Shown here: piece by piece, positions 1 to 64,000 of the stretch
How the letters are laid out: every line of letters starts with the position of its first letter
How positions within the stretch are numbered: position 1 is the stretch's first letter
Assembly (NCBI GenBank): GCA_000306725.1
Contig: CP003083.1
Coordinates: forward strand, 124,001-188,000
Length of the DNA: 64,000 bases
Source: Methanolobus psychrophilus R15
GTDB lineage: Archaea > Halobacteriota > Methanosarcinia > Methanosarcinales > Methanosarcinaceae
Direction of reading: 5' to 3'
Translations under genes and position numbers: made by a program
Notes under the pieces: model-generated
Told to the model about the DNA's origin: nothing
What the model saw: only the letters and a program-made list of their open reading frames with translations
The model's database searches: none

Positions 1-849
1 TCCCAGAGCCCGCCGGTCCACGGTCTTGCACTGGCCAGGATGATTGGCCACATCACCTACCTCAGTGATGATTCGATGCAGCATAAGTTCGGAAGGAGGC
101 TTCAGGGCAAGAACAAATATGATTTTGACCTGGCTTTCGATTTCGAGGTGGAGAGCTATCTCCATCATCAGGGCCAGTCCTTCACGAAGCGGTTCGATGC
201 CAACACCTACCTGTACATAACAAAGGCACTTGACTATTTCGACCTTACCAAGAACGGCTCTCTCAGGGAAGGGTTAAAGGGTGTCCAGGCCAAATTCCTT
301 ATAATAGGAGTCAGTTCGGACTGGCTGTACCCGCCTTACCAGTCCAGGGAGATTGTAACCGCGCTGAGCGCCAATGACAAGGAAGCCATTTACAGGGAGA
401 TCGAATCCAACTACGGGCATGATGCGTTCCTTCTGGAGACCGGGCAGTTGAATTACCTTCTGACCAATTTCCTGTCTCACGTGACAGTTGCAGACATCAT
501 GAAAAAGGATATTGTCTCTATCAGGGAAGGGATAAGCATTGAAGAGACCGCCCGGGTGATGTGCAGGGAAGAGATAACCCACCTGCCAGTGGTTTCCCAG
601 CATGGCGAGCTTGCCGGGATAATCACCTCCTGGGACATATCCAAAGCTGTTGCCCTGAAATATACTTCCCCCGAACACATTATGACAAGGGAAGTCATAA
701 CCGCAAGTCCTGAAGAGACAATCGAGAGCGCAGCAAAGAAAATGCAAAAGATGAATATCTCTGCTTTGCCGGTGGTTGACGGGGACAGGAAGATACTGGG
801 CATAATCGGCAGTGATGAGATCAACAGACTCATCGGCGGTTACATCTGA
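1..849 (+). CDS. metX: Homoserine O-acetyltransferase with C-terminal CBS pair (5' part outside window)
   Basis: The reading frame is open from base 1, so the N-terminus lies outside the window. The visible part starts inside the alpha/beta-hydrolase fold (residues like [16 protein letters not shown]). It carries the late catalytic Asp in [10 protein letters not shown] and the catalytic His in [10 protein letters not shown], both expected of MetX enzymes, which acetylate homoserine in methionine synthesis. After the hydrolase fold come two CBS motifs (around 500-650 and 670-840), a fusion common in methanogens and thought to bind an adenosyl ligand for regulation. The call is secure; whether homoserine O-acetyl or O-succinyl transfer is preferred cannot be read from this fragment. 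Confidence 0.93.
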
Positions 850-906
850 ATCTATTTTTTCTTTCTTTTTTATATAAGAAACGGTACTTCTGGTTTTTGA
901 ACTCTG

Positions 907-957
907 ATGCAGTACTTGGAACTATTTATATAGGCTGCTGATTTAATACAGTACTGT
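907..957 (+). promoter_or_regulatory. Promoter and palindromic operator of the HTH/Fe-S operon
   Basis: A TATA-like stretch lies at 923-932. It is flanked by a half site GCAGTACT at 910-917 and a perfect palindrome ACAGTACTGT at 948-957. A related GGTACTT lies near 883. The spacing, 20-70 bases before the ATG at 977, suggests autoregulation by the HTH protein encoded next. This is inferred from position only. Confidence 0.45.
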
Positions 958-976
958 TGTAAAACAGAGGTATTAT

Positions 977-1348
977 ATGATCGACTTTGCCTGTAAGGAG
1001 TTTAAGATAGAAGCTGTCATCAAATGCGGGTTGAACCTGACAAAAGCTGACCTTGGGGTTCTGAGACATTTCCTCCAGTTCGGCCAGGACTGGCTCAACA
1101 CCGAGCACATTGCAGAGGATCTCGGGTTGAACCTTTCAACGGTCCAGAGAAGTGTAAAGAAACTATATGAACGTAACATCCTCATCCGCTCCCAGAACAA
1201 TATGGACGGTGGCGGGTACTTCTTTGTCTACAAGATACGTAGCAAGAAGGAGATAAGGGAGCTCATAATGCAGGTTGTCAACAGCTGGGTGAACAGGGTC
1301 GATACTGAACTGCAGGCTTGGGCTGAAGAAAAGCACGAAAAGAAGTGA
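977..1348 (+). CDS. TrmB-like winged-helix transcriptional regulator
   Basis: A 123-aa protein with a TrmB/MarR-like winged helix in the middle (LNTEHIAEDLGLNLSTVQRS, residues about 37-57), followed by a wing with GGGYFFVYKI. The C-terminus is helical and may dimerise. Two cysteines near the N-terminus (FACKEF and IKCGLN) could be redox- or metal-sensing, but this is only a suggestion. It is followed after 78 bases by a NapH-like polyferredoxin gene, so it probably controls that gene and itself through the palindromes upstream. The start at 977 is chosen because it follows an AT-rich leader and the TATA box at 923. Confidence 0.8.
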   Translation: MIDFACKEFKIEAVIKCGLNLTKADLGVLRHFLQFGQDWLNTEHIAEDLGLNLSTVQRSVKKLYERNILIRSQNNMDGGGYFFVYKIRSKKEIRELIMQVVNSWVNRVDTELQAWAEEKHEKK

Positions 1349-1426
1349 TCATGTGGTACAGATACACCGAATGAAACTCTCATACTCAAAACATCCTATT
1401 CAAAAGCTTAAATCAAGAGTGTAATC

Positions 1427-2041
1427 ATGCTTAAAATAACTCCATACCTGGGCATTTTTGTCCTTATAGTATCCATCGCAGGACTCTGGTTCCCATTGCT
1501 TGGCTATTTCCTGTTGCTGGTCTTTGCCACACTTATGATCACCAGTATCTTCAGAGGAAGGTGGTTCTGCGGGAATCTCTGCCCCAGGGGAAGTTTCAAT
1601 GACTTCTGGGTCAGCAAGATATCCAGAAGCAGGAAGATACCAAAATCTCTCCGGAGCTTCTGGGTCAGGGTTCCCATCCTTGCGCTTATGATGGGATTCA
1701 TGGGCTACAGGCTCATATCAACACAGGGAATTGTAAACCAGGTCGGAATGGTCTTTGTTGTCATGTGTCTGATAACCACTAGCATAGCACTCATTGCAGG
1801 TGTCAGTTTCAGTCCGCGCACATGGTGCACCTTCTGTCCCATGGGAACCATGCAGAACATCATCGGCGGTTACAAGTACAGGCTTCATGTCGATGACTCA
1901 AAATGCATTGACTGCAACAAGTGCGACAAGAAGTGCCCCATGCAGCTTGAGGTGCATACCAACGACCATAAACCGGATTGCATAAAATGTGGGCGATGTG
2001 TTGTAGCCTGTCCTACAAAAGCGCTAGCATTCAAAAACTGA
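1427..2041 (+). CDS. NapH/YccM-like membrane 4Fe-4S protein
   Basis: A 204-aa protein with four predicted membrane spans. Two CxxxCP motifs lie at or near the membrane (FCGNLCPRG near residue 46 and WCTFCPMG near 138). A C-terminal ferredoxin domain has two clusters (CIDCNKCDKKCP and CIKCGRCVVACP). This arrangement is that of the NapH/YccM/CcoG-type polyferredoxins, which pass electrons across or along the membrane. The partner is unknown because no periplasmic reductase is next to it. It probably forms a two-gene operon with the HTH regulator before it. Its start near 1427 lacks a strong Shine-Dalgarno sequence. Confidence 0.85.
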   Translation: MLKITPYLGIFVLIVSIAGLWFPLLGYFLLLVFATLMITSIFRGRWFCGNLCPRGSFNDFWVSKISRSRKIPKSLRSFWVRVPILALMMGFMGYRLISTQGIVNQVGMVFVVMCLITTSIALIAGVSFSPRTWCTFCPMGTMQNIIGGYKYRLHVDDSKCIDCNKCDKKCPMQLEVHTNDHKPDCIKCGRCVVACPTKALAFKN

Positions 2042-2106
2042 ACATTTGGTGCAGGTAAATTTGTCCTTGATGTAAAATGTGGAAAATAAGAAAAAGATAT
2101 CCAATC

Positions 2107-2126
2107 CCCCTTCCTTTAGGAAGGGG
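2107..2126 (+). terminator. GC-rich hairpin after the Fe-S operon
   Basis: A perfect 8-bp stem, CCCCTTCC pairing with GGAAGGGG around a TTTA loop, sits 66 bases after the Fe-S protein stop and is followed by AT-rich sequence. It could also serve the convergent lipoprotein gene. Archaeal termination mainly uses T-runs, so the hairpin role is tentative. Confidence 0.4.
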
Positions 2127-2203
2127 TAATTAACTTTAAAATTAAACTTAGAATTAATTTAATAATTGAATTTATCTATTTATCTATCAGGCTATAATCC
2201 TGT

Positions 2204-2731
2204 TTATTCAGAACCTGCTTCTATCATGAAAGTCTTTTCCAGTTCCATACTTTCATCGGTTTCAGCAACTGATACGATTTTCTTAATCCTGTATTGTCCC
2301 TCTTCTATTTCATCCACAAAGACTTCTTCCGGGGTGAATCCCTGGGTGAATACCTCACCGGGAGCAAGGATGATCATATCCATTGTCACGACCATGTCCA
2401 TCTCTACAGGTTCCCATGCCGCATTGCTCGCATTGTAGAATTCAATGTCAAAAGTACGGCCGAACATGAGGTTAGTGTTACCTGTGTTCCTTATATCGAA
2501 TTCTATGAGATCGGATGTACCAAAAGTGTTCCGGGACATTTCTATAACTGCACCAAGTATCAACTCGCCATTATCAGCATCCGCATTTCCTGGTTCATTG
2601 TCTAAGCATCCTGCCAGGAATATAAAAGATGCAACAAATACAATCGACACTAAAGGAATCCATTTTCTCTTTGGGTTCTTTTCTTGTATCATTTTCTTTT
2701 TGTCCATAGTTACCATGCTCTTAAACGCCAT
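2204..2731 (-). CDS. BsuPI-like extracellular lipoprotein
   Basis: A 175-aa protein. A charged N-terminus, a hydrophobic segment and a lipobox (FIFLAGCLDN) mark it as a membrane-anchored lipoprotein on the cell surface. The remainder is an acidic beta-rich domain with the pattern of the BsuPI/intracellular proteinase inhibitor-like Ig fold (FDIRNTGNTNLMF, FDIEFYNA, ILAPGEVFTQGFTP). Its function in archaea is unknown. A shorter start at the KKMIQEK methionine is also possible. The gene is convergent with the Fe-S operon. Confidence 0.75.
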   Translation of the reverse strand: MAFKSMVTMDKKKMIQEKNPKRKWIPLVSIVFVASFIFLAGCLDNEPGNADADNGELILGAVIEMSRNTFGTSDLIEFDIRNTGNTNLMFGRTFDIEFYNASNAAWEPVEMDMVVTMDMIILAPGEVFTQGFTPEEVFVDEIEEGQYRIKKIVSVAETDESMELEKTFMIEAGSE

Positions 2732-2884
2732 GACAAGTGATAAATGATTCTATAGCTACGGATTTATTCGCAGCTACCGTCTTTTTTGGCAGAGGAGGTA
2801 CATATATTCCGGCCATTTTTTATGATACGTTAGCAAAGAATTTAACCTCCCACACCATAGTATTTTCAGGGTAATGGGGTTAAT

Positions 2885-3985
2885 ATGAAAAGCAGATATG
2901 CGGTTTTCATGGCAGCATTGCTGCTGATTCTCACATTAAGTGGGACAGCATCCGCCCTGACAGCAAGGAGCGGTGGAACTGTTGCAATAGATGATGTGAT
3001 AGAGGATGATGTATATATAGCCGGAGGCAATGTCCTGATAAGCGGGACAGTTGTCGGTGACGTCGTGATAGCGGGGGGAAGAGTAGAGATCAGCGGCAAT
3101 ATCACAGAAGATCTCACTGTTGCAGCCGGGGAGGTTGTCATTACCGGGAGTGTCGGTGACGATATAAGAGTTGCAGCAGGTAACCTGACCTTCAACGGGG
3201 ATGTGGAAAGCGACCTTGCCCTGTTCACCGGCGATACGGTCATTGGCAGGGAAGCACTTGTAGGCGGAGTGCTTGCGTTCTCAGCCGGCCAGATGGAAAT
3301 GCTTGGGAATGTCACATGGGACCTTACAGGCTCAGCTGGCACCATGGTACTTGGAGGTCATGTTGGCGGAAATGCCGAACTTCAATCCGGGAGCCTTGTA
3401 ATGCTGCCGGATGCAAGCATAGAAGGCGATCTTCGATACACTGCTCCCGAAAGGATCGAAGTCCCCGAAGGAACGGTCGGAGGAGATGTCTATTACAACA
3501 TGATGTCCGACAGAAGCGGGGAAGTTGGAGCTATTATGATCCTCTGGTGGATAGCCAGTTATCTCGCTCTTGTTGTTATCGGTCTTGTGGCCCTGGCAAT
3601 CTGGCCTGACAGGATGCAGCGCCTGGCACGAAGAACATCAGAAAATCCGGGAAAAGCTTTCCTGACAGGGTTACTGGTAGTGATAGCAGCTTTCGTCATC
3701 TCTGTGCTGCTAATGTTCACGATCATAGGAATACCCTTTGGGTTGATAATACTGATATTGACTATTATCCTGCTTTATGTAGTGAGGATAATTACAGGGC
3801 TCTGGCTTGGAAAGTGGATGTTCGCTAAAATGGGAAGAATACAGAGACCATGGGTGGAACTTGTATTCGGGCTCTTCGTACTGCTGCTGGTAAGTGCCAT
3901 CCCGATAATAGGGTGGCTTGTTAACCTGGTCGCTACCTTGATACCGATCGGGAACCTGGCTGAGGAAATAAGAAGGCGTTTGTGA
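2885..3985 (+). CDS. Bactofilin-like beta-helix protein with C-terminal membrane domain
   Basis: A 366-aa protein. A signal peptide (residues 1-24, ending near ASALT) precedes about 170 residues of short repeats such as DDVYIAGGNVLISG, GDVVIAGGRVEIS and GDDIRVAAGNLTFNG, typical of a right-handed beta-helix of the polymer-forming (bactofilin-like) type. The C-terminal third holds four hydrophobic spans. Such proteins are common in haloarchaea and methanogens, with no settled role; a cell-envelope scaffold is likely. A Shine-Dalgarno-like GGGGTTA precedes the ATG. No partner gene is adjacent. Confidence 0.8.
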   Translation: MKSRYAVFMAALLLILTLSGTASALTARSGGTVAIDDVIEDDVYIAGGNVLISGTVVGDVVIAGGRVEISGNITEDLTVAAGEVVITGSVGDDIRVAAGNLTFNGDVESDLALFTGDTVIGREALVGGVLAFSAGQMEMLGNVTWDLTGSAGTMVLGGHVGGNAELQSGSLVMLPDASIEGDLRYTAPERIEVPEGTVGGDVYYNMMSDRSGEVGAIMILWWIASYLALVVIGLVALAIWPDRMQRLARRTSENPGKAFLTGLLVVIAAFVISVLLMFTIIGIPFGLIILILTIILLYVVRIITGLWLGKWMFAKMGRIQRPWVELVFGLFVLLLVSAIPIIGWLVNLVATLIPIGNLAEEIRRRL

Positions 3986-4041
3986 GATATCTGCAGGTTA
4001 TGGGATGGATGAATAAGAGAAGATGTTTGCATAAAAGTCAA

Positions 4042-4112
4042 AGTATAAATATTAAAGAGTATATCAATGCTTTAACAAGCAGAGTTTTTAATATTCCCTT
4101 TTTTAAGGGAGG
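4042..4112 (+). promoter_or_regulatory. TATA box and leader of the SRPBCC gene
   Basis: A TATA-like AGTATAAATATTA begins near 4042, about 80 bases before the ATG at 4124. A small inverted repeat CCCTTTTTTAAGGG lies near 4097-4110 and overlaps a purine-rich GGGAGG that can act as ribosome binding site. Confidence 0.4.
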
Positions 4113-4123
4113 TTCATTTCGAG

Positions 4124-4558
4124 ATGCAAAAGATATGCACAGACATCATTATTGATGCGCCTGCCGGGAAGGTGTGGGGCATTCTGACTGATTTTGAGAG
4201 TTTTGATAATTGGAACCCTTTCATACGGGTCAAAAAAGGAAAGCTTGAAACCGGCGCACAGCTAGAGGTTCTGCTTCAGCTGCCAGGGCACAAGCCCATT
4301 GCTATGAAGCCAACTGTGGTAAAGGTTGAACCTGTCCGCGAATTTCGCTGGTCTGGCAGCATGTGGGTCAAAGGGATATTTGACGGGGAACACGCTTTCA
4401 GGATAGAGGAGCTGGATGAGAACAGATCACGCCTGATACAGTGTGAGCGATTCAAGGGAGTACTTGCACCTCTTATCCTTCATATGATAGGAGAAGACGT
4501 GCAGCAGGGATTTGAATCAATGAACCTCTCTCTTAAGAAAGAAAGTGAAAAGTCCTGA
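4124..4558 (+). CDS. SRPBCC (START-like) family protein
   Basis: A 144-aa protein of the polyketide cyclase/START fold. The opening DIIIDAPAGKVWGILTDFES and NWNPFIR are hallmark residues, with the usual mid-domain FRWSGS and the C-terminal helix containing QQGFESMNLSLKK. The family binds small hydrophobic ligands in a deep cavity, and the ligand here is unknown. It is probably a single-gene unit and ends four bases before the convergent citrate synthase stop. Confidence 0.8.
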   Translation: MQKICTDIIIDAPAGKVWGILTDFESFDNWNPFIRVKKGKLETGAQLEVLLQLPGHKPIAMKPTVVKVEPVREFRWSGSMWVKGIFDGEHAFRIEELDENRSRLIQCERFKGVLAPLILHMIGEDVQQGFESMNLSLKKESEKS

Positions 4559-4561
4559 ACT

Positions 4562-5659
4562 TCAGATATAGTTTGCTCTTGGCCTTATCACCCTGTTATT
4601 GGCATATTGCTCAAAGTAATGGGATACCCAGCCCGATACTCTTCCTGTTGCAAACACGGATGTTGCGAGTTCAGGCGGGATATCAAGATACTTATACACT
4701 ACCGCAGAGTAGAAATCCACATTAGGAAAGATAGGTTTCCCTTTGGTTGCCATGAACTCACGGTACATGGTATGCTCCAGGTTCTCAGCTACATCGTACC
4801 AGTGGCTATTCCCCTGTTCATCTGCGAGCTTTCTTGCGATATCCTTGAACAGTTTTGCCCTGGGATCACAGGTTTTATACACCCTGTGACCAAAACCCAT
4901 CACTTTTTGCCTGTGTGATAACTTATCAAGCACATACTTTTCAGCATTTTCCGGATGGGACACTTCATCAAGCATATTCATCACACCTTTACGGGCACCG
5001 CCATGAAGAGGTCCTTTAAGTGTACATAGGCCTGTTATCACTGCGGAATAGATATCTGCCATCGTTGAAGCTGTAATTCTCAGGGAGAAAGTGGATGGGT
5101 TCAGTTCATGTTCCGCACTCAGGATGAAATCCTTTTCAATAGCATCAGCTTCGAGCTCAGTAGGCACTTTTCCCTTTAGCATGTATAGGAAATTGGCTCC
5201 ATGGGAGAGATTCTCATCCGGAGCGATCGGAAGCTGTCCGGTCTTGTACCGGTGTACTGATGCAACAAGGGTCGGGAACTTTGCCACCAGTCTGATGGAT
5301 TTGCTCATGTTTGCTTCCATTGAGCTGTCATCCTTTTCCGTATCCATATGGGCAGAGCAGCAGACAGCCGTCCTCAATGAGTCCAGGGCTTCTGAACCAT
5401 AGTTACAGACATTTAATACATTTAGTATGTCACTATTGATGTATCGCTCACTCCTGAGCTTTTTGGAATAGCTATCAAGCTCCCGCTGGTCAGGAACCTT
5501 TCCGTGTATCAGAAGGTATGATACTGCATCATAAGGCATCTGTCCCAGTTGTTCAACTTCGATCCCCCTGTATTTCAAAATTCCCTGCCTACCATCGATA
5601 GAACATATGCTGGTATCCAGAGCTAAAACATCTTCAAGTCCTTTTTTCGTATCTTGCAT
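4562..5659 (-). CDS. gltA: Citrate synthase (Si-type)
   Basis: A 365-aa protein, the usual length for the short archaeal/2-methylcitrate-type enzymes. It condenses acetyl-CoA with oxaloacetate. Catalytic residues are visible: a His in GPLHGGARKG, a His in GFGHRVYK and an Asp in NVDFYSAVVY. It lies downstream of aconitase on the same strand (175-base gap), matching a partial oxidative route to 2-oxoglutarate for glutamate synthesis. Paralogues acting on propionyl-CoA share this fold, so 2-methylcitrate synthase is a minor alternative. The start is at MQDTKKG. Confidence 0.92.
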   Translation of the reverse strand: MQDTKKGLEDVLALDTSICSIDGRQGILKYRGIEVEQLGQMPYDAVSYLLIHGKVPDQRELDSYSKKLRSERYINSDILNVLNVCNYGSEALDSLRTAVCCSAHMDTEKDDSSMEANMSKSIRLVAKFPTLVASVHRYKTGQLPIAPDENLSHGANFLYMLKGKVPTELEADAIEKDFILSAEHELNPSTFSLRITASTMADIYSAVITGLCTLKGPLHGGARKGVMNMLDEVSHPENAEKYVLDKLSHRQKVMGFGHRVYKTCDPRAKLFKDIARKLADEQGNSHWYDVAENLEHTMYREFMATKGKPIFPNVDFYSAVVYKYLDIPPELATSVFATGRVSGWVSHYFEQYANNRVIRPRANYI

Positions 5660-5833
5660 ATAAGTGCCCCCTACGCAGGAAATCTACGTTTTGGTAGAAA
5701 GATGTCCATAATGGATTGGACATACAGTTATAGAGCCACTAAAAGTCCGTGTCAAATTGACCGGACATTATTCAATGAATGAGTAAAACACATTAAGTAT
5801 GTGTGATTAAATGTGATTAATAGGTAAAGAGGA

Positions 5834-8611
5834 TTATTCCCCTTTAACCCTATCCCTCAGGAACTTATGTAATATTCCACCGTTCCTGTAGTATTCTATC
5901 TCAATGGCAGAGTTCAGCATTACGATAACATTGAACTGTTTCTGACCTTCGCTATCTATGGCTGTGACGCAGAGCTCGCCAAATGACTTCAGCCTGTCGA
6001 TTCCCTGGATGTCAAAGGTTTCCCTGCCTGTCAGTCCCAGGCTTTCAGCAGTCTCTCCGTCCCTGAACCTGAGTGGCAGCACTCCCATACCAACAAGGTT
6101 GCTGCGGTGTATCCTCTCAAACGACTCTGCAATGACTGCTTTTACACCCAGCAGTTGTGTGCCTTTTGCGGCCCAGTCGCGGGAGCTTCCTGTTCCATAC
6201 TCCTTTCCGGCGAGGATAATAAGCGGAGTGCCGGACTCCACATACTTCATCGCCGCAGGATAGATGTGCATCTCCTCGCCTGTGGGATGATAGAGAGTCC
6301 AGGCACCTTCCTTTGCAGGGGTGAGCTTGTTCTTCAGGCGCACATTTCCAAATGTACCCCTCATCATTACTTCATGGTTGCCGCGTCTGGAGCCATAGGA
6401 GTTGAAGTTCTTCTCATCAACTCCCCTGGAGAGCAGGTACTGACCTGCAGGATAGTTGGTACGTATGGAGCCTGCAGGAGAAATGTGGTCAGTAGTGATA
6501 CTGTCACCTACCATTACAAGGACGCGCGCATCCTTTATGTCAGCCAGCGGGGCTGCTACAGGCGGGAAGTCCTTGAAGAACGGCGGCTCCTGTATGTAGG
6601 TAGAGTCCTTGTCCCAATCATACAGCAATCCGGAAGGCGCATTGAGCTCTCTCCAGAGCGCTGTTCCCTTGAAAACGTTGGAATATTCCCTTTCAAACAT
6701 CTGAGGAGTGACAAAGTCCTTTGTATAATTGTCTATTATTTCCTTCCCTGGCCAGATATCCTTCAGATAAACAGGCTGTCCGTTAGGATCACATGCGATA
6801 GGCTCTGTAGCAAGATCGATATCTACGGTCCCTGCAAGCGCATAGGCAACTACCAGCATAGGTGATGCAAGGTAGTTGGCCTTGACCTGGGCATTGATCC
6901 TGCCTTCGAAATTCCTGTTACCGCTGAGCACTGCTGCAACGGTGAGGTCCTTTTTCTCGATCTCTTTTGAAACGGTCTCGTTGAGAGGACCACTGTTACC
7001 GATACAGGTGAGGCATCCATAGCCCACTACATGGAAGCCAAGCGCCTCCATATATGGCATTAGGCCTGCCTTTGTAAGGTAATCAGTAATGACACGTGAT
7101 CCCGGCGCCAGGCTGGTCTTCACGAAGGGCTTAACCTTAAGTCCGCGCTCCACTGCATTCTTTGCAAGGAGCCCTGCCTCCATCATAAGCGAGGGATTGG
7201 AAGTGTTGGTACAGGATGTTATAGAGGCGATGACCACCGAGCCATGTGCAACGTTCATATCATCCGCACACTTCACCTTAGCGATGCCGGTGTAGTGTGG
7301 TGCTGCAGCAATGCTGTAGCCGCCTTCCCCAAGCCAGCGGCCGTAGTCAACATCCCCGTTGGGTGCTTTGCGGTTCTTTGCTTCAAAGGTTTCCTTCATT
7401 GTCTGGTGGAATGCTTTTGACATATCCTGCATGGCAATGCGGTCCTGAGGTCTCTTAGGCCCTGCGAGGCAGGGTGAGACAGTGCTCATATCAAGTTCCA
7501 GGGTTGAGCTGAAAGCCGGCTCAGGAGAGTCCTCTGTCATGAAAAGGCCCTGTTCCTTGCAGTATTCCCTGACAAGGTTGATGTGCTCCCCGGTTCTGCC
7601 TGTCTGGAGCATGTAATCGAGTGTTCTCTCATCCACAGGACAGAAACCCATGGTCGCGCCGTACTCAGGAGCCATGTTGGCAAGTATTGCCCTGTCAGCC
7701 AGGTCAAGTGTCCTGTATCCGGGGCCGAAGAATTCTACAAATTTGCCCACAACACCATGTTTCCTGAGCATCTGCACAACAGTCAGTACCAGGTCTGTGG
7801 AGTTGACACCTTCCATGAGCTCTCCGGTCAGCCTGAACCCGACGACCTCGGGCACTGGCATATAGTAAGGCTGCCCGAGCATCACTGCCTCGGCCTCAAT
7901 GCCACCTACTCCCCAGCCCAGCACACCAAGTCCGTTTATCATCGTGGTGTGGGAGTCAGTGCCCACAAGAGTGTCAGGATAGGCGATCACTTCAGAGCCT
8001 TTCTGCACAACATGCACCAGCGGAGCCAGGTACTCAAGATTGACCTGGTGGATGATACCGCTTGCCGGAGGGACAACTCTCATGTTGTCAAAAGCTTTCT
8101 GAGCCCAGTGGAGCACTTCATAACGCTCCTTGTTACGATGAAACTCATATTTCTCGTTGCAGTGAAGCGCATAGGAAGTGCCGTAATAATCCACCTGGAT
8201 GGAGTGGTCGATAACAAGATCAGCGGGTATAACAGGATTGATCTTCTTCGGATCTCCCCCCAGTCTCTGCATGGCCGACCTTATAGCAGCAATATCAACG
8301 ACTGCAGGCACACCTGTGAAATCCTGAAGTATCACTCTTGAGGGAACAAAAGGAATATCGGATTCCGGAGCAGAGTCAGGGCTCCATTTTGCAAGGTTTT
8401 TGACGTCATCTCCGGTAATGACCTCTCCATCAATGTTCCTCAGGACCGCTTCAAGCAGGACCCTGATAGAGTATGGCAAACCTGAAAGGTTAACAATACC
8501 AAGTTCTTCCAGTTTTTTCAGGCGGTAGAGAGTTACTTTTTTACCGCCAAGGTCAAGAGTCTGTTTAGCCCCGAAGGGGTCATTAGCAAGAATACCTTCC
8601 ATGAATGTCAC
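5834..8611 (-). CDS. acnA: Aconitate hydratase, AcnA/IRP type
   Basis: A 925-aa protein, full length for the AcnA family, which isomerises citrate to isocitrate using a 4Fe-4S cluster. Cluster ligands are visible as the Cys in SITSCTNTSNP and two Cys in GYGCLTCIGNSG. Substrate-binding stretches TDSHTTMINGLGVLGWGVGG and GSSRDWAAKG are intact. The C-terminal swivel domain contains ESFERIHRSNLVGMGVLPL. It is the first gene of an aconitase-citrate synthase pair; isocitrate dehydrogenase is not in the window. Confidence 0.96.
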   Translation of the reverse strand: MTFMEGILANDPFGAKQTLDLGGKKVTLYRLKKLEELGIVNLSGLPYSIRVLLEAVLRNIDGEVITGDDVKNLAKWSPDSAPESDIPFVPSRVILQDFTGVPAVVDIAAIRSAMQRLGGDPKKINPVIPADLVIDHSIQVDYYGTSYALHCNEKYEFHRNKERYEVLHWAQKAFDNMRVVPPASGIIHQVNLEYLAPLVHVVQKGSEVIAYPDTLVGTDSHTTMINGLGVLGWGVGGIEAEAVMLGQPYYMPVPEVVGFRLTGELMEGVNSTDLVLTVVQMLRKHGVVGKFVEFFGPGYRTLDLADRAILANMAPEYGATMGFCPVDERTLDYMLQTGRTGEHINLVREYCKEQGLFMTEDSPEPAFSSTLELDMSTVSPCLAGPKRPQDRIAMQDMSKAFHQTMKETFEAKNRKAPNGDVDYGRWLGEGGYSIAAAPHYTGIAKVKCADDMNVAHGSVVIASITSCTNTSNPSLMMEAGLLAKNAVERGLKVKPFVKTSLAPGSRVITDYLTKAGLMPYMEALGFHVVGYGCLTCIGNSGPLNETVSKEIEKKDLTVAAVLSGNRNFEGRINAQVKANYLASPMLVVAYALAGTVDIDLATEPIACDPNGQPVYLKDIWPGKEIIDNYTKDFVTPQMFEREYSNVFKGTALWRELNAPSGLLYDWDKDSTYIQEPPFFKDFPPVAAPLADIKDARVLVMVGDSITTDHISPAGSIRTNYPAGQYLLSRGVDEKNFNSYGSRRGNHEVMMRGTFGNVRLKNKLTPAKEGAWTLYHPTGEEMHIYPAAMKYVESGTPLIILAGKEYGTGSSRDWAAKGTQLLGVKAVIAESFERIHRSNLVGMGVLPLRFRDGETAESLGLTGRETFDIQGIDRLKSFGELCVTAIDSEGQKQFNVIVMLNSAIEIEYYRNGGILHKFLRDRVKGE

Positions 8612-8617
8612 CTATGG

Positions 8618-8645
8618 TAATTAACACGATTAATATAAATGGTTA
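8618..8645 (-). promoter_or_regulatory. Promoter and ribosome binding site of acnA
   Basis: On the minus strand, ATTTATATTAA lies about 20-30 bases before the ATG. An AGGTGAC sequence sits at normal Shine-Dalgarno distance from the start at 8611. Confidence 0.5.
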
Positions 8646-8950
8646 TTTCGGATTTTGTTTCCGCTATCTGTAATGCCGCAATAGCGATCTTCAAAGCCGG
8701 ATAATGTCTTCACGGCCCTATCTTCCGCAGATTTATGATTGACCGCCCATAAAATCTACAGGAATATATAACTTTGCCTGCTTACAGCACTTATGAACGC
8801 CGGAGTTGACAAGGCCAGAATTCCGGAGGTTCCGGTAAGCAATAACAAAATTGTTCTTATCAGCATCCATGATTCCTTCTGGCCATGTCTGCAGACCAGT
8901 GGCTGGTCATTAAAAACAGCTGAATACTCTAATTCTAATGACAATCCCAG

Positions 8951-9175
8951 ATGAGAAAAAAAAACCTGAAGAGCCTCGAAAAGATAGACTTCAAACTTAC
9001 TCTTCTCTGGAATCATCTGATGGCAGAGGAAGAAATTGATTGAAGTGATTTGGTGGTATATGGCTGGTTTTGGAGGGAGGATGGATGGTGCAAGATTAAC
9101 AACGTCAAGGACTTGCCCAGGCTGTGGCGCATGTTCACAGGCATACAACAAGGAAATCAAGTGCTCAGGCTGTGA
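8951..9175 (+). pseudogene. Possible degraded reading frame in a 740-base gap
   Basis: The stretch 8612-9352 has no intact gene that I trust. One plus-strand frame from ATG 8951 reads like protein on both sides of a single in-frame stop at 9041-9043 (DFKLTLLWNHLMAEEEID before it, LVVYGWFWREDGWCKI after it) and ends at 9175. I do not recognise the family. The alternative is chance open frame; the minus-strand frame over the same bases looks less protein-like. Confidence 0.25.
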
Positions 9176-9352
9176 AGTTTTGTGCTCTGTCATCCGAAAA
9201 GCTGACGGCGTGAATCTTTATTATAGGCCAGGCAAAAGAACTCAATCTAAAATAGAATGCTCATGTAGTTGTTGGAATTTTATGAGGTTAATAAAAAATA
9301 GCCAAGCCCTAATATTTGTTTTAATTTTATAATAGTGATATTTTTAAAATCC

Positions 9353-9725
9353 TTATACATCTTTTGGAGTATCACTATTTTCTTTAATAATAATTTTATT
9401 AATGGTCTCTGATGCTTCATATCTAAATTTACCTAATTCGAATATGGATGTTATTAGATCTAAGATTGAGGATAATGACATCAATAAAGATATGAAACTT
9501 ATAAATACCAACGTTTGAATTTTTGTTTCCAGTGTTATTAGTTGTTCATTTATTATAAATGATAAAAACGAGTCGGATAATGTCGTTTTTGATATGACTA
9601 AAACAACGAAGATTGTAACCATGCTGTAAAATACTATTTTTATATCTAACTTTGCGTTCTCAATGAAATTATGAACCCATATCAAAAGTATAAATACCAC
9701 TTTCCATAATGGTATTATGGGGATG
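9353..9725 (-). pseudogene. Membrane protein fragment cut by the IS
   Basis: The frame encodes about 115 residues with three hydrophobic stretches (KVVFILLIWVHNF, MVTIFVVLVISKT, LVFISFISLLMSLSSI) and a polar C-terminal tail ending at 9353. Upstream the same frame runs straight into the left end of the insertion sequence, where the protein stops looking natural. The most likely reading is a membrane protein whose 5' part was removed or displaced by IS insertion. Family unknown. Confidence 0.45.
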
Positions 9726-9728
9726 TGA

Positions 9729-10750
9729 ATGGAATTCAGAGAACTCTCTGATGAACAATGGAAATTTATTAAACCGTTTTTACCACCACAGCCAATAACT
9801 GGGACAAAGAGAGCTGATGACCGTAAGGTCATCAATGGCATTCTCTTTGTCCTGATAACAGGTTGTAGATGGGGAGATATGCCTGAACGTTATGGTTCCT
9901 ATGCAACTGCATGGAGAAGGCTAAAAAGGTGGTCCGAAGAAGGAATATGGGGTAAGATCATGGAATCCCTTCGGAATTCCGCTTACAAAGATGATATGTT
10001 CTCTATGGACATTGTATGTGTTGATAGTACTTTTGTCGAAACAAAAAAAGGGGCGAAGATTCTGCATACAACGGTCACAAGAAAAGGAATGGAATAAAGA
10101 TCCATGCTTGTGTAAGCTGTGAAGGATTTCCTTTGACCGTTCAACTATCTTATGGAACAGAGCACGATAGAAAACATTTCATTGAAGTAATCGAAGATAT
10201 CAAGATCAAGACTAAAAGAAGACCGAGAACAAGACCCTTACAGGTACTGGCAGATGAAGCTTACGATGATGTAGACATAAGAAAACATTTAAGGTCTAGA
10301 GGAATACAAAGCAACATTCCGATAAATCCCAGGAACACTAAAACAAGAAAAAGAGAAAGACCTACAAGATTCAATCCTGAAACTTACATAAAAAGAGGAG
10401 CAATAGAACGATTCTTTGCGTGGTTAAGGTCATCAATGGCATTGGTACTGGCAGATGCAGCTTACGATGATGTAGACATAAGAAAACATTTAAGGTCTAG
10501 AGGAATACAAAGCAACATTCCGATAAATCCCAGGAACACTAAAACAAGAAAAAGAGAAAGACCTACAAGATTCAATCCTGAAACTTACATAAAAAGAGGA
10601 GCAATAGAACGATTCTTTGCGTGGTTGAAGATGGGATTTAGAAGATTAACAACCAGATATGAAAGACTTAGCATAGTGTTCAAAGGATTCTTAGATATTG
10701 CATGCTTTCTGATGTGCTGGAAAAGAGGGTTCGGAGAAATTGTGAAATAG
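9729..10750 (+). mobile_element. IS5-family (IS427-like) transposase, two overlapping frames with internal duplication
   Basis: The N-terminal frame (9729-10097) has the typical opening LSDEQWKFIKPFLPP and GCRWGDMPERYG, then the first catalytic Asp in CVDSTFVE. The C-terminal frame (10133-10750, open from about 10050) continues with YNGHKKRNGIKIHACV, the second Asp in LADEAYDD and the Glu in RGAIERFFAW. The two frames are joined by a -1 shift at a run of seven A (10043-10049, A-AAA-AAA-G), the usual programmed site in IS427-type elements. A 201-bp in-frame duplication of the second-Asp-to-Glu segment probably disables the enzyme. I could not define terminal repeats. Confidence 0.85.
10243..10626 (+). 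repeat. 183-bp direct repeat with an 18-bp patch inside the transposase
   Basis: Bases 10243-10425 and 10444-10626 are almost identical (one difference seen, GATGAAGC versus GATGCAGC). They are separated by 18 bases, 10426-10443, identical to 9825-9842 near the transposase start. The period is 201 bases, so the frame is kept. Confidence 0.9.
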
Positions 10751-10780
10751 GTTCGTTGTATATATCACAAAAACCAGATG

Positions 10781-10814
10781 TGGGGATATAGTTATCTTGA
10801 ATTTTTTGTACGCT
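10781..10814 (+). repeat. Inverted repeat, left copy
   Basis: This 34-base sequence starts TGGGGATATAGTTA and ends TTTTTTGTACGCT. Its reverse complement matches 13008-13040 over nearly the whole length. It lies between the IS5-type transposase and the casposase fragment. Confidence 0.7.
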
Positions 10815-10847
10815 AACTGGACATACTTTCTAGAAAGATATGAAGGT

Positions 10848-11216
10848 ATGAACAAAATAAAGCCATCAGGAGCTAAGAAAGTCACTGAAGAATTCAATAG
10901 GTGGATGAACAAGAAAGTTCCATATCAGAAGCAATCTGTTATATGGAGTTATGCATTATTGTTGAAAACCAGAGAGCTTGCTCAGTTCCTTGTTGAGAAA
11001 AAGAAGTCTGTTGATTTCTGCAAGCCTGAATATACTATTGAAAGGCAGGATTCAGAAGACATCAGGCAAAAGATACTAAGTATTTCATATACTGAGTGGG
11101 AGAATATGGGATTCTCAAAAGGTACACTCCACTACATGAAGAAAAATGCTGAAGCTGATAAACCTTTTACTTTGAACTCTCATGTAAGGGAAAGGTTGGA
11201 ATTGTGGGGTTCTTGA
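10848..11216 (+). pseudogene. Casposase (Cas1-family) C-terminal fragment
   Basis: The frame aligns from about IKPSGAKKVTEEF to the end with residues 281-398 of the casposase at 58230-59432, at roughly 85 percent identity by eye, including the terminal HTH segment (SISYTEWENMGFSKGTLHY) and NSHVRERL. The catalytic E/H/D half is absent, so it cannot be an active integrase. The first ATG in frame is at 10848. The break coincides with the neighbouring inverted repeat, 34 bases upstream. It is the relic of a second casposon. A surviving function as a lone DNA-binding domain is possible but unsupported. Confidence 0.85.
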
Positions 11217-11334
11217 GTTACAAAATTCACAAAATGATCATATTGTTTCTTATTAACTAGTTTGTAAAGAGGTTTAATTATTAAAATTGCTGGAAATGAA
11301 AAATTAAAGTTGCAAAAATGAATCTAGGAGCACT

Positions 11335-11880
11335 TTAATCAGTACCCAGATAATCATCAAGAAACATTTCCTTTTCCTTATTACGAATGAATTCTTCAAA
11401 CTCAGTTTTGTATCTCTCAGTGTTTGGATTGCTTTCACCTTTTTTGGCCCTGTACTTGATAACATAGAACATAGGTATCCATAAAAGTATAGCAACTATA
11501 ATTCCCAGAAAAAAGGCTTCCATATAAACAAATCCGAATCCCAGGGCAAGTAAGCAGTAAATAAATTGCCATATTTTTAATTCATAATCAAGTGACCAGT
11601 TGATTTTAGTCCCAAATATTGTTTCTTCCAACACCATACCCACAGAGTCAAACACTTGCTTATTTTCTCTTTTTTTATGTGTAGAAACAGTAATCTCCTT
11701 ATATTTGTCCATGTCTTTAATTCGTTTTTTAGGAGTGTAGTTCAAATAACTATTAGTACCGTAATAAGAAGTATTTCCATCTGAGAGTTCTATTGTTTTA
11801 TGCCCCTTATCCCAATAGAAATCGCAGACAGAGTACAGTAGTTGTACTTTTGGAATTTTAGTAACTAATTCTATTTGCAC
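11335..11880 (-). CDS. Uncharacterised two-span membrane protein, paralogue A
   Basis: A 181-aa protein. An N-terminal soluble domain (residues 1-95, with KVQLLYSVCDFYWDKGHKTI and FDSVGMVLEE) is followed by a pair of membrane spans (about 105-145) and a charged coiled tail with ERYKTEFEEFIRNKEKEM. The next gene upstream on the same strand is a paralogue with the same layout. No family is recognised. Base composition is AT-rich, like the surrounding mobile remnants. Confidence 0.6.
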   Translation of the reverse strand: MQIELVTKIPKVQLLYSVCDFYWDKGHKTIELSDGNTSYYGTNSYLNYTPKKRIKDMDKYKEITVSTHKKRENKQVFDSVGMVLEETIFGTKINWSLDYELKIWQFIYCLLALGFGFVYMEAFFLGIIVAILLWIPMFYVIKYRAKKGESNPNTERYKTEFEEFIRNKEKEMFLDDYLGTD

Positions 11881-11929
11881 CCGATCACCTTAAATTTTAC
11901 AATCACAGCTTATAATTAAATACAGATTT

Positions 11930-12589
11930 CTATAAATTCCTGATTTCTTCCTCTTTTTCACGAATCAGTTCTTCAAACTCGTTCCTGTATTTCTCAATAT
12001 TGTTTTCTTTCTCCGTTTTACTGATCAATTCCTCAAATTCAGTTTTATATCGCTCAATACTTGAGTGAGAACCGTACTTTTTTAAATTGTGCTTATTCAA
12101 AATATTAACAAGTGTATACCATGGTATCAACGATATTCCCAGTATTATTAAAAAATAAACGAAATACACCAAACCTTCTGCCCTTCCACCCAATAACTCC
12201 GATTCCCTCTCCAGCTCAAAAACAGTTGAACGATAGGTAGCAATTAAAAAAGGAACGATGAAAAGGATTGAAACCCAACGGCTTTTAAGTTCAAAATCAA
12301 CAGACCACTTTATTTTTGTTTCAAATTTAGCTTCTTCAATAGTGATTTCAATGGAATCAAAAACCGGTTTATTATCCTTTTCTGTCTCAGTAGAAACATT
12401 TATTCTCTTGCATTTACTGACATCAATAATTTCATACGCAGGATCATAATACACATGATTGTTGTCCCCTTGCATCTCTCCATAAATACTTATTGTCTTA
12501 TGCCCCATATCCCAATAAAATTTGCATATGGAAGACACCAGTTTTTCTTTTGGAATCGTGGTTGTGAGCTCTATGAGTGTTCCTCCCAT
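11930..12589 (-). CDS. Uncharacterised two-span membrane protein, paralogue B
   Basis: A 219-aa protein sharing FYWDMGHKTI, PVFDSIEITIEEAKFETKI and the ERYKTEFEELI tail with the neighbouring 11335-11880 product. The tail motif is itself duplicated here (YKTEFEELISKTEKEN then YRNEFEELIREKEEE). Two or three spans lie between residues about 100 and 165. The pair is separated by 49 bases and is probably co-transcribed. A tandem duplication after acquisition is the simplest origin. Function unknown. Confidence 0.6.
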   Translation of the reverse strand: MGGTLIELTTTIPKEKLVSSICKFYWDMGHKTISIYGEMQGDNNHVYYDPAYEIIDVSKCKRINVSTETEKDNKPVFDSIEITIEEAKFETKIKWSVDFELKSRWVSILFIVPFLIATYRSTVFELERESELLGGRAEGLVYFVYFLIILGISLIPWYTLVNILNKHNLKKYGSHSSIERYKTEFEELISKTEKENNIEKYRNEFEELIREKEEEIRNL

Positions 12590-12731
12590 CTGACACCTCT
12601 ATGAGTTTAGGACATTCATGACATTGGCACTAGCAGATTTGTATACATTACTTCTTTAATAATATTGTTATTCGATTTGTTGTTTATGATTGTGCACACT
12701 ATAGCACGACAACATACTACATAAGTTTGTA

Positions 12732-12902
12732 TTATTGCAGATTTTCTATAAGAGTTGTAGGCAAACTCGACATATAAATATTTTTTCGCACGAGTTTTTC
12801 TTGGTTTTCTGGAAGATCATATTTAGAAGTCGAGCCAATACAAACTGAAGTAAAAAGAATTAAAATAAGAATGACCGAGGAAATTAATAATTTAATATTC
12901 AT
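12732..12902 (-). CDS. Small predicted lipoprotein (56 aa)
   Basis: A 56-aa frame begins with MNIKLLISSVILILILFTSV and a lipobox Cys at position 21 (FTSVCIGS), followed by a polar tail rich in Lys and Asn. A strong GGAGTG Shine-Dalgarno (complement of 12911-12916) sits nine bases before the ATG. It lies between the paralogous membrane proteins and a right-hand inverted repeat. It could be a surface peptide of the same cargo unit. No family is recognised. Confidence 0.55.
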   Translation of the reverse strand: MNIKLLISSVILILILFTSVCIGSTSKYDLPENQEKLVRKNIYMSSLPTTLIENLQ

Positions 12903-13007
12903 AAATATTTCACTCCTTTTACTTTTAAATTTTAAAGTAAAATTATAGTAGTTATTATTTACTATTTTAAAATAGTTACATATATTATATTTTGCTCATA
13001 ATTAACG

Positions 13008-13070
13008 AGCGTACAAAAAATCAGAGTTACCTATATCCCAATGGGAATGTGCGGGGATATAGTTAACAAG
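13008..13070 (+). repeat. Inverted repeat, right copy, plus adjoining third copy
   Basis: Bases 13008-13040 (AGCGTACAAAAAAT to CTATATCCCA) are the inverse of 10781-10814. Immediately after, 13051-13070 again reads GCGGGGATATAGTTAACAAG in the left-copy orientation. So 13031-13062 forms a palindrome of two facing ends around AATGGGAATGTGC. Confidence 0.65.
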
Positions 13071-13151
13071 AAAAAACGGAACTATTAAAATAAATCTAAC
13101 TTGTTTGACTTAAAAAAAACAAAAAACTGTTATAGATAACCGCAATTACAA

Positions 13152-13982
13152 TCATTCTAGTGATGAAATATTTTTCCTTCCGATAATCCATATCATAAAA
13201 AGAGTATTTATTAAACTTTCAAATAGTAATGGATATACATCTCTAAAACTTTGTATTTGTGTTGAATTATGAGCGTAGTAATTTCTGATGATTGTAGCTC
13301 TTGATAAATTAGTCAAGATAATACGATTGTATTCATCCAAATGTTTTTTACTTTCAACTAATTTAGGAATATCTTCAATTTTATGAAAGAAATTAGTTGC
13401 ATTGACGTTACTGATAGTTCCATCAGTTGTTAATTCGCAATAAGCTTGCCACCACCCTTCTTGCTGGCATAATGGAGATAAAGCTGCTTTGAAGCCACTC
13501 TTCCTTGGGGGATATTTGTTACTAATTTCAGGAATGGAGTTTAAACCAATTACCTTTATTATTTCTTCAATGAATATACTTAGGTTTCTTAAGTGGAAAG
13601 TAAGATTTTTTTCAGACTTATATTCATTACTGAAAAAATCTTCGTTTACATCAGCCATAAATATTAAAAAATGCTCTAAGCCATTTTTTTCTATAAACGC
13701 TATAAACGGTACAATATCTTCAATATCAATTCGGTTTTTGTCTGGTACTTTTTCATTATAATGCTTTATTTGAATCTTAATGTGGAGCATGGCATTTTCT
13801 TTAATATTTTCTTTTTCATCAGGAAATATAACTTCTAATGTATCCATTTCCATTCGTGAGTACACCTTGTAACGAGTACCCCTTTGACCTTCTCTACCAA
13901 TTTTGGCTGAGATGTTTTCCCATGTATCCTCAGTCAAATACATGATTAATCTTAAACAATACCAAATATCCCTTTTTATCAA
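13152..13982 (-). CDS. HEPN-like protein, 5' end probably truncated
   Basis: The called 276 residues start at a TTG. The same frame remains open and protein-like further upstream (ENLYEFIKILADQYFGYERD) to a stop near 14160, with no ATG, GTG or TTG start, and it overlaps the start of the divergent recombinase gene. This suggests the 5' end was lost when that element arrived. Near the C-terminus RNYYAHNS fits the R-x4-H signature of HEPN RNase domains in abortive-infection and toxin proteins. The rest is helical. Assignment to HEPN rests on this motif alone. Confidence 0.5.
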   Translation of the reverse strand: MIKRDIWYCLRLIMYLTEDTWENISAKIGREGQRGTRYKVYSRMEMDTLEVIFPDEKENIKENAMLHIKIQIKHYNEKVPDKNRIDIEDIVPFIAFIEKNGLEHFLIFMADVNEDFFSNEYKSEKNLTFHLRNLSIFIEEIIKVIGLNSIPEISNKYPPRKSGFKAALSPLCQQEGWWQAYCELTTDGTISNVNATNFFHKIEDIPKLVESKKHLDEYNRIILTNLSRATIIRNYYAHNSTQIQSFRDVYPLLFESLINTLFMIWIIGRKNISSLE

Positions 13983-14117
13983 TTTTTGAAGTTTGTTCTC
14001 CTCGTCACGTTCATAACCAAAGTATTGATCGGCTAGGATTTTTATAAACTCATATAGGTTTTCTGCATGAATTACTGGTTTATACCCGATGTTCTCAATC
14101 TTGGGAAAATCGATAAA

Positions 14118-15434
14118 ATGAAGTTCAATGACATAAAAAATGACCCTGCCCTTCAGAACTTATTCCGCATGCGGGGACTTAAATCAAAAAGTACCATCCA
14201 TTGCTATATTAGTGCTTTTGTCCTGTTCACAGAGTTTACAGGTTTATCACCTTCCAAGCTTCTGGAGATTGCACAACATGAATATGATAATGGAGTAAGA
14301 CCACATATGATGACCCATTTCAAGATGATTGAAGGCTTCAGGGAACATCTAGAGGGATTGAAAACGATTGTGAATACTTCCTATGCACCAACCAGCATTA
14401 AATGCCATGTCAATAAAACACGGTCTTTCTTTTCGTCGTACTACATGCCTGTTCCGGCATCACTGCGCAGTGCTGAAGTACGTGCACGACCAAAAAAAGA
14501 GAACCAGAAGTTACCTGATTGTGAACTTATCTTGAAAGCGAGTAAGATAGCATCAATACGAGACAAAGCTATCATTTTGACAGGAGTTGCGTCAGGTCTC
14601 GCGGCATCAGACATATGTAACCTTACTGTCCAGGATTTTAGGGATGGATACGACCCTGTGACTGAATTTACAACACTCTCTTTGAGGAGACAGAAAACAC
14701 AGATTGATTTCACTACTTTCTTATCTCCAGAGGCATCACGAGCTGTGAACACCTACCTTATGAAAAGGGAACAAGTGTTCAAAGATATTTCAGAGAAACA
14801 GATGTTTCGTGAGGCAATCAAGGTAACCTCCGATAGTCCATTGTTTATAAGAGAGAAAAAATACCACAAATACCTATGTAGCAAGGAAGAGTGTGATCGT
14901 GCGCTGACACCAGACATGATCGTTGAACTCTATGCAAACATTTCAGATAAGGTAGAGGACACAAGGCGACCAGGCATCTATAGATTGATTCGCAGTCATA
15001 ATATGAGGAAATACTTCAGTACAGTATTGAGGAACGCTGGAGTAGATGGAGATATCATTGAACACATGATGGGACACACATTGGGTGAAGTGAAACAGGC
15101 TTATATCAAATACGACCATAAATTTTTGAAGAAGGTCTATATGGAGAACTATCTTGCTCTACTCATCGATGAAAAAGCAGACGTTTCAACTTCTCCCGAG
15201 TTCAAGGCACTAAAAGAAGAGAATGAGGAGCTCAGTAATCAGAATGATGCAAACCGTGCATTGGCATACCAGTATAGGGGACGTGTCGAAGAGCTTGAAG
15301 ATACAAATGAAGAGCTTGCAAAGTCCAATAATACACAGAACATGTTGGTGAGAGCATTAATGAGTGAGCCTTATGTGCGCGATCTTATGAGCAAGATAAT
15401 GTCACAGACGGAGGCAAACAAGAAGAAGGAATGA
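14118..15434 (+). CDS. Tyrosine recombinase/integrase
   Basis: A 438-aa protein with a SAM-like core-binding N-domain and a catalytic domain. Visible catalytic residues are the HxxR box in RSHNMRKYFS, the His in MMGHTLGEV and a nearby Tyr in YIKYD. At the position of the first Arg (usually GLR) it reads SGLAASDICNL, so that residue is missing or displaced. The C-terminal 75 residues form a coiled coil (EELSNQNDANRALAYQ). It is homologous along its length to the recombinase at 54665-55987. The start at 14118 (MKFNDIKND) aligns with that protein's start. Confidence 0.85.
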   Translation: MKFNDIKNDPALQNLFRMRGLKSKSTIHCYISAFVLFTEFTGLSPSKLLEIAQHEYDNGVRPHMMTHFKMIEGFREHLEGLKTIVNTSYAPTSIKCHVNKTRSFFSSYYMPVPASLRSAEVRARPKKENQKLPDCELILKASKIASIRDKAIILTGVASGLAASDICNLTVQDFRDGYDPVTEFTTLSLRRQKTQIDFTTFLSPEASRAVNTYLMKREQVFKDISEKQMFREAIKVTSDSPLFIREKKYHKYLCSKEECDRALTPDMIVELYANISDKVEDTRRPGIYRLIRSHNMRKYFSTVLRNAGVDGDIIEHMMGHTLGEVKQAYIKYDHKFLKKVYMENYLALLIDEKADVSTSPEFKALKEENEELSNQNDANRALAYQYRGRVEELEDTNEELAKSNNTQNMLVRALMSEPYVRDLMSKIMSQTEANKKKE

Positions 15435-15667
15435 TTTATTCATATTGGCAGGGAGAATATCCCTGTCAATAGATATGTTTATTAAATGAGCGATTTCTAT
15501 TAAATCTCTGCTTTTAGTTTTTAGAAATCCTAAGCAGTTATTTTGGAGCTAGTTAAGTATTCTCTTTATGAACATCTCGCGCTATGTTTACTAATATTCA
15601 AACGTAATTCATAATAACCAATTTATAATAGAAGAGTCAAACTATATAGCACAGTTGGGATGATCAA

Positions 15668-15895
15668 ATGCTTACATTAAGGACACCACGTGCTATTATT
15701 ATTGGATGGTTAGGAGAGTCTGTTATTCTTGGATATGCTGCATTATGTTTTCATCATTGGATTGAATTCAAAATGTTAGATGCCATATGGATTAGTTTTA
15801 TGGGAGCGATTATGATCTGGTATGCAATACGTGTTGCTAATCCACTCTATGCTCGCATGATTGAGGATAAGATAATTTCGAAAGTAAAGATATAA
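15668..15895 (+). CDS. Small two-span membrane protein
   Basis: A 75-aa protein with two hydrophobic segments (IIIGWLGESVILGYAALCF and MLDAIWISFMGAIMIWYAI) and a basic tail. A weak GGGATGATC precedes the ATG. The region 15435-15667 before it contains no gene that I can see. The protein could be a holin-like or accessory peptide of the integrated element. Function unknown. Confidence 0.45.
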   Translation: MLTLRTPRAIIIGWLGESVILGYAALCFHHWIEFKMLDAIWISFMGAIMIWYAIRVANPLYARMIEDKIISKVKI

Positions 15896-16046
15896 GTTTT
15901 ATTCCGTCTTTGATTAAGAGAGAATTATTGCCAGAAGGCTATTGATTTTACTGAAGAGTTCTGTTTTGAAAAGAGAGACGCTTCTATATATTTTTGGATA
16001 TCTGATCTTAGTCAAATTTAAATATCGTCAAAATGAACTACAAATT

Positions 16047-17223
16047 ATGGCGGAACCAATATTTGTAGTTGGGGGAGAAGTTGAATCGCCTTACTTTATC
16101 GGCAGAAACGAAAAGATTGCAAAAATCAAGTTAGACATTCTTAATGCTGCCCAAAACAATGTGATCATCGGCCCACGAAGAATAGGCAAAACATCACTGC
16201 TCAAAAATGTTAAAAACAGCGTAGAGGGAAGAGTTCTCTTTGTTTATGTTAACTGCAGGAAGATAACTGATCTTGCTGATTTTTTCAGGCTAACGACTTT
16301 GGAATTGATTTTAGCCTACGAGGGTAAACATAGGGTTAAAGGACTTGGACTCAAATTTTCAGAGATTTTCAAAGGGAAGATAACCGCAGCAATAAGTTCC
16401 ATCTCAGAGGTCGGAGGGACTATTGAATATATAGGTCACGTGTATCTCAGATTCCGGGAAGAAGAGATAGATGAAGAAGAGCTGGTTTCTGAAACCTTTG
16501 ATTTCATTGCCAATTTCTCGAAGGAGATAAAAGAACCGCTAGTTATAGCATTCGATGAGTTCCAGGAACTTAGCAAGCTCAAAGGAAACATTTTCAACCT
16601 GTTCAAATGCCACATGGACAGCCAGCCCCATGTGAGATATATCTTTTCAGGCTCCTCTCTTTCCTTTCTGAATGACGTATTCCTTGAACCAGATTCACCT
16701 TTGTACCTGATGGCTGCCAAGGTTCATATTGACCCCATAAAAAAAGAAGATGTGGATAAGTTACATCCGCTCCCGGCTGGAAATAGAAAATATCCGGATA
16801 TCGGATGAAGCCTTGGGCAAGATATATGAGTATACTGATGGCTTCCCTTTCTATTTCCAAAAACTTGGTTTTATGCTTTATTGGAAGGGAGTTCTTGAGA
16901 ACAGGAATTCTATAGATTCCAAGGACGTGGATATTGCATTCTCTTCCATGCTCGGGGAATTCGACAACGAGTTTGAGGCAAGCTACTCCAGCAACTTCAG
17001 CCGGCAGCAACAGGATATCCTGAAACATCTCTCGAAAGAGAAAACATGCCGTCTTAAGGAGGTAGCCAGGGATATGCAAACCCCCGCATCGTCACTTACT
17101 ACCTCAATGAGGAATCTTTACTACACGATGACTGTACAAAAGCCAAAAGAAGGGGTGTACGGTATACTGGATAACGTGTTCCGTTTATGGATTAGGAAGA
17201 ATATTCTAGAGGATTCTGAGTGA
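16047..17223 (+). pseudogene. Archaeal SSO1545-like ATPase with a frameshift
   Basis: The first frame (16047-16808) has Walker A in IGPRRIGKTSLL and Walker B in LVIAFDEFQEL, typical of the archaeal STAND-like/DUF234 ATPases. Near 16755-16770 the product leaves frame: VDKLHPLPAG is non-homologous, while the overlapping frame reads YIRSRLEIENIRISDEALGK and continues to 17223 with FPFYFQKLGFML and a C-terminal winged helix. One indel therefore splits the gene. These proteins are abundant, fast-evolving and often decayed in archaea; roles are unclear, possibly toxin- or defence-related. Confidence 0.75.
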
Positions 17224-17591
17224 TAGAGTCATGATAAGGTTAGAGTACGAGCTTATGAGAGATTCCCAGTGTTTTCTCTTCCCTAAGGACCTTAAGGATT
17301 GGTTGTGATCTGAAACTTCAACAGCTCTCACGTAAATGAGATCAATGGGTACTTCTTAACAAGCTCCATCAAAGTCATAGCAATATCGAGCGCTTTTTCT
17401 CAACATCAACCGCTGACTCAATAAAAATCGCCATTCAGTACTGCGAACAGAACTATGAGGTCGAATCGTTTAATGCCTGTAATACGGACACTCTTCAACA
17501 AACATTATATATATTAACACTAATTTTATTTTAGTTTTGTATCGTAAATGCCTACTTGAGTTCACAGTAATAAAAAAGGAATAGATGCACC
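17224..17591 (+). promoter_or_regulatory. Gap before mcrB with TATA box
   Basis: No convincing gene lies in this 368-base stretch. An ATTATATATATTAA element at 17504-17517 is the best promoter candidate for the McrBC pair and leaves a leader of about 50 bases. A 26-codon frame at 17231 may be a fragment of something older. Confidence 0.35.
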
Positions 17592-19256
17592 ATGGAAACT
17601 GAAGTACAGAATCAATTATTAAGAATATCACTAGAAGGACGAAAACTCTACAAGATGTCGCATGGTGCTTTTAAGCTAGTTAAAGATGCAGGCAAGTTAG
17701 AGGCATTTAAAAGAAACCAGTGGATAGTACTTCATGAAACTACCAAAAAAGGACAGGCCGATAAATTCAAAAACACGCTTATTGAAGGTGATTATGTCTA
17801 TATTAACGTTGGTGGTGATGAAGTTTATTCAATAGCTAAAGTTAAACCGGGTTCCTGGAAATATGTTCCGGAAGAAATAACGAATGAACCCGGGTGGATA
17901 TACAGGGAAGTGGAGTACATTAAACCTGCAGTAAGAACAAAACCATATGCATTGAAAGAACAAAAAAAAGATATTTACCCAAGTGGAAACAGCACATTGA
18001 CCGAAATCACTACGAGAGATCTTAATGAAGCAAATGAGATCTTATTCAGGCCTTATTTTGGTGTGGAATTCAGATCTGATAAAGCAACATCAATAAAACA
18101 GGATGTAGAACTGCCAAAGTTTCCCTGTAACATTATACTGTACGGCCCTCCGGGAACCGGCAAGACATTCAACACTATTGACTTGGCAGTTGAGATTGTT
18201 ACTGGTAATAGTGCAAGCCATGATGAAAATAAAGAGATTTTTGACTCTTTGAGAGAAGAGGGACAGATAGAGTTCGTGACATTCCATCAGAACTACGGTT
18301 ATGAAGATTTCATGATAGGTATCCGTCCAGACCTTGAGGACTCTGATTTAAAGTTCAGGAGAACGGAAGGGATATTCTATAAGCTGTGTAAAAGAGCAGA
18401 GCAGAATTATTTGCAATCAAGGAACATGATAGATGCCCTTAAACCTTTTGATGAAGTATTCTCAGAGTTCATTGAGCCACTGGAAAAAGATGATGAAGAG
18501 ATTGAAATTATGCTATCAAACAAGTCATCTTATTGGCTCACAGAGGTCAATTCTAATAGGTTGAGCTTCAGGAAACAGTCAGGTAGCACAAAACATAAGT
18601 TAAGTGTAAATACTATTCAAGGTCTTTATGAAGGAACCAGAAGCATAAATGGTGGGCTGAGGTTTTATTATGACCCATTAATAAAGGAGCTATATAAAAG
18701 AGGGAAGACCTTTGGGGAAAAAGTTCCACTGAAACGATATGTCCTCATCATAGACGAGATAAACCGGGCAAATATATCAAAGGTCTTTGGTGAATTGATC
18801 ACACTTCTGGAAGAGGATAAGCGCATAGGCGCCAAAAATGAACTTAAAGTTAGCATTCCCAATGAAGAAAGAGCTTTTGGAGTAACTCCCAATCTTTATC
18901 TTATAGGGACCATGAATACTGCTGACAAGTCCATAGCACTACTCGATATAGCATTAAGAAGGCGCTTTGAATTCATGGGGTACTTCCCGCGGTATGAAAT
19001 GGTCGAAAACGAAGACCGTAGAAACCTCCTCAAACATATCAACAAAGAGATCTATGAGCGTAAAAAATCGGCCGATTACCTGATAGGTCATGGATATTTA
19101 ATGGACGGTATGGAGACTCCTGATGTGCTCCGCAATAAAGTGATACCCTTGCTAATGGAATATTTCGCGGGTAAAACTGAGGTTGTGGAAGAGATCTTCA
19201 AAGACAGCGGCTGGCCAGTGAAATATGATACAGAGCAATATGACTGGCAGATCTAA
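17592..19256 (+). CDS. mcrB: McrB-like AAA+ NTPase (type IV restriction)
   Basis: A 554-aa protein. The N-terminal about 130 residues (FKRNQWIVLHETTKKGQ, GDYVYINVGGDEVYSIAKV) look like a PUA/EVE-type DNA-binding domain. The AAA+ core has Walker A GPPGTGKTF, Walker B VLIIDEINRANISKVFGEL and the McrB signature MNTADKSIALLD. The family forms GTP-driven hexamers that translocate modified DNA and recruit McrC to cut it. The gene overlaps mcrC at 19243. Whether methylcytosine or another modification is read cannot be told from sequence. Confidence 0.92.
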   Translation: METEVQNQLLRISLEGRKLYKMSHGAFKLVKDAGKLEAFKRNQWIVLHETTKKGQADKFKNTLIEGDYVYINVGGDEVYSIAKVKPGSWKYVPEEITNEPGWIYREVEYIKPAVRTKPYALKEQKKDIYPSGNSTLTEITTRDLNEANEILFRPYFGVEFRSDKATSIKQDVELPKFPCNIILYGPPGTGKTFNTIDLAVEIVTGNSASHDENKEIFDSLREEGQIEFVTFHQNYGYEDFMIGIRPDLEDSDLKFRRTEGIFYKLCKRAEQNYLQSRNMIDALKPFDEVFSEFIEPLEKDDEEIEIMLSNKSSYWLTEVNSNRLSFRKQSGSTKHKLSVNTIQGLYEGTRSINGGLRFYYDPLIKELYKRGKTFGEKVPLKRYVLIIDEINRANISKVFGELITLLEEDKRIGAKNELKVSIPNEERAFGVTPNLYLIGTMNTADKSIALLDIALRRRFEFMGYFPRYEMVENEDRRNLLKHINKEIYERKKSADYLIGHGYLMDGMETPDVLRNKVIPLLMEYFAGKTEVVEEIFKDSGWPVKYDTEQYDWQI

Positions 19257-20586
19257 CAGTAAGGCCATGAACACTTTGTTTGAGTATGGGGAGAAGGTAA
19301 CGGTTCCTGACCGTAAGCCGCTTGAATCGTATCTGCGCTCTTTGTGGAGAGAATACAAAGACACCTGGCCATCCAAGCAGGAGAATCAAAACCAAGAACA
19401 GGATTCAGACTACCAGCCATTTTTGATTTTTGATGGTAACCTGGCTGGGGCAAGAAATTACATAGGATTCATTCACTTTGAGGACTTCAAGGTTGAAATA
19501 TTCCCCAAGATCTTTAAGAACTCACACGGGGTCAGCAAAGAGCTAATGCACTGCCACTTATTTTACTGGTTTGGTTATTGCAACAGAATCAAATTTCCAT
19601 TCAATCGGGCTCATCTGGATAGCTGCAAGCTCTACGAGCTGCCTGAGCTGATTATATACCTCTTTGCAGAACAAATGCATGCGACTGTCAGCACTCAGCC
19701 CTATTCTGCATATGAAGAGGTACATGAGGCTTTGCAGACTCCGCGAGGGAGAATCAATTTTAATCGCTACGTGAACAGAATCTCATATAGCAATTACCAC
19801 CGGATTGATTGTGACTACGAACCTTTTGTTTTTGACAACACACTAAACCGTATGATAAAATATTGTGCCAGATTATTGCTCTCAAAGGCACGCATTCCTG
19901 AAACACAGAGACTGCTGAACGAAATCATTTTCGTGCTGGACGAAGTGGATGACCAGGTCTGCTCCATACATAAACTGCCCACAATCCGGATATCACCCAT
20001 ATACAGCGATTACGACGATATCGTCCGTATATGCAAAATGATACTGGAAAACCAGGTCTATTCACATGAAAATTATGATATGAGAAACTGGAGCTTGCTG
20101 TTCCCCATGGAACTTATTTTCGAGGAGTTTGTAGCGGGCTATATCAGAAAACACTTCAGTGACAAGTTCAAGGTGGAAGCCCAGAAATCTGACCTTTACC
20201 TGCATAATGATCCCAAAACATTCAACCTGCAACATGACATCCTGCTCACGAACAAAAAAAACGGCGAGCAGATTATCATCGACACAAAATACAAACCCCG
20301 ATGGAACCCTGAGAACGGTGACCCTAAGAAAGGCATATCTCCTTCCGACATGTACCAGATGGTCAGCTACGCCTACCGGAGAGGAACAGATAAAGTCTTA
20401 CTAATGTATCCAAATACATTCGAGGAACTGGCAGAGGATTACACCTTTGTTGTCAAGAATGGTAGTACGGACGAAAGTATCAAAATTAAGGCGGTTGACG
20501 TACCTTTCTGGTCGGCGGACGGGCATGAGTTTGTTGAGGAGAGGCTTAAGGTGAAACTGGAGCAGGTGTTGGGAGGGGATTTTTGA
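19243..20586 (+). CDS. mcrC: McrC-like PD-(D/E)xK nuclease subunit
   Basis: A protein of about 447 aa. The N-terminal part binds McrB and activates its GTPase in studied members. The C-terminal nuclease is visible as NLQHDILLTNKKNG followed by IIIDTKYKPRW (D then DxK). The start at 19243 overlaps the mcrB end by 14 bases; MNTLFEYGEK at 19267 is an alternative. With mcrB it forms a complete two-gene type IV restriction unit just before the BREX locus. Confidence 0.9.
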   Translation, partial: TGRSNSKAMNTLFEYGEKVTVPDRKPLESYLRSLWREYKDTWPSKQENQNQEQDSDYQPFLIFDGNLAGARNYIGFIHFEDFKVEIFPKIFKNSHGVSKELMHCHLFYWFGYCNRIKFPFNRAHLDSCKLYELPELIIYLFAEQMHATVSTQPYSAYEEVHEALQTPRGRINFNRYVNRISYSNYHRIDCDYEPFVFDNTLNRMIKYCARLLLSKARIPETQRLLNEIIFVLDEVDDQVCSIHKLPTIRISPIYSDYDDIVRICKMILENQVYSHENYDMRNWSLLFPMELIFEEFVAGYIRKHFSDKFKVEAQKSDLYLHNDPKTFNLQHDILLTNKKNGEQIIIDTKYKPRWNPENGDPKKGISPSDMYQMVSYAYRRGTDKVLLMYPNTFEELAEDYTFVVKNGSTDESIKIKAVDVPFWSADGHEFVEERLKVKLEQVLGGDF

Positions 20587-20612
20587 GAATTCATTAACAT
20601 GTATGTATAGTC

Positions 20613-21269
20613 TTATCTTTCAGGTTCATACAAAGCCATGTCAAGTATTTCCATAGTAGGAAATTCGTTTGTCATATGCCTTTTTACTAGTTCTCGACGG
20701 ATGTTGTCGGATTTAGTAAACTGAGTGAAATAATTCTCATGTTTTTTTGCAAAATCTCTTGCTGCTTCTCTGAATTCTAGACAGAGCTTTTTATCCATCT
20801 CTCCTTTAATCTTGAGATTTGTCCTCACAACTGAGTCAAGAATTGGATTTTCATTTGGGTTGTAGAAATGCAGAACTTTAGTGCCTAAACTGAAGGCATT
20901 TTTCTTTATCTCATTTCCGTTCTTATAAGTTACAGGGTCGCATGATTCGAAAATATCTAAGGAGCTTGCATAGTCGTCAAAGTCTTCAACCTGTTGAAGT
21001 TGCCTGCTAATCTCATTAAGTCCTTCCCATGACAATCGTGTCCTGTAAACCTCGTTAATAAAGTCTAAGAAATTATTATTAGATAATAGTTCCTTGAATT
21101 CATGTGTAGTGAACTTGTTATTTCGTTCTTTGTATCTCAATTGTGTGCACATTGCCTGGTACACAAGAGCAAAATAGTTTTCCTGAATATGTTTGATGAC
21201 CATTTCCTCGAACTTTGAACAATCAGGCAGGCGCGTTTCTAGTAGTTTTAGTATTTCTGTTCGATCCAT
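20613..21269 (-). CDS. Uncharacterised protein between McrBC and BREX
   Basis: A 218-aa soluble, helical protein on the minus strand, convergent with mcrC. It contains NAFSLGTKVLHFYNPNENPI followed by DSVVRTNLKIKG, a pattern also seen in proteins that test for an all-alpha ligand-binding fold, but I recognise no family. There are no catalytic motifs or membrane spans. Its position among defence genes suggests a defence accessory, by context only. Confidence 0.6.
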   Translation of the reverse strand: MDRTEILKLLETRLPDCSKFEEMVIKHIQENYFALVYQAMCTQLRYKERNNKFTTHEFKELLSNNNFLDFINEVYRTRLSWEGLNEISRQLQQVEDFDDYASSLDIFESCDPVTYKNGNEIKKNAFSLGTKVLHFYNPNENPILDSVVRTNLKIKGEMDKKLCLEFREAARDFAKKHENYFTQFTKSDNIRRELVKRHMTNEFPTMEILDMALYEPER

Positions 21270-21362
21270 GTTAAAACCTTCATTTGTTTTGATGTTTCAA
21301 ATCGAATCTAAACAAATATCATATTGTTTTTATACATGTTATATTAACTTTTATTGATAAAT

Positions 21363-22130
21363 ATGACATCTACAATTGAACCATACGCCATCTATAAAAA
21401 GCTGATAGATGTTGCAAAGAAACACAGTACGATATATTACAGTGATATCTTAAAATCATACAAGATAGAGACATTTCCTCATACTGTGAAAAATAAACTG
21501 ACGAACCCGATTCTAAATCCTTTAATCCAGTATAATATTGAAAAAGATCAACCTGTTCTCTCATCTCTAGTCATCAACAAAAAACAAAATCTCCCTGGAA
21601 AAGGTTTCTTTGATACAATGGAATCAATGTTTAATCTGGAACTATCAAATGTCACGGATAAAAGAACAGTACATGCTGAAGAACTGGAGTTGATCTGGAG
21701 TTTTGAGTGGGACAGTAGTGAATGGGATCCAAACAAGTGGGATGAGATAGTAAGCAGAAACTCAAAACCTCAACTTCATAATTTATCAATTTACTTTGAA
21801 GATCTAAGGGATTACTTGATAGATATAGCAAAAGCCCAACAAACCATTACATATAAGCAAGTCTTGAACAATTTCAGGCTGCAGTTGAACCCAGGTAATG
21901 TAGGATTTCTTGTAAGAGAAGGACTTGATCCAATGATCATCTATAATATGGAGCATAATGAACCTATCTTATCTTCTCTGGTAGTTAGAAAAGAAAGCGG
22001 AATGCCTGGACCTGGTTTTTTCCGAAAAATGCAATTACTAGGCACTTATGATGGTTCAATTCAAGGTAAAGATGCAATCAACTATCACAGAATAGAACTA
22101 GAAAAACTTTGGAGTTACTATTCACAGTAA
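21363..22130 (+). CDS. Tandem-domain protein with LSSLVV-PGxGFF motif
   Basis: A 255-aa protein made of two copies of a domain of about 110 residues. Each copy has a helix like YKKLIDVAKKHSTIYYSDIL, then PVLSSLVINKKQNLPGKGFF (copy 1) or PILSSLVVRKESGMPGPGFF (copy 2) and a closing helix with W. The motif recurs in small proteins near restriction genes, but I cannot name a family. The ATG at 21363 follows a TATA-like TTTTTATACA near 21328. It runs in the same direction as the DUF7662-like gene that follows. Confidence 0.6.
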   Translation: MTSTIEPYAIYKKLIDVAKKHSTIYYSDILKSYKIETFPHTVKNKLTNPILNPLIQYNIEKDQPVLSSLVINKKQNLPGKGFFDTMESMFNLELSNVTDKRTVHAEELELIWSFEWDSSEWDPNKWDEIVSRNSKPQLHNLSIYFEDLRDYLIDIAKAQQTITYKQVLNNFRLQLNPGNVGFLVREGLDPMIIYNMEHNEPILSSLVVRKESGMPGPGFFRKMQLLGTYDGSIQGKDAINYHRIELEKLWSYYSQ

Positions 22131-22153
22131 ATTCTAACGCGAGGAGATATTCT

Positions 22154-22609
22154 ATGGGAAAATATTCAAAACTAGGTGTCTATCTTCAAAGCAACACAAA
22201 TGATATTGTAAAACTAACCCTTGGTGAGGTAGAAGAAATCTTGGGTTTTCCTCTCCCCCAATCGGCAAGAGAACATCAGGCATGGTGGGCAAACAGTGGT
22301 CATTCACACACCAATGCAATAGATGGGTGGTTGAACATTGGGTGGAAATCAAGAGTGGACTTAAGTGCTCAAGTTGTAGTTTTCACAAAAAATAGCTCAA
22401 TAAACAGACATGTAGAGAAAATGTCATTGGCAGAGATTGACTCGTTTTCGAAAATATCCACTCAAGCGGTTGAATTTGAAGAGAAAGCCCGCATTTTCAT
22501 GTCAAAATATTATTCAAATCCCCTGCATGCCGGCAAGCATCTTAACATTCCCAAGATATTTGACATGGTATCAGATGATGGCGAAATCGTTGGAGATGCC
22601 AAGTACTAA
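22154..22609 (+). CDS. DUF7662-like protein
   Basis: A 151-aa protein. The first 75 residues carry the DUF7662 pattern: LTLGEVEEILGFPLPQSA, then WWANSGHSHTNAIDGWLNIG and VDLSAQVVVFTK. This small domain occurs in many restriction-related and standalone proteins; the function is unknown. A GAGGAG sequence lies eight bases before the ATG at 22154. The C-terminal half (YYSNPLHAGKHLNIPKIFDMV) may be a second domain. It is adjacent to the tandem-domain protein and a 75-aa fragment. Confidence 0.65.
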   Translation: MGKYSKLGVYLQSNTNDIVKLTLGEVEEILGFPLPQSAREHQAWWANSGHSHTNAIDGWLNIGWKSRVDLSAQVVVFTKNSSINRHVEKMSLAEIDSFSKISTQAVEFEEKARIFMSKYYSNPLHAGKHLNIPKIFDMVSDDGEIVGDAKY

Positions 22610-22611
22610 CG

Positions 22612-22839
22612 ATGGTAAGAGGTTGTTCCCTGCCACCTGCAAAGTTCGCAACAATCGCAGAACATGTATGGCTTTTAGAAAAAACAGGAGCCAAGCACAA
22701 GTTTCTGATATTTGGCAACGATAAGCGCGTTCCACAAGAATGGCTAAGGAGATATGGTGAACTTGTGGATGGAGTTGATTTCTTTTTCTATGTCGTTGGT
22801 GACGATAAAATCGAGAGATTGAATAAACAAAAAACTTAA
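22612..22839 (+). CDS. Small protein or restriction-enzyme fragment
   Basis: A 75-aa frame starting three bases after the previous stop. AEHVWLLEKTGAKHKFLIFG and VPQEWLRRYGELVDGVDFFF read like the C-terminal end of a larger DNA-targeting protein (strand-helix-strand with an RRYG turn), so this may be a leftover fragment. Coupling to the preceding gene supports expression. Family unknown. Confidence 0.4.
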   Translation: MVRGCSLPPAKFATIAEHVWLLEKTGAKHKFLIFGNDKRVPQEWLRRYGELVDGVDFFFYVVGDDKIERLNKQKT

Positions 22840-22868
22840 TTCTAAGATATTCAAATGAGATGACTATG

Positions 22869-22880
22869 TTTAAATAATTT
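22869..22880 (+). promoter_or_regulatory. TATA-like element before brxB
   Basis: TTTAAATAATTT lies 22 bases upstream of the brxB ATG and is the best candidate promoter for the BREX operon. It would give a very short or leaderless transcript. Confidence 0.35.
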
Positions 22881-22901
22881 TAGAGATTACTGGTTTTATC
22901 T

Positions 22902-23483
22902 ATGAAACTCGAAGAGAGACTCGAACTTCTAAAAGAAGAACTGCAAAAAGAAGATTTCTTAAAATCAAGGGGTCTTGGCAATGAAGTTCCCTTCTGGATC
23001 TTTGATTATCCTCCTGAGAAAGAACTTCTTGTAAGAGATACTATCACAAAAATCACAGCGAACCTGGAAAAGAGATCGATCCCGGTGCTTGAAATCAATC
23101 TTTATGATGTATGTCTTGAAATAATAGAAGCTAAAATATCTGCTGAGAAGATAACTGCATTTGAGGAGAGCAAAGGCTCTGATGAACTGCTTAAGAAATT
23201 AAAGTTAATGCTGAAGCCTGATATTTTGAAAAGTGCCATCCAGCAGAAAATGAATGAGAATGGTGGTTTTCAGCTGATATTTCTGACCGGCGTGGGTAAG
23301 GCCTGGCCGATGGTTCGGTCTCATACTATTCTTAATAACGTACAGCCTCTTCTTGGTAATATACCGCTTGTTACATTCTATCCCGGCAAGTACAGTGGTT
23401 TTGATCTTAGTCTATTCGGAAAATTCAGGGATGCAAATTATTATCGTGCTTTCAGGCTCATAAACACGGACAGGGTTTCTTAA
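22902..23483 (+). CDS. brxB: BREX protein BrxB (DUF1788)
   Basis: A 193-aa protein, normal BrxB length. WIFDYPPEKELLVRD near the N-terminus and LTGVGKAWPMVRSHTILN with the closing YPGKYSGFDLSLFGK are DUF1788 features. BrxB is a core component of type 1 BREX, needed for phage exclusion; its biochemical role is unsettled. It is the first recognisable BREX gene here. The usual preceding brxA (DUF1819) is not found upstream. brxC follows after 20 bases. Confidence 0.93.
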   Translation: MKLEERLELLKEELQKEDFLKSRGLGNEVPFWIFDYPPEKELLVRDTITKITANLEKRSIPVLEINLYDVCLEIIEAKISAEKITAFEESKGSDELLKKLKLMLKPDILKSAIQQKMNENGGFQLIFLTGVGKAWPMVRSHTILNNVQPLLGNIPLVTFYPGKYSGFDLSLFGKFRDANYYRAFRLINTDRVS

Positions 23484-23503
23484 AGTTAAGGGTTGTTGGA
23501 AAA

Positions 23504-26500
23504 ATGACGAGTGCTATAAAAATTCAAGATCTCTTCCAAAAAGACATCAAGAGAGAGATAAATGGTGTTATCAAGGTCGATCAGGAAGACGATGAGAATG
23601 TATACACTGAACTTGATGAATACGTGGTTACAAAAGAATCACTGAAGCATCTGGACCTTTTCTTTGAGAGATACTTCAATGCTCTGGAAAACCCTACGGA
23701 TAAAGTGGGTGTATGGGTATCCGGATTCTTTGGTTCGGGTAAATCCCATTTTATCAAGATGTTATCCTATCTTCTGGAAAACCGCGTTGTACGGGGCAAG
23801 TCGGCCCTTGAGTTCTTCAGGGAAAAGATAGATGATGCGCAGTTATTCTCTTCGATCGAAAAAGCTGTGATTCATGGTACAAAGGACGTTATCCTTTTCA
23901 ACATCGACTCAAAGGCAAACACCCTTAACCGGAGCGATGAGCTCATTGTGAATATCCTGATGAGGGTATTCAATGAAAAAAGAGGTTTTTTCGGGGATGT
24001 CCTGTGGCTTGCTGAGATGGAAGAGGATCTGGTTAACAAAGGTCTTTATGGTGAGTTCAAAGAGGAGTTCAGGCAGATAAGCGGTGCCCCATGGGAGGAG
24101 AAGCGGGATGCCTATATCTTTGAACAGGATGAGATCATCGAGGCACTTGTAAATTGTGATTACCAAAGCAGGGAATCTCTTGAAAGGCTGTTCCATAGCG
24201 ACGGAAGCAGCTCTCATTTCAGCGTGGAGAAATTCGCTGAAAAGGTAAAGAGATACTGTGATTCAAAGGGTAAGGACCACCAGGTTATTTTCCTTATTGA
24301 CGAGATCGGGCAGTATATTGGTGAAAATAGTGAATTGATGCTTAACCTGCAGACGGTTGTGGAGGCTCTTGGGACAAAGCTTACAGGAAAAGCCTGGATC
24401 GTTGTCACATCCCAGGCGGATATTGATTCCATTACCAAGGATGCTAAGGGCTATGATTTCTCCAAGATCCAGGGACGTTTTGATACCCGTCTGAGCCTTT
24501 CCAGTGCCAATGTTGATGAAGTGATCAAGAAGAGGATACTGGCAAAAAAAGCAGTTTACGTGGAGACATTGACATCATATTACACTGATAAGAAGACAAT
24601 AATGAAGAACATCCTCACTTTCTCGCCCGGCGGGGCTGAGATGAAGCTGTACAAGGGAGATGAGGACTTTGTCAATGTATATCCTTTTGTGCCTTACCAC
24701 TTCTTTGTGCTGCAGAAGGTTTTCGATAAGATAAGGCAGACCGGTTTTACAGGCAAGCACCTTGCAAAAGGAGAAAGGTCCATGCTTAACGCTTTCAAGG
24801 AGGCATCCGAGGAGTATGCTGAGGAAGAGCTTGGGGTGCTGGTGCCTTTTTCCACATTCTATAACACTATAGAGAGCTTCCTTGATCCCATCATTAAGCG
24901 CACTATTGAACAGGCGAAGGGCAATGATTGTCTTGTGGATGGGGATTGCGAGATACTCAAGATACTTTTCATGATAAGGCATGTGAATGTGTTGCAGCCG
25001 AGCCTGGATAACCTTGTGGTGCTTTCCATATCCCATGTCGATGAGGATAAAAGGAAACTGAAGGAGAGGATATCTGCATCCCTACAGCGTCTGGAGGCCC
25101 AGACACTTATTCACAAGTCAGGGGACAGGTATTATTTCCTGACCAATGAGGAACAGGAGATCAACCGGGAGATCAAGAACATCGATGTTGAGAAGCATAA
25201 GATCCTTGATGAGATGTTCGCGTATGTCTTTGATGAGGTATGTCCTGCCAAGCATAAGGATTACAAATTCCACAAATCCATTGATGATAAGGTCAAGTCT
25301 ACGGCAGGTGCAGACCTGACCATCAAGTTCCTGACGCCTTTGTCGGATGACGTGCAGCGGGGAAGTGGACAGAGGTCACTGAGCGGGGAAAACTTAAGCA
25401 ATGTGGACTCAACTGATACTCTTCTTTTTGTATTCCAGCATGATGCTGTTTTTGTGAACCAGATACGGGATTACATCAGGATCAGCAAGTACTTGCTTCA
25501 GAATACTTCCAATATGAATATCGGAGAGGTCAAGGACATCCTCAGCAGCAAGAGAAACGATGAGGTAAAGCTTCGGGAAGCTGCTAAGAAGTCCATGGAG
25601 GAAGGGATTTCAGAGGCACGGATATTTGTTGACGGGAAGGAAGTCACAAGTATTGAGAAGAAGAACCCCAAGGAAAGGATAAAAGACGGACTAGACCTGC
25701 TCTTTCAGAACGTGTACAAGAAGGCAGGTTATGTGACAAGGGAGTTTACCAGCGATAATGAGATACTGAGAATACTCCAGGCAGATGACCTTGAAAAGTT
25801 CGGTGCAGGGGAATCAGAAGAAAACCAGCTTGCCCTGCGGGAAATGCTGGACTATTTGAACGTAAGGCATCAGAAGAATGATGTTGTTGTGCTGCAGGAT
25901 ATCAAGGAGAGGTTCAGGCGCAAGCCCTATGGCTGGAATGAGGTGACCATTTCCGGTCTTGTAGCTACGCTGTTTGCGAGGGATGAGATCAAAGTCAGGT
26001 ACCAGAAGACATATCTCATTCTCAAGAGACCGACCGCGGAGGAGATCGTGAGATATCTCACGAGGAAGGATTTTGCAGATAAGGTCGTGCTTGAGATCCG
26101 GGAGAAGGCGAACGTTGAGGTCATCAGGACTGTAAAATCGGTCCTGCGGGATGTGTTCGAGAAGACTAATATCCCTGAGAAGGAGAATGAGCTTTTCGAA
26201 CTCACATACTCGCTGTTCAAAGCGGAATACACAAATCTTGAGCAGATAGAAGGCAGATACAAAGAAGAGCCAAGGTTCCCCGGTAAAGAGAAGATACGGG
26301 CATATGCTGATTTCCTGAACAATGTCCTTAACGTGACAGACCCTTCATCATTCCTGCAAGCAATAGCTGATGGGAAGGATGAGTTTGTCCGGGCACGCGC
26401 AGAGGTTGAGCCGGTACTATCGTTCTTTGGAAGCACTAAGGTGGATATATTCAGAAGGGTCCTAAAGAAGATGGATAACTTCAAGCGGGACCTGCAGTTC

Positions 26501-27061
26501 ATGGATGAAGATACAAAGTTCAAAGTGCAGGAAGTTAAAGCCATTCTGGATTCAAAGGAACCTTATTCAGATATCAAATCATTACCACCACTCGAAGCAA
26601 GCATTGAAAGTTCCCTTTCTACTGCTCTTGCCAACTTAAAGGAAGCAGCATTTACAGAAATAGGATCAATCAAAATTGAATTACAAAAATACATGGCTTC
26701 TTATGTGGAGTTAGATTCGGATTATAGATATTTGATGCTAAAGCCCTTTGATCAGTTGAAGGAAACTATTGCACAAGCTAGTGACTGTGTATTCGTGCAA
26801 GCACAGTCCACTACATTGAAGTTTCTCGATGAAACTACTTATGGGGAAATAAAGAACCAACTCCAAACAATTAGGGAGAAAACAGAGGGTAAGGATAAGG
26901 ACAAGATAACTCCTGTAAGATCGACTAGAGTCATTAGAGACGTGTCACTATTCAAAACTAAAGATACGATCAAATCTAAAGAGGAACTGGACAAGTACCT
27001 CGAGGATTTGAAAACAGCTTTGTTAGAAATGCTCAAGACAGATAATTTCAAGGTGCAGTGA
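23504..27061 (+). CDS. brxC: BREX P-loop protein BrxC
   Basis: A 1185-aa protein. Walker A is WVSGFFGSGKSHFIKML near residue 70 and Walker B IFLIDEIGQYIGENSELM near 265, followed by an arginine-containing sensor region (KIQGRFDTRLSLSS). The long C-terminal part is helical. This is a large AAA+ ATPase of the BREX core, required for defence and modification. Codon use is GC-richer than most of the island until about 26560, after which the last 160 codons are AT-richer, which may mark a recombination join. It overlaps the region of the pglX start. Confidence 0.94.
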   Translation: MTSAIKIQDLFQKDIKREINGVIKVDQEDDENVYTELDEYVVTKESLKHLDLFFERYFNALENPTDKVGVWVSGFFGSGKSHFIKMLSYLLENRVVRGKSALEFFREKIDDAQLFSSIEKAVIHGTKDVILFNIDSKANTLNRSDELIVNILMRVFNEKRGFFGDVLWLAEMEEDLVNKGLYGEFKEEFRQISGAPWEEKRDAYIFEQDEIIEALVNCDYQSRESLERLFHSDGSSSHFSVEKFAEKVKRYCDSKGKDHQVIFLIDEIGQYIGENSELMLNLQTVVEALGTKLTGKAWIVVTSQADIDSITKDAKGYDFSKIQGRFDTRLSLSSANVDEVIKKRILAKKAVYVETLTSYYTDKKTIMKNILTFSPGGAEMKLYKGDEDFVNVYPFVPYHFFVLQKVFDKIRQTGFTGKHLAKGERSMLNAFKEASEEYAEEELGVLVPFSTFYNTIESFLDPIIKRTIEQAKGNDCLVDGDCEILKILFMIRHVNVLQPSLDNLVVLSISHVDEDKRKLKERISASLQRLEAQTLIHKSGDRYYFLTNEEQEINREIKNIDVEKHKILDEMFAYVFDEVCPAKHKDYKFHKSIDDKVKSTAGADLTIKFLTPLSDDVQRGSGQRSLSGENLSNVDSTDTLLFVFQHDAVFVNQIRDYIRISKYLLQNTSNMNIGEVKDILSSKRNDEVKLREAAKKSMEEGISEARIFVDGKEVTSIEKKNPKERIKDGLDLLFQNVYKKAGYVTREFTSDNEILRILQADDLEKFGAGESEENQLALREMLDYLNVRHQKNDVVVLQDIKERFRRKPYGWNEVTISGLVATLFARDEIKVRYQKTYLILKRPTAEEIVRYLTRKDFADKVVLEIREKANVEVIRTVKSVLRDVFEKTNIPEKENELFELTYSLFKAEYTNLEQIEGRYKEEPRFPGKEKIRAYADFLNNVLNVTDPSSFLQAIADGKDEFVRARAEVEPVLSFFGSTKVDIFRRVLKKMDNFKRDLQFMDEDTKFKVQEVKAILDSKEPYSDIKSLPPLEASIESSLSTALANLKEAAFTEIGSIKIELQKYMASYVELDSDYRYLMLKPFDQLKETIAQASDCVFVQAQSTTLKFLDETTYGEIKNQLQTIREKTEGKDKDKITPVRSTRVIRDVSLFKTKDTIKSKEELDKYLEDLKTALLEMLKTDNFKVQ

Positions 27062-27063
27062 TT

Positions 27064-28923
27064 ATGGATAAGGCACGCATCATTAAGTTCTCGGATACTG
27101 TGCGGGATAAGCTCCACCAGGAAGTAAGGGAGCGGGCGGCATTCTATGGCATAGAGCCTAAAGAGATCCTTCCTGTGGATTCCGAGCACACGGATTCGAT
27201 GGTAATCGGGGGCAAGGTCTTCAATAAGAAGATCAAGGCCCAGAGGGAGCAGCTTGTGAAAGAGGTCAGACGCAAGGGCTATGAGCAGGTGATGGATGAG
27301 GTCACTTATACCTGGTTCAATCGGTTTGTTGCGCTGAAGTTCATGGAGGTCAACGATTATATTCCGGTGAAGGTGTTCACTTCGGATGATTCTGAGAGGA
27401 CCGAGCCGGGAATTATTACACATGCTCTTGAACTGGATCTCCTGGAGCTTGATTTGGAACTTGTGCTTGATCTGAAGGCTGAGAACGAGGATGAGGAGCT
27501 GTACAAGTACCTGATATTGCGGTTGTGTAACTACCTGAACCGCACAATGTCTTTCCTGTTCGAGGAGATCGCAGACTATACTGAGCTTCTGTTCCCTGAA
27601 AAATTGTTGCATATCGGTTCCATTGTAAAGGATATGAACGGGATCATTGCCGAGGACGACTGGAGAGAAGTGGAGGTCATCGGCTGGATATACCAGGACT
27701 ACATCGCTCCGAAAAAGGATAAGGTGTTCAAGGACCTGCAGAAGAATGTGAAGATAAGCAAGGAGAATATCCCTGCAGCGACCCAGTTGTTCACACCGCA
27801 CTGGATCGTCCGCTACCTGGTGGAGAATTCCCTGGGGCGATTGTGGATGCTCAACCGTCCCGGCTCGCGGCTGGCAGAGAAGATGGACTACTATATCCGA
27901 CCGGAGCAGGCTGAGAAGGATTACCTGAAGGTGAGTTCGCCGGAGGATATCAGGGTGTGCGACCCTGCCTGTGGCTCGGGACACATGCTGGTCTATGCCT
28001 TTGACCTGCTGTATGCCATCTACGAGGAGGAGGGCTACGACCATTCCGAGATCCCTGAGATGATACTGACACACAACCTCTTCGGGGTCGAGATAGACAA
28101 GCGCGCCGGAGAGCTGGCAGCCTTTGCGCTGGTTATGAAAGCGCGTAGAAAGAACCGCAATTTCTTCCGCAAGCCTGTCCAGCCCAATATTTGCGTGCTG
28201 GAGAACGTTTCATTTGAGGAAGGAGAGCTTAATGCCTATATCACAGCCGTTGGCCGGGAACTGTTCACCAATGAGGTCAGGGCCACGCTGCTTCAGTTCA
28301 ATGAGGCTGACAATTTCGGTTCCCTCATCCGTCCGAAAGCTGCGGATGTTTCGACTATCCTGAAAATGCCGAAACCAAAGGTTCTTTCTGAAAATCTCAC
28401 TCTTCTTTCCACTCACCAGAAGGTACTGCAGGCCCTGAAGCAGGCAGATCACCTCAGCCCTAAATATCATGTAGTGGTTGCCAACCCGCCGTATATGGGT
28501 GGCAAGGGGATGAATGACAGACTTAAGAGCTTTGCACAGGACAATTATCCTGAGAGCAAGTCGGATTTCTTTGCGATGTTCATTGACCGCAATCTTGACC
28601 TTGCAATGAAGAAAGGAATGGTGGCTATGATCACCATGCAGAGCTGGATGTTCCTTTCTTCCTATGAGAAACTCCGGGCAAGCATTCTGGACGACCGTAC
28701 CATAATATCCATGGCGCATCTTGGGCCGAGGGCCTTTGACAGTATCGGCGGTGAGGTTGTCTCTACCACGGCCTTTGTTATCGAGAATACACAGCATCCG
28801 GAGTATAAGGGAGCTTATATCCGGCTTGTAGATGGCAACTGCGAAGCCGAAAAAGATGCATGGCTGCGCGAAGCAGTGATGCAGGCCAGAAATGTTGCTA
28901 TTCATCGAATGGAGGCACAATGA
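27064..28923 (+). CDS. pglX: PglX, N-terminal methyltransferase half (split gene)
   Basis: A 619-aa product covering the N-terminal half of BREX adenine methyltransferase PglX. SAM motif I is VCDPACGSGHMLVYAFDLLY and catalytic motif IV is VVANPPYMGG (NPPY, N6-adenine type). The protein ends after the methyltransferase core, at a point where complete PglX proteins run on into the specificity region. That remainder is encoded at 30847-32553, after two inserted genes. The stop overlaps the next start (ATGA at 28920). A GTG at 27058 is an alternative start. Confidence 0.93.
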   Translation: MDKARIIKFSDTVRDKLHQEVRERAAFYGIEPKEILPVDSEHTDSMVIGGKVFNKKIKAQREQLVKEVRRKGYEQVMDEVTYTWFNRFVALKFMEVNDYIPVKVFTSDDSERTEPGIITHALELDLLELDLELVLDLKAENEDEELYKYLILRLCNYLNRTMSFLFEEIADYTELLFPEKLLHIGSIVKDMNGIIAEDDWREVEVIGWIYQDYIAPKKDKVFKDLQKNVKISKENIPAATQLFTPHWIVRYLVENSLGRLWMLNRPGSRLAEKMDYYIRPEQAEKDYLKVSSPEDIRVCDPACGSGHMLVYAFDLLYAIYEEEGYDHSEIPEMILTHNLFGVEIDKRAGELAAFALVMKARRKNRNFFRKPVQPNICVLENVSFEEGELNAYITAVGRELFTNEVRATLLQFNEADNFGSLIRPKAADVSTILKMPKPKVLSENLTLLSTHQKVLQALKQADHLSPKYHVVVANPPYMGGKGMNDRLKSFAQDNYPESKSDFFAMFIDRNLDLAMKKGMVAMITMQSWMFLSSYEKLRASILDDRTIISMAHLGPRAFDSIGGEVVSTTAFVIENTQHPEYKGAYIRLVDGNCEAEKDAWLREAVMQARNVAIHRMEAQ

Positions 28924-30392
28924 GTACGCCAGCCTCTCAACTCATTACCATTCCAGAGGGCAAGACGCTGGAGTTCAAGCGTGATATCTCCTCGCCAAAG
29001 AACATCATCAAGACGCTTGTGGCATTTGCAAACACTGCCGGAGGGCGTTTGCTGATAGGGGTGGAGGATGGAACAAAGGAGATAATAGGTGTTTCAGATC
29101 CACTTGATGAAGAAGAGAGGCTTTGCAGTCTTATTGCTGATAATATTGCTCCCCGACTTGTTCCAGATGTTGAGCTGATGACGGTGGAGGGTAAGACCTT
29201 GCTGGGCGTTGAAGTATATCCCAGTGGTTCACGTCCGCATTGGGTCAAGAGTGAAGGCCATTTTGATGGTGTTTATGTAAGGCTTGGTTCCACTAACAGG
29301 AAGGCTGACAGGGAGCTTATTGCCGAGCTTCAGAGAAGTGCTTTAGGTATTTCTTTTGATGAGATGGCTATGCCTGATCTCTCTTTTGAAAATCTTGATA
29401 TTGACGCTGCTAAAAAGCGCTTTGCAGGAGTACGTGAGCTGAACGAAGAGGAATTGATCACTCTTAAGCTCTTGGCCCGGGAGCAGGGCAGACTGGTTCC
29501 GACCACTGGCGCGATGCTGCTTTTCGGAAAACAGAGGGATTTTCATTTCCCTGATGCATGGATTCAGTGCGGACGCTTCAAAGGAAAGGATAAGGCATAC
29601 ATTTTCGACCATAACGAGATTAATGAAGACCTTCCAGGTTCTGTTGAATCAGTGATGCTGTTTTTGAAGAAACATGCTTTCAAAGGTGCCGATTTCTCAG
29701 AGATTCGGCGTAAGGACATGTGGAGCATTCCCCTTACTATCCTACGTGAGGCTCTTGTGAATGCCATCGTCCATGCGGACTATTCCCAGAGAGGTGCACC
29801 TATCAGGGTGTCCTTCTTTGATGACAGGATAGAGATAGAGAACCCCGGTATCCTACTTCCAGGCATGACCATCGAGGATGTCAAGCAGGGTGTCTCAAGG
29901 ATCAGGAATCGCGTTATTGCCAGGGTCTTCAGGGAACTTGACCTGATCGAGCAATGGGGTAGTGGTTTCCGCCGTATCCTGAAGGATGCTGAAGAACTCG
30001 GACTTCTCCAGCCGGAACTAATTGAAATCGGCATGAGAGTAAGGTTCATTGTCTACCTGGCGGAATCCATAGAGGTTGAAACTGCCACTCCTGTCACGGC
30101 TGAAGTTGAGCCGCGGCTAAAGTCACGGCTAAAGTCACGGCTAAAGTCTGAACTTGCGGCTAAAGTAATTGTGCTTCTGGCCAATGGTGAAGAAAGTAAA
30201 GCCGAACTTGCTTCCGGACTGAGCCACAAGACCGTATCCGGTGAACTCCACAAACAGATCAGGAACCTCCTGGAACTCGATTACATCGAAATGACCATCC
30301 CCGACAAACCCCGCAGCAGCAAGCAGAAATACAACCTGACACCCAAAGGCCGTGCACTCTTAACTCAAGAAAACAAGGAGGAGAATGAATGA
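28920..30392 (+). CDS. AlbA_2/Schlafen-type ATP-binding protein inside pglX
   Basis: A 490-aa protein. The N-terminal AlbA_2 (Schlafen-like) domain shows EGKTLEFKRDIS, VAFANTAGGRLLIGVEDG. The centre has a GHKL-type ATP-binding fold (REALVNAIVHADYSQRG, IEIENPG, QWGSGFRRI). A linker of triplicated LKSR units precedes a winged-helix tail. The family is frequent between subunits of type I restriction and BREX loci; its role is probably regulatory or sensory (inference). ATGA overlaps on both sides couple it to the pglX half before it and the linker ORF after it. Confidence 0.88.
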   Translation: MSTPASQLITIPEGKTLEFKRDISSPKNIIKTLVAFANTAGGRLLIGVEDGTKEIIGVSDPLDEEERLCSLIADNIAPRLVPDVELMTVEGKTLLGVEVYPSGSRPHWVKSEGHFDGVYVRLGSTNRKADRELIAELQRSALGISFDEMAMPDLSFENLDIDAAKKRFAGVRELNEEELITLKLLAREQGRLVPTTGAMLLFGKQRDFHFPDAWIQCGRFKGKDKAYIFDHNEINEDLPGSVESVMLFLKKHAFKGADFSEIRRKDMWSIPLTILREALVNAIVHADYSQRGAPIRVSFFDDRIEIENPGILLPGMTIEDVKQGVSRIRNRVIARVFRELDLIEQWGSGFRRILKDAEELGLLQPELIEIGMRVRFIVYLAESIEVETATPVTAEVEPRLKSRLKSRLKSELAAKVIVLLANGEESKAELASGLSHKTVSGELHKQIRNLLELDYIEMTIPDKPRSSKQKYNLTPKGRALLTQENKEENE

Positions 30393-30844
30393 CATCCCGG
30401 CACCATGTTAGTGAACTTGATGCCATAAATGGCACTAAGTCACGGCCCAAGCTGCGGCCCAAGTCGGGACCACGTTGGGACCATGTAGGGAATAAATCAG
30501 GACCAAGTAAGGACCAAGTAATATCCAAATCACCGACCCAGTTATCGACCCAGTCGCCGACCCAGTTGCATAAGATTTCTTCTCCACTGAATGTTATCAA
30601 ATCTGTCACCAAACAAGTAAGCGAACAAGTAGGCGAACAAGTAGGCGAACAAGTAACCGCTACAAACCACAGAGTACACAGAGATATTGCAGATGAAAAC
30701 TCAAATCTGCAAATTCACCACAAGCCATGTGACGAATTGACTACTCAACAGACGATTGATACAATTCGTTACCCAATGAGTAGCGAATTAAAAACTGTTT
30801 TTAATCCTCAGCCGGGTCACATTATAGGCTATAATAGAGGTTAA
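30389..30844 (+). CDS. Low-complexity ORF of linker-type repeats
   Basis: A 151-aa frame with no globular domain. It strings together several repeat types known from hinges of AlbA_2 ATPases: [40 protein letters not shown] and [15 protein letters not shown]. It starts by ATGA overlap with the ATPase gene and ends two bases before the second pglX half. It may be a translated tail of the ATPase after frameshift, or a store of linker modules. Expression is likely from the coupling, but function is unknown. Confidence 0.5.
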
Positions 30845-30846
30845 TT

Positions 30847-32553
30847 ATGACAACTGATACTAATTCATCAACCACTCCTGTCCCCAGCTTCTACCGCGCC
30901 TCTGCGGCCGATTTCAAGAAAATTCCAGGAAGTCCGATTGCATATTGGGTGAGTGAAAACATAAGGGACGCATTTTCAACCGCTACACCACTTTCTAACT
31001 TAAATGTCCCTCGACAAGGTTTTGCAACAGGTGATAATGATACTTATTTAAGACAGTGGTCAGAAGTTCAAATCTCTAATATTGGATTTAATTGTAAAGA
31101 CAACGAAGATTCTGTCACAAGTGGTTGTCGATGGTTTCCTTGCAATAAAGGTGGAACTTTTAGGAAATGGTTCGGTAATAACAACATTGTCGCTGATTGG
31201 GAGAACAATGGAGAACGAATGAAAAAGTTCAAAGGATCTGTAATTCGTAATCCAAATTACTATTTTAAAGAAGGAATGACTTGGTCTACAATCAGTAGTT
31301 CTAAACTTTCGATGAGATATTCATCAAAGGGTTTTTTATTTGAAACTAAAGGTTCTGTCTGTTTTCCTCTTGATGATGATTCTTTTAAATATTGTTTAGG
31401 CTTTATGAATTGTAAAGTTGTTGAAGAACTTCTGTTAGCAATTTCACCAACGTTAGATTTTCATGAAGGTCCTATTGGAAAAACTCCATTAATAATTTCT
31501 CAAGAAGATCAGATTTCAAATACAGTATCAATTTTAATAAAAAATGCTAAATCTGACTGGGATTCCTACGAAAACTCTTGGGATTTCACCACTCTCCCAT
31601 TCCTCCAACCCGAATACCACCATCCAACCCTCCGCAAAACCTACATCAAACTTCGCGCCCAGTGGAAAGAAATGACACTTGAGATGCAACGGCTAGAGGA
31701 AGAGAACAACCGTGTTTTCATCGAAGCCTACGGCTTGCAGGATGAACTTACACCTGATGTGCCACTTTCAGAGATTACACTGACATGCAATCCACATTAT
31801 CGCTATAATGGAAACAGAAGCGAAGAAGAACTGGAAGCATTGCTGCTCACAGATACAATAAAAGAATTCATCTCCTATGCTGTGGGCTGCATGTTCGGGC
31901 GGTATTCGCTGGACAAGCCGGGGCTGATGCTTGCGAACCAAGGTGAGAAGATAGGAGATTATCTGGAGCAGGTGCCGGAGCCGAGCTTCATGCCGGATGT
32001 GGATAACATCATACCCATGCTTGAGGATGAGTACTTTGAGGATGACATCGTAGGCAGGTTCAAGGAGTTCCTCAAGCTGACCTTTGGAGAGGATAAGCTT
32101 TCCGACAATCTGGATTTCATTGCGGAGGCTCTGGGCGGTAACGGGAAGAAGTCTTCGGAGGTTGTGATAAGGGACTATTTCCTGAAGTCGTTTTACAAGG
32201 ACCATCTGAGGATGTACAAGAAGAGACCCATCTACTGGCTGTTCAGCTCAGGTAAGGGCAGAGCTTTCAATGCACTCGTTTACATGCACAGGTACAATAA
32301 GGAAACGCTGGCGATGATGAGGACAGATTATTTGCTGGAGCTTGAGGGGAAGCTGGATGCTAAGAGGGAGATGATCAAGTCGGATATTGGGAAGGATGCT
32401 CAGGAGAAGGCGCGGCTGGGGAAGATGATTGAAGAGCTCATGGCTTATGATGAAGTACTGAAGAATAAGGCCGATGCGTACATTGAGATTAATCTGGATG
32501 ATGGGGTTGTGGTGAATTACGGGAAGTTTGAAGGGTTGGTGGAGAAGATATGA
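30847..32553 (+). CDS. pglX: PglX, C-terminal specificity half
   Basis: A 568-aa product beginning with residues found in the middle of intact PglX ([20 protein letters not shown]), then a target-recognition region, then the conserved C-terminus ([51 protein letters not shown]). Together with 27064-28923 it makes about 1190 residues, the length of whole PglX. Both halves are in the same phase. Bases 30930-31590, the recognition region, are clearly more AT-rich than the rest, as if exchanged. It probably assembles with the N-terminal half like HsdM with HsdS (inference). Confidence 0.9.
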
Positions 32554-32707
32554 CCATCAAAATTGCAAACTTTCAAATGAAACTATATAATATTATAATA
32601 TACAGTGATAGATGATAGTAATCGTCTTTAGTAGAACTCAAATCTTTAAATGATTATGAATTGAATTTGATCTCAAACAATAGTTAATTTTTATCAAGGT
32701 GTATATT

Positions 32708-33145
32708 ATGGATTCAATTATAGGTGTTGTCTATCCTCTTCATAAAGATGTAATTGACTATATGTTCTCAAACAAAAAGGATGTTTTTGTAAAGTATACT
32801 TCACGCCAACCTCAAAAAAAATCAAGTATCAAGATTAAAGAAGGGATGAAATTATACTTTTATGAGTCAGGTGGGAGTAAATCTATAATCGGTGAAACCA
32901 CTATCCTAAAATACGATTATTTAGACATGCAGTCTGTATTAGATAAATATCTTGAGAGGTTAATTGTTTCAGAAGAAGATTTCAGGACATATGCTAAAGG
33001 CAGAGAACAGAAGAAAGCTTTGGTTTTAGAGTTTGGTTCTTTAAAGAAGTATAAAGAGCCAGTGAAATTGTTAAAACCTATCACAATGGCTGGACTTCAT
33101 TTAACTGAAGAGAGAAAAAAAGAACTTTTTGCTCAAGACTATTGA
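32708..33145 (+). CDS. DUF365 (PUA/ASCH-like) protein
   Basis: A 145-aa protein matching the archaeal DUF365 layout: an opening SIIGVVYPLHKDVIDYMF, then KDVFVKYTSR, KEGMKLYFYESGG and IIGETTILKYD. The fold is PUA/ASCH-like, which suggests binding of modified nucleic acid or a nucleotide. It lies inside the BREX operon between pglX and dgt and is AT-rich, unlike the brx genes. The ATG at 32708 is preferred to 32699 by alignment of the opening strand. Its role in defence is inference. Confidence 0.7.
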   Translation: MDSIIGVVYPLHKDVIDYMFSNKKDVFVKYTSRQPQKKSSIKIKEGMKLYFYESGGSKSIIGETTILKYDYLDMQSVLDKYLERLIVSEEDFRTYAKGREQKKALVLEFGSLKKYKEPVKLLKPITMAGLHLTEERKKELFAQDY

Positions 33146-33260
33146 TAAGAAAATACAACCCGACAAATCAAGATGATGTGCTATAATATGATTTGTGGGA
33201 GTGCTTTTTTAAATTAGTATTAAAGTGATGAAATTGCTAGTATTGGGTTGTGAGAAGGAT

Positions 33261-34898
33261 ATGAAACACAAATTAAAGCAAGAATTTCAACCATCTGATA
33301 GATTAAACCAGGAGGTTGAAAAAAAGTTACCTCTATCTTGTAAGATACTGGAAGATATTGAAAGAAGCGAGTTTGCAAAAGATAGGGATCGTATTCTGTT
33401 TTCACGACCATTTAGGCGTTTACAGCATAAAGCACAGGTATTCTCCAATGAAACAGGAGACCATTATAGAACAAGACTGACTCATACTTTAGAAGTTTCT
33501 CAGATAGCACGGAGTTTAGCAAGATATTTGGGTGCAAATGAGGACCTTGTTGAAGCAATAGCTCTTGGGCATGATATTGGTCATACTCCGTTTGGGCATC
33601 AGGGGGAAAGAGTATTAGATCAAGTTATGAGTGGTGAGGATAAACTTGGTCTGATCAAGTATCCTTTGAATTTTGGTGGGTTCAAACACAATTTCAATGG
33701 TTTGCGTGTGTTGGATGTCGTTCAATCTAAATTTGAGGATTATGAAGGATTAAATCTCTCATGGCAGGTCTTAGAGGGAATTCTGAAACATACAAAGATA
33801 AAAAAGCACAAAAATTGTGAAGAGTACGGAAATTGCTGGGATATAAGGCGATTTGTCAGTGACCAGTCTTTGATAGAAAGGTTATACGTGAAGTATGAGT
33901 TTTCAGTTACGCTTGAAGGTCAAATTGTAGCAATAGCTGATGAAATTGCTCAAAGACAACATGACATTGACGATGGTCTAAGAAATAAAGCGTTAGGGAT
34001 TCAATTAGGCAAATTATACGATGAAGTAATAGGTATTATCGAAAAAATCGTTTCTAACAAAGCACTATATACAAATATAGAAAAAGAACATTTAGATGAC
34101 TTAATAGAACTTTTAATCCGGCTTCATCAAAGTTTACTCGAAAATAAAGAAGCAACCCAACTACTTAAAACAGATAGCTTAGTACGAAATATTATTGAAT
34201 ACCTCATTCTTGATGTTTTTGCCAATTCTCGCGTGAAAATCCAAGGAAATCTAAAACTAACTCCAGATGGAGAAAGGAAAATATTACAAAGCCAAGTTGT
34301 CTGTTTCTCTCTAGTTGGTAGAGATTTAAACAAAGAACTTGAAAAACTTGTCAAATACCGGATTATAAATTCATATGAAGTCAATAAATTTGATGGCAAA
34401 TCTCGCTTTATTGTGAGACAGCTTTTTAAGGCATTCTATACAAATCCACGTCAGATGCCTTCTTATGTGTTAGGAAGGCTTGCAACAAATTTAAACCAGA
34501 ATTGGGATTTCTATTATCCTATAAAGCTCACACATAATGGAGAAACTATAGCATTAAACAATATTAATTTCAACAAAATGAATCGTACTGAAGTAGAAAT
34601 GTTGATTGAATCATTAAAGTTAGAAAACTTAGATACTATATCAAAAGTTCCTCTCAAAATGAGAATTTTAATGCAAGAATCAACGAATGAACGAGAAATA
34701 AGCGAAGCCTTTTATGAAGAGCTAAAGTCAATTAATTCTCTTAAAATAGATGAGCTTAATACTAGCAGCACAGATAGACTATTAAAGTGCCTCTTAGAAA
34801 ACCATTATGCATACCTTTCTACAATTTGCGATTATATTTCAGGAATGTCAGATAACTACGCAAACACTGAATACCGAAAATTGTATCTGGTTGACTGA
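33261..34898 (+). CDS. dgt: HD-domain dGTPase (deoxyguanosine triphosphate triphosphohydrolase)
   Basis: A 545-aa protein. RPFRRLQHKAQVF, THTLEVSQIARSLARYLG and GHDIGHTPFGHQGE give the metal-binding H...HD set, completed by the Asp in AIADEIAQRQHD. dGTPases remove dNTPs, and members of this family act in bacterial phage defence by starving replication. It lies inside the BREX operon, 27 bases before pglZ, and is markedly AT-rich, so it was probably added later. The start is uncertain: 33261 (MKHKLKQ) or 33225/33228 upstream. Confidence 0.88.
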   Translation: MKHKLKQEFQPSDRLNQEVEKKLPLSCKILEDIERSEFAKDRDRILFSRPFRRLQHKAQVFSNETGDHYRTRLTHTLEVSQIARSLARYLGANEDLVEAIALGHDIGHTPFGHQGERVLDQVMSGEDKLGLIKYPLNFGGFKHNFNGLRVLDVVQSKFEDYEGLNLSWQVLEGILKHTKIKKHKNCEEYGNCWDIRRFVSDQSLIERLYVKYEFSVTLEGQIVAIADEIAQRQHDIDDGLRNKALGIQLGKLYDEVIGIIEKIVSNKALYTNIEKEHLDDLIELLIRLHQSLLENKEATQLLKTDSLVRNIIEYLILDVFANSRVKIQGNLKLTPDGERKILQSQVVCFSLVGRDLNKELEKLVKYRIINSYEVNKFDGKSRFIVRQLFKAFYTNPRQMPSYVLGRLATNLNQNWDFYYPIKLTHNGETIALNNINFNKMNRTEVEMLIESLKLENLDTISKVPLKMRILMQESTNEREISEAFYEELKSINSLKIDELNTSSTDRLLKCLLENHYAYLSTICDYISGMSDNYANTEYRKLYLVD

Positions 34899-34924
34899 AA
34901 TGCATCTTTGAAAAAGGAATAATC

Positions 34925-37546
34925 ATGTTAAACCCAGAAAAAACCACTCAGAGCATACTTAAGAAATTCGAAATCCTCAGTGACTTCGAGAAGAGGAAGA
35001 TCGTCTTCTGGTATGATAAGGACGGGACCGCGGATGAGGAGGGGCTTGCACAGATAGGGGAAGCTCTGGTGGAGAGGGGAATTAAGTTGCATGTATTGAA
35101 GAATAACTTCTTTGCAACGAAGAAAATGCTGGAGAATGATGATACGAAGTCCAGCTATCTGATCTATTCCGATCAGGCAGAAAGGGACCCGGAATCGAAC
35201 TGGCTGCTGGACATTCAGCTGTATTCGGCGAGGTTTGAGAACAGCAGGATATCGGACATCAAGAGCGAGTTCGGGATAGAAGGGTATGACCTTGACAGGT
35301 TCCTGGAAAAGCACCAGCAGTTCTTTGCGAGCAAGAGGAGGGTCGTGCCGCTTAAGAAGATATACCAGAGCGACTGGAGGGACGAGGAGTTCACACTCGG
35401 GTTCTTGGGAGTGCTGTCCGGCTCGGCTACCACGGATCTCAAGGAGATCATCCGGAAGATACTCATCAGCTCGCTGGATGAGAACTCCAATACCCTATGG
35501 GAGGACATTGTCAGGTTCGAGCTGGCCGAAGAGTTATGGGGGCTTGTGAACAGGTACTTTGGCTACCGGTCGGAGGAGCCTACTTTAAAGAAGCTCTTCC
35601 TGAGCTTTGTGATCACGCACATCTCGAGGAACACGGACATCAACCTCAAGAAGTACAAGGCTTACAGCAATTCCCTCAGCAATGAATGTGAGATATTCAT
35701 CAAAGGCTGGATGGACAACTCCAGGGATTCGGGAGTCTTTGACGAGTATTGCAGGCAACTGCTTGAAGATAACAGCAGTCAGCTTGAAAAATATCTCAAT
35801 GCAGAGATCCCGAAGTACGATGTCCCGAAGTATCTCGAAGCGGAATCCCTCGCTTTGTTCGATGAGCATGTCATCCGCAGGATAGTCGATGAGCTCGACA
35901 ATGGCAAAGAGGACTTTGAAGGCTATCTTGAATGGATAGCCAGCAGGAAGACAAAACACTGGTATCCCGGCTTTGAGAATATCTACAGTGCCCTGGAATA
36001 TGCCGTAAAGTTACACCAGTTCGCAAAAGAGTTCAGCGCAGAGGACCTCAGCAGCCAGAACCTGAACCACTTCTTCAGGAATTATGCGGAACGCTACTAC
36101 CTGATGGACTATTACTACCGCAAGTTCTACTATCATTACGACAAAGATAACCAGAAAGAGGACCTCAAAACCACAAGAGAGGCCATAGAAAAGCTCTACA
36201 ATAACAGGCTCCTCGACAAACTGCTCACAAGATGGAGCGAGCTCATATCCAAAGAGATGGACGGGCACTGGAATATCGAGCTCATCGACCGCCAGGACGA
36301 GTTCTACAAGCTCTATATAAGGAACATCATCAACCGTAATGACAAGGACAAGATAGCAGTCGTCATTTCCGATGCCATGCGCTACGAAGTAGCCGCAGAG
36401 CTACAGGAGATCCTAAATAAGGACACCAGGGGCACGGTCGAGCTAAAGTGCATGACCGGCTCTCTACCATCATATACCAAGCTGGGCATGGCCAGCCTGC
36501 TCCCGCATGAGAGGCTGGAGTACAGGAACCAGAGTGTATTTGCAGATGGCATCAGTACCGAAGGAATCGAGAACCGGGGCAAGATACTGGAGAGGATGAC
36601 ACCCGATTCCATTGCTCTGGGCTATGAAGACCTCATGAACCTGAAAAGAGATGAAGCTCGTGAAAGGTTCAAGGGCATAAGGCTTTTCTATATCTATCAT
36701 GACATGATCGATGCCACGGGCGATCACTCAGCATCAGAACACGGAGTCTTTAATGCAGCTGAAGAGACAATTTCCGATGTCAAGAAAATCATCGAGAAAC
36801 TCACCAACGCCCAGATAATCAATAACCTAATTGTCACGGCAGACCATGGTTTCATTTATCAGAGAGATAATCTCGAGAGCGTTGATAAAGTTGAAACTAA
36901 TGGCTTTGACAAGGAAAAAGTAATAGCTTCAAGCAAGCGCTTCATCCTCAGTGAAGAGAACATCGATCTGATGAACGTCCATAAGTTCAACATGGATTAT
37001 GTTGTCAAATCTGATAGCAAAAAGGAAATGTTCGCATATGTCCCTCAGGCAGACCTCAGGTTCAGGATGCAGGGTGCCAATAAGAATTTCGTGCATGGCG
37101 GAGCTGCTCCTCAGGAAATAGTAGTCCCTGTGCTTAAATACTCATACAACACCACAGCAGACCTTGACAGAAAAGGCATTAAGCACGGTAAAGTAGGGGT
37201 AATAATCACCAACCCCAGCCGCAAGATAACAAGCAGCCCGTTCTATATAAACATCCTGCAGACAGAGAAAGTGACTGATAAGCTGCTCCCGAGAAGGTTC
37301 AGGGTCGCCTTATGGGACAGGGATGGTGATGAGTACAAAGTGAGCGATGAAAAGCTTGTCATTGCCGAAGGCTCATCAGATGAAGCCTCTGATAGGCAAT
37401 ACAAAGTTACTCTCACACTGACCGGTAATATCGAGAACAAGATATACTATGCAAGACTTATAGATGAAGACCCGACAGAAATCAACAGGGACATAATCGA
37501 TCCCATGCCCTTTGAAGTTGACCTATTGATAGTCGATGATTTCTAA
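34925..37546 (+). CDS. pglZ: BREX protein PglZ
   Basis: An 873-aa protein of the alkaline-phosphatase-like PglZ family, type 1 size. The phosphatase-like core is visible at VVISDAMRYEVAAELQEIL, TGSLPSYTKLGMASLLPH and IVTADHGFIYQR, with a conserved HGGAAPQEIVVPVL. The N-terminal part (WYDKDGTADEEGLAQIGEAL) is the PglZ-N region. It is essential to BREX; some members show metal-dependent phosphodiesterase activity. GC content returns to the level of brxC. brxL follows after 25 bases. Confidence 0.95.
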   Translation: MLNPEKTTQSILKKFEILSDFEKRKIVFWYDKDGTADEEGLAQIGEALVERGIKLHVLKNNFFATKKMLENDDTKSSYLIYSDQAERDPESNWLLDIQLYSARFENSRISDIKSEFGIEGYDLDRFLEKHQQFFASKRRVVPLKKIYQSDWRDEEFTLGFLGVLSGSATTDLKEIIRKILISSLDENSNTLWEDIVRFELAEELWGLVNRYFGYRSEEPTLKKLFLSFVITHISRNTDINLKKYKAYSNSLSNECEIFIKGWMDNSRDSGVFDEYCRQLLEDNSSQLEKYLNAEIPKYDVPKYLEAESLALFDEHVIRRIVDELDNGKEDFEGYLEWIASRKTKHWYPGFENIYSALEYAVKLHQFAKEFSAEDLSSQNLNHFFRNYAERYYLMDYYYRKFYYHYDKDNQKEDLKTTREAIEKLYNNRLLDKLLTRWSELISKEMDGHWNIELIDRQDEFYKLYIRNIINRNDKDKIAVVISDAMRYEVAAELQEILNKDTRGTVELKCMTGSLPSYTKLGMASLLPHERLEYRNQSVFADGISTEGIENRGKILERMTPDSIALGYEDLMNLKRDEARERFKGIRLFYIYHDMIDATGDHSASEHGVFNAAEETISDVKKIIEKLTNAQIINNLIVTADHGFIYQRDNLESVDKVETNGFDKEKVIASSKRFILSEENIDLMNVHKFNMDYVVKSDSKKEMFAYVPQADLRFRMQGANKNFVHGGAAPQEIVVPVLKYSYNTTADLDRKGIKHGKVGVIITNPSRKITSSPFYINILQTEKVTDKLLPRRFRVALWDRDGDEYKVSDEKLVIAEGSSDEASDRQYKVTLTLTGNIENKIYYARLIDEDPTEINRDIIDPMPFEVDLLIVDDF

Positions 37547-37571
37547 ACAACATCACATGTGAGCGGATATC

Positions 37572-39611
37572 ATGCTGACCAATGACACAGACATCGGAAC
37601 TGACGAAAAACTGAATCTATACTTTCCTGGAAGAGTGGTCAGGAAGGACCTGACAAAGCAGATCAAGGTAGGCCACAACGTCCCTGTCTATGTCCTTGAA
37701 TACCTGCTGGGAGCTAACTGCGCCACCACTGATGAGGAGCTGATACAGCAGGGTGTCAAGAAGGTCAAAGGCATCCTCTCAGACAACTATGTCCGCCCGG
37801 ATGAAGCAGAGAAGATCAAATCAAAGATAAGGGAAACAGGCTACTACACAATCATCGACAAGGTCTCTGTGAAACTGAACGAAAAAAGAGACATCTATGA
37901 AGCTCTCTTCTCCAACCTCGGCCTGTCGGCTGTACAGGTAGACCCTGAGTATGTCACACGATACGATAAACTTCTTGGTGGAGGTATCTGGTGCATAATA
38001 AAGATGGAGTACAACGCCGAAATGGTGCCATCCCCTTTTATCATATCAAGCCTGAAGCCCATACAGATCCCTAACATCAACATCTCTGAGGTAATAGAGC
38101 AGCGCAAGAACTTCACCAAGGATGAATGGATAGATGTCCTCCTAAGATCCGTAGGCATGGAACCAACACAACTGGAAATGCCTGCCAAATGGCATCTCTT
38201 GGAACGCATGGTGCCTCTCGTGGAGAATAATTACAACCTCTGTGAACTTGGCCCCCGCAGCACGGGAAAATCCCATATCTACAAGGAAATATCCCCCAAC
38301 TCCATACTTATATCCGGAGGACAGACAACAGTTGCAAACCTCTTCTACAATCTGGGTACACGTCAGGTAGGTCTTGTGGGTCTCTGGGACGTTGTAGCCT
38401 TTGACGAGGTAGCAGGCATCCGTTTCAAGGACAAGGATGGCATCCAGATCTTAAAAGACTACATGGCATCCGGCTCCTTTGCAAGAGGCAAGGACCAAAT
38501 CAACGCCAATGCCTCCATCGCCTTCGTTGGTAACGTTAACCAGAGCATATCATCGTTACTTAAGACATCCCATCTCTTCTCTCCATTCCCTGAGGCAATG
38601 AACAATGACAGCGCATTCTTTGACAGGATGCATTACTACTTGCCAGGATGGGAAGTTCCTAAATTCCGACCGGAGCATTTCACAGACAGATATGGTTTCA
38701 TCGTTGACTATCTGGCAGAGTTCCTGAGGGAGATGAGAAAACGCTCCTACAGCGATTTGATCTTCAGGTATTTCAGCTTGGGTAACAACCTGAATCAGAG
38801 AGATGTTATCGCAGTCAAAAAAACCGTTTCAGGACTTGCAAAGATCATCCACCCAGATGAGGATATATCAAAACAAGATGCGCAGGAGATACTGGAATAT
38901 GCCCTCGTGGGAAGGCGAAGGGTCAAAGAGCAACTGAAAAAGATCGGGGGCATGGAGTTCTTTGATGTGAATTTCTCCTACATCGACAACGAAGATATGG
39001 AAGAGCACTTTGTCAACGTCCCTGAAAGCGGGGGGAACAAGATAATACCACCTGGTCTTACAAAGCCCGGACAGGTCTATGCAGTTGCTGCAACAGAGTC
39101 CGGAAAGATAGGCATTTACAAGACAGAGCTCCAGGTAGTATCAGGTTCAGGCAAATATGAAGCATCCGGTCTCAATTCGAATGCAAAAGCAAAGGAATCC
39201 GTAAAAACAGCGATCAACTATTTCAAAGCCAACGCCAAGTCCATAAGCCAATCGATCTCCACTAAAGAAAGAGATTATTTCATGAATCTGCAGGATGTCT
39301 ATGGAGTCGGGGCCTCTGATGGCCTGTCACTGGCTGCTTTCATCAGTCTCTGTTCAGGAGCGCTGGAAAGACCAATACAGGAACAGACAGCTATTATCGG
39401 GACTATGACCATAGGCGGCTCCATCTTGAATATAGACAACCTCTCAGATCTTCTGCAAGTCTCCCTAGATGCCGGGGCCAGGAAGGTATTGATTCCTGCA
39501 TCCGCTACATCAAAATTGGGTACTGTGCCAGCTGATTTGTTGAGCAAGTTCCAGCTTGCATTTTATGCTGATCCGGTTGATGCGGTGCATAAGGCGCTGT
39601 TCTTTGGATGA
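37572..39611 (+). CDS. brxL: BREX Lon-like protein BrxL
   Basis: A 679-aa protein. The central AAA+ module has a Walker A-like GPRSTGKSHIYKEI and Walker B GLWDVVAFDEVAGI. The C-terminal domain resembles Lon protease (GASDGLSLAAFISLCSG with the presumed Ser, then TMTIGGSILNI and DAGARKVLIPASA with the Lys). BrxL multimers bind DNA and, in studied systems, are needed for defence but not for methylation. Its presence, with PglZ and BrxB/BrxC, marks this as type 1 BREX. It is the last gene of the operon, with T-rich sequence after the stop. Confidence 0.94.
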   Translation: MLTNDTDIGTDEKLNLYFPGRVVRKDLTKQIKVGHNVPVYVLEYLLGANCATTDEELIQQGVKKVKGILSDNYVRPDEAEKIKSKIRETGYYTIIDKVSVKLNEKRDIYEALFSNLGLSAVQVDPEYVTRYDKLLGGGIWCIIKMEYNAEMVPSPFIISSLKPIQIPNINISEVIEQRKNFTKDEWIDVLLRSVGMEPTQLEMPAKWHLLERMVPLVENNYNLCELGPRSTGKSHIYKEISPNSILISGGQTTVANLFYNLGTRQVGLVGLWDVVAFDEVAGIRFKDKDGIQILKDYMASGSFARGKDQINANASIAFVGNVNQSISSLLKTSHLFSPFPEAMNNDSAFFDRMHYYLPGWEVPKFRPEHFTDRYGFIVDYLAEFLREMRKRSYSDLIFRYFSLGNNLNQRDVIAVKKTVSGLAKIIHPDEDISKQDAQEILEYALVGRRRVKEQLKKIGGMEFFDVNFSYIDNEDMEEHFVNVPESGGNKIIPPGLTKPGQVYAVAATESGKIGIYKTELQVVSGSGKYEASGLNSNAKAKESVKTAINYFKANAKSISQSISTKERDYFMNLQDVYGVGASDGLSLAAFISLCSGALERPIQEQTAIIGTMTIGGSILNIDNLSDLLQVSLDAGARKVLIPASATSKLGTVPADLLSKFQLAFYADPVDAVHKALFFG

Positions 39612-39841
39612 TTTTTCCTATCTTTTTTGACCATAATTGTTTTTCAGTCTTTACTTTTTGTATGAGTATAGAACATTGAAAAATGTTAGTCTGAGGCTCT
39701 TTTTTTGCACTCGTTTTTTTTGTTTTTTATTCTAGTTTAAATGGCACGCACAAGCAACTTTTATCCAGCTTTTCTTTGAAGTCAATTAATTTTTAATTAT
39801 TATGTAAGCTTCTATCAGTTTAAATAAGTTCGACTGCAGGG

Positions 39842-41287
39842 TCAATGACACAGTGGGCATTCTAGCCCAGTATCATAGCAGGCTTTGCATACGGGAACTA
39901 CGTGGTCACAGGTATCCCATTTATAAGCAATTGACCGAAGATGATCTTTCCCACAAAAAGCGCATTTGACAACATAACCTTTGTCCGTGTGGATTATTTC
40001 CTGTGTCGGAGGAAATAGTGCCCTCCATTTTTCGAGCTTGACTTGCTCATATTCTTCAATATATTCACTATCTGGCGATATCAACCAGAGCTTGTAATTA
40101 TTGTATTCTTTCTTGAATCCAAGAGCATTCTCCGTGATTATCTTATATTCTTTTGCTATTTCGGTGTATTGCTGGCACAAGTATTGGTACTGCTCGAGCA
40201 AAAAAGGTAAATCGTGGTCCTTAAATGCCTTTCCCATGGTCTGATACCGATACAACCATACGAAATCCTCAGCCTCATTTATAATAGATTCTTGTTCTTT
40301 CCTGACCAAGGATATCTCAGCCAGTAATTCAGTGATTTCCTTTGATAATTTCTCATATTCTGGTGAAAACTTTGCTAATATCTGTTCAAAGTATTGTTTT
40401 TTGTAATTTTCAATCTCTTGCAGCACTGTCAAATACTCATGATATAGCTCATTGTACTGCTTTTTTAAGTCCTCCATTTCAGCAGATATAAGTACAATAT
40501 TTTTCATTATATCTGTGATGCGTGCAAACAGAACAATGTCCCGTGCTTCATTAAGCACCTGCTGGTAATCATTTTCTAACATTCTGTACTGATTGGCTAT
40601 TTGCCATCCTTCGTCTTGCAACGAGACGTATTCTGAGTATACCCTTTTTATGTCGGATATTATGTTTACATTATCACCATTGCCATTGATTTCCAGCCAC
40701 ATCTCATCCCATCTGAAGTACGGAAGCTCAGTTTCAAATTGCTGTTTAAAATCACAATATCTGGTGACAGAGACCGGAATATAAAGGACATCAATCCCGT
40801 TTTCCTGATAGAACTCCTTTTTCTCCGGGGAATCGTCGTGCGTATGGACAATCTCTATTGCTGTATGCAGTTCCCCTTGAGAAAGCAGGGCAACGTCAGG
40901 GACGTATTCAATCTGGCTTCTGTACTCAAGTTCTATGCTGTCGATGTTTTGAAGAGGAGAATACCTTGTAGTGTGGTACTGCGTGTCGAATGCATTAAAC
41001 TTGAATCTAAGTGTAGTAGATGGAGATTGTCTCTTTTCCAAGTGGTTTTTTAAATAATGGTACAAGCACAGTTTTGAGTTAGAATGTACAATAGACTCTC
41101 CTGTTCCAGTGTGGGTGGAGTTAGCATAATGAGCAAAATGATGTGCACGGAGGTCACCAACCTTTGCCATCATTTTTTCGCCACAGTCCGGACAAATGTA
41201 AGATGCCTCTTTGCTAATCTTTTTTACGTCTTCAATCCAAACAACCTCGTCCAAGGAACTAAATGCATACTCATATTCAACCATCAT
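39842..41287 (-). CDS. CoiA-like nuclease with coiled coil and zinc-ribbon tail
   Basis: A 481-aa protein. The N-terminus has a CxxC treble clef (YICPDCGEKMMAKVG) and HHFAHY, then HSNSKLCLYHYL as in CoiA. A PD-(D/E)xK-like core follows (YVPDVALLSQ, TAIEIVHTHDD, IDVLYIPVS), the catalytic Lys being replaced by Val/His context. A coiled coil covers residues about 205-390. The C-terminus holds CAFCGKDH, CDHVVPVCKAC and CPLC, a zinc site with HNH character. It is the third gene of the helicase operon, 13 bases after the preceding stop. Likely DNA processing in defence (inference). Confidence 0.75.
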   Translation of the reverse strand: MMVEYEYAFSSLDEVVWIEDVKKISKEASYICPDCGEKMMAKVGDLRAHHFAHYANSTHTGTGESIVHSNSKLCLYHYLKNHLEKRQSPSTTLRFKFNAFDTQYHTTRYSPLQNIDSIELEYRSQIEYVPDVALLSQGELHTAIEIVHTHDDSPEKKEFYQENGIDVLYIPVSVTRYCDFKQQFETELPYFRWDEMWLEINGNGDNVNIISDIKRVYSEYVSLQDEGWQIANQYRMLENDYQQVLNEARDIVLFARITDIMKNIVLISAEMEDLKKQYNELYHEYLTVLQEIENYKKQYFEQILAKFSPEYEKLSKEITELLAEISLVRKEQESIINEAEDFVWLYRYQTMGKAFKDHDLPFLLEQYQYLCQQYTEIAKEYKIITENALGFKKEYNNYKLWLISPDSEYIEEYEQVKLEKWRALFPPTQEIIHTDKGYVVKCAFCGKDHLRSIAYKWDTCDHVVPVCKACYDTGLECPLCH

Positions 41288-41300
41288 TGCCCACTCCGCT

Positions 41301-44210
41301 TTAAATTAAAGTTTGTTCGACTATGTTCTTATCAAACAATTCTATAATCTTCCTTGGATTCCTATCGCCAGCTATCAGTATCCACCAATAACCCGGAACT
41401 TCTAGAGGTTCATCTTTCTTCTTTCCAAAGGCTCCTTTTACAATAGATGACCACTCCATATCAGTTATCTTTGAATTTGGATTCAACTCGGAAAGGCTAT
41501 CCTTAACAAGTTTATATCTTCCGTCAGGTATGAAATATTTGAGAATATTGCCAAGTTTCAGAGTGCCATAGCCTGTTGATGGCAGAATTTTCATATCATT
41601 ATATCTTCTGCTGACCATCTGTTCTGCCTCTGCCCGTATCTTCTCGATGTTCAACTCTTGATTTTCGACAGTGGCGTCAACTCCCAGTTTCAGAGCGGTT
41701 TCCTGCGCCCATGAGAGATCATCCAAGTATCTCAAATTATCATCCGGACTTACATAAGACTCGTATTTCGGAACTGCAAAATAGTGATGGAAAACTGGTT
41801 TTTTACCTTCCTTTTTCCTCAACACCCTACCCATCCTCTGGACCAGTTCTAACTTTGTCTTTGAAGAAGAAACATTGATTCCGATCTCCGCATCTGGTAT
41901 ATCTATTCCTTCATTAAGCATATCGGCTCCGATGAGCACTCCATACTCTGCCTGTTTGAATTGCATTATTACTTTATTGGGATCATCTTTTATTTTGGAG
42001 TGAATGACAAAGACGTTATCAAAATGCTTTCTCAGTTCCATACCAACACTGTCGCATGTTTCAATGTACTTAAGAAAGACAATCACCTTTTTCTTTGCTG
42101 CAAGATACTGTTTCGTGAGTTCTATGGCGTCATTTATCTTTGGTTCTGATTTGTGGATAATTGACCTTCTTTCCAAGATTAGGTATTGCAATTGTTTCCA
42201 TTGGTCTGGCAGACTGAAGCCTTCATATCTTGCGGTTTCTACTAGCTTGACAAACTCATAGAGATCATCAATCCTTCTGAACTTATTATTTGAAAGTTTA
42301 GAGATAATGGCATGATCATTTTTGACAAAATTGAAAAGTTTTGTGATCTTATCAGATATTCTCCTGAAATCAATCTCTTCGTCTATGGATAGATAAACAG
42401 TATGAAGCTTCCATTCGAACTTTGGCAGGACTCCACGAGAAATTGCATCCTCAACTGCAAAAGTGTAAACAACATGACCCAAGTTTCTAGTAAGGATACT
42501 CCGTTTCATAGATCCGTCAATGGTAGCAGAAAGACCGAGTTTCCATTTACAGTCTACAGAGAGAGCTTTTTTGAACTCCGAAGCAGCAGAGTGATGAACT
42601 TCATCTACTATCAAGAGATCCGTTGGGTAATCTTGTGGGTTCTTATAGACTGTTTGAAGAGTATTGAAATATATCTTTATCCCATTACAACTTAAAGGGA
42701 TATCATAATCTGATAAAGGATTTGCTGGCAAGCCAAACTTGTCAATAGCTTCTCTTTTCCATTGGTTCAAGATTGCCCTTGAGTGAGCAAATACCCTTAC
42801 TACGCCTTTTTTCTGAGTCTTCCCAAGTGCTTCTATCGCCATCATACCCACGAGGGTCTTACCGGTGGCAGTTGCCATTTCAAGAATTCCTTTATGGTTG
42901 TTAGATTCCCATGCCTGAAACGCTTCTACCTGATGGTCCCATGGAAATAACAGTATTTTGGGACTGTTTATGAATTCCCATACTTCTCTGGAACTAATAC
43001 CTGACAAATTCTCTTGGAAGACATTTATTGTCCTTTCATCTTTGAGTAATGAATAGAGCTCAAGGAAAAATAATGCACTACCCGGAACACAATACTCTGA
43101 AGCCATTTTTACGTATTCAGGAGAAATATCCATTTTTCGAAGCATTTTTTTGAAAAATAGAAGTGTTGAATCTACTTCTGTAGTGCCAAAGTAATTTACC
43201 GATTGTTTATTTACCAAACTGAAAAGATTTGTATTGATTAATTTTCTAAACTGGATAAAATTTTCTTTAACATTATCAAAATAATCCCCATCAACTTTCT
43301 TGAAATCGGATTTTTGGATCCTTTGTCTTAGTATTCCGAAAAATATGGATGAAAAGGCATTTTCAAGCTTAGTGTATTCAGTTTTATAACCTAATAAATC
43401 CCTTTTCAACGTTGGGACAAATAGTCCATACTCCTTGTAATAAGTATAGATCATCAGTTCATCATCTATAATTGCAAGTTTTCTAATATCTGATGAGCCG
43501 TTAAGATAAATTTTGCAGAAGTCTCCAAAGGAAAGCCCTTCCCCCTTTAAGGCTTCAATACCTATCTTCTTTATATTCAATGTCCCTTGCTTTGGGATGA
43601 ATTCTTTTGCATTGGTAGAAGTATCTATTGCTGCTATTTTCCTTTCTTCTATATTGTTAGTTTTCTTTGTATTCTTTGCTTTTGACTTTGTCTTTGTGTC
43701 ATTAGATAGAAAGTATAGTTTATTTGCATTCGATCTTTTTCTCATGGCATGATTCTGTATTTGAGTTACAGCTTTTCTATCTTGGATAGATTTAAGTTTC
43801 AATTGAGTATCATTGTCATGTTTATTTATTGCCATTATTTTATTTAGATGTCTCTCTGCTTCATAGATATCGTTTTCTTTTAGTTCTATATCTGAGATGG
43901 CTTTTAAAGCATCAACATGTTCTTCATCAAGGCGAATTGTTCTTCGATAGTATTTTTTTGCTTTTTTTATGTCAAATAAAAACTCATATGTAAAACCCAG
44001 CATGTAGTATATCTCTGCATTTTCTGGATCCAGCTTCTGTACTTCTTTGAAACAGTGAAGAGATCTTTCATAATCTCCAGTTTTAAAGAACTCAATTCCT
44101 TCAAGATATAATTCATCTTTCAACTTTTTATTATCGGAAAAAGTGCAGCTTGATGACATCACATTATCTTGCATTACTACGCCTCTTTTTTCGCTTACAA
44201 ATATTATCAC
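41301..44210 (-). CDS. TPR-SF2 helicase fusion
   Basis: A 969-aa protein. N-terminal TPRs (EGIEFFKTGDYERSLHCF, YYMLGFTYEFLFDIKKAKKY, EAERHLNKIM) are followed by an unknown region and then an SF2 helicase: motif I ATATGKTLVGMMA, DEAH-like LLIVDEVHHSAASEF, motif III LGLSATIDG and motif VI VQRMGRVLRKKEGKK. The C-terminus resembles restriction-type helicases. A GTG at 44210 overlaps the previous stop by GTGA; ATG 44174 (MQDNV) with AAAGAGGCG upstream is an alternative. It sits between a helicase-nuclease and a CoiA-like nuclease in one operon. Confidence 0.82.
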   Translation of the reverse strand: MIIFVSEKRGVVMQDNVMSSSCTFSDNKKLKDELYLEGIEFFKTGDYERSLHCFKEVQKLDPENAEIYYMLGFTYEFLFDIKKAKKYYRRTIRLDEEHVDALKAISDIELKENDIYEAERHLNKIMAINKHDNDTQLKLKSIQDRKAVTQIQNHAMRKRSNANKLYFLSNDTKTKSKAKNTKKTNNIEERKIAAIDTSTNAKEFIPKQGTLNIKKIGIEALKGEGLSFGDFCKIYLNGSSDIRKLAIIDDELMIYTYYKEYGLFVPTLKRDLLGYKTEYTKLENAFSSIFFGILRQRIQKSDFKKVDGDYFDNVKENFIQFRKLINTNLFSLVNKQSVNYFGTTEVDSTLLFFKKMLRKMDISPEYVKMASEYCVPGSALFFLELYSLLKDERTINVFQENLSGISSREVWEFINSPKILLFPWDHQVEAFQAWESNNHKGILEMATATGKTLVGMMAIEALGKTQKKGVVRVFAHSRAILNQWKREAIDKFGLPANPLSDYDIPLSCNGIKIYFNTLQTVYKNPQDYPTDLLIVDEVHHSAASEFKKALSVDCKWKLGLSATIDGSMKRSILTRNLGHVVYTFAVEDAISRGVLPKFEWKLHTVYLSIDEEIDFRRISDKITKLFNFVKNDHAIISKLSNNKFRRIDDLYEFVKLVETARYEGFSLPDQWKQLQYLILERRSIIHKSEPKINDAIELTKQYLAAKKKVIVFLKYIETCDSVGMELRKHFDNVFVIHSKIKDDPNKVIMQFKQAEYGVLIGADMLNEGIDIPDAEIGINVSSSKTKLELVQRMGRVLRKKEGKKPVFHHYFAVPKYESYVSPDDNLRYLDDLSWAQETALKLGVDATVENQELNIEKIRAEAEQMVSRRYNDMKILPSTGYGTLKLGNILKYFIPDGRYKLVKDSLSELNPNSKITDMEWSSIVKGAFGKKKDEPLEVPGYWWILIAGDRNPRKIIELFDKNIVEQTLI

Positions 44211-47200
44211 TTATTTTCTGTATGCTTGCATATCCGTTTATAATCACAAAACCGACAGTTTGGCTCCCCCTTAACCTCAAAGTTCTCCCCAGTTATCCTC
44301 CTCACCATCTCCCTTACCCTTCCAGCCACAGCCTCAACACTCTCCTCGCTCACGTCCACCAATCTCAATTCAGCAACATCAGGATTGACATACATGTGGC
44401 CTGCCTGCACCGGCAACTTACCGTACTTTCCCTTCACAGCCAAACAATAAACCGCTATCTGGATATCCTCTTTCAGCTGGTTTTTAGTGTAGGGAGTCTT
44501 GTTGGTCTTGTAGTCGATAACAATAAAGTCCCCGTCCGGTGTCCTGTCCAGGCGGTCGATGTAACCTCCAAACTTTGCACCGTCAATACTCAGGTCAAAT
44601 CCTTCCTCCACTTCCACGGTCTCGTTTGGGTTGTTTTCTTCGGAATTCGTCCAGAATTCCAGCATTCTCTGCATTCTGGAATATTCCTGCTCTCCCTGTG
44701 TTCTGGAATCAAAGACATGTGGGTTCCACGTAGAATCCAGCAATTCCCTTGCCTTGGAGATGTCAGGAGATTCTCCCTGCATCCGCAATCTTGACATCTG
44801 CTCGAATACCGCATGCACATCAGTTCCAACCTGGAAAAAAGTCTTCTGTGGTACCGGTATCTTCAGCACATAGCTGTACTTGAACTTCAGAGGGCAGTCT
44901 TCATACATCTTAATGCCTGATGCCGAGAAACGCATATCCTTGTCTACAAGAGGCGGCAGCTTTCCATCAACCAAAGCTTCCAGATCTTCGGGAGGCATGG
45001 GGCTTACACGCAGGAACTCTGAGATGTCAAAGGCCTGCAGGTTTCCCTTAAGCTCCAGTTCCCTGATCTGTGCAACCACCACCAGTGACTCCACAGCCTG
45101 TTTTAGCTGACCCTGATTAGTATAGATCCTGACAAGCCTCTCAAACTCGTCTCTTTTTCGCTTGAGATTGGAATCCTCCACTACTTCGCATCTCTCCTCG
45201 CATAGAGGAGCTTCAATGAACTCTACCAGAGGATTCTTTGCATAATCGATCTGCTCAAGGAACTCACTTGGTTTCACGCCGCGTTTGTTACCCTCGTATA
45301 TCTCGGGAAACACGAGGTATAACTTTTCCTTTGCACGGGTCATTGCCACATAGGCAAGTCTCCGTTCTTCTTCAACATGCAATACCTTCTCATCGGCATC
45401 TCTTTGGACGCCCTTTGCAAGTTCTGCAGGTACCGTGAATTTCTTGCGAGTATGCTGCAAAGGCAAGTGTCTTGCAGCCATATCACACACAAAAACAGCC
45501 TTTGCTTCCTTTCCCTTGGACTGGTGGATGGTCATCACCTTGACAGTATTGTCATCAGTGGACTCACCATCCTCTATATCCAGGTTGAACACAAGGTCCA
45601 GATGTTTAACGACGGTCTCAAACTCTGACCCCCCATCAACAAGCTCCAGATCCTCCACCATGCTGACAAGTGAATTAAGTATCCTGATATTTCTCCTGGA
45701 CTGTGGGGTATCCTCGTGCAGTTGCGAACGGTAGATATCCGTTGCATCCATCAGTAGATGCTTGACGGTATCAGATGGAAGATGGTTCTTCTTGTAGACG
45801 AGAAGTTCCTCCACCCTCTGGACAAAAGACTTTAAAAGAGACTCCTGAGTAATACCGGTATCTGCAAGGTGATGCAGCAGAACTGAATAGATGCCATCAC
45901 CCTGCAGTGCATCTTCTCTGCTGAGCCTGCGGGCAAGCACATTAATCCTCTGCAGGTTATGCTCGCTCACACCTTCCCTGCCAAATACCCTTGCAAAGGC
46001 CACACCGTTATTGAATGGATCTGCCACCACACGCATGTAGGCAATTGCTTCCTGTACAATAGGGAATTGGTTCAGTTGCAATGCACCTACGTATTCCACA
46101 GGTAACAGGTATTTTCGAAGAGCCTCGCTAAACTTCCTGCCGTCAGCACGCTTTCTTGTAAGGATATAGATATCCTTTGGCTGAAGACCTTCCTCGGCCA
46201 CCAGCCTGTTTACTTCCGATGCCACCCACTCAGCTTCGCTCGCATCATTGGGAGCTTTTACAACCTTTACTTTTGAGATATTTCCATTGGATGAAACTAT
46301 CTTTTTCTCTTCTCTTTCCGGATTGAAACCAATGAGCTGCCTGGAAAGTTCAACTATCTGGGATGTGGAACGATAATTGACTCCCAAGGAGATCTTCTCA
46401 AGATTAGGGTAATACTCCTGCAATTGCCTTATATTGGAAAGGTAGGCACCTCGGAACCTGTAGATGCACTGATCATCATCCGCCACGCAAGTCAGGTTAT
46501 TGCCATCTGCCAGAAGATTAACAAGATACAACTGCGAGTAGTTGGTATCCTGGAACTCGTCAACTAGAATGTAATCGTAACGGCTTTTAACTTTGTTCCT
46601 GACAATACTGTTACTCTCTAAAAGCTGGCATGCTATGGAGATCATGTCATTGTAATCCAGAAAGCCATTATTATGCTTGTACTGCCTGTATCGTTCATAG
46701 AATCTGGCAAGATCCTGCAACTTCAGGAGAGTGTCAATTCTATCGTCAGCCAGTTCTGCCTCTGAGGACAGCTGTGATTCAACATAGCCATGAATATCTG
46801 AAGGCAAGACAAGGTGGTCCTGAAACTGTGAAACACCTTCAAGCAGGCTATCTATGAGGTCGTAGGGAGACGGAGGAATATTGATGCTTTCAAATCCAAA
46901 AGAGTCGATATGCCTGATACCCCATATATTGGAGTGCTCCTTTGAGATTAATTTGGCCCCGGAATTTATACCCAAATCAAAAGAGAATTCCCTGATAATG
47001 TTGTTGCAGAAGGAGTGGAATGTTGAGACGGTCATACCGCTTCCATAGCCGATGTTTTTCTCGATCCTTTCCTCCATCTCCCCCGCGGCTTTTTCTGAAA
47101 ATGTGAGCGCAAGTATCTTTTCTGGTTCCAGGCCATTCTTTATTAGGCTTACTACCTTTTCGGTAATAGTCAAGGTTTTACCTGAACCGGGGCCTGCAAG

Positions 47201-47275
47201 TATGAGTAAGGGCCCTGTTCTGTAAGATACTGCCTTTAACTGATTCTCATTAAGTGTCGCTTCAACCAATCCCAT
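44207..47275 (-). CDS. UvrD/Rep-like helicase fused to Cas4/AddB-like nuclease
   Basis: A 1022-aa protein. SF1A motifs are Walker A LILAGPGSGKTLTITEKV, ILVDEFQDTNYSQLYLV, VNYRSTSQIVEL and motif VI YVAMTRAKEKLYLVF. The C-terminal PD-(D/E)xK nuclease shows FIVIDYKTNKTPYTK. Its four cysteines for an iron-sulphur staple are in YEDCPLKFKY and CRFCDYKRICKH. Such fusions unwind and degrade DNA ends in repair or defence. It is the first gene of a three-gene minus-strand operon and is divergent from the CARF-HTH regulator, 435 bases away. Confidence 0.9.
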   Translation of the reverse strand: MGLVEATLNENQLKAVSYRTGPLLILAGPGSGKTLTITEKVVSLIKNGLEPEKILALTFSEKAAGEMEERIEKNIGYGSGMTVSTFHSFCNNIIREFSFDLGINSGAKLISKEHSNIWGIRHIDSFGFESINIPPSPYDLIDSLLEGVSQFQDHLVLPSDIHGYVESQLSSEAELADDRIDTLLKLQDLARFYERYRQYKHNNGFLDYNDMISIACQLLESNSIVRNKVKSRYDYILVDEFQDTNYSQLYLVNLLADGNNLTCVADDDQCIYRFRGAYLSNIRQLQEYYPNLEKISLGVNYRSTSQIVELSRQLIGFNPEREEKKIVSSNGNISKVKVVKAPNDASEAEWVASEVNRLVAEEGLQPKDIYILTRKRADGRKFSEALRKYLLPVEYVGALQLNQFPIVQEAIAYMRVVADPFNNGVAFARVFGREGVSEHNLQRINVLARRLSREDALQGDGIYSVLLHHLADTGITQESLLKSFVQRVEELLVYKKNHLPSDTVKHLLMDATDIYRSQLHEDTPQSRRNIRILNSLVSMVEDLELVDGGSEFETVVKHLDLVFNLDIEDGESTDDNTVKVMTIHQSKGKEAKAVFVCDMAARHLPLQHTRKKFTVPAELAKGVQRDADEKVLHVEEERRLAYVAMTRAKEKLYLVFPEIYEGNKRGVKPSEFLEQIDYAKNPLVEFIEAPLCEERCEVVEDSNLKRKRDEFERLVRIYTNQGQLKQAVESLVVVAQIRELELKGNLQAFDISEFLRVSPMPPEDLEALVDGKLPPLVDKDMRFSASGIKMYEDCPLKFKYSYVLKIPVPQKTFFQVGTDVHAVFEQMSRLRMQGESPDISKARELLDSTWNPHVFDSRTQGEQEYSRMQRMLEFWTNSEENNPNETVEVEEGFDLSIDGAKFGGYIDRLDRTPDGDFIVIDYKTNKTPYTKNQLKEDIQIAVYCLAVKGKYGKLPVQAGHMYVNPDVAELRLVDVSEESVEAVAGRVREMVRRITGENFEVKGEPNCRFCDYKRICKHTENK

Positions 47276-47540
47276 TCCTCCTCTTTTTTAACTCAGTCCT
47301 CTCATATATTTGCTCAAGCCATCCGTTCAGGCAAATTAAAGTTCCAAACCATTTTTGCTATACCTGACAACTGATCACCTAAATTAAATATAAATATAGT
47401 TTGAATCAATTAAAACCTTTTTATTCATATCTGCTGAGTTTCTGGTTCAAAAGTCGTTTTTTGAGGCAGCATCACCACCCAATGACTTTGCTGCCTCTGA
47501 ACTTCGTTTTGTACCCCCCAGCAATTCCAACCCGGCACAA

Positions 47541-47700
47541 CTATTCATTAAACTAAATGCATTTTGCATTTAGTTGTGAATATTTACTATTCACAGTTAC
47601 TAATCTATATATAGTTTTCTACATCTATAATAAATTAAATGGCTATAATATGGATTGATTTAAGATAAAACCAATTAAGAATATATACTATTCACTCTAA
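47541..47700 (+). promoter_or_regulatory. Palindromic operators between the helicase operon and the CARF regulator
   Basis: A perfect 11-bp palindrome, AACTAAATGCA-TTT-TGCATTTAGTT, lies at 47551-47575. It is followed directly by TGTGAATA-TTTAC-TATTCACA at 47575-47595. Half sites CTATTCATT at 47541 and ACTATTCACT near 47687 share the TATTCA core. The last lies on the probable TATA box (ATATATACTA near 47681) of the CARF-HTH gene. This suggests autoregulation, perhaps with control of the helicase operon. Confidence 0.55.
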
Positions 47701-47710
47701 TATAACAGCA

Positions 47711-48310
47711 ATGACAGATTCAACACTAATAACCACACTTTACAATCTCGAGCCTGTACTAATATGTGTAACTCGCCTCTCACCTACAAAAGTGATCATT
47801 CTGACAGAAGAAAATGCAGTTGACAGGAAAGTTCAGGCAGAGAACACACTTGAAGCTACCTTTGGCAAGATCATAGAAGTGAAAAAAGCCATTACTTCAT
47901 TGTATGATCCTGTCAGGGTAGCAAAGGATGTTGCTGATATCATTGAAAAAGAGCATGCCTTGGGTAAAAATGTGCTGATCAACGTCTCCGGCGGCAGGAA
48001 GCCACAGGCTTTCGGAACACTTTTTGGCGCTTACGCCCGAAGTGATATGGTTAAAAAGGTTGTATATGTCACAGAAGAAGACAATTTCATGATCGAGTTT
48101 CCTATTCTGAGCTTTAATCTGTCTCCCACCAAAAAAGTAATCCTTGAACTGATACAGAATGGTACATCTGCAGTGGAGAACATTGCTGCGAATGTGGGTA
48201 TCTCAAAAGGCATGGCGTACAATCACCTGAGAGAACTGAAGGCCATGGGTTATATCTCGGATGAAGGTGGCTATTCACTGACGGATTCCGGGAGATTGGC
48301 AGTGATTTGA
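47711..48310 (+). CDS. CARF-winged-helix transcription factor (Csa3-like)
   Basis: A 199-aa protein. The N-terminal CARF (Rossmann-like) domain has TLYNLEPVLICVTRLSPTKV and the ligand loop LINVSGGRKPQAFGTLFG. The C-terminal winged helix spans about residues 135-195 (LSPTKKVILELIQNGTSAVE, VGISKGMAYNHLRELKAMG). Csa3 regulators bind cyclic oligoadenylates in CRISPR systems, but no cas operon or array is visible here apart from the casposase. It lies divergent from the helicase-nuclease operon. A leaderless transcript from the TATA at 47681 would start at the ATG. Confidence 0.85.
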   Translation: MTDSTLITTLYNLEPVLICVTRLSPTKVIILTEENAVDRKVQAENTLEATFGKIIEVKKAITSLYDPVRVAKDVADIIEKEHALGKNVLINVSGGRKPQAFGTLFGAYARSDMVKKVVYVTEEDNFMIEFPILSFNLSPTKKVILELIQNGTSAVENIAANVGISKGMAYNHLRELKAMGYISDEGGYSLTDSGRLAVI

Positions 48311-48520
48311 TTTTTTTGTTTGAGGCCTAGAAGAGTCACCCACATCAAAAGCAGATGCTCTTTATTGTAGTATTTCCAGTTTAATGTCTTTCGAAGCCAT
48401 CAATAGAGCGGAAAATAGAAACAACTTCATTGAACTCAGACTTTGAAATTCAATTATCGTAAGATTTATATTTTTATAGCCTATTGAACTTTATGTATTA
48501 TTGAACTCTGAGGAACTAAC

Positions 48521-48757
48521 ATGACATTGTTTATGGTAGATATTTTTAAAAAAAGCAATAAAGAGGACATCTGGGATGGACTTAAACCGCCTTCAATGTC
48601 AATATTCACTCTCTATTATAATTTAAAATGGAACGACGAACTGTATAAAATAGATAAACTTCCGATTTCTAAAAGATTGCTCTTTGCTTTCCTAAAGTTT
48701 ATTCAACTTTTCGCATATATTAAAGGTTGGAACACACTTGATAGTGACAAATTTTAA
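48521..48757 (+). CDS. Small protein at the head of the radical SAM operon
   Basis: A 78-aa protein with EDIWDGLKPPSMSIFTLYYN and an aromatic, Lys-rich second half. The KPPS plus hydrophobic stretch also occurs just before the first cysteine motif of the second radical SAM protein (LKPPSFVFIEIT), so it could be either a peptide substrate, a carrier-like domain or a shortened radical SAM relative. It overlaps the next gene by 20 bases. Family not recognised. Confidence 0.5.
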   Translation: MTLFMVDIFKKSNKEDIWDGLKPPSMSIFTLYYNLKWNDELYKIDKLPISKRLLFAFLKFIQLFAYIKGWNTLDSDKF

Positions 48758-49823
48758 TGAGGCAACAAAGCCAGACTCAAACGCATGTTCTTTGGCAATC
48801 AAAAACTTTGGATCTTTGCCAAATAATCTAAATGGAATTTGGAGCAGTGACCTTACTAATCACAAAAGTAAACCTCTACCTTTTCCTAAGAGACTTGTAG
48901 TTGAGATATTGAATAGTTGTAACCTCGACTGTCCAATGTGCAGAGTTGGCAGATACGGTGTAAACCTTAAACGTAAGCTTCCTTTAGATGTTTTTGAAAA
49001 GTTAATTTCAGGCCTAGCAGATAAATTAGAGTTAATCAGACTCAACGGTCTTGGTGAATCAACTTTATTACCTGATTTTGCGGAATATATTAACCTGATA
49101 TTAAGACATGGATTGACAGTGGAACTTATTACAAATGGTTCTGGTGAAATTGCAGACTATGAACTTATTTTGAAAAATAAAGGAATTCTGCTGATTTCGT
49201 GGGATGCGGGCGAAAAACACTTATTCGAAGCTCTGCGAAGACCAGCTAACTGGGAGTCTTATACTGACAAACTTGTTGAGATCTCTAATGCAGCTTGCCT
49301 TAATAGTGCTTCAGACAGGTTTTTCCTTTTGTTCACCCTCCAAAAACAAAACATTGATCAACTCCCTATTCTTGTCAAGAAGTGTAGAGAATGGGATATC
49401 AAAAATATACTTGTCAATGTGGTGAAGTCTTCAAACGACTCATGGATTACCGAAAACCTTCACGATATCAAACAAAACATGTCGCTGTCCTATAATATTG
49501 CTAATATGTATGGAATCAGTTTAATGATTCCGGATCAAATTGGCGGCAACGATCTGAATAATTTAGAAACGCTAAAAACGTCTGGCTCTGACTGCTGCAC
49601 TATGCCTTACGAAGAAGCTGTTATACGTTGGAATGGTGATGTGCAGGTCTGTAATATGTTTAATCCTTATATTTATGGAAATTTATACTTACAAACTTTT
49701 GACCAAATTTGGAATAACAAGTTTGCCCAAATATTTAGAAAACATCTGAATCTTTCAACCAAACATCCATATTGTTTAAACTGCGTCTACATGAGGGATT
49801 CTTATCATTGCAGAAAAGTATGA
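48738..49823 (+). CDS. Radical SAM/SPASM protein 1
   Basis: A 361-aa protein. The radical SAM cluster motif is NSCNLDCPMCRVG (CxxxCxxC), with GEST and glycine-rich strands after it (LNGLGESTLLPDF). The C-terminal SPASM-like region has DCCTMPYEEAVI, GDVQVCNMF, IYGNL and HPYCLNCVYMRDSYHC, giving extra Fe-S ligands. Such enzymes modify peptides, sugars or other small substrates. The substrate is unknown. The start is TTG 48738 or GTG 48744. Its stop overlaps the ATG expected for the kinase gene. Confidence 0.82.
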   Translation: MIVTNFNEATKPDSNACSLAIKNFGSLPNNLNGIWSSDLTNHKSKPLPFPKRLVVEILNSCNLDCPMCRVGRYGVNLKRKLPLDVFEKLISGLADKLELIRLNGLGESTLLPDFAEYINLILRHGLTVELITNGSGEIADYELILKNKGILLISWDAGEKHLFEALRRPANWESYTDKLVEISNAACLNSASDRFFLLFTLQKQNIDQLPILVKKCREWDIKNILVNVVKSSNDSWITENLHDIKQNMSLSYNIANMYGISLMIPDQIGGNDLNNLETLKTSGSDCCTMPYEEAVIRWNGDVQVCNMFNPYIYGNLYLQTFDQIWNNKFAQIFRKHLNLSTKHPYCLNCVYMRDSYHCRKV

Positions 49824-50304
49824 CCTGATATTAATAAGAGGAGCACCTGGAGTTGGAAAGTCAACCTTATCCAAGAAACTGAGATTATTTTTAAAAGAAG
49901 GAGCTACTGTTGAAGTTGATACAGTAAGGGATATGATAAATGACGTAAAATGGGTCAATTCGGAAGAACACATTAATGCTCTCGCTGCCACAGCTTCATT
50001 ATGTAAATCTTACTTTAATTCTTATCCACCCATTATCGTTGTAGATACTTTTAGCCCTTCCAAGCTAAAGTATTTCATTTCTCATTTCGAGAAGGAAGTA
50101 AAATACTTGGTAGTTTCATTGTACTGCCAAGATGAAATACTTACTGAAAGAATCATGAACCGCAAAACAGGATATAAAGAAATAGATAATTGTTTGATCC
50201 TTAATAGAGAAGTGGGGAAGTACCGTCACGAGAATGAACTTTTTATTGACACATCATTGATGGATGCCATTAATGTTTTTGATTTTGTGGTGAAAAGATT
50301 ATGA
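49820..50304 (+). pseudogene. P-loop kinase with a disrupted start
   Basis: The reading frame contains Walker A IRGAPGVGKSTL, a Thr/Asp patch VEVDTVRDMI, and IIVVDTFSPSKL and SLYCQDEILTERIMNRKTG, as in small polynucleotide-kinase/adenylyl-kinase-like proteins. The frame is open from 49795 but has no ATG, GTG or TTG before the Walker A; the first ATG is at 49933, after it. An ATG at 49820, overlapping the upstream stop as ATGA, fits a normal start if one base is missing just after it. Either a real frameshift, a non-standard start or a sequencing slip is present. The stop overlaps the next start. Confidence 0.7.
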
Positions 50305-51320
50305 ATATCAACACTTTTGAATCTTCATTGAAACCTCCTTCTTTTGTCTTTATAGAAATCACAAGAGAATGCAATTTAAGGTGCAAGCAGTGTCATATGT
50401 GGATGACCACGGACAACCCTAAAAAATCCCTGAGTTCGGAGCAAAAAGTAGAGATAATAGAGCAGTTTCATGATTTAAACTCCCGGGGAACAGTTGTTTT
50501 TACCGGGGGAGAAACCATGAAAAAAACTGATGAGTTCTTTTTGCTCTCAAAGAAATGTAGAGAGCTGAACTTAGCAAGTGCAGCGAATACTAATGGGACA
50601 TATATCATCAATGAGTTAATTGCACAAAAATGCGTAGATTATGGCCCTCAATACTTGGTAATTTCTCTAGATAGTCATCTAAAAGAAAAACATGACTATT
50701 TACGAGGTCAGCAAGGAACATTTGACCAAATCATCAATTCAGTATCTTTACTATTGAGTGCAAGGGCAGATTCTCAAAGCGCCAAAAATGTTCGAATTAT
50801 GATAAACTCCATACTTTGCGATTTAAACTACCAAGAACTTGATGATCTGGTACATTTTGCAAAAAAACTAGGCTTGGACGGTATTACCTTCCAAATAATT
50901 GGAAGGACCTTCTATAAACAAACGAAAAACGATCCCGCATTTGAACTATTCTTTCCTAAAGACAGAACGCTGTTTAAACAGAAAATTGATGAATTCGCTA
51001 ATAAGTATAGTTGTGACTCTTTTGTCTGTACGACTAAAAATGACTTTGAATGGATGAAATTGTACGTTGATAATCCTGATTTCATCGGTGAGCCCGTGTG
51101 TTCGTCACATGAGAATAATATAATGATAGATGTCGATGGTGAAGTGCAACTATGCTTTGGAATGAGAGAGCTGCTAGGTGGAAAGTCTTTAGGGAATGTG
51201 AAGAAACTTTCGTTAAGAGAACTTTGGTTTTCCAGTATTTCGGATGATGCAAGAAACATCATGAAGGAATGCAGAAAAAACTGTGGAATGCTAAACTGTC
51301 ATAGGAAGACTGAAGCATGA
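50301..51320 (+). CDS. Radical SAM/SPASM protein 2
   Basis: A 339-aa protein. The cluster motif is EITRECNLRCKQCHMWM and VVFTGGETMKK is the GGE-type SAM-binding strand. SPASM-like cysteines follow at PVCSSHENN, VQLCFGMRE and ECRKNCGMLNCHRK. Peptide- or sugar-modifying enzymes of the PqqE/SPASM class share this plan. Its start overlaps the kinase stop and its stop overlaps the glycosyltransferase start (ATGA), so the proteins are made in fixed ratio. The substrate is unknown. Confidence 0.85.
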   Translation: MNINTFESSLKPPSFVFIEITRECNLRCKQCHMWMTTDNPKKSLSSEQKVEIIEQFHDLNSRGTVVFTGGETMKKTDEFFLLSKKCRELNLASAANTNGTYIINELIAQKCVDYGPQYLVISLDSHLKEKHDYLRGQQGTFDQIINSVSLLLSARADSQSAKNVRIMINSILCDLNYQELDDLVHFAKKLGLDGITFQIIGRTFYKQTKNDPAFELFFPKDRTLFKQKIDEFANKYSCDSFVCTTKNDFEWMKLYVDNPDFIGEPVCSSHENNIMIDVDGEVQLCFGMRELLGGKSLGNVKKLSLRELWFSSISDDARNIMKECRKNCGMLNCHRKTEA

Positions 51321-52063
51321 AAAAAGAATTGCCTGTATCCTTGGTTATTCCGGTATATAACCGCATAGATAAAACAAAAAACTTATTAGATTCAATAAGG
51401 AATCTGGACTCAAGATGTGAAATAATCATTGTAGATGATTGCAGTACTGATGACATCAAAAGCTTGGTCGACGAATGTCATCCAAGTCTCGATATTAAAT
51501 ACATCCGGAATCAGAGTAATAAAGGTCCTTCATATTCAAGAAATATTGGAATAAAGACCGCTAAAAATGATTTCATCGCTTTTACCGATAATGATTGCAT
51601 TTTATCTCCCTCATGGATTGACAATCTATATGAATATATTTCAAATTCTCCATCCTCTATTGCAGGAGTTGGTGGCAGAACCCTGTCTTACAGAAAAAAC
51701 ATGTTGAGTGAATACTACGAGTATCATAAGATTTTGGATCCTTGGTTTCATGCTGGAAAATGTATGTATTTAGTAACTGCAAACTGCATTTTCAGAAAGT
51801 CAGTCTTAGCCGAAGTAGGATACTTCGACGAAAACATAGTTTGGGCAGGTGGAGAAGATGTGGGTCTGTCTTTTAAAGTCATAAATGGAGGTTTTAGCTT
51901 GGCATACTACCCCGATGCAATTGTTTATCATGACTTTGAAAACAGCATTCTAAACTTTTACAAAACTTTCTTCAAATATGGGTTTGGTTGTAGAATCCAA
52001 TATAAAAAATACTTTAACGAAAAGATGTATCAGAAACCAAACTTTGCAGGTTTCTATGAGTAA
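51317..52063 (+). CDS. Family 2 glycosyltransferase
   Basis: A 248-aa GT-A fold protein. SLVIPVYNRIDKTKNLLDSI and IIIVDDCSTDD bind the nucleotide sugar, AFTDNDCILSP is the DxD-like metal site, and WAGGEDVGLSFKV carries the catalytic acidic pair. It has no membrane anchor. It is the last gene of the radical SAM operon, suggesting that the pathway ends in sugar transfer to the radical SAM product. The acceptor is unknown. Confidence 0.87.
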   Translation: MKKELPVSLVIPVYNRIDKTKNLLDSIRNLDSRCEIIIVDDCSTDDIKSLVDECHPSLDIKYIRNQSNKGPSYSRNIGIKTAKNDFIAFTDNDCILSPSWIDNLYEYISNSPSSIAGVGGRTLSYRKNMLSEYYEYHKILDPWFHAGKCMYLVTANCIFRKSVLAEVGYFDENIVWAGGEDVGLSFKVINGGFSLAYYPDAIVYHDFENSILNFYKTFFKYGFGCRIQYKKYFNEKMYQKPNFAGFYE

Positions 52064-52464
52064 CAGTTATTAGACCATGTAGAGGATGCTACATTCACAC
52101 CATTAATACCACAAGGTCATAGTTTATATCGTTAAGGATCATTTGAGATATCGACTAGTGTTCATAATCTATTTTGTTATTGTAGATTTTCGAGCAGGGA
52201 TTAAGGATAAATCATAGCCCAATGACACACTGTCACCGAGATCGGAAAACGGCTGAGTGAATTTAAGAAAATGGCAACTACGATATGTTTACAAACACAA
52301 GTAATATGAAGTCTGAAAGCCAGACCTTTCTGGCAGAATATAAATCTTTCACCACCTACTTTTCTAATTCTATCAAAGATTTAGTGAGTTATGTTTCAGT
52401 CAACAAAAAGAAAACTTCATAACTCTAGCAATTATCCAAGTTCAGATTTTTTTAAATATACGAA
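52064..52464 (+). other. Intergenic stretch, possible 45-aa ORF
   Basis: No clear gene. A 45-codon plus-strand frame at 52285-52422 (opening MFTNTSNMKSESQTF) looks mildly protein-like and has no good ribosome binding site. The rest shows no repeat or RNA structure that I can identify. Confidence 0.2.
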
Positions 52465-53886
52465 TTATGTATAGTCTCCGTATTTTTTTCTATTTTCTTC
52501 AGCTCTTTTTCTAATAAGGTCTCCATAATTGATTATAGTAAAGTTGAGTATCCCTCTAAATGCAACTTGTTTCTTTTTTATCGGAAGAATACTCATGAGG
52601 TTTTCAAATGTTTCAAGCTCGTGCATTTTTATTCTGTAGGTTACTCTTATTCCGCTTTTATCATCCCTGGAAGATTTTGGATTTAAGAAGAGCTCTTTCA
52701 TTAAAGACCGTTTCTTATGGTATTCACCGTTAACAGCCATTTCAATTTTCGAGGAATATTCTATCCTCTGTATAGTCATATTTTGAACTTCAACTGTCCG
52801 TTCCTTTAGGAAGTCTTCACATTCATGTATGAAGATATTCATAATCCATTGAAAGGCGCCTGAGGGACTATCTGTTTTAAGAGCTACCATCAAGTCACTG
52901 ATCATTTCTTTTTCATCTGTTTTCAGATCGTAGCCAATTGTTGTATTAGTGTTCATTGCACGAGTTCTAGGTGGTATTGTGAAAAAACTGTTTAAATCTA
53001 TGCCACTTTTTACATGTTCATTCATTTTCTCACTTGACTCATAATCATCTTCAATATTATTAAAGTGTGTAGCATTGTTAATATGCTCTTTTGCTTCTTC
53101 ATCTAATCTATTTACTGTGTTGTAATGTTCTTCCCATATTTGCAGTAACTCTTTTGCAACTTCCTTGTAAGCTTTTGAGCCATCACCCTCGGGTTCGTAG
53201 GTAACTATTTTTTTGTCCGATGGGGATAATTTCTTAAGATTTATATCGAATGGAATTTTGACATCAAGCACTCTATCTTCAAATTTCTTCTCAATCTTTA
53301 GGACTGATTTTCGGACACAAGACCGTTGATCATGAAATGTAAGCAAAATATGACCAATATCCAGTTTTGGATTAGCATCTTGTTTAATTATTTCTACTAG
53401 TTTGATTAATTGAGAAATTTCATTAATGCAATAAAACCCATTTACAGGGATTAAAAGTGTATCAGCAGCAACAAGAATATTTTCTGCTAATAATCCACTC
53501 TCATCCGGTCCATCCAATAGTATGTAATCGTATGTATCTAGATTACTAGCTTCAAGTAATATTTTGAGTTTATTTTTCATTTTAGCGGGCCCACCATCAA
53601 AAATTGCATCTGACAACTTATTATCGGAGGGAACAATATACACATTATCATAAATTGTTTTACAAACACAGTTATCAATACTTCCTCCACGAAACCCGGT
53701 GATTATTGTTTTATAGTTTTCTTTCTGTTCACTTGGAAGCAAGGATTCTGTTAAATTCCCACAAGGACACAGATCGATGGTCAGTACTACATGCTTCATT
53801 AAACCAAGAGATCTAGCTATATGCATGGTCGTTGTTGTTTTTCCAACACCGCCTTTAGGGAAGATTATTGCAATTGTCTTTTTCAC
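52465..53886 (-). CDS. ParA-like ATPase with C-terminal extension
   Basis: A 473-aa protein. The deviant Walker A is FPKGGVGKTTTTMHIA, the switch region VVLTIDLCPCGNLTES and Walker B ILLDGPDESG. ParA proteins usually have 200-300 residues; here a second domain of about 200 residues (from EEAKEHINNAT to the end) follows, with VTYRIKMHELETFENLMSIL and a basic RKRAEENRKKYG tail, possibly the DNA-binding or centromere-binding part. No ParB gene is next to it. It points to a plasmid or integrated element. Confidence 0.8.
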   Translation of the reverse strand: MKKTIAIIFPKGGVGKTTTTMHIARSLGLMKHVVLTIDLCPCGNLTESLLPSEQKENYKTIITGFRGGSIDNCVCKTIYDNVYIVPSDNKLSDAIFDGGPAKMKNKLKILLEASNLDTYDYILLDGPDESGLLAENILVAADTLLIPVNGFYCINEISQLIKLVEIIKQDANPKLDIGHILLTFHDQRSCVRKSVLKIEKKFEDRVLDVKIPFDINLKKLSPSDKKIVTYEPEGDGSKAYKEVAKELLQIWEEHYNTVNRLDEEAKEHINNATHFNNIEDDYESSEKMNEHVKSGIDLNSFFTIPPRTRAMNTNTTIGYDLKTDEKEMISDLMVALKTDSPSGAFQWIMNIFIHECEDFLKERTVEVQNMTIQRIEYSSKIEMAVNGEYHKKRSLMKELFLNPKSSRDDKSGIRVTYRIKMHELETFENLMSILPIKKKQVAFRGILNFTIINYGDLIRKRAEENRKKYGDYT

Positions 53887-54054
53887 AATAACACCTTTAA
53901 AATAATTTAAATCTCACAATAGTATTGCATAAATCTTGTTGCTCCAAGTGAATACTTTACAGGTAACTTGATTTAAACCCGCAAGGTGAGATATATTACA
54001 AGATAGGGTATAACATTCACATTAATAAAGATGACTATTGATGACGAAATTTGC

Positions 54055-54066
54055 CGTGAATTCACG
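54055..54066 (+). promoter_or_regulatory. Perfect palindrome CGTGAATTCACG
   Basis: This 12-bp palindrome lies 170 bases upstream of the ParA-like gene and 75 before the Zn-ribbon/HTH gene. It could be an operator or a centromere-type site. The gap 53887-54139 holds no other obvious element. Confidence 0.3.
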
Positions 54067-54139
54067 TGAAAAATCAAATTATGGCTTATATAATACAGCT
54101 TAATTAATGACCTATGAAATGCTACATTGTTTTGATAAC

Positions 54140-54615
54140 ATGGCTCGTCCACGAAGTAAAATTGACATGATATGCCAAAATTCATCTTGTAATTACTACC
54201 TTGCAGAAAAAGGAAAGGACATCATAAAGCGCGGAAAGAATGGTGCTGGAAACCAACAGTATTTTTGTAAACATTGTAGATCGTGGTTTGTGGAAACCGT
54301 AAACACTCCTTTGTATTATAAACACCTTCCACTGCCAGAAATCGCTTATATTTGTTATCTTTTATCCTCTGGTTATAGTATCCGTTATATTGCAAAGATG
54401 ACTGACCATAACAGAAACACTATTTGCCATTTACTTGATGATTTAGTTGTTAACCCAACATACATTAATAACATTTTTCTCAAAAAATCACTAATGGACC
54501 AATCGGAAATTAATAAACTGTGGTATGCAATTCTAAAAAAGAAAAAAAATCATTAAGCAAGGAAGCCCGCAATCAGATTAGGAAATTAATATCTGATCCC
54601 AGAGGTAAAATATGA
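54140..54615 (+). pseudogene. IS1-like Zn-ribbon/HTH transposase N-part, frameshifted
   Basis: A zinc ribbon (CQNSSCNYY, FCKHCRSWFVE) and an HTH (GYSIRYIAKMTDHNRNTICH) match the N-terminal part of IS1-type transposases; LYYKHLPLPEIAYI is also characteristic. The annotated frame stops at 54556 just after an A-rich run (54541-54549). With one base shifted, the sequence continues naturally as SLSKEARNQIRKLISDPRGK up to 54615. No DDE domain follows, so the element is incomplete or the protein is a solo DNA-binding derivative. Confidence 0.65.
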
Positions 54616-54664
54616 AAAAAGCAGAGGAAAGCAACCTTCCGCCAACATTTCTATTTTACTTTTG

Positions 54665-55987
54665 TTAGTTCTTGAAATTAGCCTTGTTAATTAACATAAT
54701 GAACCGTACCTTTGTGATCTCACAGTCCATTGTGAGTCTCAGTAATTCGTTCTGCAACGTTGCTTCTTTGTTCATCATCACTTGCTGTGACCGAATACGT
54801 TGAAGTTCATCGAAAGCATTATGGTATTCTTTTGACACATTGACTTGCTCTTTCAGCAAATTGCGCACAGACTCAAGCTCATGTTCCTTTGTCTTATATA
54901 CTAGAGAATTTTCGATATCATCACTCTCATTAATCAACAAGTATGAAAGGTATTTCTGGTACGTTTCCTCAAGATGAGAAGTCTGATACTTAAAATACGC
55001 AGCAACTGTGTCATTACTCTGGTGCCCCATGAAGTGTTCAATCATATTGAAATCGCAACCAGCGTTCAATAAAGCCGAAGCAAAGAACTTCCTCATGTTA
55101 TGGCTTCTAAAAAGGTTGTACACTCCTGGCGTATTACTCTTAGCACTGATTTTCTCAGAGATAATTGTATATATCTCCTGAATGTTCTTCGTGGTTAGTG
55201 CTCTGTCGCTTTCTATGCCTGATTTAATATAAGTTCCCAACTTTTTGTTACGGATGAAAAGCGGACTGTCAGGAGTGATTCTTATCTTCCGATATTCACT
55301 CAAATCGCTATTGATCATCTCATTGACATCTTTGTCTCTTGTGTGAAGATAAGCAAATACAGCCTGAGATGCCTCTGGAGATAAGAATGTTGTAAACACG
55401 CGGCCAGTTTTCTGTCTTGCGATCTGAAGGGTCACAATACCATTTTTGGAGTTGTATCCTTCGTAGAACTGCTTTGCAGTCAGATTACAAATATCAATTG
55501 CCGATAGTCCAGAGCTGACTGCAACCAGAATGATTGCACGATCTCTAATGCCGGCAAATTTCAGTGCTTTTCTTATCAACTCTTTATTTGGAATCTTCTG
55601 ATTCGCAGGTCGTGATGAAGCTCTTCTTTGCTGTTCGAGTGATTTTGGAGGAGCTGCAAAATGATATATATTGAAAAATGTTGTAATTACACTCATGTAC
55701 TTTCCAATAGTAGATGCTGCATAGGGGATACCATTCTTGCAGGTCCATGTCGCAAGTTCATTTCTGAAGGAAATGATTAGCAAAAAATGAATCATTTTCT
55801 CAGGTTCAATGCCCTGTTTTCGTTCCTCAATTGCTGTTTCGATGAGGGTCGAAGGAGTTTGCTTTGCGTACATACAGAATAAACGCAAGGCAGTATAATA
55901 CCCTGATATGGTGCTTTTATTTCTAATCCCTTTGATTTGGAGGACGTACAGCACTCGCTTGTCCGAAAGGATCTCGTCGTATGTCAC
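54665..55987 (-). CDS. Tyrosine recombinase/integrase, homologue of 14118-15434
   Basis: A 440-aa protein. The N-domain GIRNKSTISGYYTALRLFCM and the catalytic HxxR box FRSHNMRKFFASAL, His in FMGHQSNDT and Tyr in FKYQTS are visible. The first active-site Arg is replaced, as in the homologue (SSGLSAIDICNL). Similarity to the plus-strand recombinase runs end to end, including the coiled-coil tail. Start and stop overlap the short upstream gene by ATGA. The two integrases bracket the defence island in opposite orientation. Confidence 0.85.
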   Translation of the reverse strand: MTYDEILSDKRVLYVLQIKGIRNKSTISGYYTALRLFCMYAKQTPSTLIETAIEERKQGIEPEKMIHFLLIISFRNELATWTCKNGIPYAASTIGKYMSVITTFFNIYHFAAPPKSLEQQRRASSRPANQKIPNKELIRKALKFAGIRDRAIILVAVSSGLSAIDICNLTAKQFYEGYNSKNGIVTLQIARQKTGRVFTTFLSPEASQAVFAYLHTRDKDVNEMINSDLSEYRKIRITPDSPLFIRNKKLGTYIKSGIESDRALTTKNIQEIYTIISEKISAKSNTPGVYNLFRSHNMRKFFASALLNAGCDFNMIEHFMGHQSNDTVAAYFKYQTSHLEETYQKYLSYLLINESDDIENSLVYKTKEHELESVRNLLKEQVNVSKEYHNAFDELQRIRSQQVMMNKEATLQNELLRLTMDCEITKVRFIMLINKANFKN

Positions 55988-56283
55988 GGCAGGCCCTCCT
56001 CGAGAATTTCGCCCGTGACTATTTCAAGAACGATCTGTGCAAGAGCATTCTGAATAATATTCTCGTTAGACTTCCATGCTTTAAGCATTTGTGGTTCATT
56101 TGCATAGAGTTCTATTGCATGTTGCTTTAAGGACAGATATTTATATTCCAAAATACAATTATCTGTGATTGGGTTCAACGATGTAGGCACATCGCTACTC
56201 GATCTGCAGGGGGTGGCAGATGTGTTGGAAGCATGGCCGCCGCCCTCTCTAGATTTTGTTTTACTTTTCATATTACTCCTCAC
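55984..56283 (-). CDS. Small protein coupled to the recombinase
   Basis: A 99-aa protein. The first 40 residues are polar and disordered (TKSREGGGHASNTSATP); the C-terminal 60 are helical (YKYLSLKQHAIELYANEPQM, NALAQIVLEIVTGEI). The ATGA overlap with the integrase start means translational coupling. It may be a directionality or partner factor, based on position only. No family recognised. Confidence 0.55.
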   Translation of the reverse strand: MRSNMKSKTKSREGGGHASNTSATPCRSSSDVPTSLNPITDNCILEYKYLSLKQHAIELYANEPQMLKAWKSNENIIQNALAQIVLEIVTGEILEEGLP

Positions 56284-56456
56284 TTAGGTTTTCTACTGTT
56301 ATATGCAAAATAATAATATAATTATTGTATGTATTTAATTGTATCCTATATTCTTCAGGAAACAGCAATTTAGTTTAAAATCTTCTTATTCTACAGTGCT
56401 TTCACATCGCAGTTTTCCCCATAATTATTAAATAAAGAAAATCTATTTTACATGTT

Positions 56457-57284
56457 ATGCAAAATAGAGTATTACAAGATATTTTCAAAGATGAATCATT
56501 CGCAGGACTTCTATATCTTGCATCAATGGATGAGAAGACAAATGAAGATACACTATTTTATCTTTATAAAAAACCTACTTCTTGTACATCAACATTTCAG
56601 AAAGCAAGGAAACTATTGATGGATAATAACGCATTGGAGAGCAGGAATATCTATGGAAAAAAAGGGCTCATTTCAGTTTTACGTGCAAAACCCGAACCTT
56701 ATCTCGATTATTTAAGTGGTCGAATTAAAGAATGTAATAATCATAAACAAATAAATCTTGATTTATCTGATATTGAAATTCGCTACCTCAAATTTATTTT
56801 TAATTCCCAATTGTTCAGAAAAACATTTTTTAACGTAGATTTATTTGGAAAACCTGAATATGCATATAACGTTTCATTAGTTCTCGATCATAAAGGAAGA
56901 GCACACGCTTATGATATTTTTAGATGGATAGATCTGATTTTTGTTACAATGATTCCCTATCTAAGAGAATTATATGTCAATGGTTTTGAGGATCTATTCT
57001 TAGATGATATTCGCACTTTTTTGGACTATGAATACCCGGACGACTTTGTCAATGCCCGGATGTCTGCAGTTCCTGAAGAGAGGGCCAAGCAAGTTAGGGC
57101 ATATTGTAGTGATTTCCTTTCAAGTACTTTTGGGAAGTATCCTCATGTACAATATATGCTAAATAACGTCATAGCAAATAATTTCTTTACAGTCTTTAAC
57201 TATAACTTTTTAGCAAAACTTTATGTGATAATGGATTTTGATAGTGGTCTAAGTCTCACAGACACATTCATCGAGGATTTGTAG
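56457..57284 (+). CDS. Uncharacterised protein, N-terminal winged-helix-like
   Basis: A 275-aa protein. The first 85 residues (FAGLLYLASMDEKTNEDTLF, STFQKARKLLMDNNALES) look like a winged helix of the type in archaeal plasmid proteins; the rest is helical with no motif that I recognise. The TATA-like TTATTAAATAAAG lies near 56427. It is convergent with the leftmost gene of the casposon, with a 109-base gap, and so probably lies just outside it. Confidence 0.5.
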   Translation: MQNRVLQDIFKDESFAGLLYLASMDEKTNEDTLFYLYKKPTSCTSTFQKARKLLMDNNALESRNIYGKKGLISVLRAKPEPYLDYLSGRIKECNNHKQINLDLSDIEIRYLKFIFNSQLFRKTFFNVDLFGKPEYAYNVSLVLDHKGRAHAYDIFRWIDLIFVTMIPYLRELYVNGFEDLFLDDIRTFLDYEYPDDFVNARMSAVPEERAKQVRAYCSDFLSSTFGKYPHVQYMLNNVIANNFFTVFNYNFLAKLYVIMDFDSGLSLTDTFIEDL

Positions 57285-57393
57285 TGTATTAGATACAGTG
57301 ATAAAGATAAAATATATATAGTAATAAATCTCACACAGATGTGTCAGTAATATTCTGGCATTGCAACAAAAAAAAAGATGAAAAACATCTGGT

Positions 57394-58227
57394 TTATTCC
57401 TGCTCTTCTCTCAGGAAGAATGAGTATATACTAGTTCTTCCTGCATTAATACTGCAAGCTCTCATCAAGCTATTAGATTTTTCAAAAATATCACTATTAA
57501 GTAAACTAATTTCTGCAACAGTTAATGCTTCACCTGCTTTTTTGTCTTTGAAAGCAATATCTCTGCTTCTTTCATAATATTGAATGAATTCACAAAGACA
57601 ATTATAATAATGCTCAAACTTAAAGAAAATAGAAATATGTTCCTTCCGATGTTTAGAGTATTTTTCAATATTGTCTTTGTTACAAGTTAAATGATAATAA
57701 TTCTCTTGCTCATTATATTTAACAGTTAGAAGAACTTTGCGAAAAATGTTTATTGCTTCTAGTTCATATATTTGCCAATAAGAATAGTAACTTTCAGATT
57801 TTTGTAACCTCCATTTCTCCCCTTCTTCATCAATATGATTTAACACGTAATTTTCCCATTCAATAAAATCACTAGCATATGGATTTATTAGATATTCCTG
57901 CCAGTCTTTATTCGTTTCATCAAATGGATGCTCTTTTTTTGCATAGAAAGATAAATTTCGGAACTCAAAGATATTTTCTTCAAGATGTATTAATGGTAAA
58001 CAAACAGTCGGAAGTACAATTTTGTCAGGTGGAATTAAGATTTTCTGATGGTTAAATATAGCATACTCATCATTAAACAACCATCTTTTCACTGGGAAAA
58101 ACAATTTCTCTTTTTCGAATAACTCTAATCTTTGATCGTCAATTGGAATCGAATTTTTTTTGCAGAAGGTGATAAAATCATCTTTTCTCATAAACCTGCA
58201 ATTTGTATAATCAGGGTACATAGACAT
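57394..58227 (-). CDS. Casposon accessory protein downstream of the casposase
   Basis: A 277-aa soluble protein beginning MSMYPDYTNCRFMRKDDFI. It is rich in aromatic residues (ESYYSYWQIYELEAINIF, HYYNCLCEFIQYYE). No catalytic motif is visible. It starts two bases after the casposase stop (or overlaps it if an upstream methionine at 58245 is used), so it belongs to the same transcript. It is the leftmost casposon gene seen. Function unknown. Confidence 0.55.
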   Translation of the reverse strand: MSMYPDYTNCRFMRKDDFITFCKKNSIPIDDQRLELFEKEKLFFPVKRWLFNDEYAIFNHQKILIPPDKIVLPTVCLPLIHLEENIFEFRNLSFYAKKEHPFDETNKDWQEYLINPYASDFIEWENYVLNHIDEEGEKWRLQKSESYYSYWQIYELEAINIFRKVLLTVKYNEQENYYHLTCNKDNIEKYSKHRKEHISIFFKFEHYYNCLCEFIQYYERSRDIAFKDKKAGEALTVAEISLLNSDIFEKSNSLMRACSINAGRTSIYSFFLREEQE

Positions 58228-58229
58228 AA

Positions 58230-59432
58230 TTAATAACCTTCCCAAATATCCAACCTCTCCCTTACATGAGAATTTAATGTAAAAGGCTTCTCAGCCTTGG
58301 CATTTTTCTTCATATAATGCAATGTCCCTTTAGAAAACCCCATATTCTCCCAATCTGTATAGGATATGCTCATTATCTTCTGCCTGATATCATCTGAATC
58401 CTGTCTTTCAACTGTATATACAGGCTTGCAGAAATCAATATCCTTCTTCTTCTCAACAAGGAACTGAGCAAGCTCCCTAGTCTTCAATAACAAGGCATAA
58501 CTCCACATAACCGATTGTTTCTGATAAGATGTTTTCCTGTTCATCCATTTATTGAACTCTTCAGTGATTTTCTTTGCTCCAGAAGGTTTTAGCCTGAGTG
58601 AATAACTTTCAGTCCTGATAAAATCGCTATTATCCATTTTCTCCGATTCAATCAGGTTGATAACCGAGAGATCAACAAGGAATCTAAAAGGCTCTTGCAG
58701 GTCATAGGCTAAACTGTCTTTGCTTGGATTCATCTCATGCAAGAAACCTACATGAGAATCAAGACCTGCCGTATTTATGGCTCTCAGGCACTCCGCTTCA
58801 AGCAATGCATAGCCATAGTTGAGCATAACGTTTACTTTATCCCCTGCCCCTGTGGCTCTCCTGTATTGGTCACTTCTTGAACAGAAATCATATTCAACAG
58901 GAACAGCCTTTGCAAACTCGTTCCAGTACTTCCATGCAACTCCACCTTCAACACCCATTATTTCCCTAACAGATTTAGCAGCATTCAATTTTCCAATATC
59001 TTCTAAGAAATCATATTCTATTGCAGGATATCGTTGTTTAAGGTAGTCCAGTACTACTTTGGACTTATCGAACTTGGCTTCAATTAGGTTCTTTGCAATT
59101 TTGGCTCTTATATCCTCATCTTCATAAGCATGATACTGTGAGAACTTGATCTTTATATTGGTACTTTCAGGAGGAAGCATTGCAGTGAGTAGCTGACCAT
59201 CCCAGTTTAGAATAGATACCTGAACGTTATGTTTTATCAACCATCTAACAGAATCAAGAGTAAGGTTTCCATTTCTGCCATAAATGATAATGTGGTCTAC
59301 ATCCATCCTCTTTGGAGAGAATATATACTCTTCAGGCTCTTCAGTTGTTGAGGTTCTGCCATTCTTGATATGCAGTTTTGCACTATTGACACGCATGTCT
59401 ATTCCATGACCGTTTAAAAGAAGCATCTTCAT
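58230..59432 (-). CDS. Casposase (Cas1-family integrase)
   Basis: A 400-aa protein. The Cas1 fold is seen from the N-terminal beta domain (DHIIIYGRNGNLTLDSVRWL) to the helical catalytic domain. The catalytic residues are present: Glu162 (GVEGGVAWKYW), His232 (VGFLHEMN) and Asp244 (LAYDLQEPFR). Residues about 340-385 form the HTH typical of casposases and absent from CRISPR Cas1 (SISYTDWENMGFSKGTLHY). It inserts the casposon by cutting and joining 3' ends at a target, making a target duplication. The start overlaps the wHTH gene stop (TAATG). Activity is likely. Confidence 0.93.
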   Translation of the reverse strand: MKMLLLNGHGIDMRVNSAKLHIKNGRTSTTEEPEEYIFSPKRMDVDHIIIYGRNGNLTLDSVRWLIKHNVQVSILNWDGQLLTAMLPPESTNIKIKFSQYHAYEDEDIRAKIAKNLIEAKFDKSKVVLDYLKQRYPAIEYDFLEDIGKLNAAKSVREIMGVEGGVAWKYWNEFAKAVPVEYDFCSRSDQYRRATGAGDKVNVMLNYGYALLEAECLRAINTAGLDSHVGFLHEMNPSKDSLAYDLQEPFRFLVDLSVINLIESEKMDNSDFIRTESYSLRLKPSGAKKITEEFNKWMNRKTSYQKQSVMWSYALLLKTRELAQFLVEKKKDIDFCKPVYTVERQDSDDIRQKIMSISYTDWENMGFSKGTLHYMKKNAKAEKPFTLNSHVRERLDIWEGY

Positions 59433-60343
59433 TAAAAATCAGCCTCCACTTCCTTAATATGCCCTAGCAACTTGGCTACTTCATGTTTTATGTTGTAAAC
59501 AAGCCGTGCTTCTTCGTTTTTACCTTCTTTCTTGAAGTCATTTATTAAGTTGAATAATTCCAGTTTATGCTTATCAATAATCCAAGCAGTGTAAATACTC
59601 CCGTAATCATCTTTGATTTTCTTGAAAGTTGCTTCATCTATTTCTTTTCTAAAGGCGAAGTTTAATTCAATATCATATTTCAACCAATTAATTATGGAAT
59701 CATCTTCAAAGTAACCAAGAATGAATATCATTCCTGTTCTATAATCCTCATGATCTCTGGAAACTCCGGCAAATTTACCTAGTAGCTCATTCAGTGATTT
59801 GAGCAGTCCTTCTTTGTTAGTGGGAGTAATTTCTCTATCAAGAATGTACTCTTTCAGAATCCTGAGTATATGGAATTGCAGTTTTTCATTCGTGATAAGC
59901 AGACTATCAACTAAAACATCTAATTGCTTTCTTGATAGTGAATATGTATCTTTGTAGAGATCAATCTCATTCAGAATTGAATTTTTATCATATTCATCAT
60001 CTGATTCAAAATGAGAAAATAGCGTATCCAGATACTCATTAATATTAAATATTTCTTTTAATGTCAAGTATGAGGCTCTTTCATCTTCCTCATGGAGTCC
60101 GTATTTTGCTAAATCTTTATGTTTAACAATAACCAAAGAACCATTCTTAGTCATTCTTGCAAGCTTACGTTCTACACTTGGTCTAGAGCATCCTCTCGTT
60201 CTTTGAAGGACATTCATCATGTGTTCAATGAGTTGCGCCCTTCTGACAAAGCGGTTTTGACGTACATATTTGACTATTTCTACATCAAAGTCTACATCAG
60301 TTTTTCTATTATCTATATTGTTTGATGGTAATTTAGCTATCAT
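59432..60343 (-). CDS. Casposon winged-helix protein
   Basis: A 303-aa protein. The N-terminal DVEIVKYVRQNRFVRRAQLI and SRPSVERKLARMTKNGSLVI form a winged helix; the remainder is helical with no recognised domain. The ATG at 60343 is chosen because an upstream TTG at 60355 would put the start inside a palindrome. It is the first gene of the casposase operon and probably controls it by binding the inverted repeats at 60319-60359. Confidence 0.7.
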   Translation of the reverse strand: MIAKLPSNNIDNRKTDVDFDVEIVKYVRQNRFVRRAQLIEHMMNVLQRTRGCSRPSVERKLARMTKNGSLVIVKHKDLAKYGLHEEDERASYLTLKEIFNINEYLDTLFSHFESDDEYDKNSILNEIDLYKDTYSLSRKQLDVLVDSLLITNEKLQFHILRILKEYILDREITPTNKEGLLKSLNELLGKFAGVSRDHEDYRTGMIFILGYFEDDSIINWLKYDIELNFAFRKEIDEATFKKIKDDYGSIYTAWIIDKHKLELFNLINDFKKEGKNEEARLVYNIKHEVAKLLGHIKEVEADF

Positions 60344-60387
60344 GTTTACTATCAAACATTACATCAAATACATATATAGAGCTTTCC
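60319..60387 (+). promoter_or_regulatory. Divergent promoter with inverted repeats
   Basis: TGTTTGAT at 60319-60326 is the exact inverse of ATCAAACA at 60351-60358. A tighter repeat, ATGTTT-ACTATC-AAACAT, spans 60342-60359. A TATA-like ATATATAG at 60373 serves the plus-strand genes. Both casposon transcripts start within this 44-base gap, so a shared repressor site is likely. Confidence 0.5.
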
Positions 60388-60555
60388 ATGCTAGTGGTTT
60401 TTGGTGATTATGTGTACACCAACAGTCAAAGAATAATAACAACACTTTCTCCTTTCCTCAAGGAGAAACTTGAACAGATGTCAGATAAGTTTGGATGCTC
60501 TCAGGCTGAAGTGGTCAGAATAGCCTTAATGAAACTCTGGGAGGCTGAGAAATGA
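60388..60555 (+). CDS. Ribbon-helix-helix protein
   Basis: A 55-aa protein with the RHH pattern: strand RIITTLSPFL, helix KEKLEQMSDKFG, then SQAEVVRIALMKLWEAEK. Such proteins repress their own promoter as dimers. The ATG at 60388 lies very close to the TATA box, so a GTG at 60412 (eight codons later) may be the true start of a leaderless transcript. It overlaps the next gene by ATGA. Confidence 0.7.
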   Translation: MLVVFGDYVYTNSQRIITTLSPFLKEKLEQMSDKFGCSQAEVVRIALMKLWEAEK

Positions 60556-61190
60556 GCAGGCCTGAGTTTTCCAGAGACTATAGGACTTATGGGGAATGGC
60601 TCAAAGTGCAACAGAGAGATTCCAGATATGCAAAGGAGATCATCAGAAAGCATGAGAGATTTCCAGATAAGAGCCTGAACCAACTGAGAAATCTGAAGGT
60701 AAGTGATTATAACCTGAGCCAAACAGCTTGGCAAAGCCTGACTTCCCAACAGAAGAGTGATAGAAATCTATCACTTGAAATCTTGAGATCAGTCAGGAAG
60801 GGAGAGTCATTAACTCAGGTATTGGAGAAAAGAGGACTCAGAAGAGAATTTGTATTGAAGACTCTGGGCAATCAGTTTCAAAAGTCTAATGGAAAATGGA
60901 TTGCACACAAGACTGATAGCCTTGAAGCTGAAATGAGGTTTACTTCAAAGGATGAAGTCAGAACTATTGTAACAACCTCCTCTAAAGACAGAAGTAGGAT
61001 TGCAAAGTACTTTAATGATGTTCAGAAGGCTTTGAAGAACAATGATGATTCTGCTCTTAGGAAATACAAGACTCTAAAGATCATTGATGCAAAAGGTAAA
61101 GAGCATCAGTTTGAAACAGACCTTGATAGGCTGTATGAGATAGAGGAAGCTCAGGAAGAACCCGAATTTCAGGAGATTTATCAAAGTTAA
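60552..61190 (+). CDS. Casposon protein of unknown function
   Basis: A 212-aa basic, helical protein (RNLKVSDYNLSQTAWQSLTS, SLEILRSVRKGESLTQVLEK, RDEVRTIVTTSSKDRSRIAKY region). The second stretch, GESLTQVLEKRGLRREFVLK, resembles an HTH. It is overlapped on the left by the RHH gene (ATGA) and followed after 12 bases by the HNH gene. It could be an accessory DNA-binding protein of replication. Family not recognised. Confidence 0.55.
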   Translation: MSRPEFSRDYRTYGEWLKVQQRDSRYAKEIIRKHERFPDKSLNQLRNLKVSDYNLSQTAWQSLTSQQKSDRNLSLEILRSVRKGESLTQVLEKRGLRREFVLKTLGNQFQKSNGKWIAHKTDSLEAEMRFTSKDEVRTIVTTSSKDRSRIAKYFNDVQKALKNNDDSALRKYKTLKIIDAKGKEHQFETDLDRLYEIEEAQEEPEFQEIYQS

Positions 61191-61202
61191 GGAGTGGATA
61201 CT

Positions 61203-61535
61203 ATGGATAAAACAGAATACCATAATAGCATTAAACAACAACAGAGGCAAGGAACCACAGTTCTTTGCTGTAATGCTTGCGGAGAAGATGATTCCTCAGT
61301 AATTGAAATACATCATATCTTTGGCAGAAAAAACTCCCAAAAGACAGTACCTTTATGCAAAAACTGTCATGCAAAGATTACATGTCAACAAAATAAACTT
61401 GCACCAAAGATAAGAGCTTCAAACGCTTCCAAAGAGGATAATGCAAGATTTGTTTTTATTTCAATGGGAGGAATCTTGAGAGTAATAGGAGATCAGTTAG
61501 TTTACTATGGGCATAATGGTGATTTTAGTGAGTAA
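61203..61535 (+). CDS. HNH endonuclease of the casposon
   Basis: A 110-aa protein. A zinc knuckle LCCNACGED, the core VIEIHHIFGRKN and VPLCKNCHAKIT give the CxxC...HH...CxxCH pattern of HNH nucleases. HNH enzymes of this kind are part of many casposons; the exact step is unknown. The ATG at 61203 has AAGGAG at seven bases; the GTG at 61194 overlaps that site and is less likely. The 3' end overlaps the polymerase start by 20 bases. Confidence 0.87.
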   Translation: MDKTEYHNSIKQQQRQGTTVLCCNACGEDDSSVIEIHHIFGRKNSQKTVPLCKNCHAKITCQQNKLAPKIRASNASKEDNARFVFISMGGILRVIGDQLVYYGHNGDFSE

Positions 61536-64000
61536 GATTGCTGTAAGGGGATATACTCAGAAGAGTAGGGAATTTTCAGGTAATCCCTATTTTACTCCAA
61601 AGGATATTCCTATAAGAAAGGATATTCCTAGAAAGGATATTCCTATAAGACATGACAGGGTATTAGTCTTTGATACTGAAACTACTATAGATACGTATCA
61701 GAATCTTAAAATAGGGTACTTTCAAATCTATCAGGATGGCTATATTCAGCATGAAGGGCTATTCTATAATCCCTATACCCTATCCGGTAATGAAAAGAAT
61801 CCCTATATCTTATCCGATAATGAACAGAAAATCTGTTTTATCTATAGTTCTAGATACGATTTAGCTATTTATACCCTTAATGAGTTTATAGATAATGTAT
61901 TCTATCCAGAGGTATATACCCTAAAAACGTTATGTATTGGCTTTAATTTACCTTTTGATGTATCTAGATTAGCTAAGGGTATGGGTATATCCAGAGCTAA
62001 GAATAAAGGAGGATTTACCTTTACTCTGTCAGGGAATATATTTAGTCCCCCTATTATCATCAAAAAAATAGGAGATGCCCATACTTTCAAGTTCACCACT
62101 ACTAAAGTGAATACGGGAGAAGATTATTTTTCAGGATATTTCCTTGATGTTCAAACTTTAGCCGAAGTTCTCCTTCAATCAAAGCGTATTTCCCTTGAAA
62201 AAGCAGGAGAAAAACTCAATACAAGCACACAGAAAATGAAAAATATCGAGCATGGAAGGGTAACAGAGAGATATATTGATTACTTGATTACTGATGTTGA
62301 AACAACCTTTGAGGTATATCAAAAGCTAATTACTGAACTTGATACTTATCAAATAGATATCCCACTAACCAAGATATACAGCTCTGCATCTATTGGCAAA
62401 TATGCATTGAAGCAGTTAGGAATAAAACCATTCCTTGAATTAAATCCCGATTTCTCTCCTGAGATGCTTGGAAACATCATGACCTCTTATTATGGAGGAA
62501 GGTGTGAATGCACGATTAGGAAAGTTCCAACAAAAGTAACAACTCTTGATTTCACAAGCATGTATCCAACCATTGCTATGGAAATGGATCTCTGGAAGTT
62601 CATTATTGCTGAATCTATTGAAATGAAAGTTGTTACTGATGAAATCAAGGAGATGCTCTCAAAAGTAAACCTTGATTATCTTCAAAATAAGAATAACTGG
62701 AAGGACTTTGTTGTAATGGTTAAGTTGCAACCAAAAGATGATATTTTACCTGCGAGGAAAGATTACAAAGGCTCTGGAACAGGCTATAATGTAGGAATCA
62801 ACTATCTCAGCTCTAATTCTGAATTATGGTATGCTTTACCTGATGTTATAGGCTCTGTTCTCCTTACTGGGAAAGTACCTGAGGTTGTGGAAGCAATCAG
62901 GTTTATTCCAAAGGGCACTCAGAAGGGTTTAAAGAGCTCTAAGATTCTCGGAATTGATATTAATCCTGAAAAGGTCAATCTTGTTCAGGTACTTGTTGAA
63001 GAAAGACAGAAAATTAAGATGAAGGATGTTAATAAAGAAAGTCCAGAGCATCAACAACTAAAGAGCAGAGCCCAAGCTATCAAGATTCTTGTTAATGCAA
63101 TGAGCTATGGAATATTTATTGAGCTAAACCCCGAAGATAAGAAAAGTACTATTCAAGTTTATGGCTTAGATAGTTTTGAAACCTCAGAGAATAGATATGA
63201 GAAAGCAGGTAATTTTTATCATCCTTTGCTTGCCGTTATGATTACTTCAGGTTCTAAGTTATTCTTGGCTATGGCAGAAGCAAAAACCAAAGAGTTTGGT
63301 TCTGTTCATGCATATATGGATACTGATTCTATCTTTGTTCCTCCTGAACATGCACAGGAGATTATAGACTATTTTCAACCATTAAATCCATACAGCCTTG
63401 ACATTGCTTTATTGAAGGCTGAAAAAGTGGATATGTGGTTTTATGGTATATCCTCAAAACGTTATCCTCTGTATAAATTCAGGAAAAACAAAATCATTTT
63501 CAAAGATTTCAAACTTCATGGATTAGGGCATTTAACAAATCCATTCTCAAAAGATGGAGGAGGAGACTGGCATGAGGAAATATGGGAAGATCTCCTTAAG
63601 TTGCACTATGGGATAATTACAGAACTTGATATTGAAGAGAAATACTCTAATCTTTATGCAATCTCAAGGCTTACTGTTAGTACTCCTAATGTATGGAGCA
63701 GGTTTAAGACTCTTAATAAAGGGAAAGTATGGGAAGAGCAGATCAAGCCTTCAAATTTCTATCTTGTAGGATTTCAGACAACAGAAGAGAACGGGAAAGC
63801 TGTCAAGCCTTTAGCACCTTTTACAACTGATTATCAAAAGATCGTTCATGAGCCTTTTATTGATTATGGGACAGGAGAGATTAAGCACGGTTCTCATCAT
63901 TTCAAGCAATTAAGCAGGACAATAATAGAATATGCCAATCATTCTGAGTCTAAGTTTTATGGTGATATTGGAGTATTAGAAAGAAAGCATGTTAAGGCTG
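61516..64000 (+). CDS. polB: Family B DNA polymerase of the casposon (3' end outside window)
   Basis: 828 codons are visible. Exonuclease motifs are VFDTETTIDT, CIGFNLPFDVSRL and YLITDVETTF. Polymerase motifs are TLDFTSMYPTIAM (A), IKILVNAMSYGIFIE (B) and HAYMDTDSIFVP (C), then SSKRYPLYKF. All catalytic Asp residues are present, so the enzyme is probably active and copies the excised element. Two short near-tandem repeats lie in the N-terminal 100 codons. The start at 61516 (MVILVSK) overlaps the HNH gene; GTG 61519 is possible. The frame is open at the window end. Confidence 0.93.
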   Translation, partial: MVILVSKIAVRGYTQKSREFSGNPYFTPKDIPIRKDIPRKDIPIRHDRVLVFDTETTIDTYQNLKIGYFQIYQDGYIQHEGLFYNPYTLSGNEKNPYILSDNEQKICFIYSSRYDLAIYTLNEFIDNVFYPEVYTLKTLCIGFNLPFDVSRLAKGMGISRAKNKGGFTFTLSGNIFSPPIIIKKIGDAHTFKFTTTKVNTGEDYFSGYFLDVQTLAEVLLQSKRISLEKAGEKLNTSTQKMKNIEHGRVTERYIDYLITDVETTFEVYQKLITELDTYQIDIPLTKIYSSASIGKYALKQLGIKPFLELNPDFSPEMLGNIMTSYYGGRCECTIRKVPTKVTTLDFTSMYPTIAMEMDLWKFIIAESIEMKVVTDEIKEMLSKVNLDYLQNKNNWKDFVVMVKLQPKDDILPARKDYKGSGTGYNVGINYLSSNSELWYALPDVIGSVLLTGKVPEVVEAIRFIPKGTQKGLKSSKILGIDINPEKVNLVQVLVEERQKIKMKDVNKESPEHQQLKSRAQAIKILVNAMSYGIFIELNPEDKKSTIQVYGLDSFETSENRYEKAGNFYHPLLAVMITSGSKLFLAMAEAKTKEFGSVHAYMDTDSIFVPPEHAQEIIDYFQPLNPYSLDIALLKAEKVDMWFYGISSKRYPLYKFRKNKIIFKDFKLHGLGHLTNPFSKDGGGDWHEEIWEDLLKLHYGIITELDIEEKYSNLYAISRLTVSTPNVWSRFKTLNKGKVWEEQIKPSNFYLVGFQTTEENGKAVKPLAPFTTDYQKIVHEPFIDYGTGEIKHGSHHFKQLSRTIIEYANHSESKFYGDIGVLERKHVKA
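61597..61824 (+). repeat. Two near-tandem repeats in the polB start region
   Basis: AAAGGATATTCCT occurs three times between 61599 and 61649. A 27-base unit starting AATCCCTATA is repeated at 61768-61794 and 61798-61824 with four differences. Both keep the reading frame, adding KDIP and NPY-LS-DNE units to the protein. Confidence 0.75.

Follow-up and report, generated by a model that had tools for sequence, protein, structure and literature searches.

The pglX gene of the BREX operon in Methanolobus psychrophilus R15 is divided into two open reading frames, one for the methyltransferase half and one for the specificity half of the enzyme, with a Schlafen-type gene lodged between them; a single-chain PglX of about 1200 aa is absent from the locus. 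The same cut recurs in other archaea and in bacteria, both halves are complete and under strong purifying selection, and defence genes are found in the gap in nearly all cases. As read from the sequence, the split is real and conserved, and its recurrence suggests an enzyme that works in two parts and not a damaged gene. We consider it likely that the locus encodes a type I-like BREX system in which PglX is made of two subunits, having been split by a defence cassette, and in which the slot between the halves swaps its cargo. PglX is needed for both BREX methylation and BREX defence; PglX methyltransferases are characterised by non-palindromic 6-mA methylation that depends on further BREX proteins.

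The operon was analyzed in a window of 64,000 nucleotides (positions 124,001 to 188,000 of contig CP003083.1) from a genome of 3.07 Mb that consists of a single contig. It comprises brxB, brxC, the two pglX pieces, pglZ and brxL and extends from 22902 to 39611 of the window, with all genes on the forward strand. Upstream of the divided gene lie brxB (22902–23483; PADLOC BrxB, E 7.9e-69) and brxC (23504–27061; PADLOC BrxC, E 0). Downstream of it lie pglZ (34925–37546) and brxL (37572–39611), each identified by PADLOC and by Pfam. A search for brxA with the DUF1819 profile (PF08849) gave no match in this genome or in five other archaeal genomes with split or fused pglX, where a diverged form is possible; the same search found BrxA in 5/5 bacterial genomes. 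A 258-aa open reading frame upstream of brxB (21354–22130) was considered as BrxA, and profile searches with PADLOC, Pfam and NCBIfam gave no match. This gene is also kept in another split archaeal locus (L027) and could be a diverged BrxA.

The methyltransferase half, pglX-N (27064–28923, 619 aa), matches Pfam Eco57I/N6_Mtase and positions 2–651 of the 1210 of the NCBIfam model BREX_1_MTaseX. It contains a helical bundle and an N6-adenine methyltransferase with motif I DPACGSGH and motif IV NPPY, it is collinear with residues 6–639 of the solved Salmonella PglX (8c45), and its relatives begin at the residue encoded by the ATG at 27064. The specificity half, pglX-C (30847–32553, 568 aa), matches the PADLOC PglX models and is collinear with 8c45 residues 644–1211, reaching nearly to the end of that protein. 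Its hypervariable target-recognition domain (pglX-C residues 38–236; 30958–31554) was delimited by identity to relatives and by a structural match. The two halves match consecutive parts of the PADLOC and NCBIfam PglX models, and in PADLOC the N-half and the C-half are already covered by models of their own, PDLC02525 (607 positions) and PDLC02516 (593 positions). Since the family models name each half PglX, annotation may report a divided system as a pair of pglX genes or just a fragment of one.

Several features of this arrangement had been proposed in a first-pass annotation made from the sequence alone. Its statement that the two parts add up to a normal length is correct, as the sum of 619 and 568, 1187 aa, is the length of a fused PglX (about 1150–1200 aa in most complete examples). 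The parts also meet, as proposed, at the boundary between catalytic core and target-recognition region, the 8c45 alignment running to residue 639 in the N-half and resuming at 644 in the C-half. The intervening gene (28920–30392), described as an AlbA ATPase, was confirmed by Pfam as a Schlafen AlbA_2 + HATPase_c_4 + Fic-like_C/wHTH protein. The two pglX parts do share a phase, but this carries no weight as evidence because the spacing differs between relatives. All four frames had been described as coupled by ATGA overlaps. Such overlaps are present at 28920–28923 (pglX-N/Schlafen) and 30389–30392 (Schlafen/spacer), but the third junction reads TAA (30842–30844), TT, ATG (30847) with no overlap, and a GAGGT ribosome-binding-like sequence precedes pglX-C; hence overlaps do not couple all four frames. 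The "linker ORF" counted in that series (30389–30844) is probably non-coding, with a dN/dS of 0.62–0.76.

The cut in pglX (window 28923/30847) maps to about residues 640–643 of Salmonella PglX. In that protein, the hinge between the two jaws is formed by residues 654–659 (PMC11341690), and the jaw boundary of E. coli BrxX lies between 1–660 and 661–1205 (PMC11842806). The cut thus sits just N-terminal of the hinge between methyltransferase jaw and target-recognition jaw. Across split loci, the N-halves end within a stretch of about 20 residues (605–625 of the window's pglX-N; the N-half of L117 aligns less well than the others in this comparison), and nearly all C-halves start about 10–30 aa ahead of the recognition domain. 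By these alignments, the same cut position in independent lineages is more than chance.

The first-pass annotation had advised a search of archaeal BREX loci for the same split, and it was found in 16 other archaeal genomes, making 17 with our own. Among 100 related genomes searched, ten carry pglX-C as a separate frame of about 550–590 aa, nine of which were read with the N-half alongside; a wider draw from the phylum added four split genomes from other families, and two more came from the contig collection. In other archaeal relatives, pglX is a fused gene of about 1140–1190 aa. The slot of most split archaeal loci is occupied by a Schlafen gene, homologues of ours being found there in most relatives. 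It holds a DUF4062-HATPase gene in L029, a YhcG-type PD-(D/E)XK nuclease, a Fic-like_C protein and a small PDC-S05-family protein in L150, and nothing in L027. In the relative G072, a DUF365 gene separates the two pglX pieces at a point about 20–30 residues upstream of the usual cut, and the original sequence is still visible on the C side. The split of G072 is a further one, separate from the others.

Separate N- and C-halves on one contig were also observed in at least 17 bacterial loci, found in Pseudomonas genomes and among the 80 top-ranking contigs of the genome collection (80 bacterial and archaeal loci were picked by similarity). They belong to Pseudomonas, Halopseudomonas, Rugamonas, Acidovorax, Zoogloea, Pseudohongiella, Halomonas, an unassigned gammaproteobacterium, Hydrogenedentota, Pontiellaceae, Marinamargulisbacteria and Methylacidiphilum. 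A further genome, G1169 (L189), has separate pieces too, with poorly resolved genes, and was left out of the count. The genes between the bacterial halves include Shedu SduA, SIR2 + HerA, HEC-02 (Abi-like) ATPase pairs, a UG5-nitrilase reverse transcriptase, Schlafen, Fic and a helicase. In two bacterial loci, L085 and L188, no gene separates the split halves. In L188, an apparent leftover start codon overlaps the stop of the N-half at the place where the near relative L069 carries cargo, so that cargo can probably be lost with the halves staying apart; the three cargo-free split loci (L027, L085 and L188) indicate that two chains persist without it. A short C frame was seen in about half of 13 Pseudomonas matches. 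Even draws of Gammaproteobacteria and Burkholderiales yielded few new BREX matches and no new canonical split among them, so the split looks uncommon outside archaea and Pseudomonas. The annotated plasmid matches examined had a fused pglX in two cases out of three and a truncated one in the third. Judged by these loci, the split is not confined to archaea, and the feature most often found with it is the presence of defence genes in the gap.

A tree of 97 N-halves requires eight changes between split and fused states, at least five of which are forced by well-supported branches; gains and losses are not distinguished in this count. On the N-half tree, where it is readable, the archaeal split sequences, 14 in number, fall into a single supported group. 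The C-terminal tree gave the same number of changes, and there the archaeal split sequences are not one group. A single origin of the split, with all split sequences in one clade, was rejected by the AU test on a reduced N-half set.

Is the divided gene simply dead? Inactivation, in which insertion of the Schlafen gene destroyed pglX and left a BREX without methylation, is a reading to which we give hardly any credence. The lack of a recognised BrxA in the archaeal locus would agree with it, as would the broken pglX genes of some relatives (G058, G285 and G505), but the frames of these truly broken copies are interrupted at other places than the split. Measured against relatives, dN/dS is 0.07–0.10 for pglX-N and about 0.07–0.08 for pglX-C residues 237–568, and neither internal stops in the pglX halves of split relatives nor relaxed selection were detected. 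Motif I DPACGSGH and NPPY are kept in 28/28 split N-halves tested, the summed lengths of the two halves in split loci are 1161–1258 aa, and start, length and motifs are conserved over many species; pglZ, brxC and brxL are intact. The first-pass annotation had regarded intact pglX in related strains, together with missing methylation here, as the mark of simple inactivation. Some relatives do have an intact pglX, but simple inactivation is contradicted by the selection data. Its view that the split is no random disruption is supported: relatives keep the architecture, purifying selection acts on both halves, and the cut is placed as in HsdM/HsdS. That likeness to HsdM/HsdS is structurally sound: the cut parts the methyltransferase from the recognition half and the recognition domain matches Type I S subunits. 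The annotation went further and proposed that the split serves an exchangeable specificity, a stand-alone S-like subunit being swapped or shared as in Type I restriction-modification. Besides the resemblance to HsdS, the hypervariable recognition domain with its conserved flanks and the disagreement in detail between N- and C-half trees speak for this idea. Our own recognition domain is only 30–44% identical to those of relatives whose C-terminal flank is 66–92% identical, and mean identities in the Methanosarcinales split group are 32% for the recognition domain, 83% for the N part and 88% for the C-terminus. Fused PglX, however, is equally hypervariable, with mean identities of 29–39% in the recognition domain, 73–92% in the N part and 75–81% in the C-terminus (recognition domains of split PglX, 32–38%), and N and C trees conflict significantly for fused Methanosarcinaceae PglX, less strongly for split PglX. 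Moreover, our genome has one C-half and split relatives give one full-length match per genome. Such a purpose of the split is not specifically supported by these data, and we regard it as unlikely. Taken together, the identities and trees indicate that exchange of recognition domains does occur, but that the split is not its cause.

A third alternative is that the halves and the cargo work as one physical complex or as a guard circuit in which, for example, the effector fires upon an imbalance of the halves or their inhibition by Ocr or another anti-BREX protein. In favour of this, the cargo is a defence effector in nearly all cases and often has a 4-base overlap with the adjoining half. Against this, the cargo is very diverse, it is absent in L027, L085 and L188, and in L030 and L033 it is found elsewhere in the operon, by a fused or otherwise placed pglX; we find this proposal rather improbable. 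The two-subunit enzyme with a cargo slot, which we prefer, would most likely have arisen through entry of a defence-gene cassette into the operon where the two jaws meet. pglX would then have become two translated cistrons, in many cases joined by 4-base overlaps, with both retained by selection. The methyltransferase subunit would consist of the helical bundle and the SAM/NPPY core, and the specificity subunit of the recognition domain, a helical spacer and the C-terminal region. As the cut falls at a tolerated site by the jaw hinge, the two chains should dock like the jaws of the fused enzyme, and the assembled pair would be expected to methylate DNA. The slot would subsequently take up and swap accessory defence genes, in our case a Schlafen RNase-like effector presumably made together with the methyltransferase. 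With low confidence, we further suggest that the junction of the PglX halves could be a recurrent loading site for defence genes. The outcome would be a BREX class with a two-subunit methyltransferase, in which production of the nested effector would keep pace with the assembly state of the enzyme and perhaps be under its control.

Modelled alone, pglX-C gave a mean pLDDT of 82, with residues 1–33 of low confidence. Comparison of the model with the PglX structure gave Z 30.7 and an rmsd of 7.9 over 496 residues, this rmsd being due to a different relative placement of the domains. The recognition domain of the model matches CamA, MmeI, TaqI and Type I S subunits by structure comparison. In Salmonella, expression of the PglX C-terminal domain alone was not achieved (PMC11341690).

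Both halves are collinear with Type I BREX PglX/BrxX (NF033452; 8c45, 8q56, 9ewz and 8zek) along the whole length, and they share its catalytic motifs and its partners brxB, brxC, pglZ and brxL. In every solved structure found, PglX is one chain of about 1200 aa, whereas here there are two, with genes between them. Separate M and S chains, as in the two cistrons described here, are the rule of Type I restriction-modification HsdM/HsdS, and the recognition domain matches the S domains of EcoKI, EcoR124I, PacII and M. genitalium with Z 8–10. These matches cover only about residues 28–245 of pglX-C, which is otherwise collinear with the PglX C-terminus; unlike HsdS, it has a PglX sequence and apparently one recognition domain. 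No HsdR match was found among the genes from 22902 to 39611, where BREX genes stand instead. The two-part PglX probably arose from a fused PglX. According to Rakesh and Krishnan (2026; PMC12839542), BREX is adjoined in over 1000 taxa by Schlafen RNases that carry a wHTH and a histidine-kinase-like domain, and Shedu, OLD and PD-(D/E)XK proteins are also BREX auxiliary effectors. The sections of that paper on BrxX and effectors put the effectors beside core loci or within them rather than in the gap of a divided pglX, and the word "split" is absent from its main text. Duplication and phase variation of pglX are another route to varied BREX specificity (PMC11842806), which differs from a stable two-cistron gene. 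We found no description of a split PglX in the literature searched, although an earlier mention in the founding 2015 BREX paper is possible. The natural halves offer a route to study the PglX jaws as subunits and to mix methyltransferase and specificity halves between strains, and they raise the question why defence genes repeatedly settle at the pglX cut.

The spacer between the Schlafen gene and pglX-C (30389–30844, 456 bases, no strand assigned) is open as a 151-aa frame that gave no family match in PADLOC, Pfam or NCBIfam profile searches. Its dN/dS of 0.62–0.76, together with this result and a dS of 0.19–0.47, which is below that of its neighbours, led us to reject it as a protein; it is probably not a gene. 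Its DNA is 82% identical in four relatives. Along the locus, this conserved stretch has variable sequence on either side, namely the 3' end of the Schlafen gene and the recognition domain. The linker of the Schlafen proteins between HATPase and wHTH contains four repeat types (RPKSRPK, GPSWDQVGTK, SPTQ and TEQV), each tied to its own wHTH type (L022–L028, L043, L149 and L152). Comparison of the spacer with these linkers gave 30 short matches, against 0–1 in codon shuffles, and degenerate copies of all four repeat types are found in it. Their presence suggests repeated replacement of the Schlafen 3' end, and the spacer may be a recombination scar or a homology anchor.

Two accessory genes lie between pglX-C and pglZ. 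One encodes a DUF365 protein (32699–33145; Pfam DUF365) whose homologue is found between the pglX pieces of G072 (L017), and the other a dGTP triphosphohydrolase-like HD protein (33225–34898; TIGR01353, over the curated cut-off). Together (32699–34898) they make up a second accessory slot. A HEC-05-type gene occurs repeatedly between pglX-C and pglZ in the split Pseudomonadaceae loci L069, L095, L185 and L186. Extra pglX 3' fragments were detected near accessory genes in four loci (L029:1785–2189, L035:4127–4387, L037:5308–6123 and L039:10751–11293), as if cargo had entered by duplicating the end of pglX.

What the first reader, a model, noticed from the sequence alone, without database searches (positions are those of the whole stretch)
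39842..47275. Candidate uncharacterised defence operon: UvrD-nuclease, TPR-helicase, CoiA-like nuclease
Three large genes overlap or nearly touch (GTGA overlap and 13-base gap). Two helicases of different superfamilies and two nucleases in one unit, next to BREX and divergent from a CARF regulator, is not an arrangement that I recognise as a named system. The CoiA-like protein has a zinc tail and long coiled coil in addition to its nuclease core.
Basis: inference. Interest (0 to 1): 0.7.

Follow-up and report, generated by a model that had tools for sequence, protein, structure and literature searches.

The report
Mix-and-match defence operon beside BREX
A methane-producing archaeon carries a switch-controlled operon of DNA-unwinding and DNA-cutting enzymes beside its BREX antiviral system; it is not one fixed new system but a set of swappable helpers, since the same two main enzymes sit next to many different antiviral systems in related archaea.

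Summary
The three genes are real and operon-like (4-base overlap, 13-base gap), convergent with BREX-1 and divergent from a Csa3-like CARF regulator in a Methanolobus genome. They are not a co-conserved three-gene system. The CoiA-like gene accompanies neither partner elsewhere in what I searched. The lead gene is a UvrD helicase fused to a Cas4/AddB-like Fe-S nuclease, a family already proposed in 2017 as an ancillary part of several defence systems. In Methanosarcinaceae it heads operons whose following genes are swapped: PbeA-like helicase, BREX-3, Wadjet, type III R-M, McrBC-Mrr, a TmtA/DrmD-like pair, CRISPR I-B. It meets brxL tail to tail in seven loci from three UvrD-nuclease clades. 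The second gene is an XPB-like helicase closest to PbeA but without PbeA's HKD nuclease; it recurs beside BREX, Dnd, DISARM-type genes and type III R-M genes, and joined the UvrD-nuclease at least twice. A CARF/UvrD-nuclease intergenic element is conserved in four genomes, yet no Cas10 palm was found in this genome. Best reading: a CARF-controlled auxiliary DNA-destruction cassette backing whichever restriction system is beside it. New variant of a known kind; function is inferred, not tested.

The parts
44207..47275 (-). UvrD (SF1A) helicase fused to a Cas4/AddB-like PD-(D/E)XK nuclease with four Fe-S-type cysteines (UvrD-Cas4 fusion, 'UvrDn')
   Evidence: UvrD-helicase 5e-69, PDDEXK_1 2e-42, cas4 2e-10; nearest solved motors PcrA/Rep/UvrD, nearest solved nuclease AdnA; H821, D907, D921, K923, Q939, Y943, C794, C1007, C1010, C1016 kept in 37-38 of 39 aligned sequences, the rest being gaps apart from one D907H
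41301..44210 (-). TPR plus all-helical region plus XPB-like SF2 helicase, PbeA family, no HKD domain ('HEL')
   Evidence: PADLOC PbeA 6.5e-58, best stretches matching only profile positions after about 240; AlphaFold model pLDDT 75.8, residues 225-415 helical; Z 21 to archaeal XPB; no HxKx4D motif in the window protein
39842..41287 (-). CoiA-like predicted nuclease with coiled coil and C-terminal CxxC zinc-type tail; not co-conserved
   Evidence: CoiA_N 6e-11; P130-D131 and E145 invariant in nine aligned sequences; weak model, pLDDT 56.5, top Foldseek row a restriction-endonuclease fold at E 0.17, not significant; CxxC at 442, 467, 477
47711..48310 (+). CARF-HTH (Csa3-like) transcription regulator, divergent from the operon
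   Evidence: 78-91% identical orthologues divergent from UvrDn operons in L018, L157, L164
47551..47595 (.). Conserved inverted-repeat element (AACTAAAT...ATTTAGTT and GTGAATATTTACTATTCACA), candidate CARF operator
   Evidence: 17 of 20 positions of the second repeat kept in L018, L157, L164; 0-1 of 2000 Markov-shuffled regions as good
47465..47495 (.). Hairpin-forming inverted repeat GGCAGCA-N17-TGCTGCC, also in L018 and L164; a different hairpin in L157 (seen by eye)
   Evidence: no Rfam family reaches its gathering score
22902..39611 (+). Neighbouring BREX-1 cluster: BrxB-position gene 22902-23483, brxC 23504-27061, pglX halves 27058-28923 and 30847-32553, pglZ 34925-37546, brxL 37572-39611
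   Evidence: PADLOC BrxC, PglX, PglZ, BrxL matches; BrxB is named from position only, no NCBIfam hit

Best explanation
The operon is a CARF-regulated, modular auxiliary restriction cassette inside a BREX-1 defence island, not a self-contained three-part machine. UvrDn is the constant head: an AdnAB/AddAB-like motor-nuclease that, once foreign DNA has an end, nick or stalled fork, unwinds and degrades it. HEL is a PbeA-type XPB-like translocase without its own nuclease that most likely couples a modification-guided system (here BREX-1) to a partner nuclease by moving along or remodelling unmodified DNA, its TPRs acting as a docking arm. CoiA is an opportunistic extra endonuclease. CARF-HTH adjusts expression through the divergent promoter. 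Shown: gene order, domains, conserved catalytic residues, repeated association with many defence systems, conserved intergenic element. Inferred: joint action on foreign DNA, coupling to BREX, CARF control and its ligand.
For: UvrDn: at least 11 of 24 Methanosarcinaceae loci have a PADLOC defence match (E<1e-20) among the first two genes past its 3' end, against 1 match among the 63 neighbours of 34 control genes of 550 aa or more in the same family (Fisher p about 1e-4, or 9e-4 if the two loci with HEL alone are left out; rows not independent). Operons with different following genes. UvrDn tail to tail with brxL in seven loci from three UvrDn clades; well-supported branches force at least five changes of that label. 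HEL: 13 of 44 loci beside BREX, others beside Dnd, DISARM-type genes, type III R-M genes, a methylase. HEL of the window and of L017-L019 lie in separate well-supported clades (97-99), so UvrDn-HEL pairing arose at least twice. In Methanohalophilus G213 and G367, HEL lies at the 5' and UvrDn at the 3' end of one BREX-1 cluster. Catalytic residues kept.
Against: No functional data. UvrDn also occurs in all seven loci of genus g3 without an obvious defence neighbour directly after it, so a plain repair role is possible. UvrDn and HEL do not co-occur in genomes clearly more than expected (5 genomes with both, of 39 and 31 among 392; about 3 expected). Physical clustering in defence islands can reflect insertion hotspots rather than joint function. 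The control set is small and loci are related by descent.
Confidence: 0.58

Rival explanations
1. UvrDn is mainly a chromosomal repair enzyme (an archaeal stand-in for RecBCD/AddAB/AdnAB); defence genes accumulate beside it because the locus is an insertion hotspot.
For: One copy at apparently ordinary sites in genus g3 genomes; nearest solved structures are repair enzymes (PcrA, AdnA); tyrosine-recombinase-like genes flank the window island (seen, named from memory).
Against: Close co-directional spacing (4-base overlap to about 110 bases) with different following genes; recurrent tail-to-tail place beside brxL in three clades; distant relatives (34-38%) beside TmtA/DrmD, Dnd and type I R-M.
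Confidence: 0.22
2. UvrDn, HEL and CoiA form one dedicated stand-alone antiviral system, of which this genome holds the only copy seen.
For: Tight translational coupling in the window (4-base overlap, 13-base gap); UvrDn-HEL pairing arose at least twice.
Against: CoiA absent from every other UvrDn or HEL locus examined; most UvrDn and HEL genes occur apart.
Confidence: 0.07
3. HEL is the restriction motor of a PbeABCD/Dnd-like phosphorothioation system.
For: PbeA is its best PADLOC family; relatives lie beside dndBCD(A) in L028 and beside dndCD in L038.
Against: No PbeC or DndE-like partner in the operon; no DndC above cut-off in the whole own genome (best 34 bits against a cut-off of 290), no DndB.
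Confidence: 0.03
4. The unit belongs to TOTE-like conflict systems (TPR, OB/cold-shock, TBP, effector), HEL's TPR being the T component.
For: In L018 and L157 a TPR protein with a cold-shock-like stretch precedes UvrDn (domain read by eye); TPR-CSD proteins mark TOTE and TALON systems (PMC12458937).
Against: No cold-shock or TBP gene seen in the window operon; TPR proteins are common in these genomes.
Confidence: 0.05

Closest known systems
UvrD-Cas4-like (pfam12705) helicase-nuclease fusions, Hudaiberdiev et al. 2017 (PMC5704561)
   Same: Same two-domain fusion; same proposal of an ancillary role in several defence systems; type III R-M is a shared context (L158, L160).
   Different: Contexts found here that the text I read does not name: BREX-1, BREX-3, Wadjet, McrBC, TmtA/DrmD pair, Dnd, type I R-M, a CARF regulator and a PbeA-like partner.
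PbeA of PbeABCD (PMC6459918; reinterpreted in PMC10853773)
   Same: SF2 core; association with DNA-modification systems.
   Different: HKD nuclease domain absent, replaced by a helical region and TPRs; no PbeB, PbeC or PbeD beside it; no DndC in the genome.
BREX auxiliary nuclease effectors (PMC12839542, 2026)
   Same: Extra nucleases encoded beside BREX core genes, PD-(D/E)XK among them, some fused to SF2 helicases.
   Different: The main text has no occurrence of UvrD, RecB or SF1 helicase; its supplements could not be read.
AdnAB / AddAB / RecBCD
   Same: UvrD-type motor plus RecB-family nuclease; Fe-S-type cysteines as in AddB.
   Different: Single chain rather than heterodimer gene pair; defence contexts.
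Csa3 / MM_0565 CARF-HTH regulators (PMC7465815, PMC8699464)
   Same: CARF plus winged HTH; archaeal transcription factors.
   Different: No type III CRISPR palm domain in this genome; paired with a non-CRISPR operon.

Membership tests
UvrD-Cas4 (pfam12705) fusion family | UvrD SF1 helicase fused to a pfam12705 nuclease | tested here: met
   PF00580 5e-69, PF12705 2e-42 in one chain
UvrD-Cas4 (pfam12705) fusion family | Intact RecB-family active site and four Fe-S cysteines | tested here: met
UvrD-Cas4 (pfam12705) fusion family | Same monophyletic clade as the published fusions | not tested
   Their sequences were not in hand
PbeABCD | PbeA-like SF2 helicase core | tested here: met
   PADLOC PbeA 6.5e-58
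PbeABCD | HKD nuclease fused N-terminally in PbeA | tested here: not met
   No HxKx4D motif; N-terminal region helical; PbeA profile matched only beyond about position 240
PbeABCD | PbeC (CxC ABC ATPase) and DndE-like PbeD beside PbeA | tested here: not met
   Operon genes are UvrD-nuclease and CoiA-like
PbeABCD | Phosphorothioation genes in the genome | tested here: not met
   No DndC over cut-off; no DndB
BREX core | Gene required in every BREX of a type | tested here: not met
   UvrDn and HEL occur beside BREX only in some loci and elsewhere without it
Gabija (GajAB) | GajA OLD-TOPRIM partner gene | tested here: not met
   UvrD part matches GajB profiles (4e-87) as UvrD proteins do, but neighbouring genes are HEL and CARF
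Type III CRISPR-linked CARF signalling | Cas10 in the genome | tested here: not met
   No PF22335 match in the complete own genome, 5 of 14 controls positive
CoiA family | CoiA N-terminal domain and PD...E nuclease core | tested here: met
   catalysis not tested, ExK lysine not evident
TOTE-like conflict systems | TPR, OB/CSD, TBP and effector genes together | tested here: inconclusive
   Only TPR seen in the window; TPR plus cold-shock-like stretch in L018 and L157; TBP not searched

The most novel reading that the evidence does not exclude
A CARF-HTH switch that is not fed by type III CRISPR controls a shared DNA-executioner module (UvrD-Cas4 nuclease, often with an HKD-less PbeA-like motor) which different restriction systems plug into by sitting behind it, so that one degradation engine serves BREX, Wadjet, R-M, McrBC and others.
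Probability: 0.2. Interest if true: 0.75.

Novelty: new variant of a known kind. Interest (0 to 1): 0.47.

Why it matters
It is still unclear how BREX finally destroys or blocks foreign DNA. A motor-nuclease and a translocase that repeatedly settle beside BREX of several types, and beside other modification-guided systems, are direct candidates for a shared downstream step that can be tested by gene deletion. The swapping of following genes behind one conserved head shows how archaeal defence islands are assembled, and a CARF regulator without Cas10 raises the question of what signal it reads.

Tried and rejected
Phosphorothioation partner: no DndB or DndC. Type III CRISPR signal for the CARF protein: PF20824 gave no control signal and is void; PF22335 worked in controls and was negative. 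Regulon search with a gapped operator pattern found one site in G009 and missed the window's own site, so it says nothing; a shorter pattern in the window found only the known site exactly. Rfam on the intergenic region: one sub-threshold snoRNA hit, taken as chance. CoiA fold search: model weak, no significant row; CoiA against PDB sequences: only zinc-finger rows above 0.04. HEL fold comparison covers residues 416-855; the helical region 225-415 had no row of its own and was not searched alone. Two literature searches and one read gave no prior UvrD-BREX link; most subscription papers and all supplements were out of reach.

Full report
What is there. The window is bases 124001-188000 of the single 3.07-Mb contig of a Methanolobus genome (G010 in the same genus matches the M. 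bombayensis contig). The three minus-strand genes are as described, with a 4-base overlap and a 13-base gap. They converge on brxL of a BREX-1 cluster and diverge from a Csa3-like CARF-HTH gene.

The lead gene. It joins a UvrD motor to a PDDEXK_1 (pfam12705) nuclease. The nearest solved motors are PcrA, Rep and UvrD and the nearest solved nuclease is AdnA. Across 39 aligned relatives the RecB-type residues (H821, D907, D921, K923, Q939, Y943) and four cysteines are kept wherever the sequence is present, with one D907H exception. This is the UvrD-Cas4 fusion that Hudaiberdiev et al. 2017 (PMC5704561) already proposed as an ancillary component of several defence systems.

Its contexts. In 24 Methanosarcinaceae loci the genes after it differ: HEL and CoiA (window), HEL (L017), HEL and BREX-3 (L018), Wadjet JetABCD (L148), a DUF4011/MTES_1575 protein and Jet genes (L164), type III R-M with a SNF2 gene (L158, L160), McrC-McrB-Mrr (L162), a DrmD-like SNF2 and TmtA pair (L157), CRISPR I-B (L151). 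At least 11 of 24 loci have a PADLOC match below 1e-20 among the first two genes past its 3' end, against one match among 63 neighbours of 34 control genes. The 11 were counted from individually scanned proteins plus the group table. The loci are not independent, so the p value is a guide only. Seven loci keep a brxL-to-UvrDn tail-to-tail frame with a variable slot between, in three separate UvrDn clades. More distant relatives (34-38%) in other families lie beside the same TmtA/DrmD pair (L172), Dnd (L169) and type I R-M (L170).

The second gene. HEL is nearest PbeA in PADLOC and XPB in solved structures. It lacks the HKD nuclease that defines PbeA: no HxKx4D motif, and its N-terminal 225-415 is helical in a model of good local confidence. 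Relatives stand beside BREX in 13 of 44 loci (BREX-1: window, L017, L022, L037; BREX-3: L018, L019, L088; BrxC/PglX-type clusters in haloarchaea and L092) and beside Dnd, DISARM-type genes, type III R-M genes and a lone methylase. The BREX type of the haloarchaeal and L092 clusters was not settled. The window HEL and the L017-L019 HELs fall in different well-supported clades, while their UvrDn neighbours are 66-81% identical, so the pairing formed or was replaced at least twice. In two Methanohalophilus genomes HEL and UvrDn stand at opposite ends of one BREX-1 cluster.

The third gene. The CoiA-like gene has an apparently intact PD...E core but matches in only 10 of 392 genomes, its own included, and no relative lies in a UvrDn-HEL locus. 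It is best treated as cargo.

Regulation. CARF orthologues 78-91% identical lie divergent from UvrDn operons in L018, L157 and L164, and the intergenic region keeps an inverted-repeat element (17 of 20 positions, 0-1 of 2000 shuffles as good). No Cas10 palm domain was found in this complete genome though controls rang. So, if the CARF protein senses a ligand, its source here is unknown. That CARF controls the operon is inference.

Interpretation. The three-gene-system reading fails its own test. The better-supported reading is a modular auxiliary cassette: UvrDn as a degradation engine, HEL as a modification-coupled translocase, CoiA as cargo, CARF as switch. The main rival is a repair enzyme at an insertion hotspot, supported by lone copies at ordinary sites in genus g3. 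Nothing here measures activity. The recent BREX survey (PMC12839542) names many auxiliary nucleases but its main text does not mention UvrD, RecB or SF1 helicases; its supplements were not readable, so absence of prior notice is not proven.

Noticed in passing
window 14067-15434 (+) and 54665-55987 (-): Two tyrosine-recombinase-like genes flank the McrBC, BREX and UvrDn region, suggesting a mobile or formerly mobile island; named from sequence by memory, not by a family search.
   Followed up: no
window 27058-32553: PglX is split into two ORFs with a Schlafen/AlbA_2-like gene (28860-30392) and a short gene (30389-30844) between them; L037 has a similar gene between brxC and pglX.
   Followed up: partly
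window 17592-20586: Two genes that read like a McrB/McrC type IV restriction pair upstream of BREX (McrC-like N-terminus in the second); by eye only.
   Followed up: no
window 32699-34898: A DUF365 gene and a dGTPase-like HD gene sit inside the BREX cluster between pglX and pglZ.
   Followed up: no
L157 548-7035 and L172 11837-19511: UvrDn followed by a TmtA and a DrmD-like SNF2 gene in two archaeal families with UvrDn only about 37% identical; TmtA and SNF2 also lie near UvrDn in L152. This trio may be a real conserved unit.
   Followed up: partly
L018 14348-16891 and L157 12284-13726: A protein with an Sm-like start, helical repeats and a cold-shock-like stretch, 37% identical between the two, precedes UvrDn directly; reminiscent of TOTE components.
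   Followed up: partly
L148 14030-14752, L019 12674-13384, L155 15550-16269: A second CARF-type regulator (HFX_2341/DUF6293 family in L148; the other two by similar N-termini) stands near UvrDn or HEL loci that lack the window's CARF type.
   Followed up: no
L020 9529-11487: A TPR protein similar to the N-terminal part of HEL but without a helicase core lies 42 bases upstream of brxB in Methanolobus G003.
   Followed up: no

What the first reader, a model, noticed from the sequence alone, without database searches (positions are those of the whole stretch)
57394..64000. Casposon with intact casposase, HNH nuclease and polymerase B
The element carries a Cas1-family integrase with E162, H232 and D244, a casposase-type C-terminal HTH, an HNH nuclease and a family B polymerase, without cas2 or an array. 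This is the definition of a casposon. The operon organisation on the left (wHTH, casposase, unknown protein) and on the right (RHH, unknown, HNH, polymerase) appears complete, so it may be mobile. Casposons are known, but individual cargo genes here are unnamed.
Basis: partly seen in the sequence, partly recalled or inferred. Interest (0 to 1): 0.85.

Follow-up and report, generated by a model that had tools for sequence, protein, structure and literature searches.

The report
Casposon carrying a nested defence island
The Cas1-like integrase belongs to a genuine casposon (the kind of transposon thought to have given rise to CRISPR's spacer-inserting enzyme), and a 43-kb island of anti-virus genes, including a BREX system, has lodged inside it, making it about three times larger than any described casposon; it stands in a row of casposons beside a tRNA-Leu gene, a site occupied in all 23 related genomes that could be checked.

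Summary
The genes are as described, and the element is a family-2-type casposon in a Methanolobus genome. The assembly continues past 64000, and the element runs from 13054 to 65505 (52,452 bp). Its terminal inverted repeats are identical over 30 bp and exact 14-bp target duplications (AATGGGAATGTGCG) flank it. It is the middle member of a head-to-tail row (decayed 2.3-kb remnant, this element, a 16.7-kb casposon) ending at a tRNA-Leu(TAA) gene.

About 43.3 kb inside it (about 14075-57389) is a separate integrative island. It has a tyrosine-recombinase gene at each end, an imperfect 22-bp direct repeat (18/22) as putative att sites, and higher G+C than the casposon. It carries BREX-1, McrBC, a Gabija-like UvrD helicase-nuclease and other genes. 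A sister island with the same ends (69-79% identical) but DISARM cargo lies outside any recognised casposon in another Methanolobus. Without the island the casposon is an ordinary 9.1 kb.

Tandem casposons at tRNA-Leu are already known. A nested defence island, the 52-kb size, occupancy of this tRNA site in 23/23 checked Methanolobus genomes, and decay away from the tRNA were not found in the papers I could search. Movement of the whole unit by the casposase is possible but not shown.

The parts
13040..13053 (+). left 14-bp target-site duplication AATGGGAATGTGCG
   Evidence: exact copies only at 13040, 65506 (L006:11506-11519) and 82225 (L007:8225-8238, next to tRNA-Leu) in 88 kb
13054..13083 (+). 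left terminal inverted repeat of the casposon
   Evidence: 30/30 identical to the reverse complement of the right end at 65476-65505 (L006:11476-11505); end-motif score 36.6, random 200 kb gives none >=12
13054..64000 (.). casposon (element 1); continues to 65505 outside the window (L006:11505); 52,452 bp in all
   Evidence: TIR and TSD pairing
13152..13982 (-). casposon accessory ORF, 276 aa, no family
14075..14096 (+). putative att copy (left end of nested island), CTGGTTTATACCCGATGTTCTC
   Evidence: 18/22 direct repeat with 57389-57410; 0 of 399 random window pairs reach it; homology with sister islands begins at 14061 (G020) and 14077 (G025)
14067..15434 (+). tyrosine recombinase 1 (likely start 14118)
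   Evidence: Pfam Phage_integrase 49.5 bits; 69% ortholog at G025 C3:231286-232623
17592..20586 (+). McrBC restriction pair (AAA 17592-19256; McrC 19225-20586)
   Evidence: Pfam McrBC 288.9 bits
22902..23483 (+). BrxB
   Evidence: Pfam and PADLOC
23504..27061 (+). BrxC
   Evidence: NCBIfam BREX_BrxC 1206.6 bits
27058..28923 (+). PglX, N-terminal (methylase) polypeptide
   Evidence: NCBIfam BREX_1_MTaseX positions 2-651 of 1210
28860..30392 (+). Schlafen AlbA_2 / ATPase protein between the two PglX halves
30847..32553 (+). PglX, C-terminal polypeptide
   Evidence: NCBIfam BREX_1_MTaseX positions 654-1209
33225..34898 (+). HD-domain dGTPase-like protein
   Evidence: PADLOC dGTPase 267.7 bits
34925..37546 (+). 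PglZ (BREX-1, type A)
   Evidence: TIGR02687 877.6 bits
37572..39611 (+). BrxL
   Evidence: TIGR02653 1170.9 bits
39842..47275 (-). CoiA-like protein, SF2 helicase with TPRs, UvrD helicase with PD-(D/E)XK nuclease (GajB-like)
   Evidence: Pfam and PADLOC
47711..52063 (+). wHTH regulator, two radical-SAM/SPASM proteins, glycosyltransferase
52465..53886 (-). ParA-like ATPase
54665..55987 (-). tyrosine recombinase 2, facing recombinase 1
   Evidence: Pfam 53 bits; 69% ortholog at G025 C3:198708-200024
56457..57284 (+). island-end protein, 275 aa, unnamed
   Evidence: 72% ortholog at the matching end of the G025 island
57389..57410 (+). putative att copy (right end of nested island), overlapping the stop codon of ORF 57394-58245
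57394..58245 (-). casposon ORF, 283 aa, overlapping the casposase end; island integrated at its 3' end
58230..59432 (-). casposase (Cas1-family integrase with C-terminal HTH)
   Evidence: 6opm 635 bits; E162, H232, E247 present
59432..60355 (-). winged-helix protein of the casposase operon
60388..61190 (+). ribbon-helix-helix-like ORF and conserved 212-aa casposon protein
   Evidence: conserved in L011 and other casposons
61194..61535 (+). HNH nuclease
   Evidence: sub-threshold Pfam HNH plus motif
61507..64000 (+). family B DNA polymerase, 910 aa, continues to 64239 (L006:10239)
   Evidence: Pfam DNA_pol_B 25.8 bits
10783..13039 (.). element 0: decayed casposon remnant, left neighbour in the row
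   Evidence: end motifs 24.1 and 25.6; 82-84% casposase C-terminal fragment

Best explanation
A family-2-type casposon of about 9.1 kb inserted at the 3' end of a tRNA-Leu(TAA) gene in Methanolobus. The casposase joined its two terminal repeats to a staggered cut whose repair left a 14-bp duplication (the last 4 bp of the tRNA plus 10 bp). Earlier and later casposons used the same site, building a row with the newest next to the tRNA. An unrelated integrative island of 43.3 kb, bounded by two inward-facing tyrosine recombinases and carrying BREX-1, McrBC and other defence genes, then integrated by site-specific recombination at the 3' end of the casposon gene just downstream of the casposase. 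It left both terminal repeats intact, so the pair now forms one 52-kb unit that the casposase could in principle move. Shown by sequence: the TIRs, TSDs, row, gene content, island ends and a sister island. Inferred: the enzymes' actions, the order of events and any present mobility.
For: TIR arms identical 30/30 and TSD exact 14/14 at 13040 and 65506, repeated at the tRNA. A motif built from 23 relatives' ends finds exactly six ends in 83 kb, correctly paired, and none in 200 kb of random sequence. The nearest relative by casposase (90% identical) is a complete 8,245-bp casposon with the same TIR and its own 14-bp TSD at another tRNA; the two share only 58.2-64.2 kb plus the TIRs. Other complete casposons at this site with an intact casposase are 9.0-16.7 kb. 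Island: sister in G025 with matching ends (69-79% identical), different interior (DISARM: DrmA, DrmB, DrmMII) and no recognised casposon end within about 50 kb; direct repeats at both islands' ends, 18/22 in G000 (0 of 399 random pairs) and 13/13 in G025; G+C 0.30 just outside both att sites, 0.38 just inside the left one and 0.40 over the island. The same BREX island occurs in G002, G005 and G006 with no recognised casposon end nearby.
Against: No genome was found with this casposon lacking the island, so the empty att site was not seen. The right island boundary rests on the direct repeat alone (homology with G025 stops at 57280, 109 bp short). The 22-bp repeat is imperfect. At the usual first catalytic arginine both recombinases read GLA/GLS, a family-wide feature whose effect on activity is unknown.
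Confidence: 0.8

Rival explanations
1. A single giant casposon: the casposase transposed the 52 kb as one unit, having gathered defence cargo gene by gene, with no separate island.
For: Perfect TIRs and TSDs bound the whole; other casposons carry some nuclease and methylase cargo (PMC4046053, PMC6563490).
Against: Two-recombinase ends shared with an island in G025 that has other cargo and no recognised casposon ends; att-like repeats; G+C step at the boundaries. The other complete casposons seen here at this site are 16.7 kb or less.
Confidence: 0.1
2. Fusion of two tandem casposons: the left end belongs to one and the right end to another, and a defence island lying between them was enclosed by deletions, with no recombinase-mediated insertion into the casposon.
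For: Element 0 looks like such a hybrid, with different left and right TSDs; in G020 the same BREX island lies directly beside a casposon row.
Against: The ends are identical over 30 bp and share the TSD; no trace of a second casposase or PolB near the left end; the island keeps both its own ends.
Confidence: 0.08
3. The Cas1 gene belongs to a CRISPR-Cas adaptation module.
For: It scores against generic Cas1 models.
Against: No Cas2 in the genome; full-length match to the M. mazei casposase; TIRs and TSDs.
Confidence: 0.01

Closest known systems
Family 2 casposons of Methanosarcina mazei (MetMaz-C1 and relatives)
   Same: casposase, PolB with C-terminal HTH-like tail, HNH, two HTH proteins; TIR starting GGGATATAG; 14-bp TSD ending TGCG at the 3' end of tRNA-Leu; tandem copies known (PMC10359463, PMC6977970, PMC9939771)
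   Different: 52 kb instead of about 6-16 kb; contains a 43-kb recombinase-bounded defence island
Casposon rc(L011):8867-17111, Methanolobus sp. Soudan_28
   Same: casposase 90% identical, same TIR family, same core genes, 14-bp TSD at a tRNA
   Different: 8.2 kb, no island; a single 287-aa gene in place of the island side
Tyrosine-recombinase integrative elements and defence islands carrying BREX or DISARM
   Same: integrases, att-like direct repeats, swappable defence cargo
   Different: a recombinase at both ends facing inward, and here integrated inside a casposon; no plasmid relative of recombinase 2 covering more than half of it

Membership tests
Casposon (family 2) | Cas1-family casposase with conserved active site, no cas2 | tested here: met
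Casposon (family 2) | family B DNA polymerase, HNH nuclease, two HTH proteins | tested here: met
   (HNH by motif, sub-threshold Pfam)
Casposon (family 2) | terminal inverted repeats | tested here: met
   30/30 at 13054 and 65505
Casposon (family 2) | target-site duplication of about 14 bp at a tRNA 3' end | tested here: met
   14/14, tRNA-Leu(TAA) at L007:8234-8318
Casposon (family 2) | size about 6-16 kb | tested here: not met
   52,452 bp as it stands; 9,138 bp without the nested island. Size is a description, not a defining mechanism
Casposon (family 2) | transposition activity | not testable with these tools
   needs an excision or insertion assay
BREX type 1 | BrxB, BrxC, PglX, PglZ type A, BrxL | tested here: met
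   PglX is in two polypeptides
BREX type 1 | BrxA | tested here: not met
   no BrxA model hits the ORFs upstream of brxB that were scanned
Tyrosine-recombinase integrative element | integrase gene next to one end and direct-repeat att sites | tested here: met
Tyrosine-recombinase integrative element | empty site in a relative | tested here: inconclusive
   no relative with this casposon lacking the island was found; ORF 57394-58245 had no match in the loci fetched
CRISPR-Cas adaptation module | cas2 beside cas1, CRISPR array | tested here: not met
   no Cas2 in the genome; arrays were not searched for

The most novel reading that the evidence does not exclude
The casposase mobilises the whole 52-kb composite, so casposons act as vehicles that carry innate-immunity islands between archaea. 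The two-recombinase island is a family of swappable defence cassettes (BREX in one, DISARM in another) that can use transposons such as casposons as landing sites.
Probability: 0.2. Interest if true: 0.8.

Novelty: new variant of a known kind. Interest (0 to 1): 0.6.

Why it matters
Casposons are the proposed ancestors of the CRISPR spacer-insertion machinery. This locus shows one loaded with innate immune systems, and it stands in a row of casposons separated by target duplications next to a tRNA 'leader', as CRISPR spacers are separated by repeats. The Methanolobus set gives many natural rows in which the idea of leader-end growth and tail-end decay can be tested directly. The island gives a comparison (BREX versus DISARM in the same ends) for how archaeal defence systems are exchanged.

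Tried and rejected
A left boundary at 57394 (reader): rejected, no TIR or TSD there. CRISPR-Cas1: rejected. The idea that the recombinases target the casposase 3' end (casposase fragments lie beside related recombinases in G020 and G012): checked in 20 further casposase-tail fragments, none had a related recombinase within the 3 kb or less fetched on each side, so dropped. Displaced 3' half of the native tRNA-Leu: searched over the whole genome, not found. A donor of the foreign tRNA with the same TSD: not found in 112 family genomes, though the tRNA itself is closest to another genus. Plasmid relatives of recombinase 2: one weak 23% match over 47% of it. Casposase in IMG/VR: none confirmed. 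The primary paper on Methanosarcina tandem casposons (Krupovic 2016) is not held; its content is taken from papers that cite it.

Full report
Setting. The window is bases 124001-188000 of a single 3.07-Mb contig. Casposase hits at matching coordinates in named Methanolobus records place it in that genus. I extended the sequence to window coordinate 88000 using L006 (window = L006 + 54000) and L007 (window = L007 + 74000).

Observation. The casposase matches the solved M. mazei casposase along its whole length. The published active site is E162, H232 and E247 (PMC6977970). There is no Cas2 gene in the genome.

Ends of the element. Next to a tRNA-Leu(TAA) gene at 82234-82318 the sequence AATGGGAATGTGCG is followed on its left by a casposon end. 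The same 14 bp occurs exactly two more times in 88 kb, at 65506 and 13040. Between 13054 and 65505 the two ends are identical over 30 bp. A weight matrix built from the tRNA-adjacent ends of 23 genomes finds six ends in 83 kb here, in three correct pairs, and none in 200 kb of random sequence. The reported casposase therefore lies in a 52,452-bp element, between a 16,705-bp casposon on the tRNA side (65520-82224) and a decayed 2,257-bp remnant on the other side (10783-13039).

Core versus cargo. The relative with the closest casposase (90%) is a complete 8,245-bp casposon in Methanolobus sp. Soudan_28, with the same terminal repeat and an exact 14-bp duplication at another tRNA. It matches element 1 only at the two ends and between 58.2 and 64.2 kb. 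Published family-2 casposons span about 6-16 kb (PMC9939771) and the thaumarchaeal ones are all under 20 kb (PMC6563490). The other complete casposons with an intact casposase that I could delimit at this site are 9.0-16.7 kb.

The nested island. The cargo includes McrBC, a BREX-1 set (BrxB, BrxC, PglX in two polypeptides, PglZ type A, BrxL), a dGTPase-like protein, an SF2 helicase, a UvrD helicase with a PD-(D/E)XK nuclease, two radical-SAM proteins, a glycosyltransferase and ParA. BrxA was not found. It begins and ends with tyrosine-recombinase genes that face inward, at 14067 and 54665. In G025 (contig 3, 197-233 kb) both recombinases and the adjoining 275-aa gene recur at 69-72% protein and 74-79% DNA identity in the same relative arrangement. 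Almost all of the DNA between them is different there and encodes DISARM (DrmA, DrmB, DrmMII), and there is no recognised casposon end within about 50 kb. A 22-bp repeat (18/22) flanks the G000 island at 14075 and 57389, and a 13-bp exact repeat flanks the G025 island. The right copy in G000 covers the stop codon of the 283-aa casposon gene beside the casposase, a classic 3'-end attachment position. G+C is 0.30 just outside both copies, 0.38 just inside the left one, and 0.40 over the island as a whole. Without the island the casposon is 9,138 bp. The same BREX island occurs elsewhere in the genus without recognised casposon ends (G002, G005, G006) and, in G020, immediately beside a casposon row.

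How it works. The casposon steps follow the published M. mazei mechanism: target at the tRNA-Leu 3' end, 14-bp duplication, tandem insertion (PMC6977970, PMC10359463). That the island entered by tyrosine recombination into a resident casposon is inferred from its anatomy and its sister. It could also have entered before the casposon landed here. Nothing shows that the 52-kb unit moves. PMC10359463 attributes the different excision frequencies of two M. mazei variants enlarged by 9-18 kb possibly to a size effect, so large size may hinder movement.

The row. In all 23 Methanolobus genomes with usable sequence, a casposon end lies exactly 14 bp from this tRNA. In the nine rows with two or more recognised elements, the tRNA-proximal casposase is intact in 9/9 and the distal ones in 2/14 (Fisher p = 7e-5 by my count). 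The choice of resolvable rows biases this, and the genomes are related, so the p-value is only indicative. In G022 and G021 the duplications further from the tRNA differ from the one at the tRNA. Tandem casposons are known from Methanosarcina and one thaumarchaeon (PMC6563490), so the arrangement is not new; the genus-wide occupancy and the polarity I did not find reported.

Limits. No empty att site was found, the right island edge rests on the repeat alone, recombinase activity is unknown, and the literature search covers open-access papers only. One search for casposon with BREX returned three papers, none with casposon as a main topic by its title or abstract; I did not read them.

Noticed in passing
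L007:8234-8426 (window-extended 82234-82426): The tRNA-Leu(TAA) that hosts the row is foreign: 91-93% identical to tRNAs of another genus of the family (its member G070 appears to be Methanomethylovorans) but 83-88% to Methanolobus. The native tRNA-Leu is cut in the anticodon loop; only its 5' half (100% to G018) remains and its 3' half is absent from the genome. G033 of another genus has the same full-tRNA-plus-half arrangement, suggesting an integrative element that carries its own tRNA-Leu.
   Followed up: partly
L018 and L147 (Methanomethylovorans MAG), next to tRNA-Leu: Between two exact 14-bp target duplications lies only a 13-bp piece, GGGATATATACAA, the tip of a casposon end: a repeat-spacer-repeat-leader structure in miniature, either a spacer-like insertion or a deletion remnant.
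   Followed up: partly
tRNA-Leu(TAA) loci of G001-G026: All 23 checked genomes have a casposon end 14 bp from this tRNA; rows of up to four elements, with decay away from the tRNA.
   Followed up: yes
L160 and L159 (G025 C3:197-233 kb): Sister two-recombinase island carrying DISARM (DrmA, DrmB, DrmMII), a deaminase-domain ATPase and a TPR protein.
   Followed up: partly
window 27058-32553: PglX is split into methylase and C-terminal polypeptides with a Schlafen/ATPase gene and a small ORF between them; the order recurs in G002, G005 and G006, while G020 has the split without the inserted genes.
   Followed up: partly
L007:2139-7197 (window-extended 76139-81197): In element 2 a 2.2-kb stretch is repeated at 99.2% identity 2.9 kb away, giving a second PolB 3' end and duplicate nuclease-like genes; an inverted 56-bp copy of one gene start lies at 66354.
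   Followed up: no
window 10769-13053: Element 0 has an ancestral-type left duplication (AAAAACCAGATGTG) and the new right one, so it is probably a deletion hybrid of two casposons; a partly duplicated IS transposase adjoins it.
   Followed up: partly
whole Methanolobus genomes: Dozens of isolated fragments keep only the last 30-45 residues (HTH tail) of the casposase, including several in this genome; the reason is unclear.
   Followed up: partly
L132:12828 onwards (G020 C1:52828): A casposon row in G020 with duplication CGAACTTTAATGGG sits directly beside a BREX island and not at a recognisable tRNA.
   Followed up: partly
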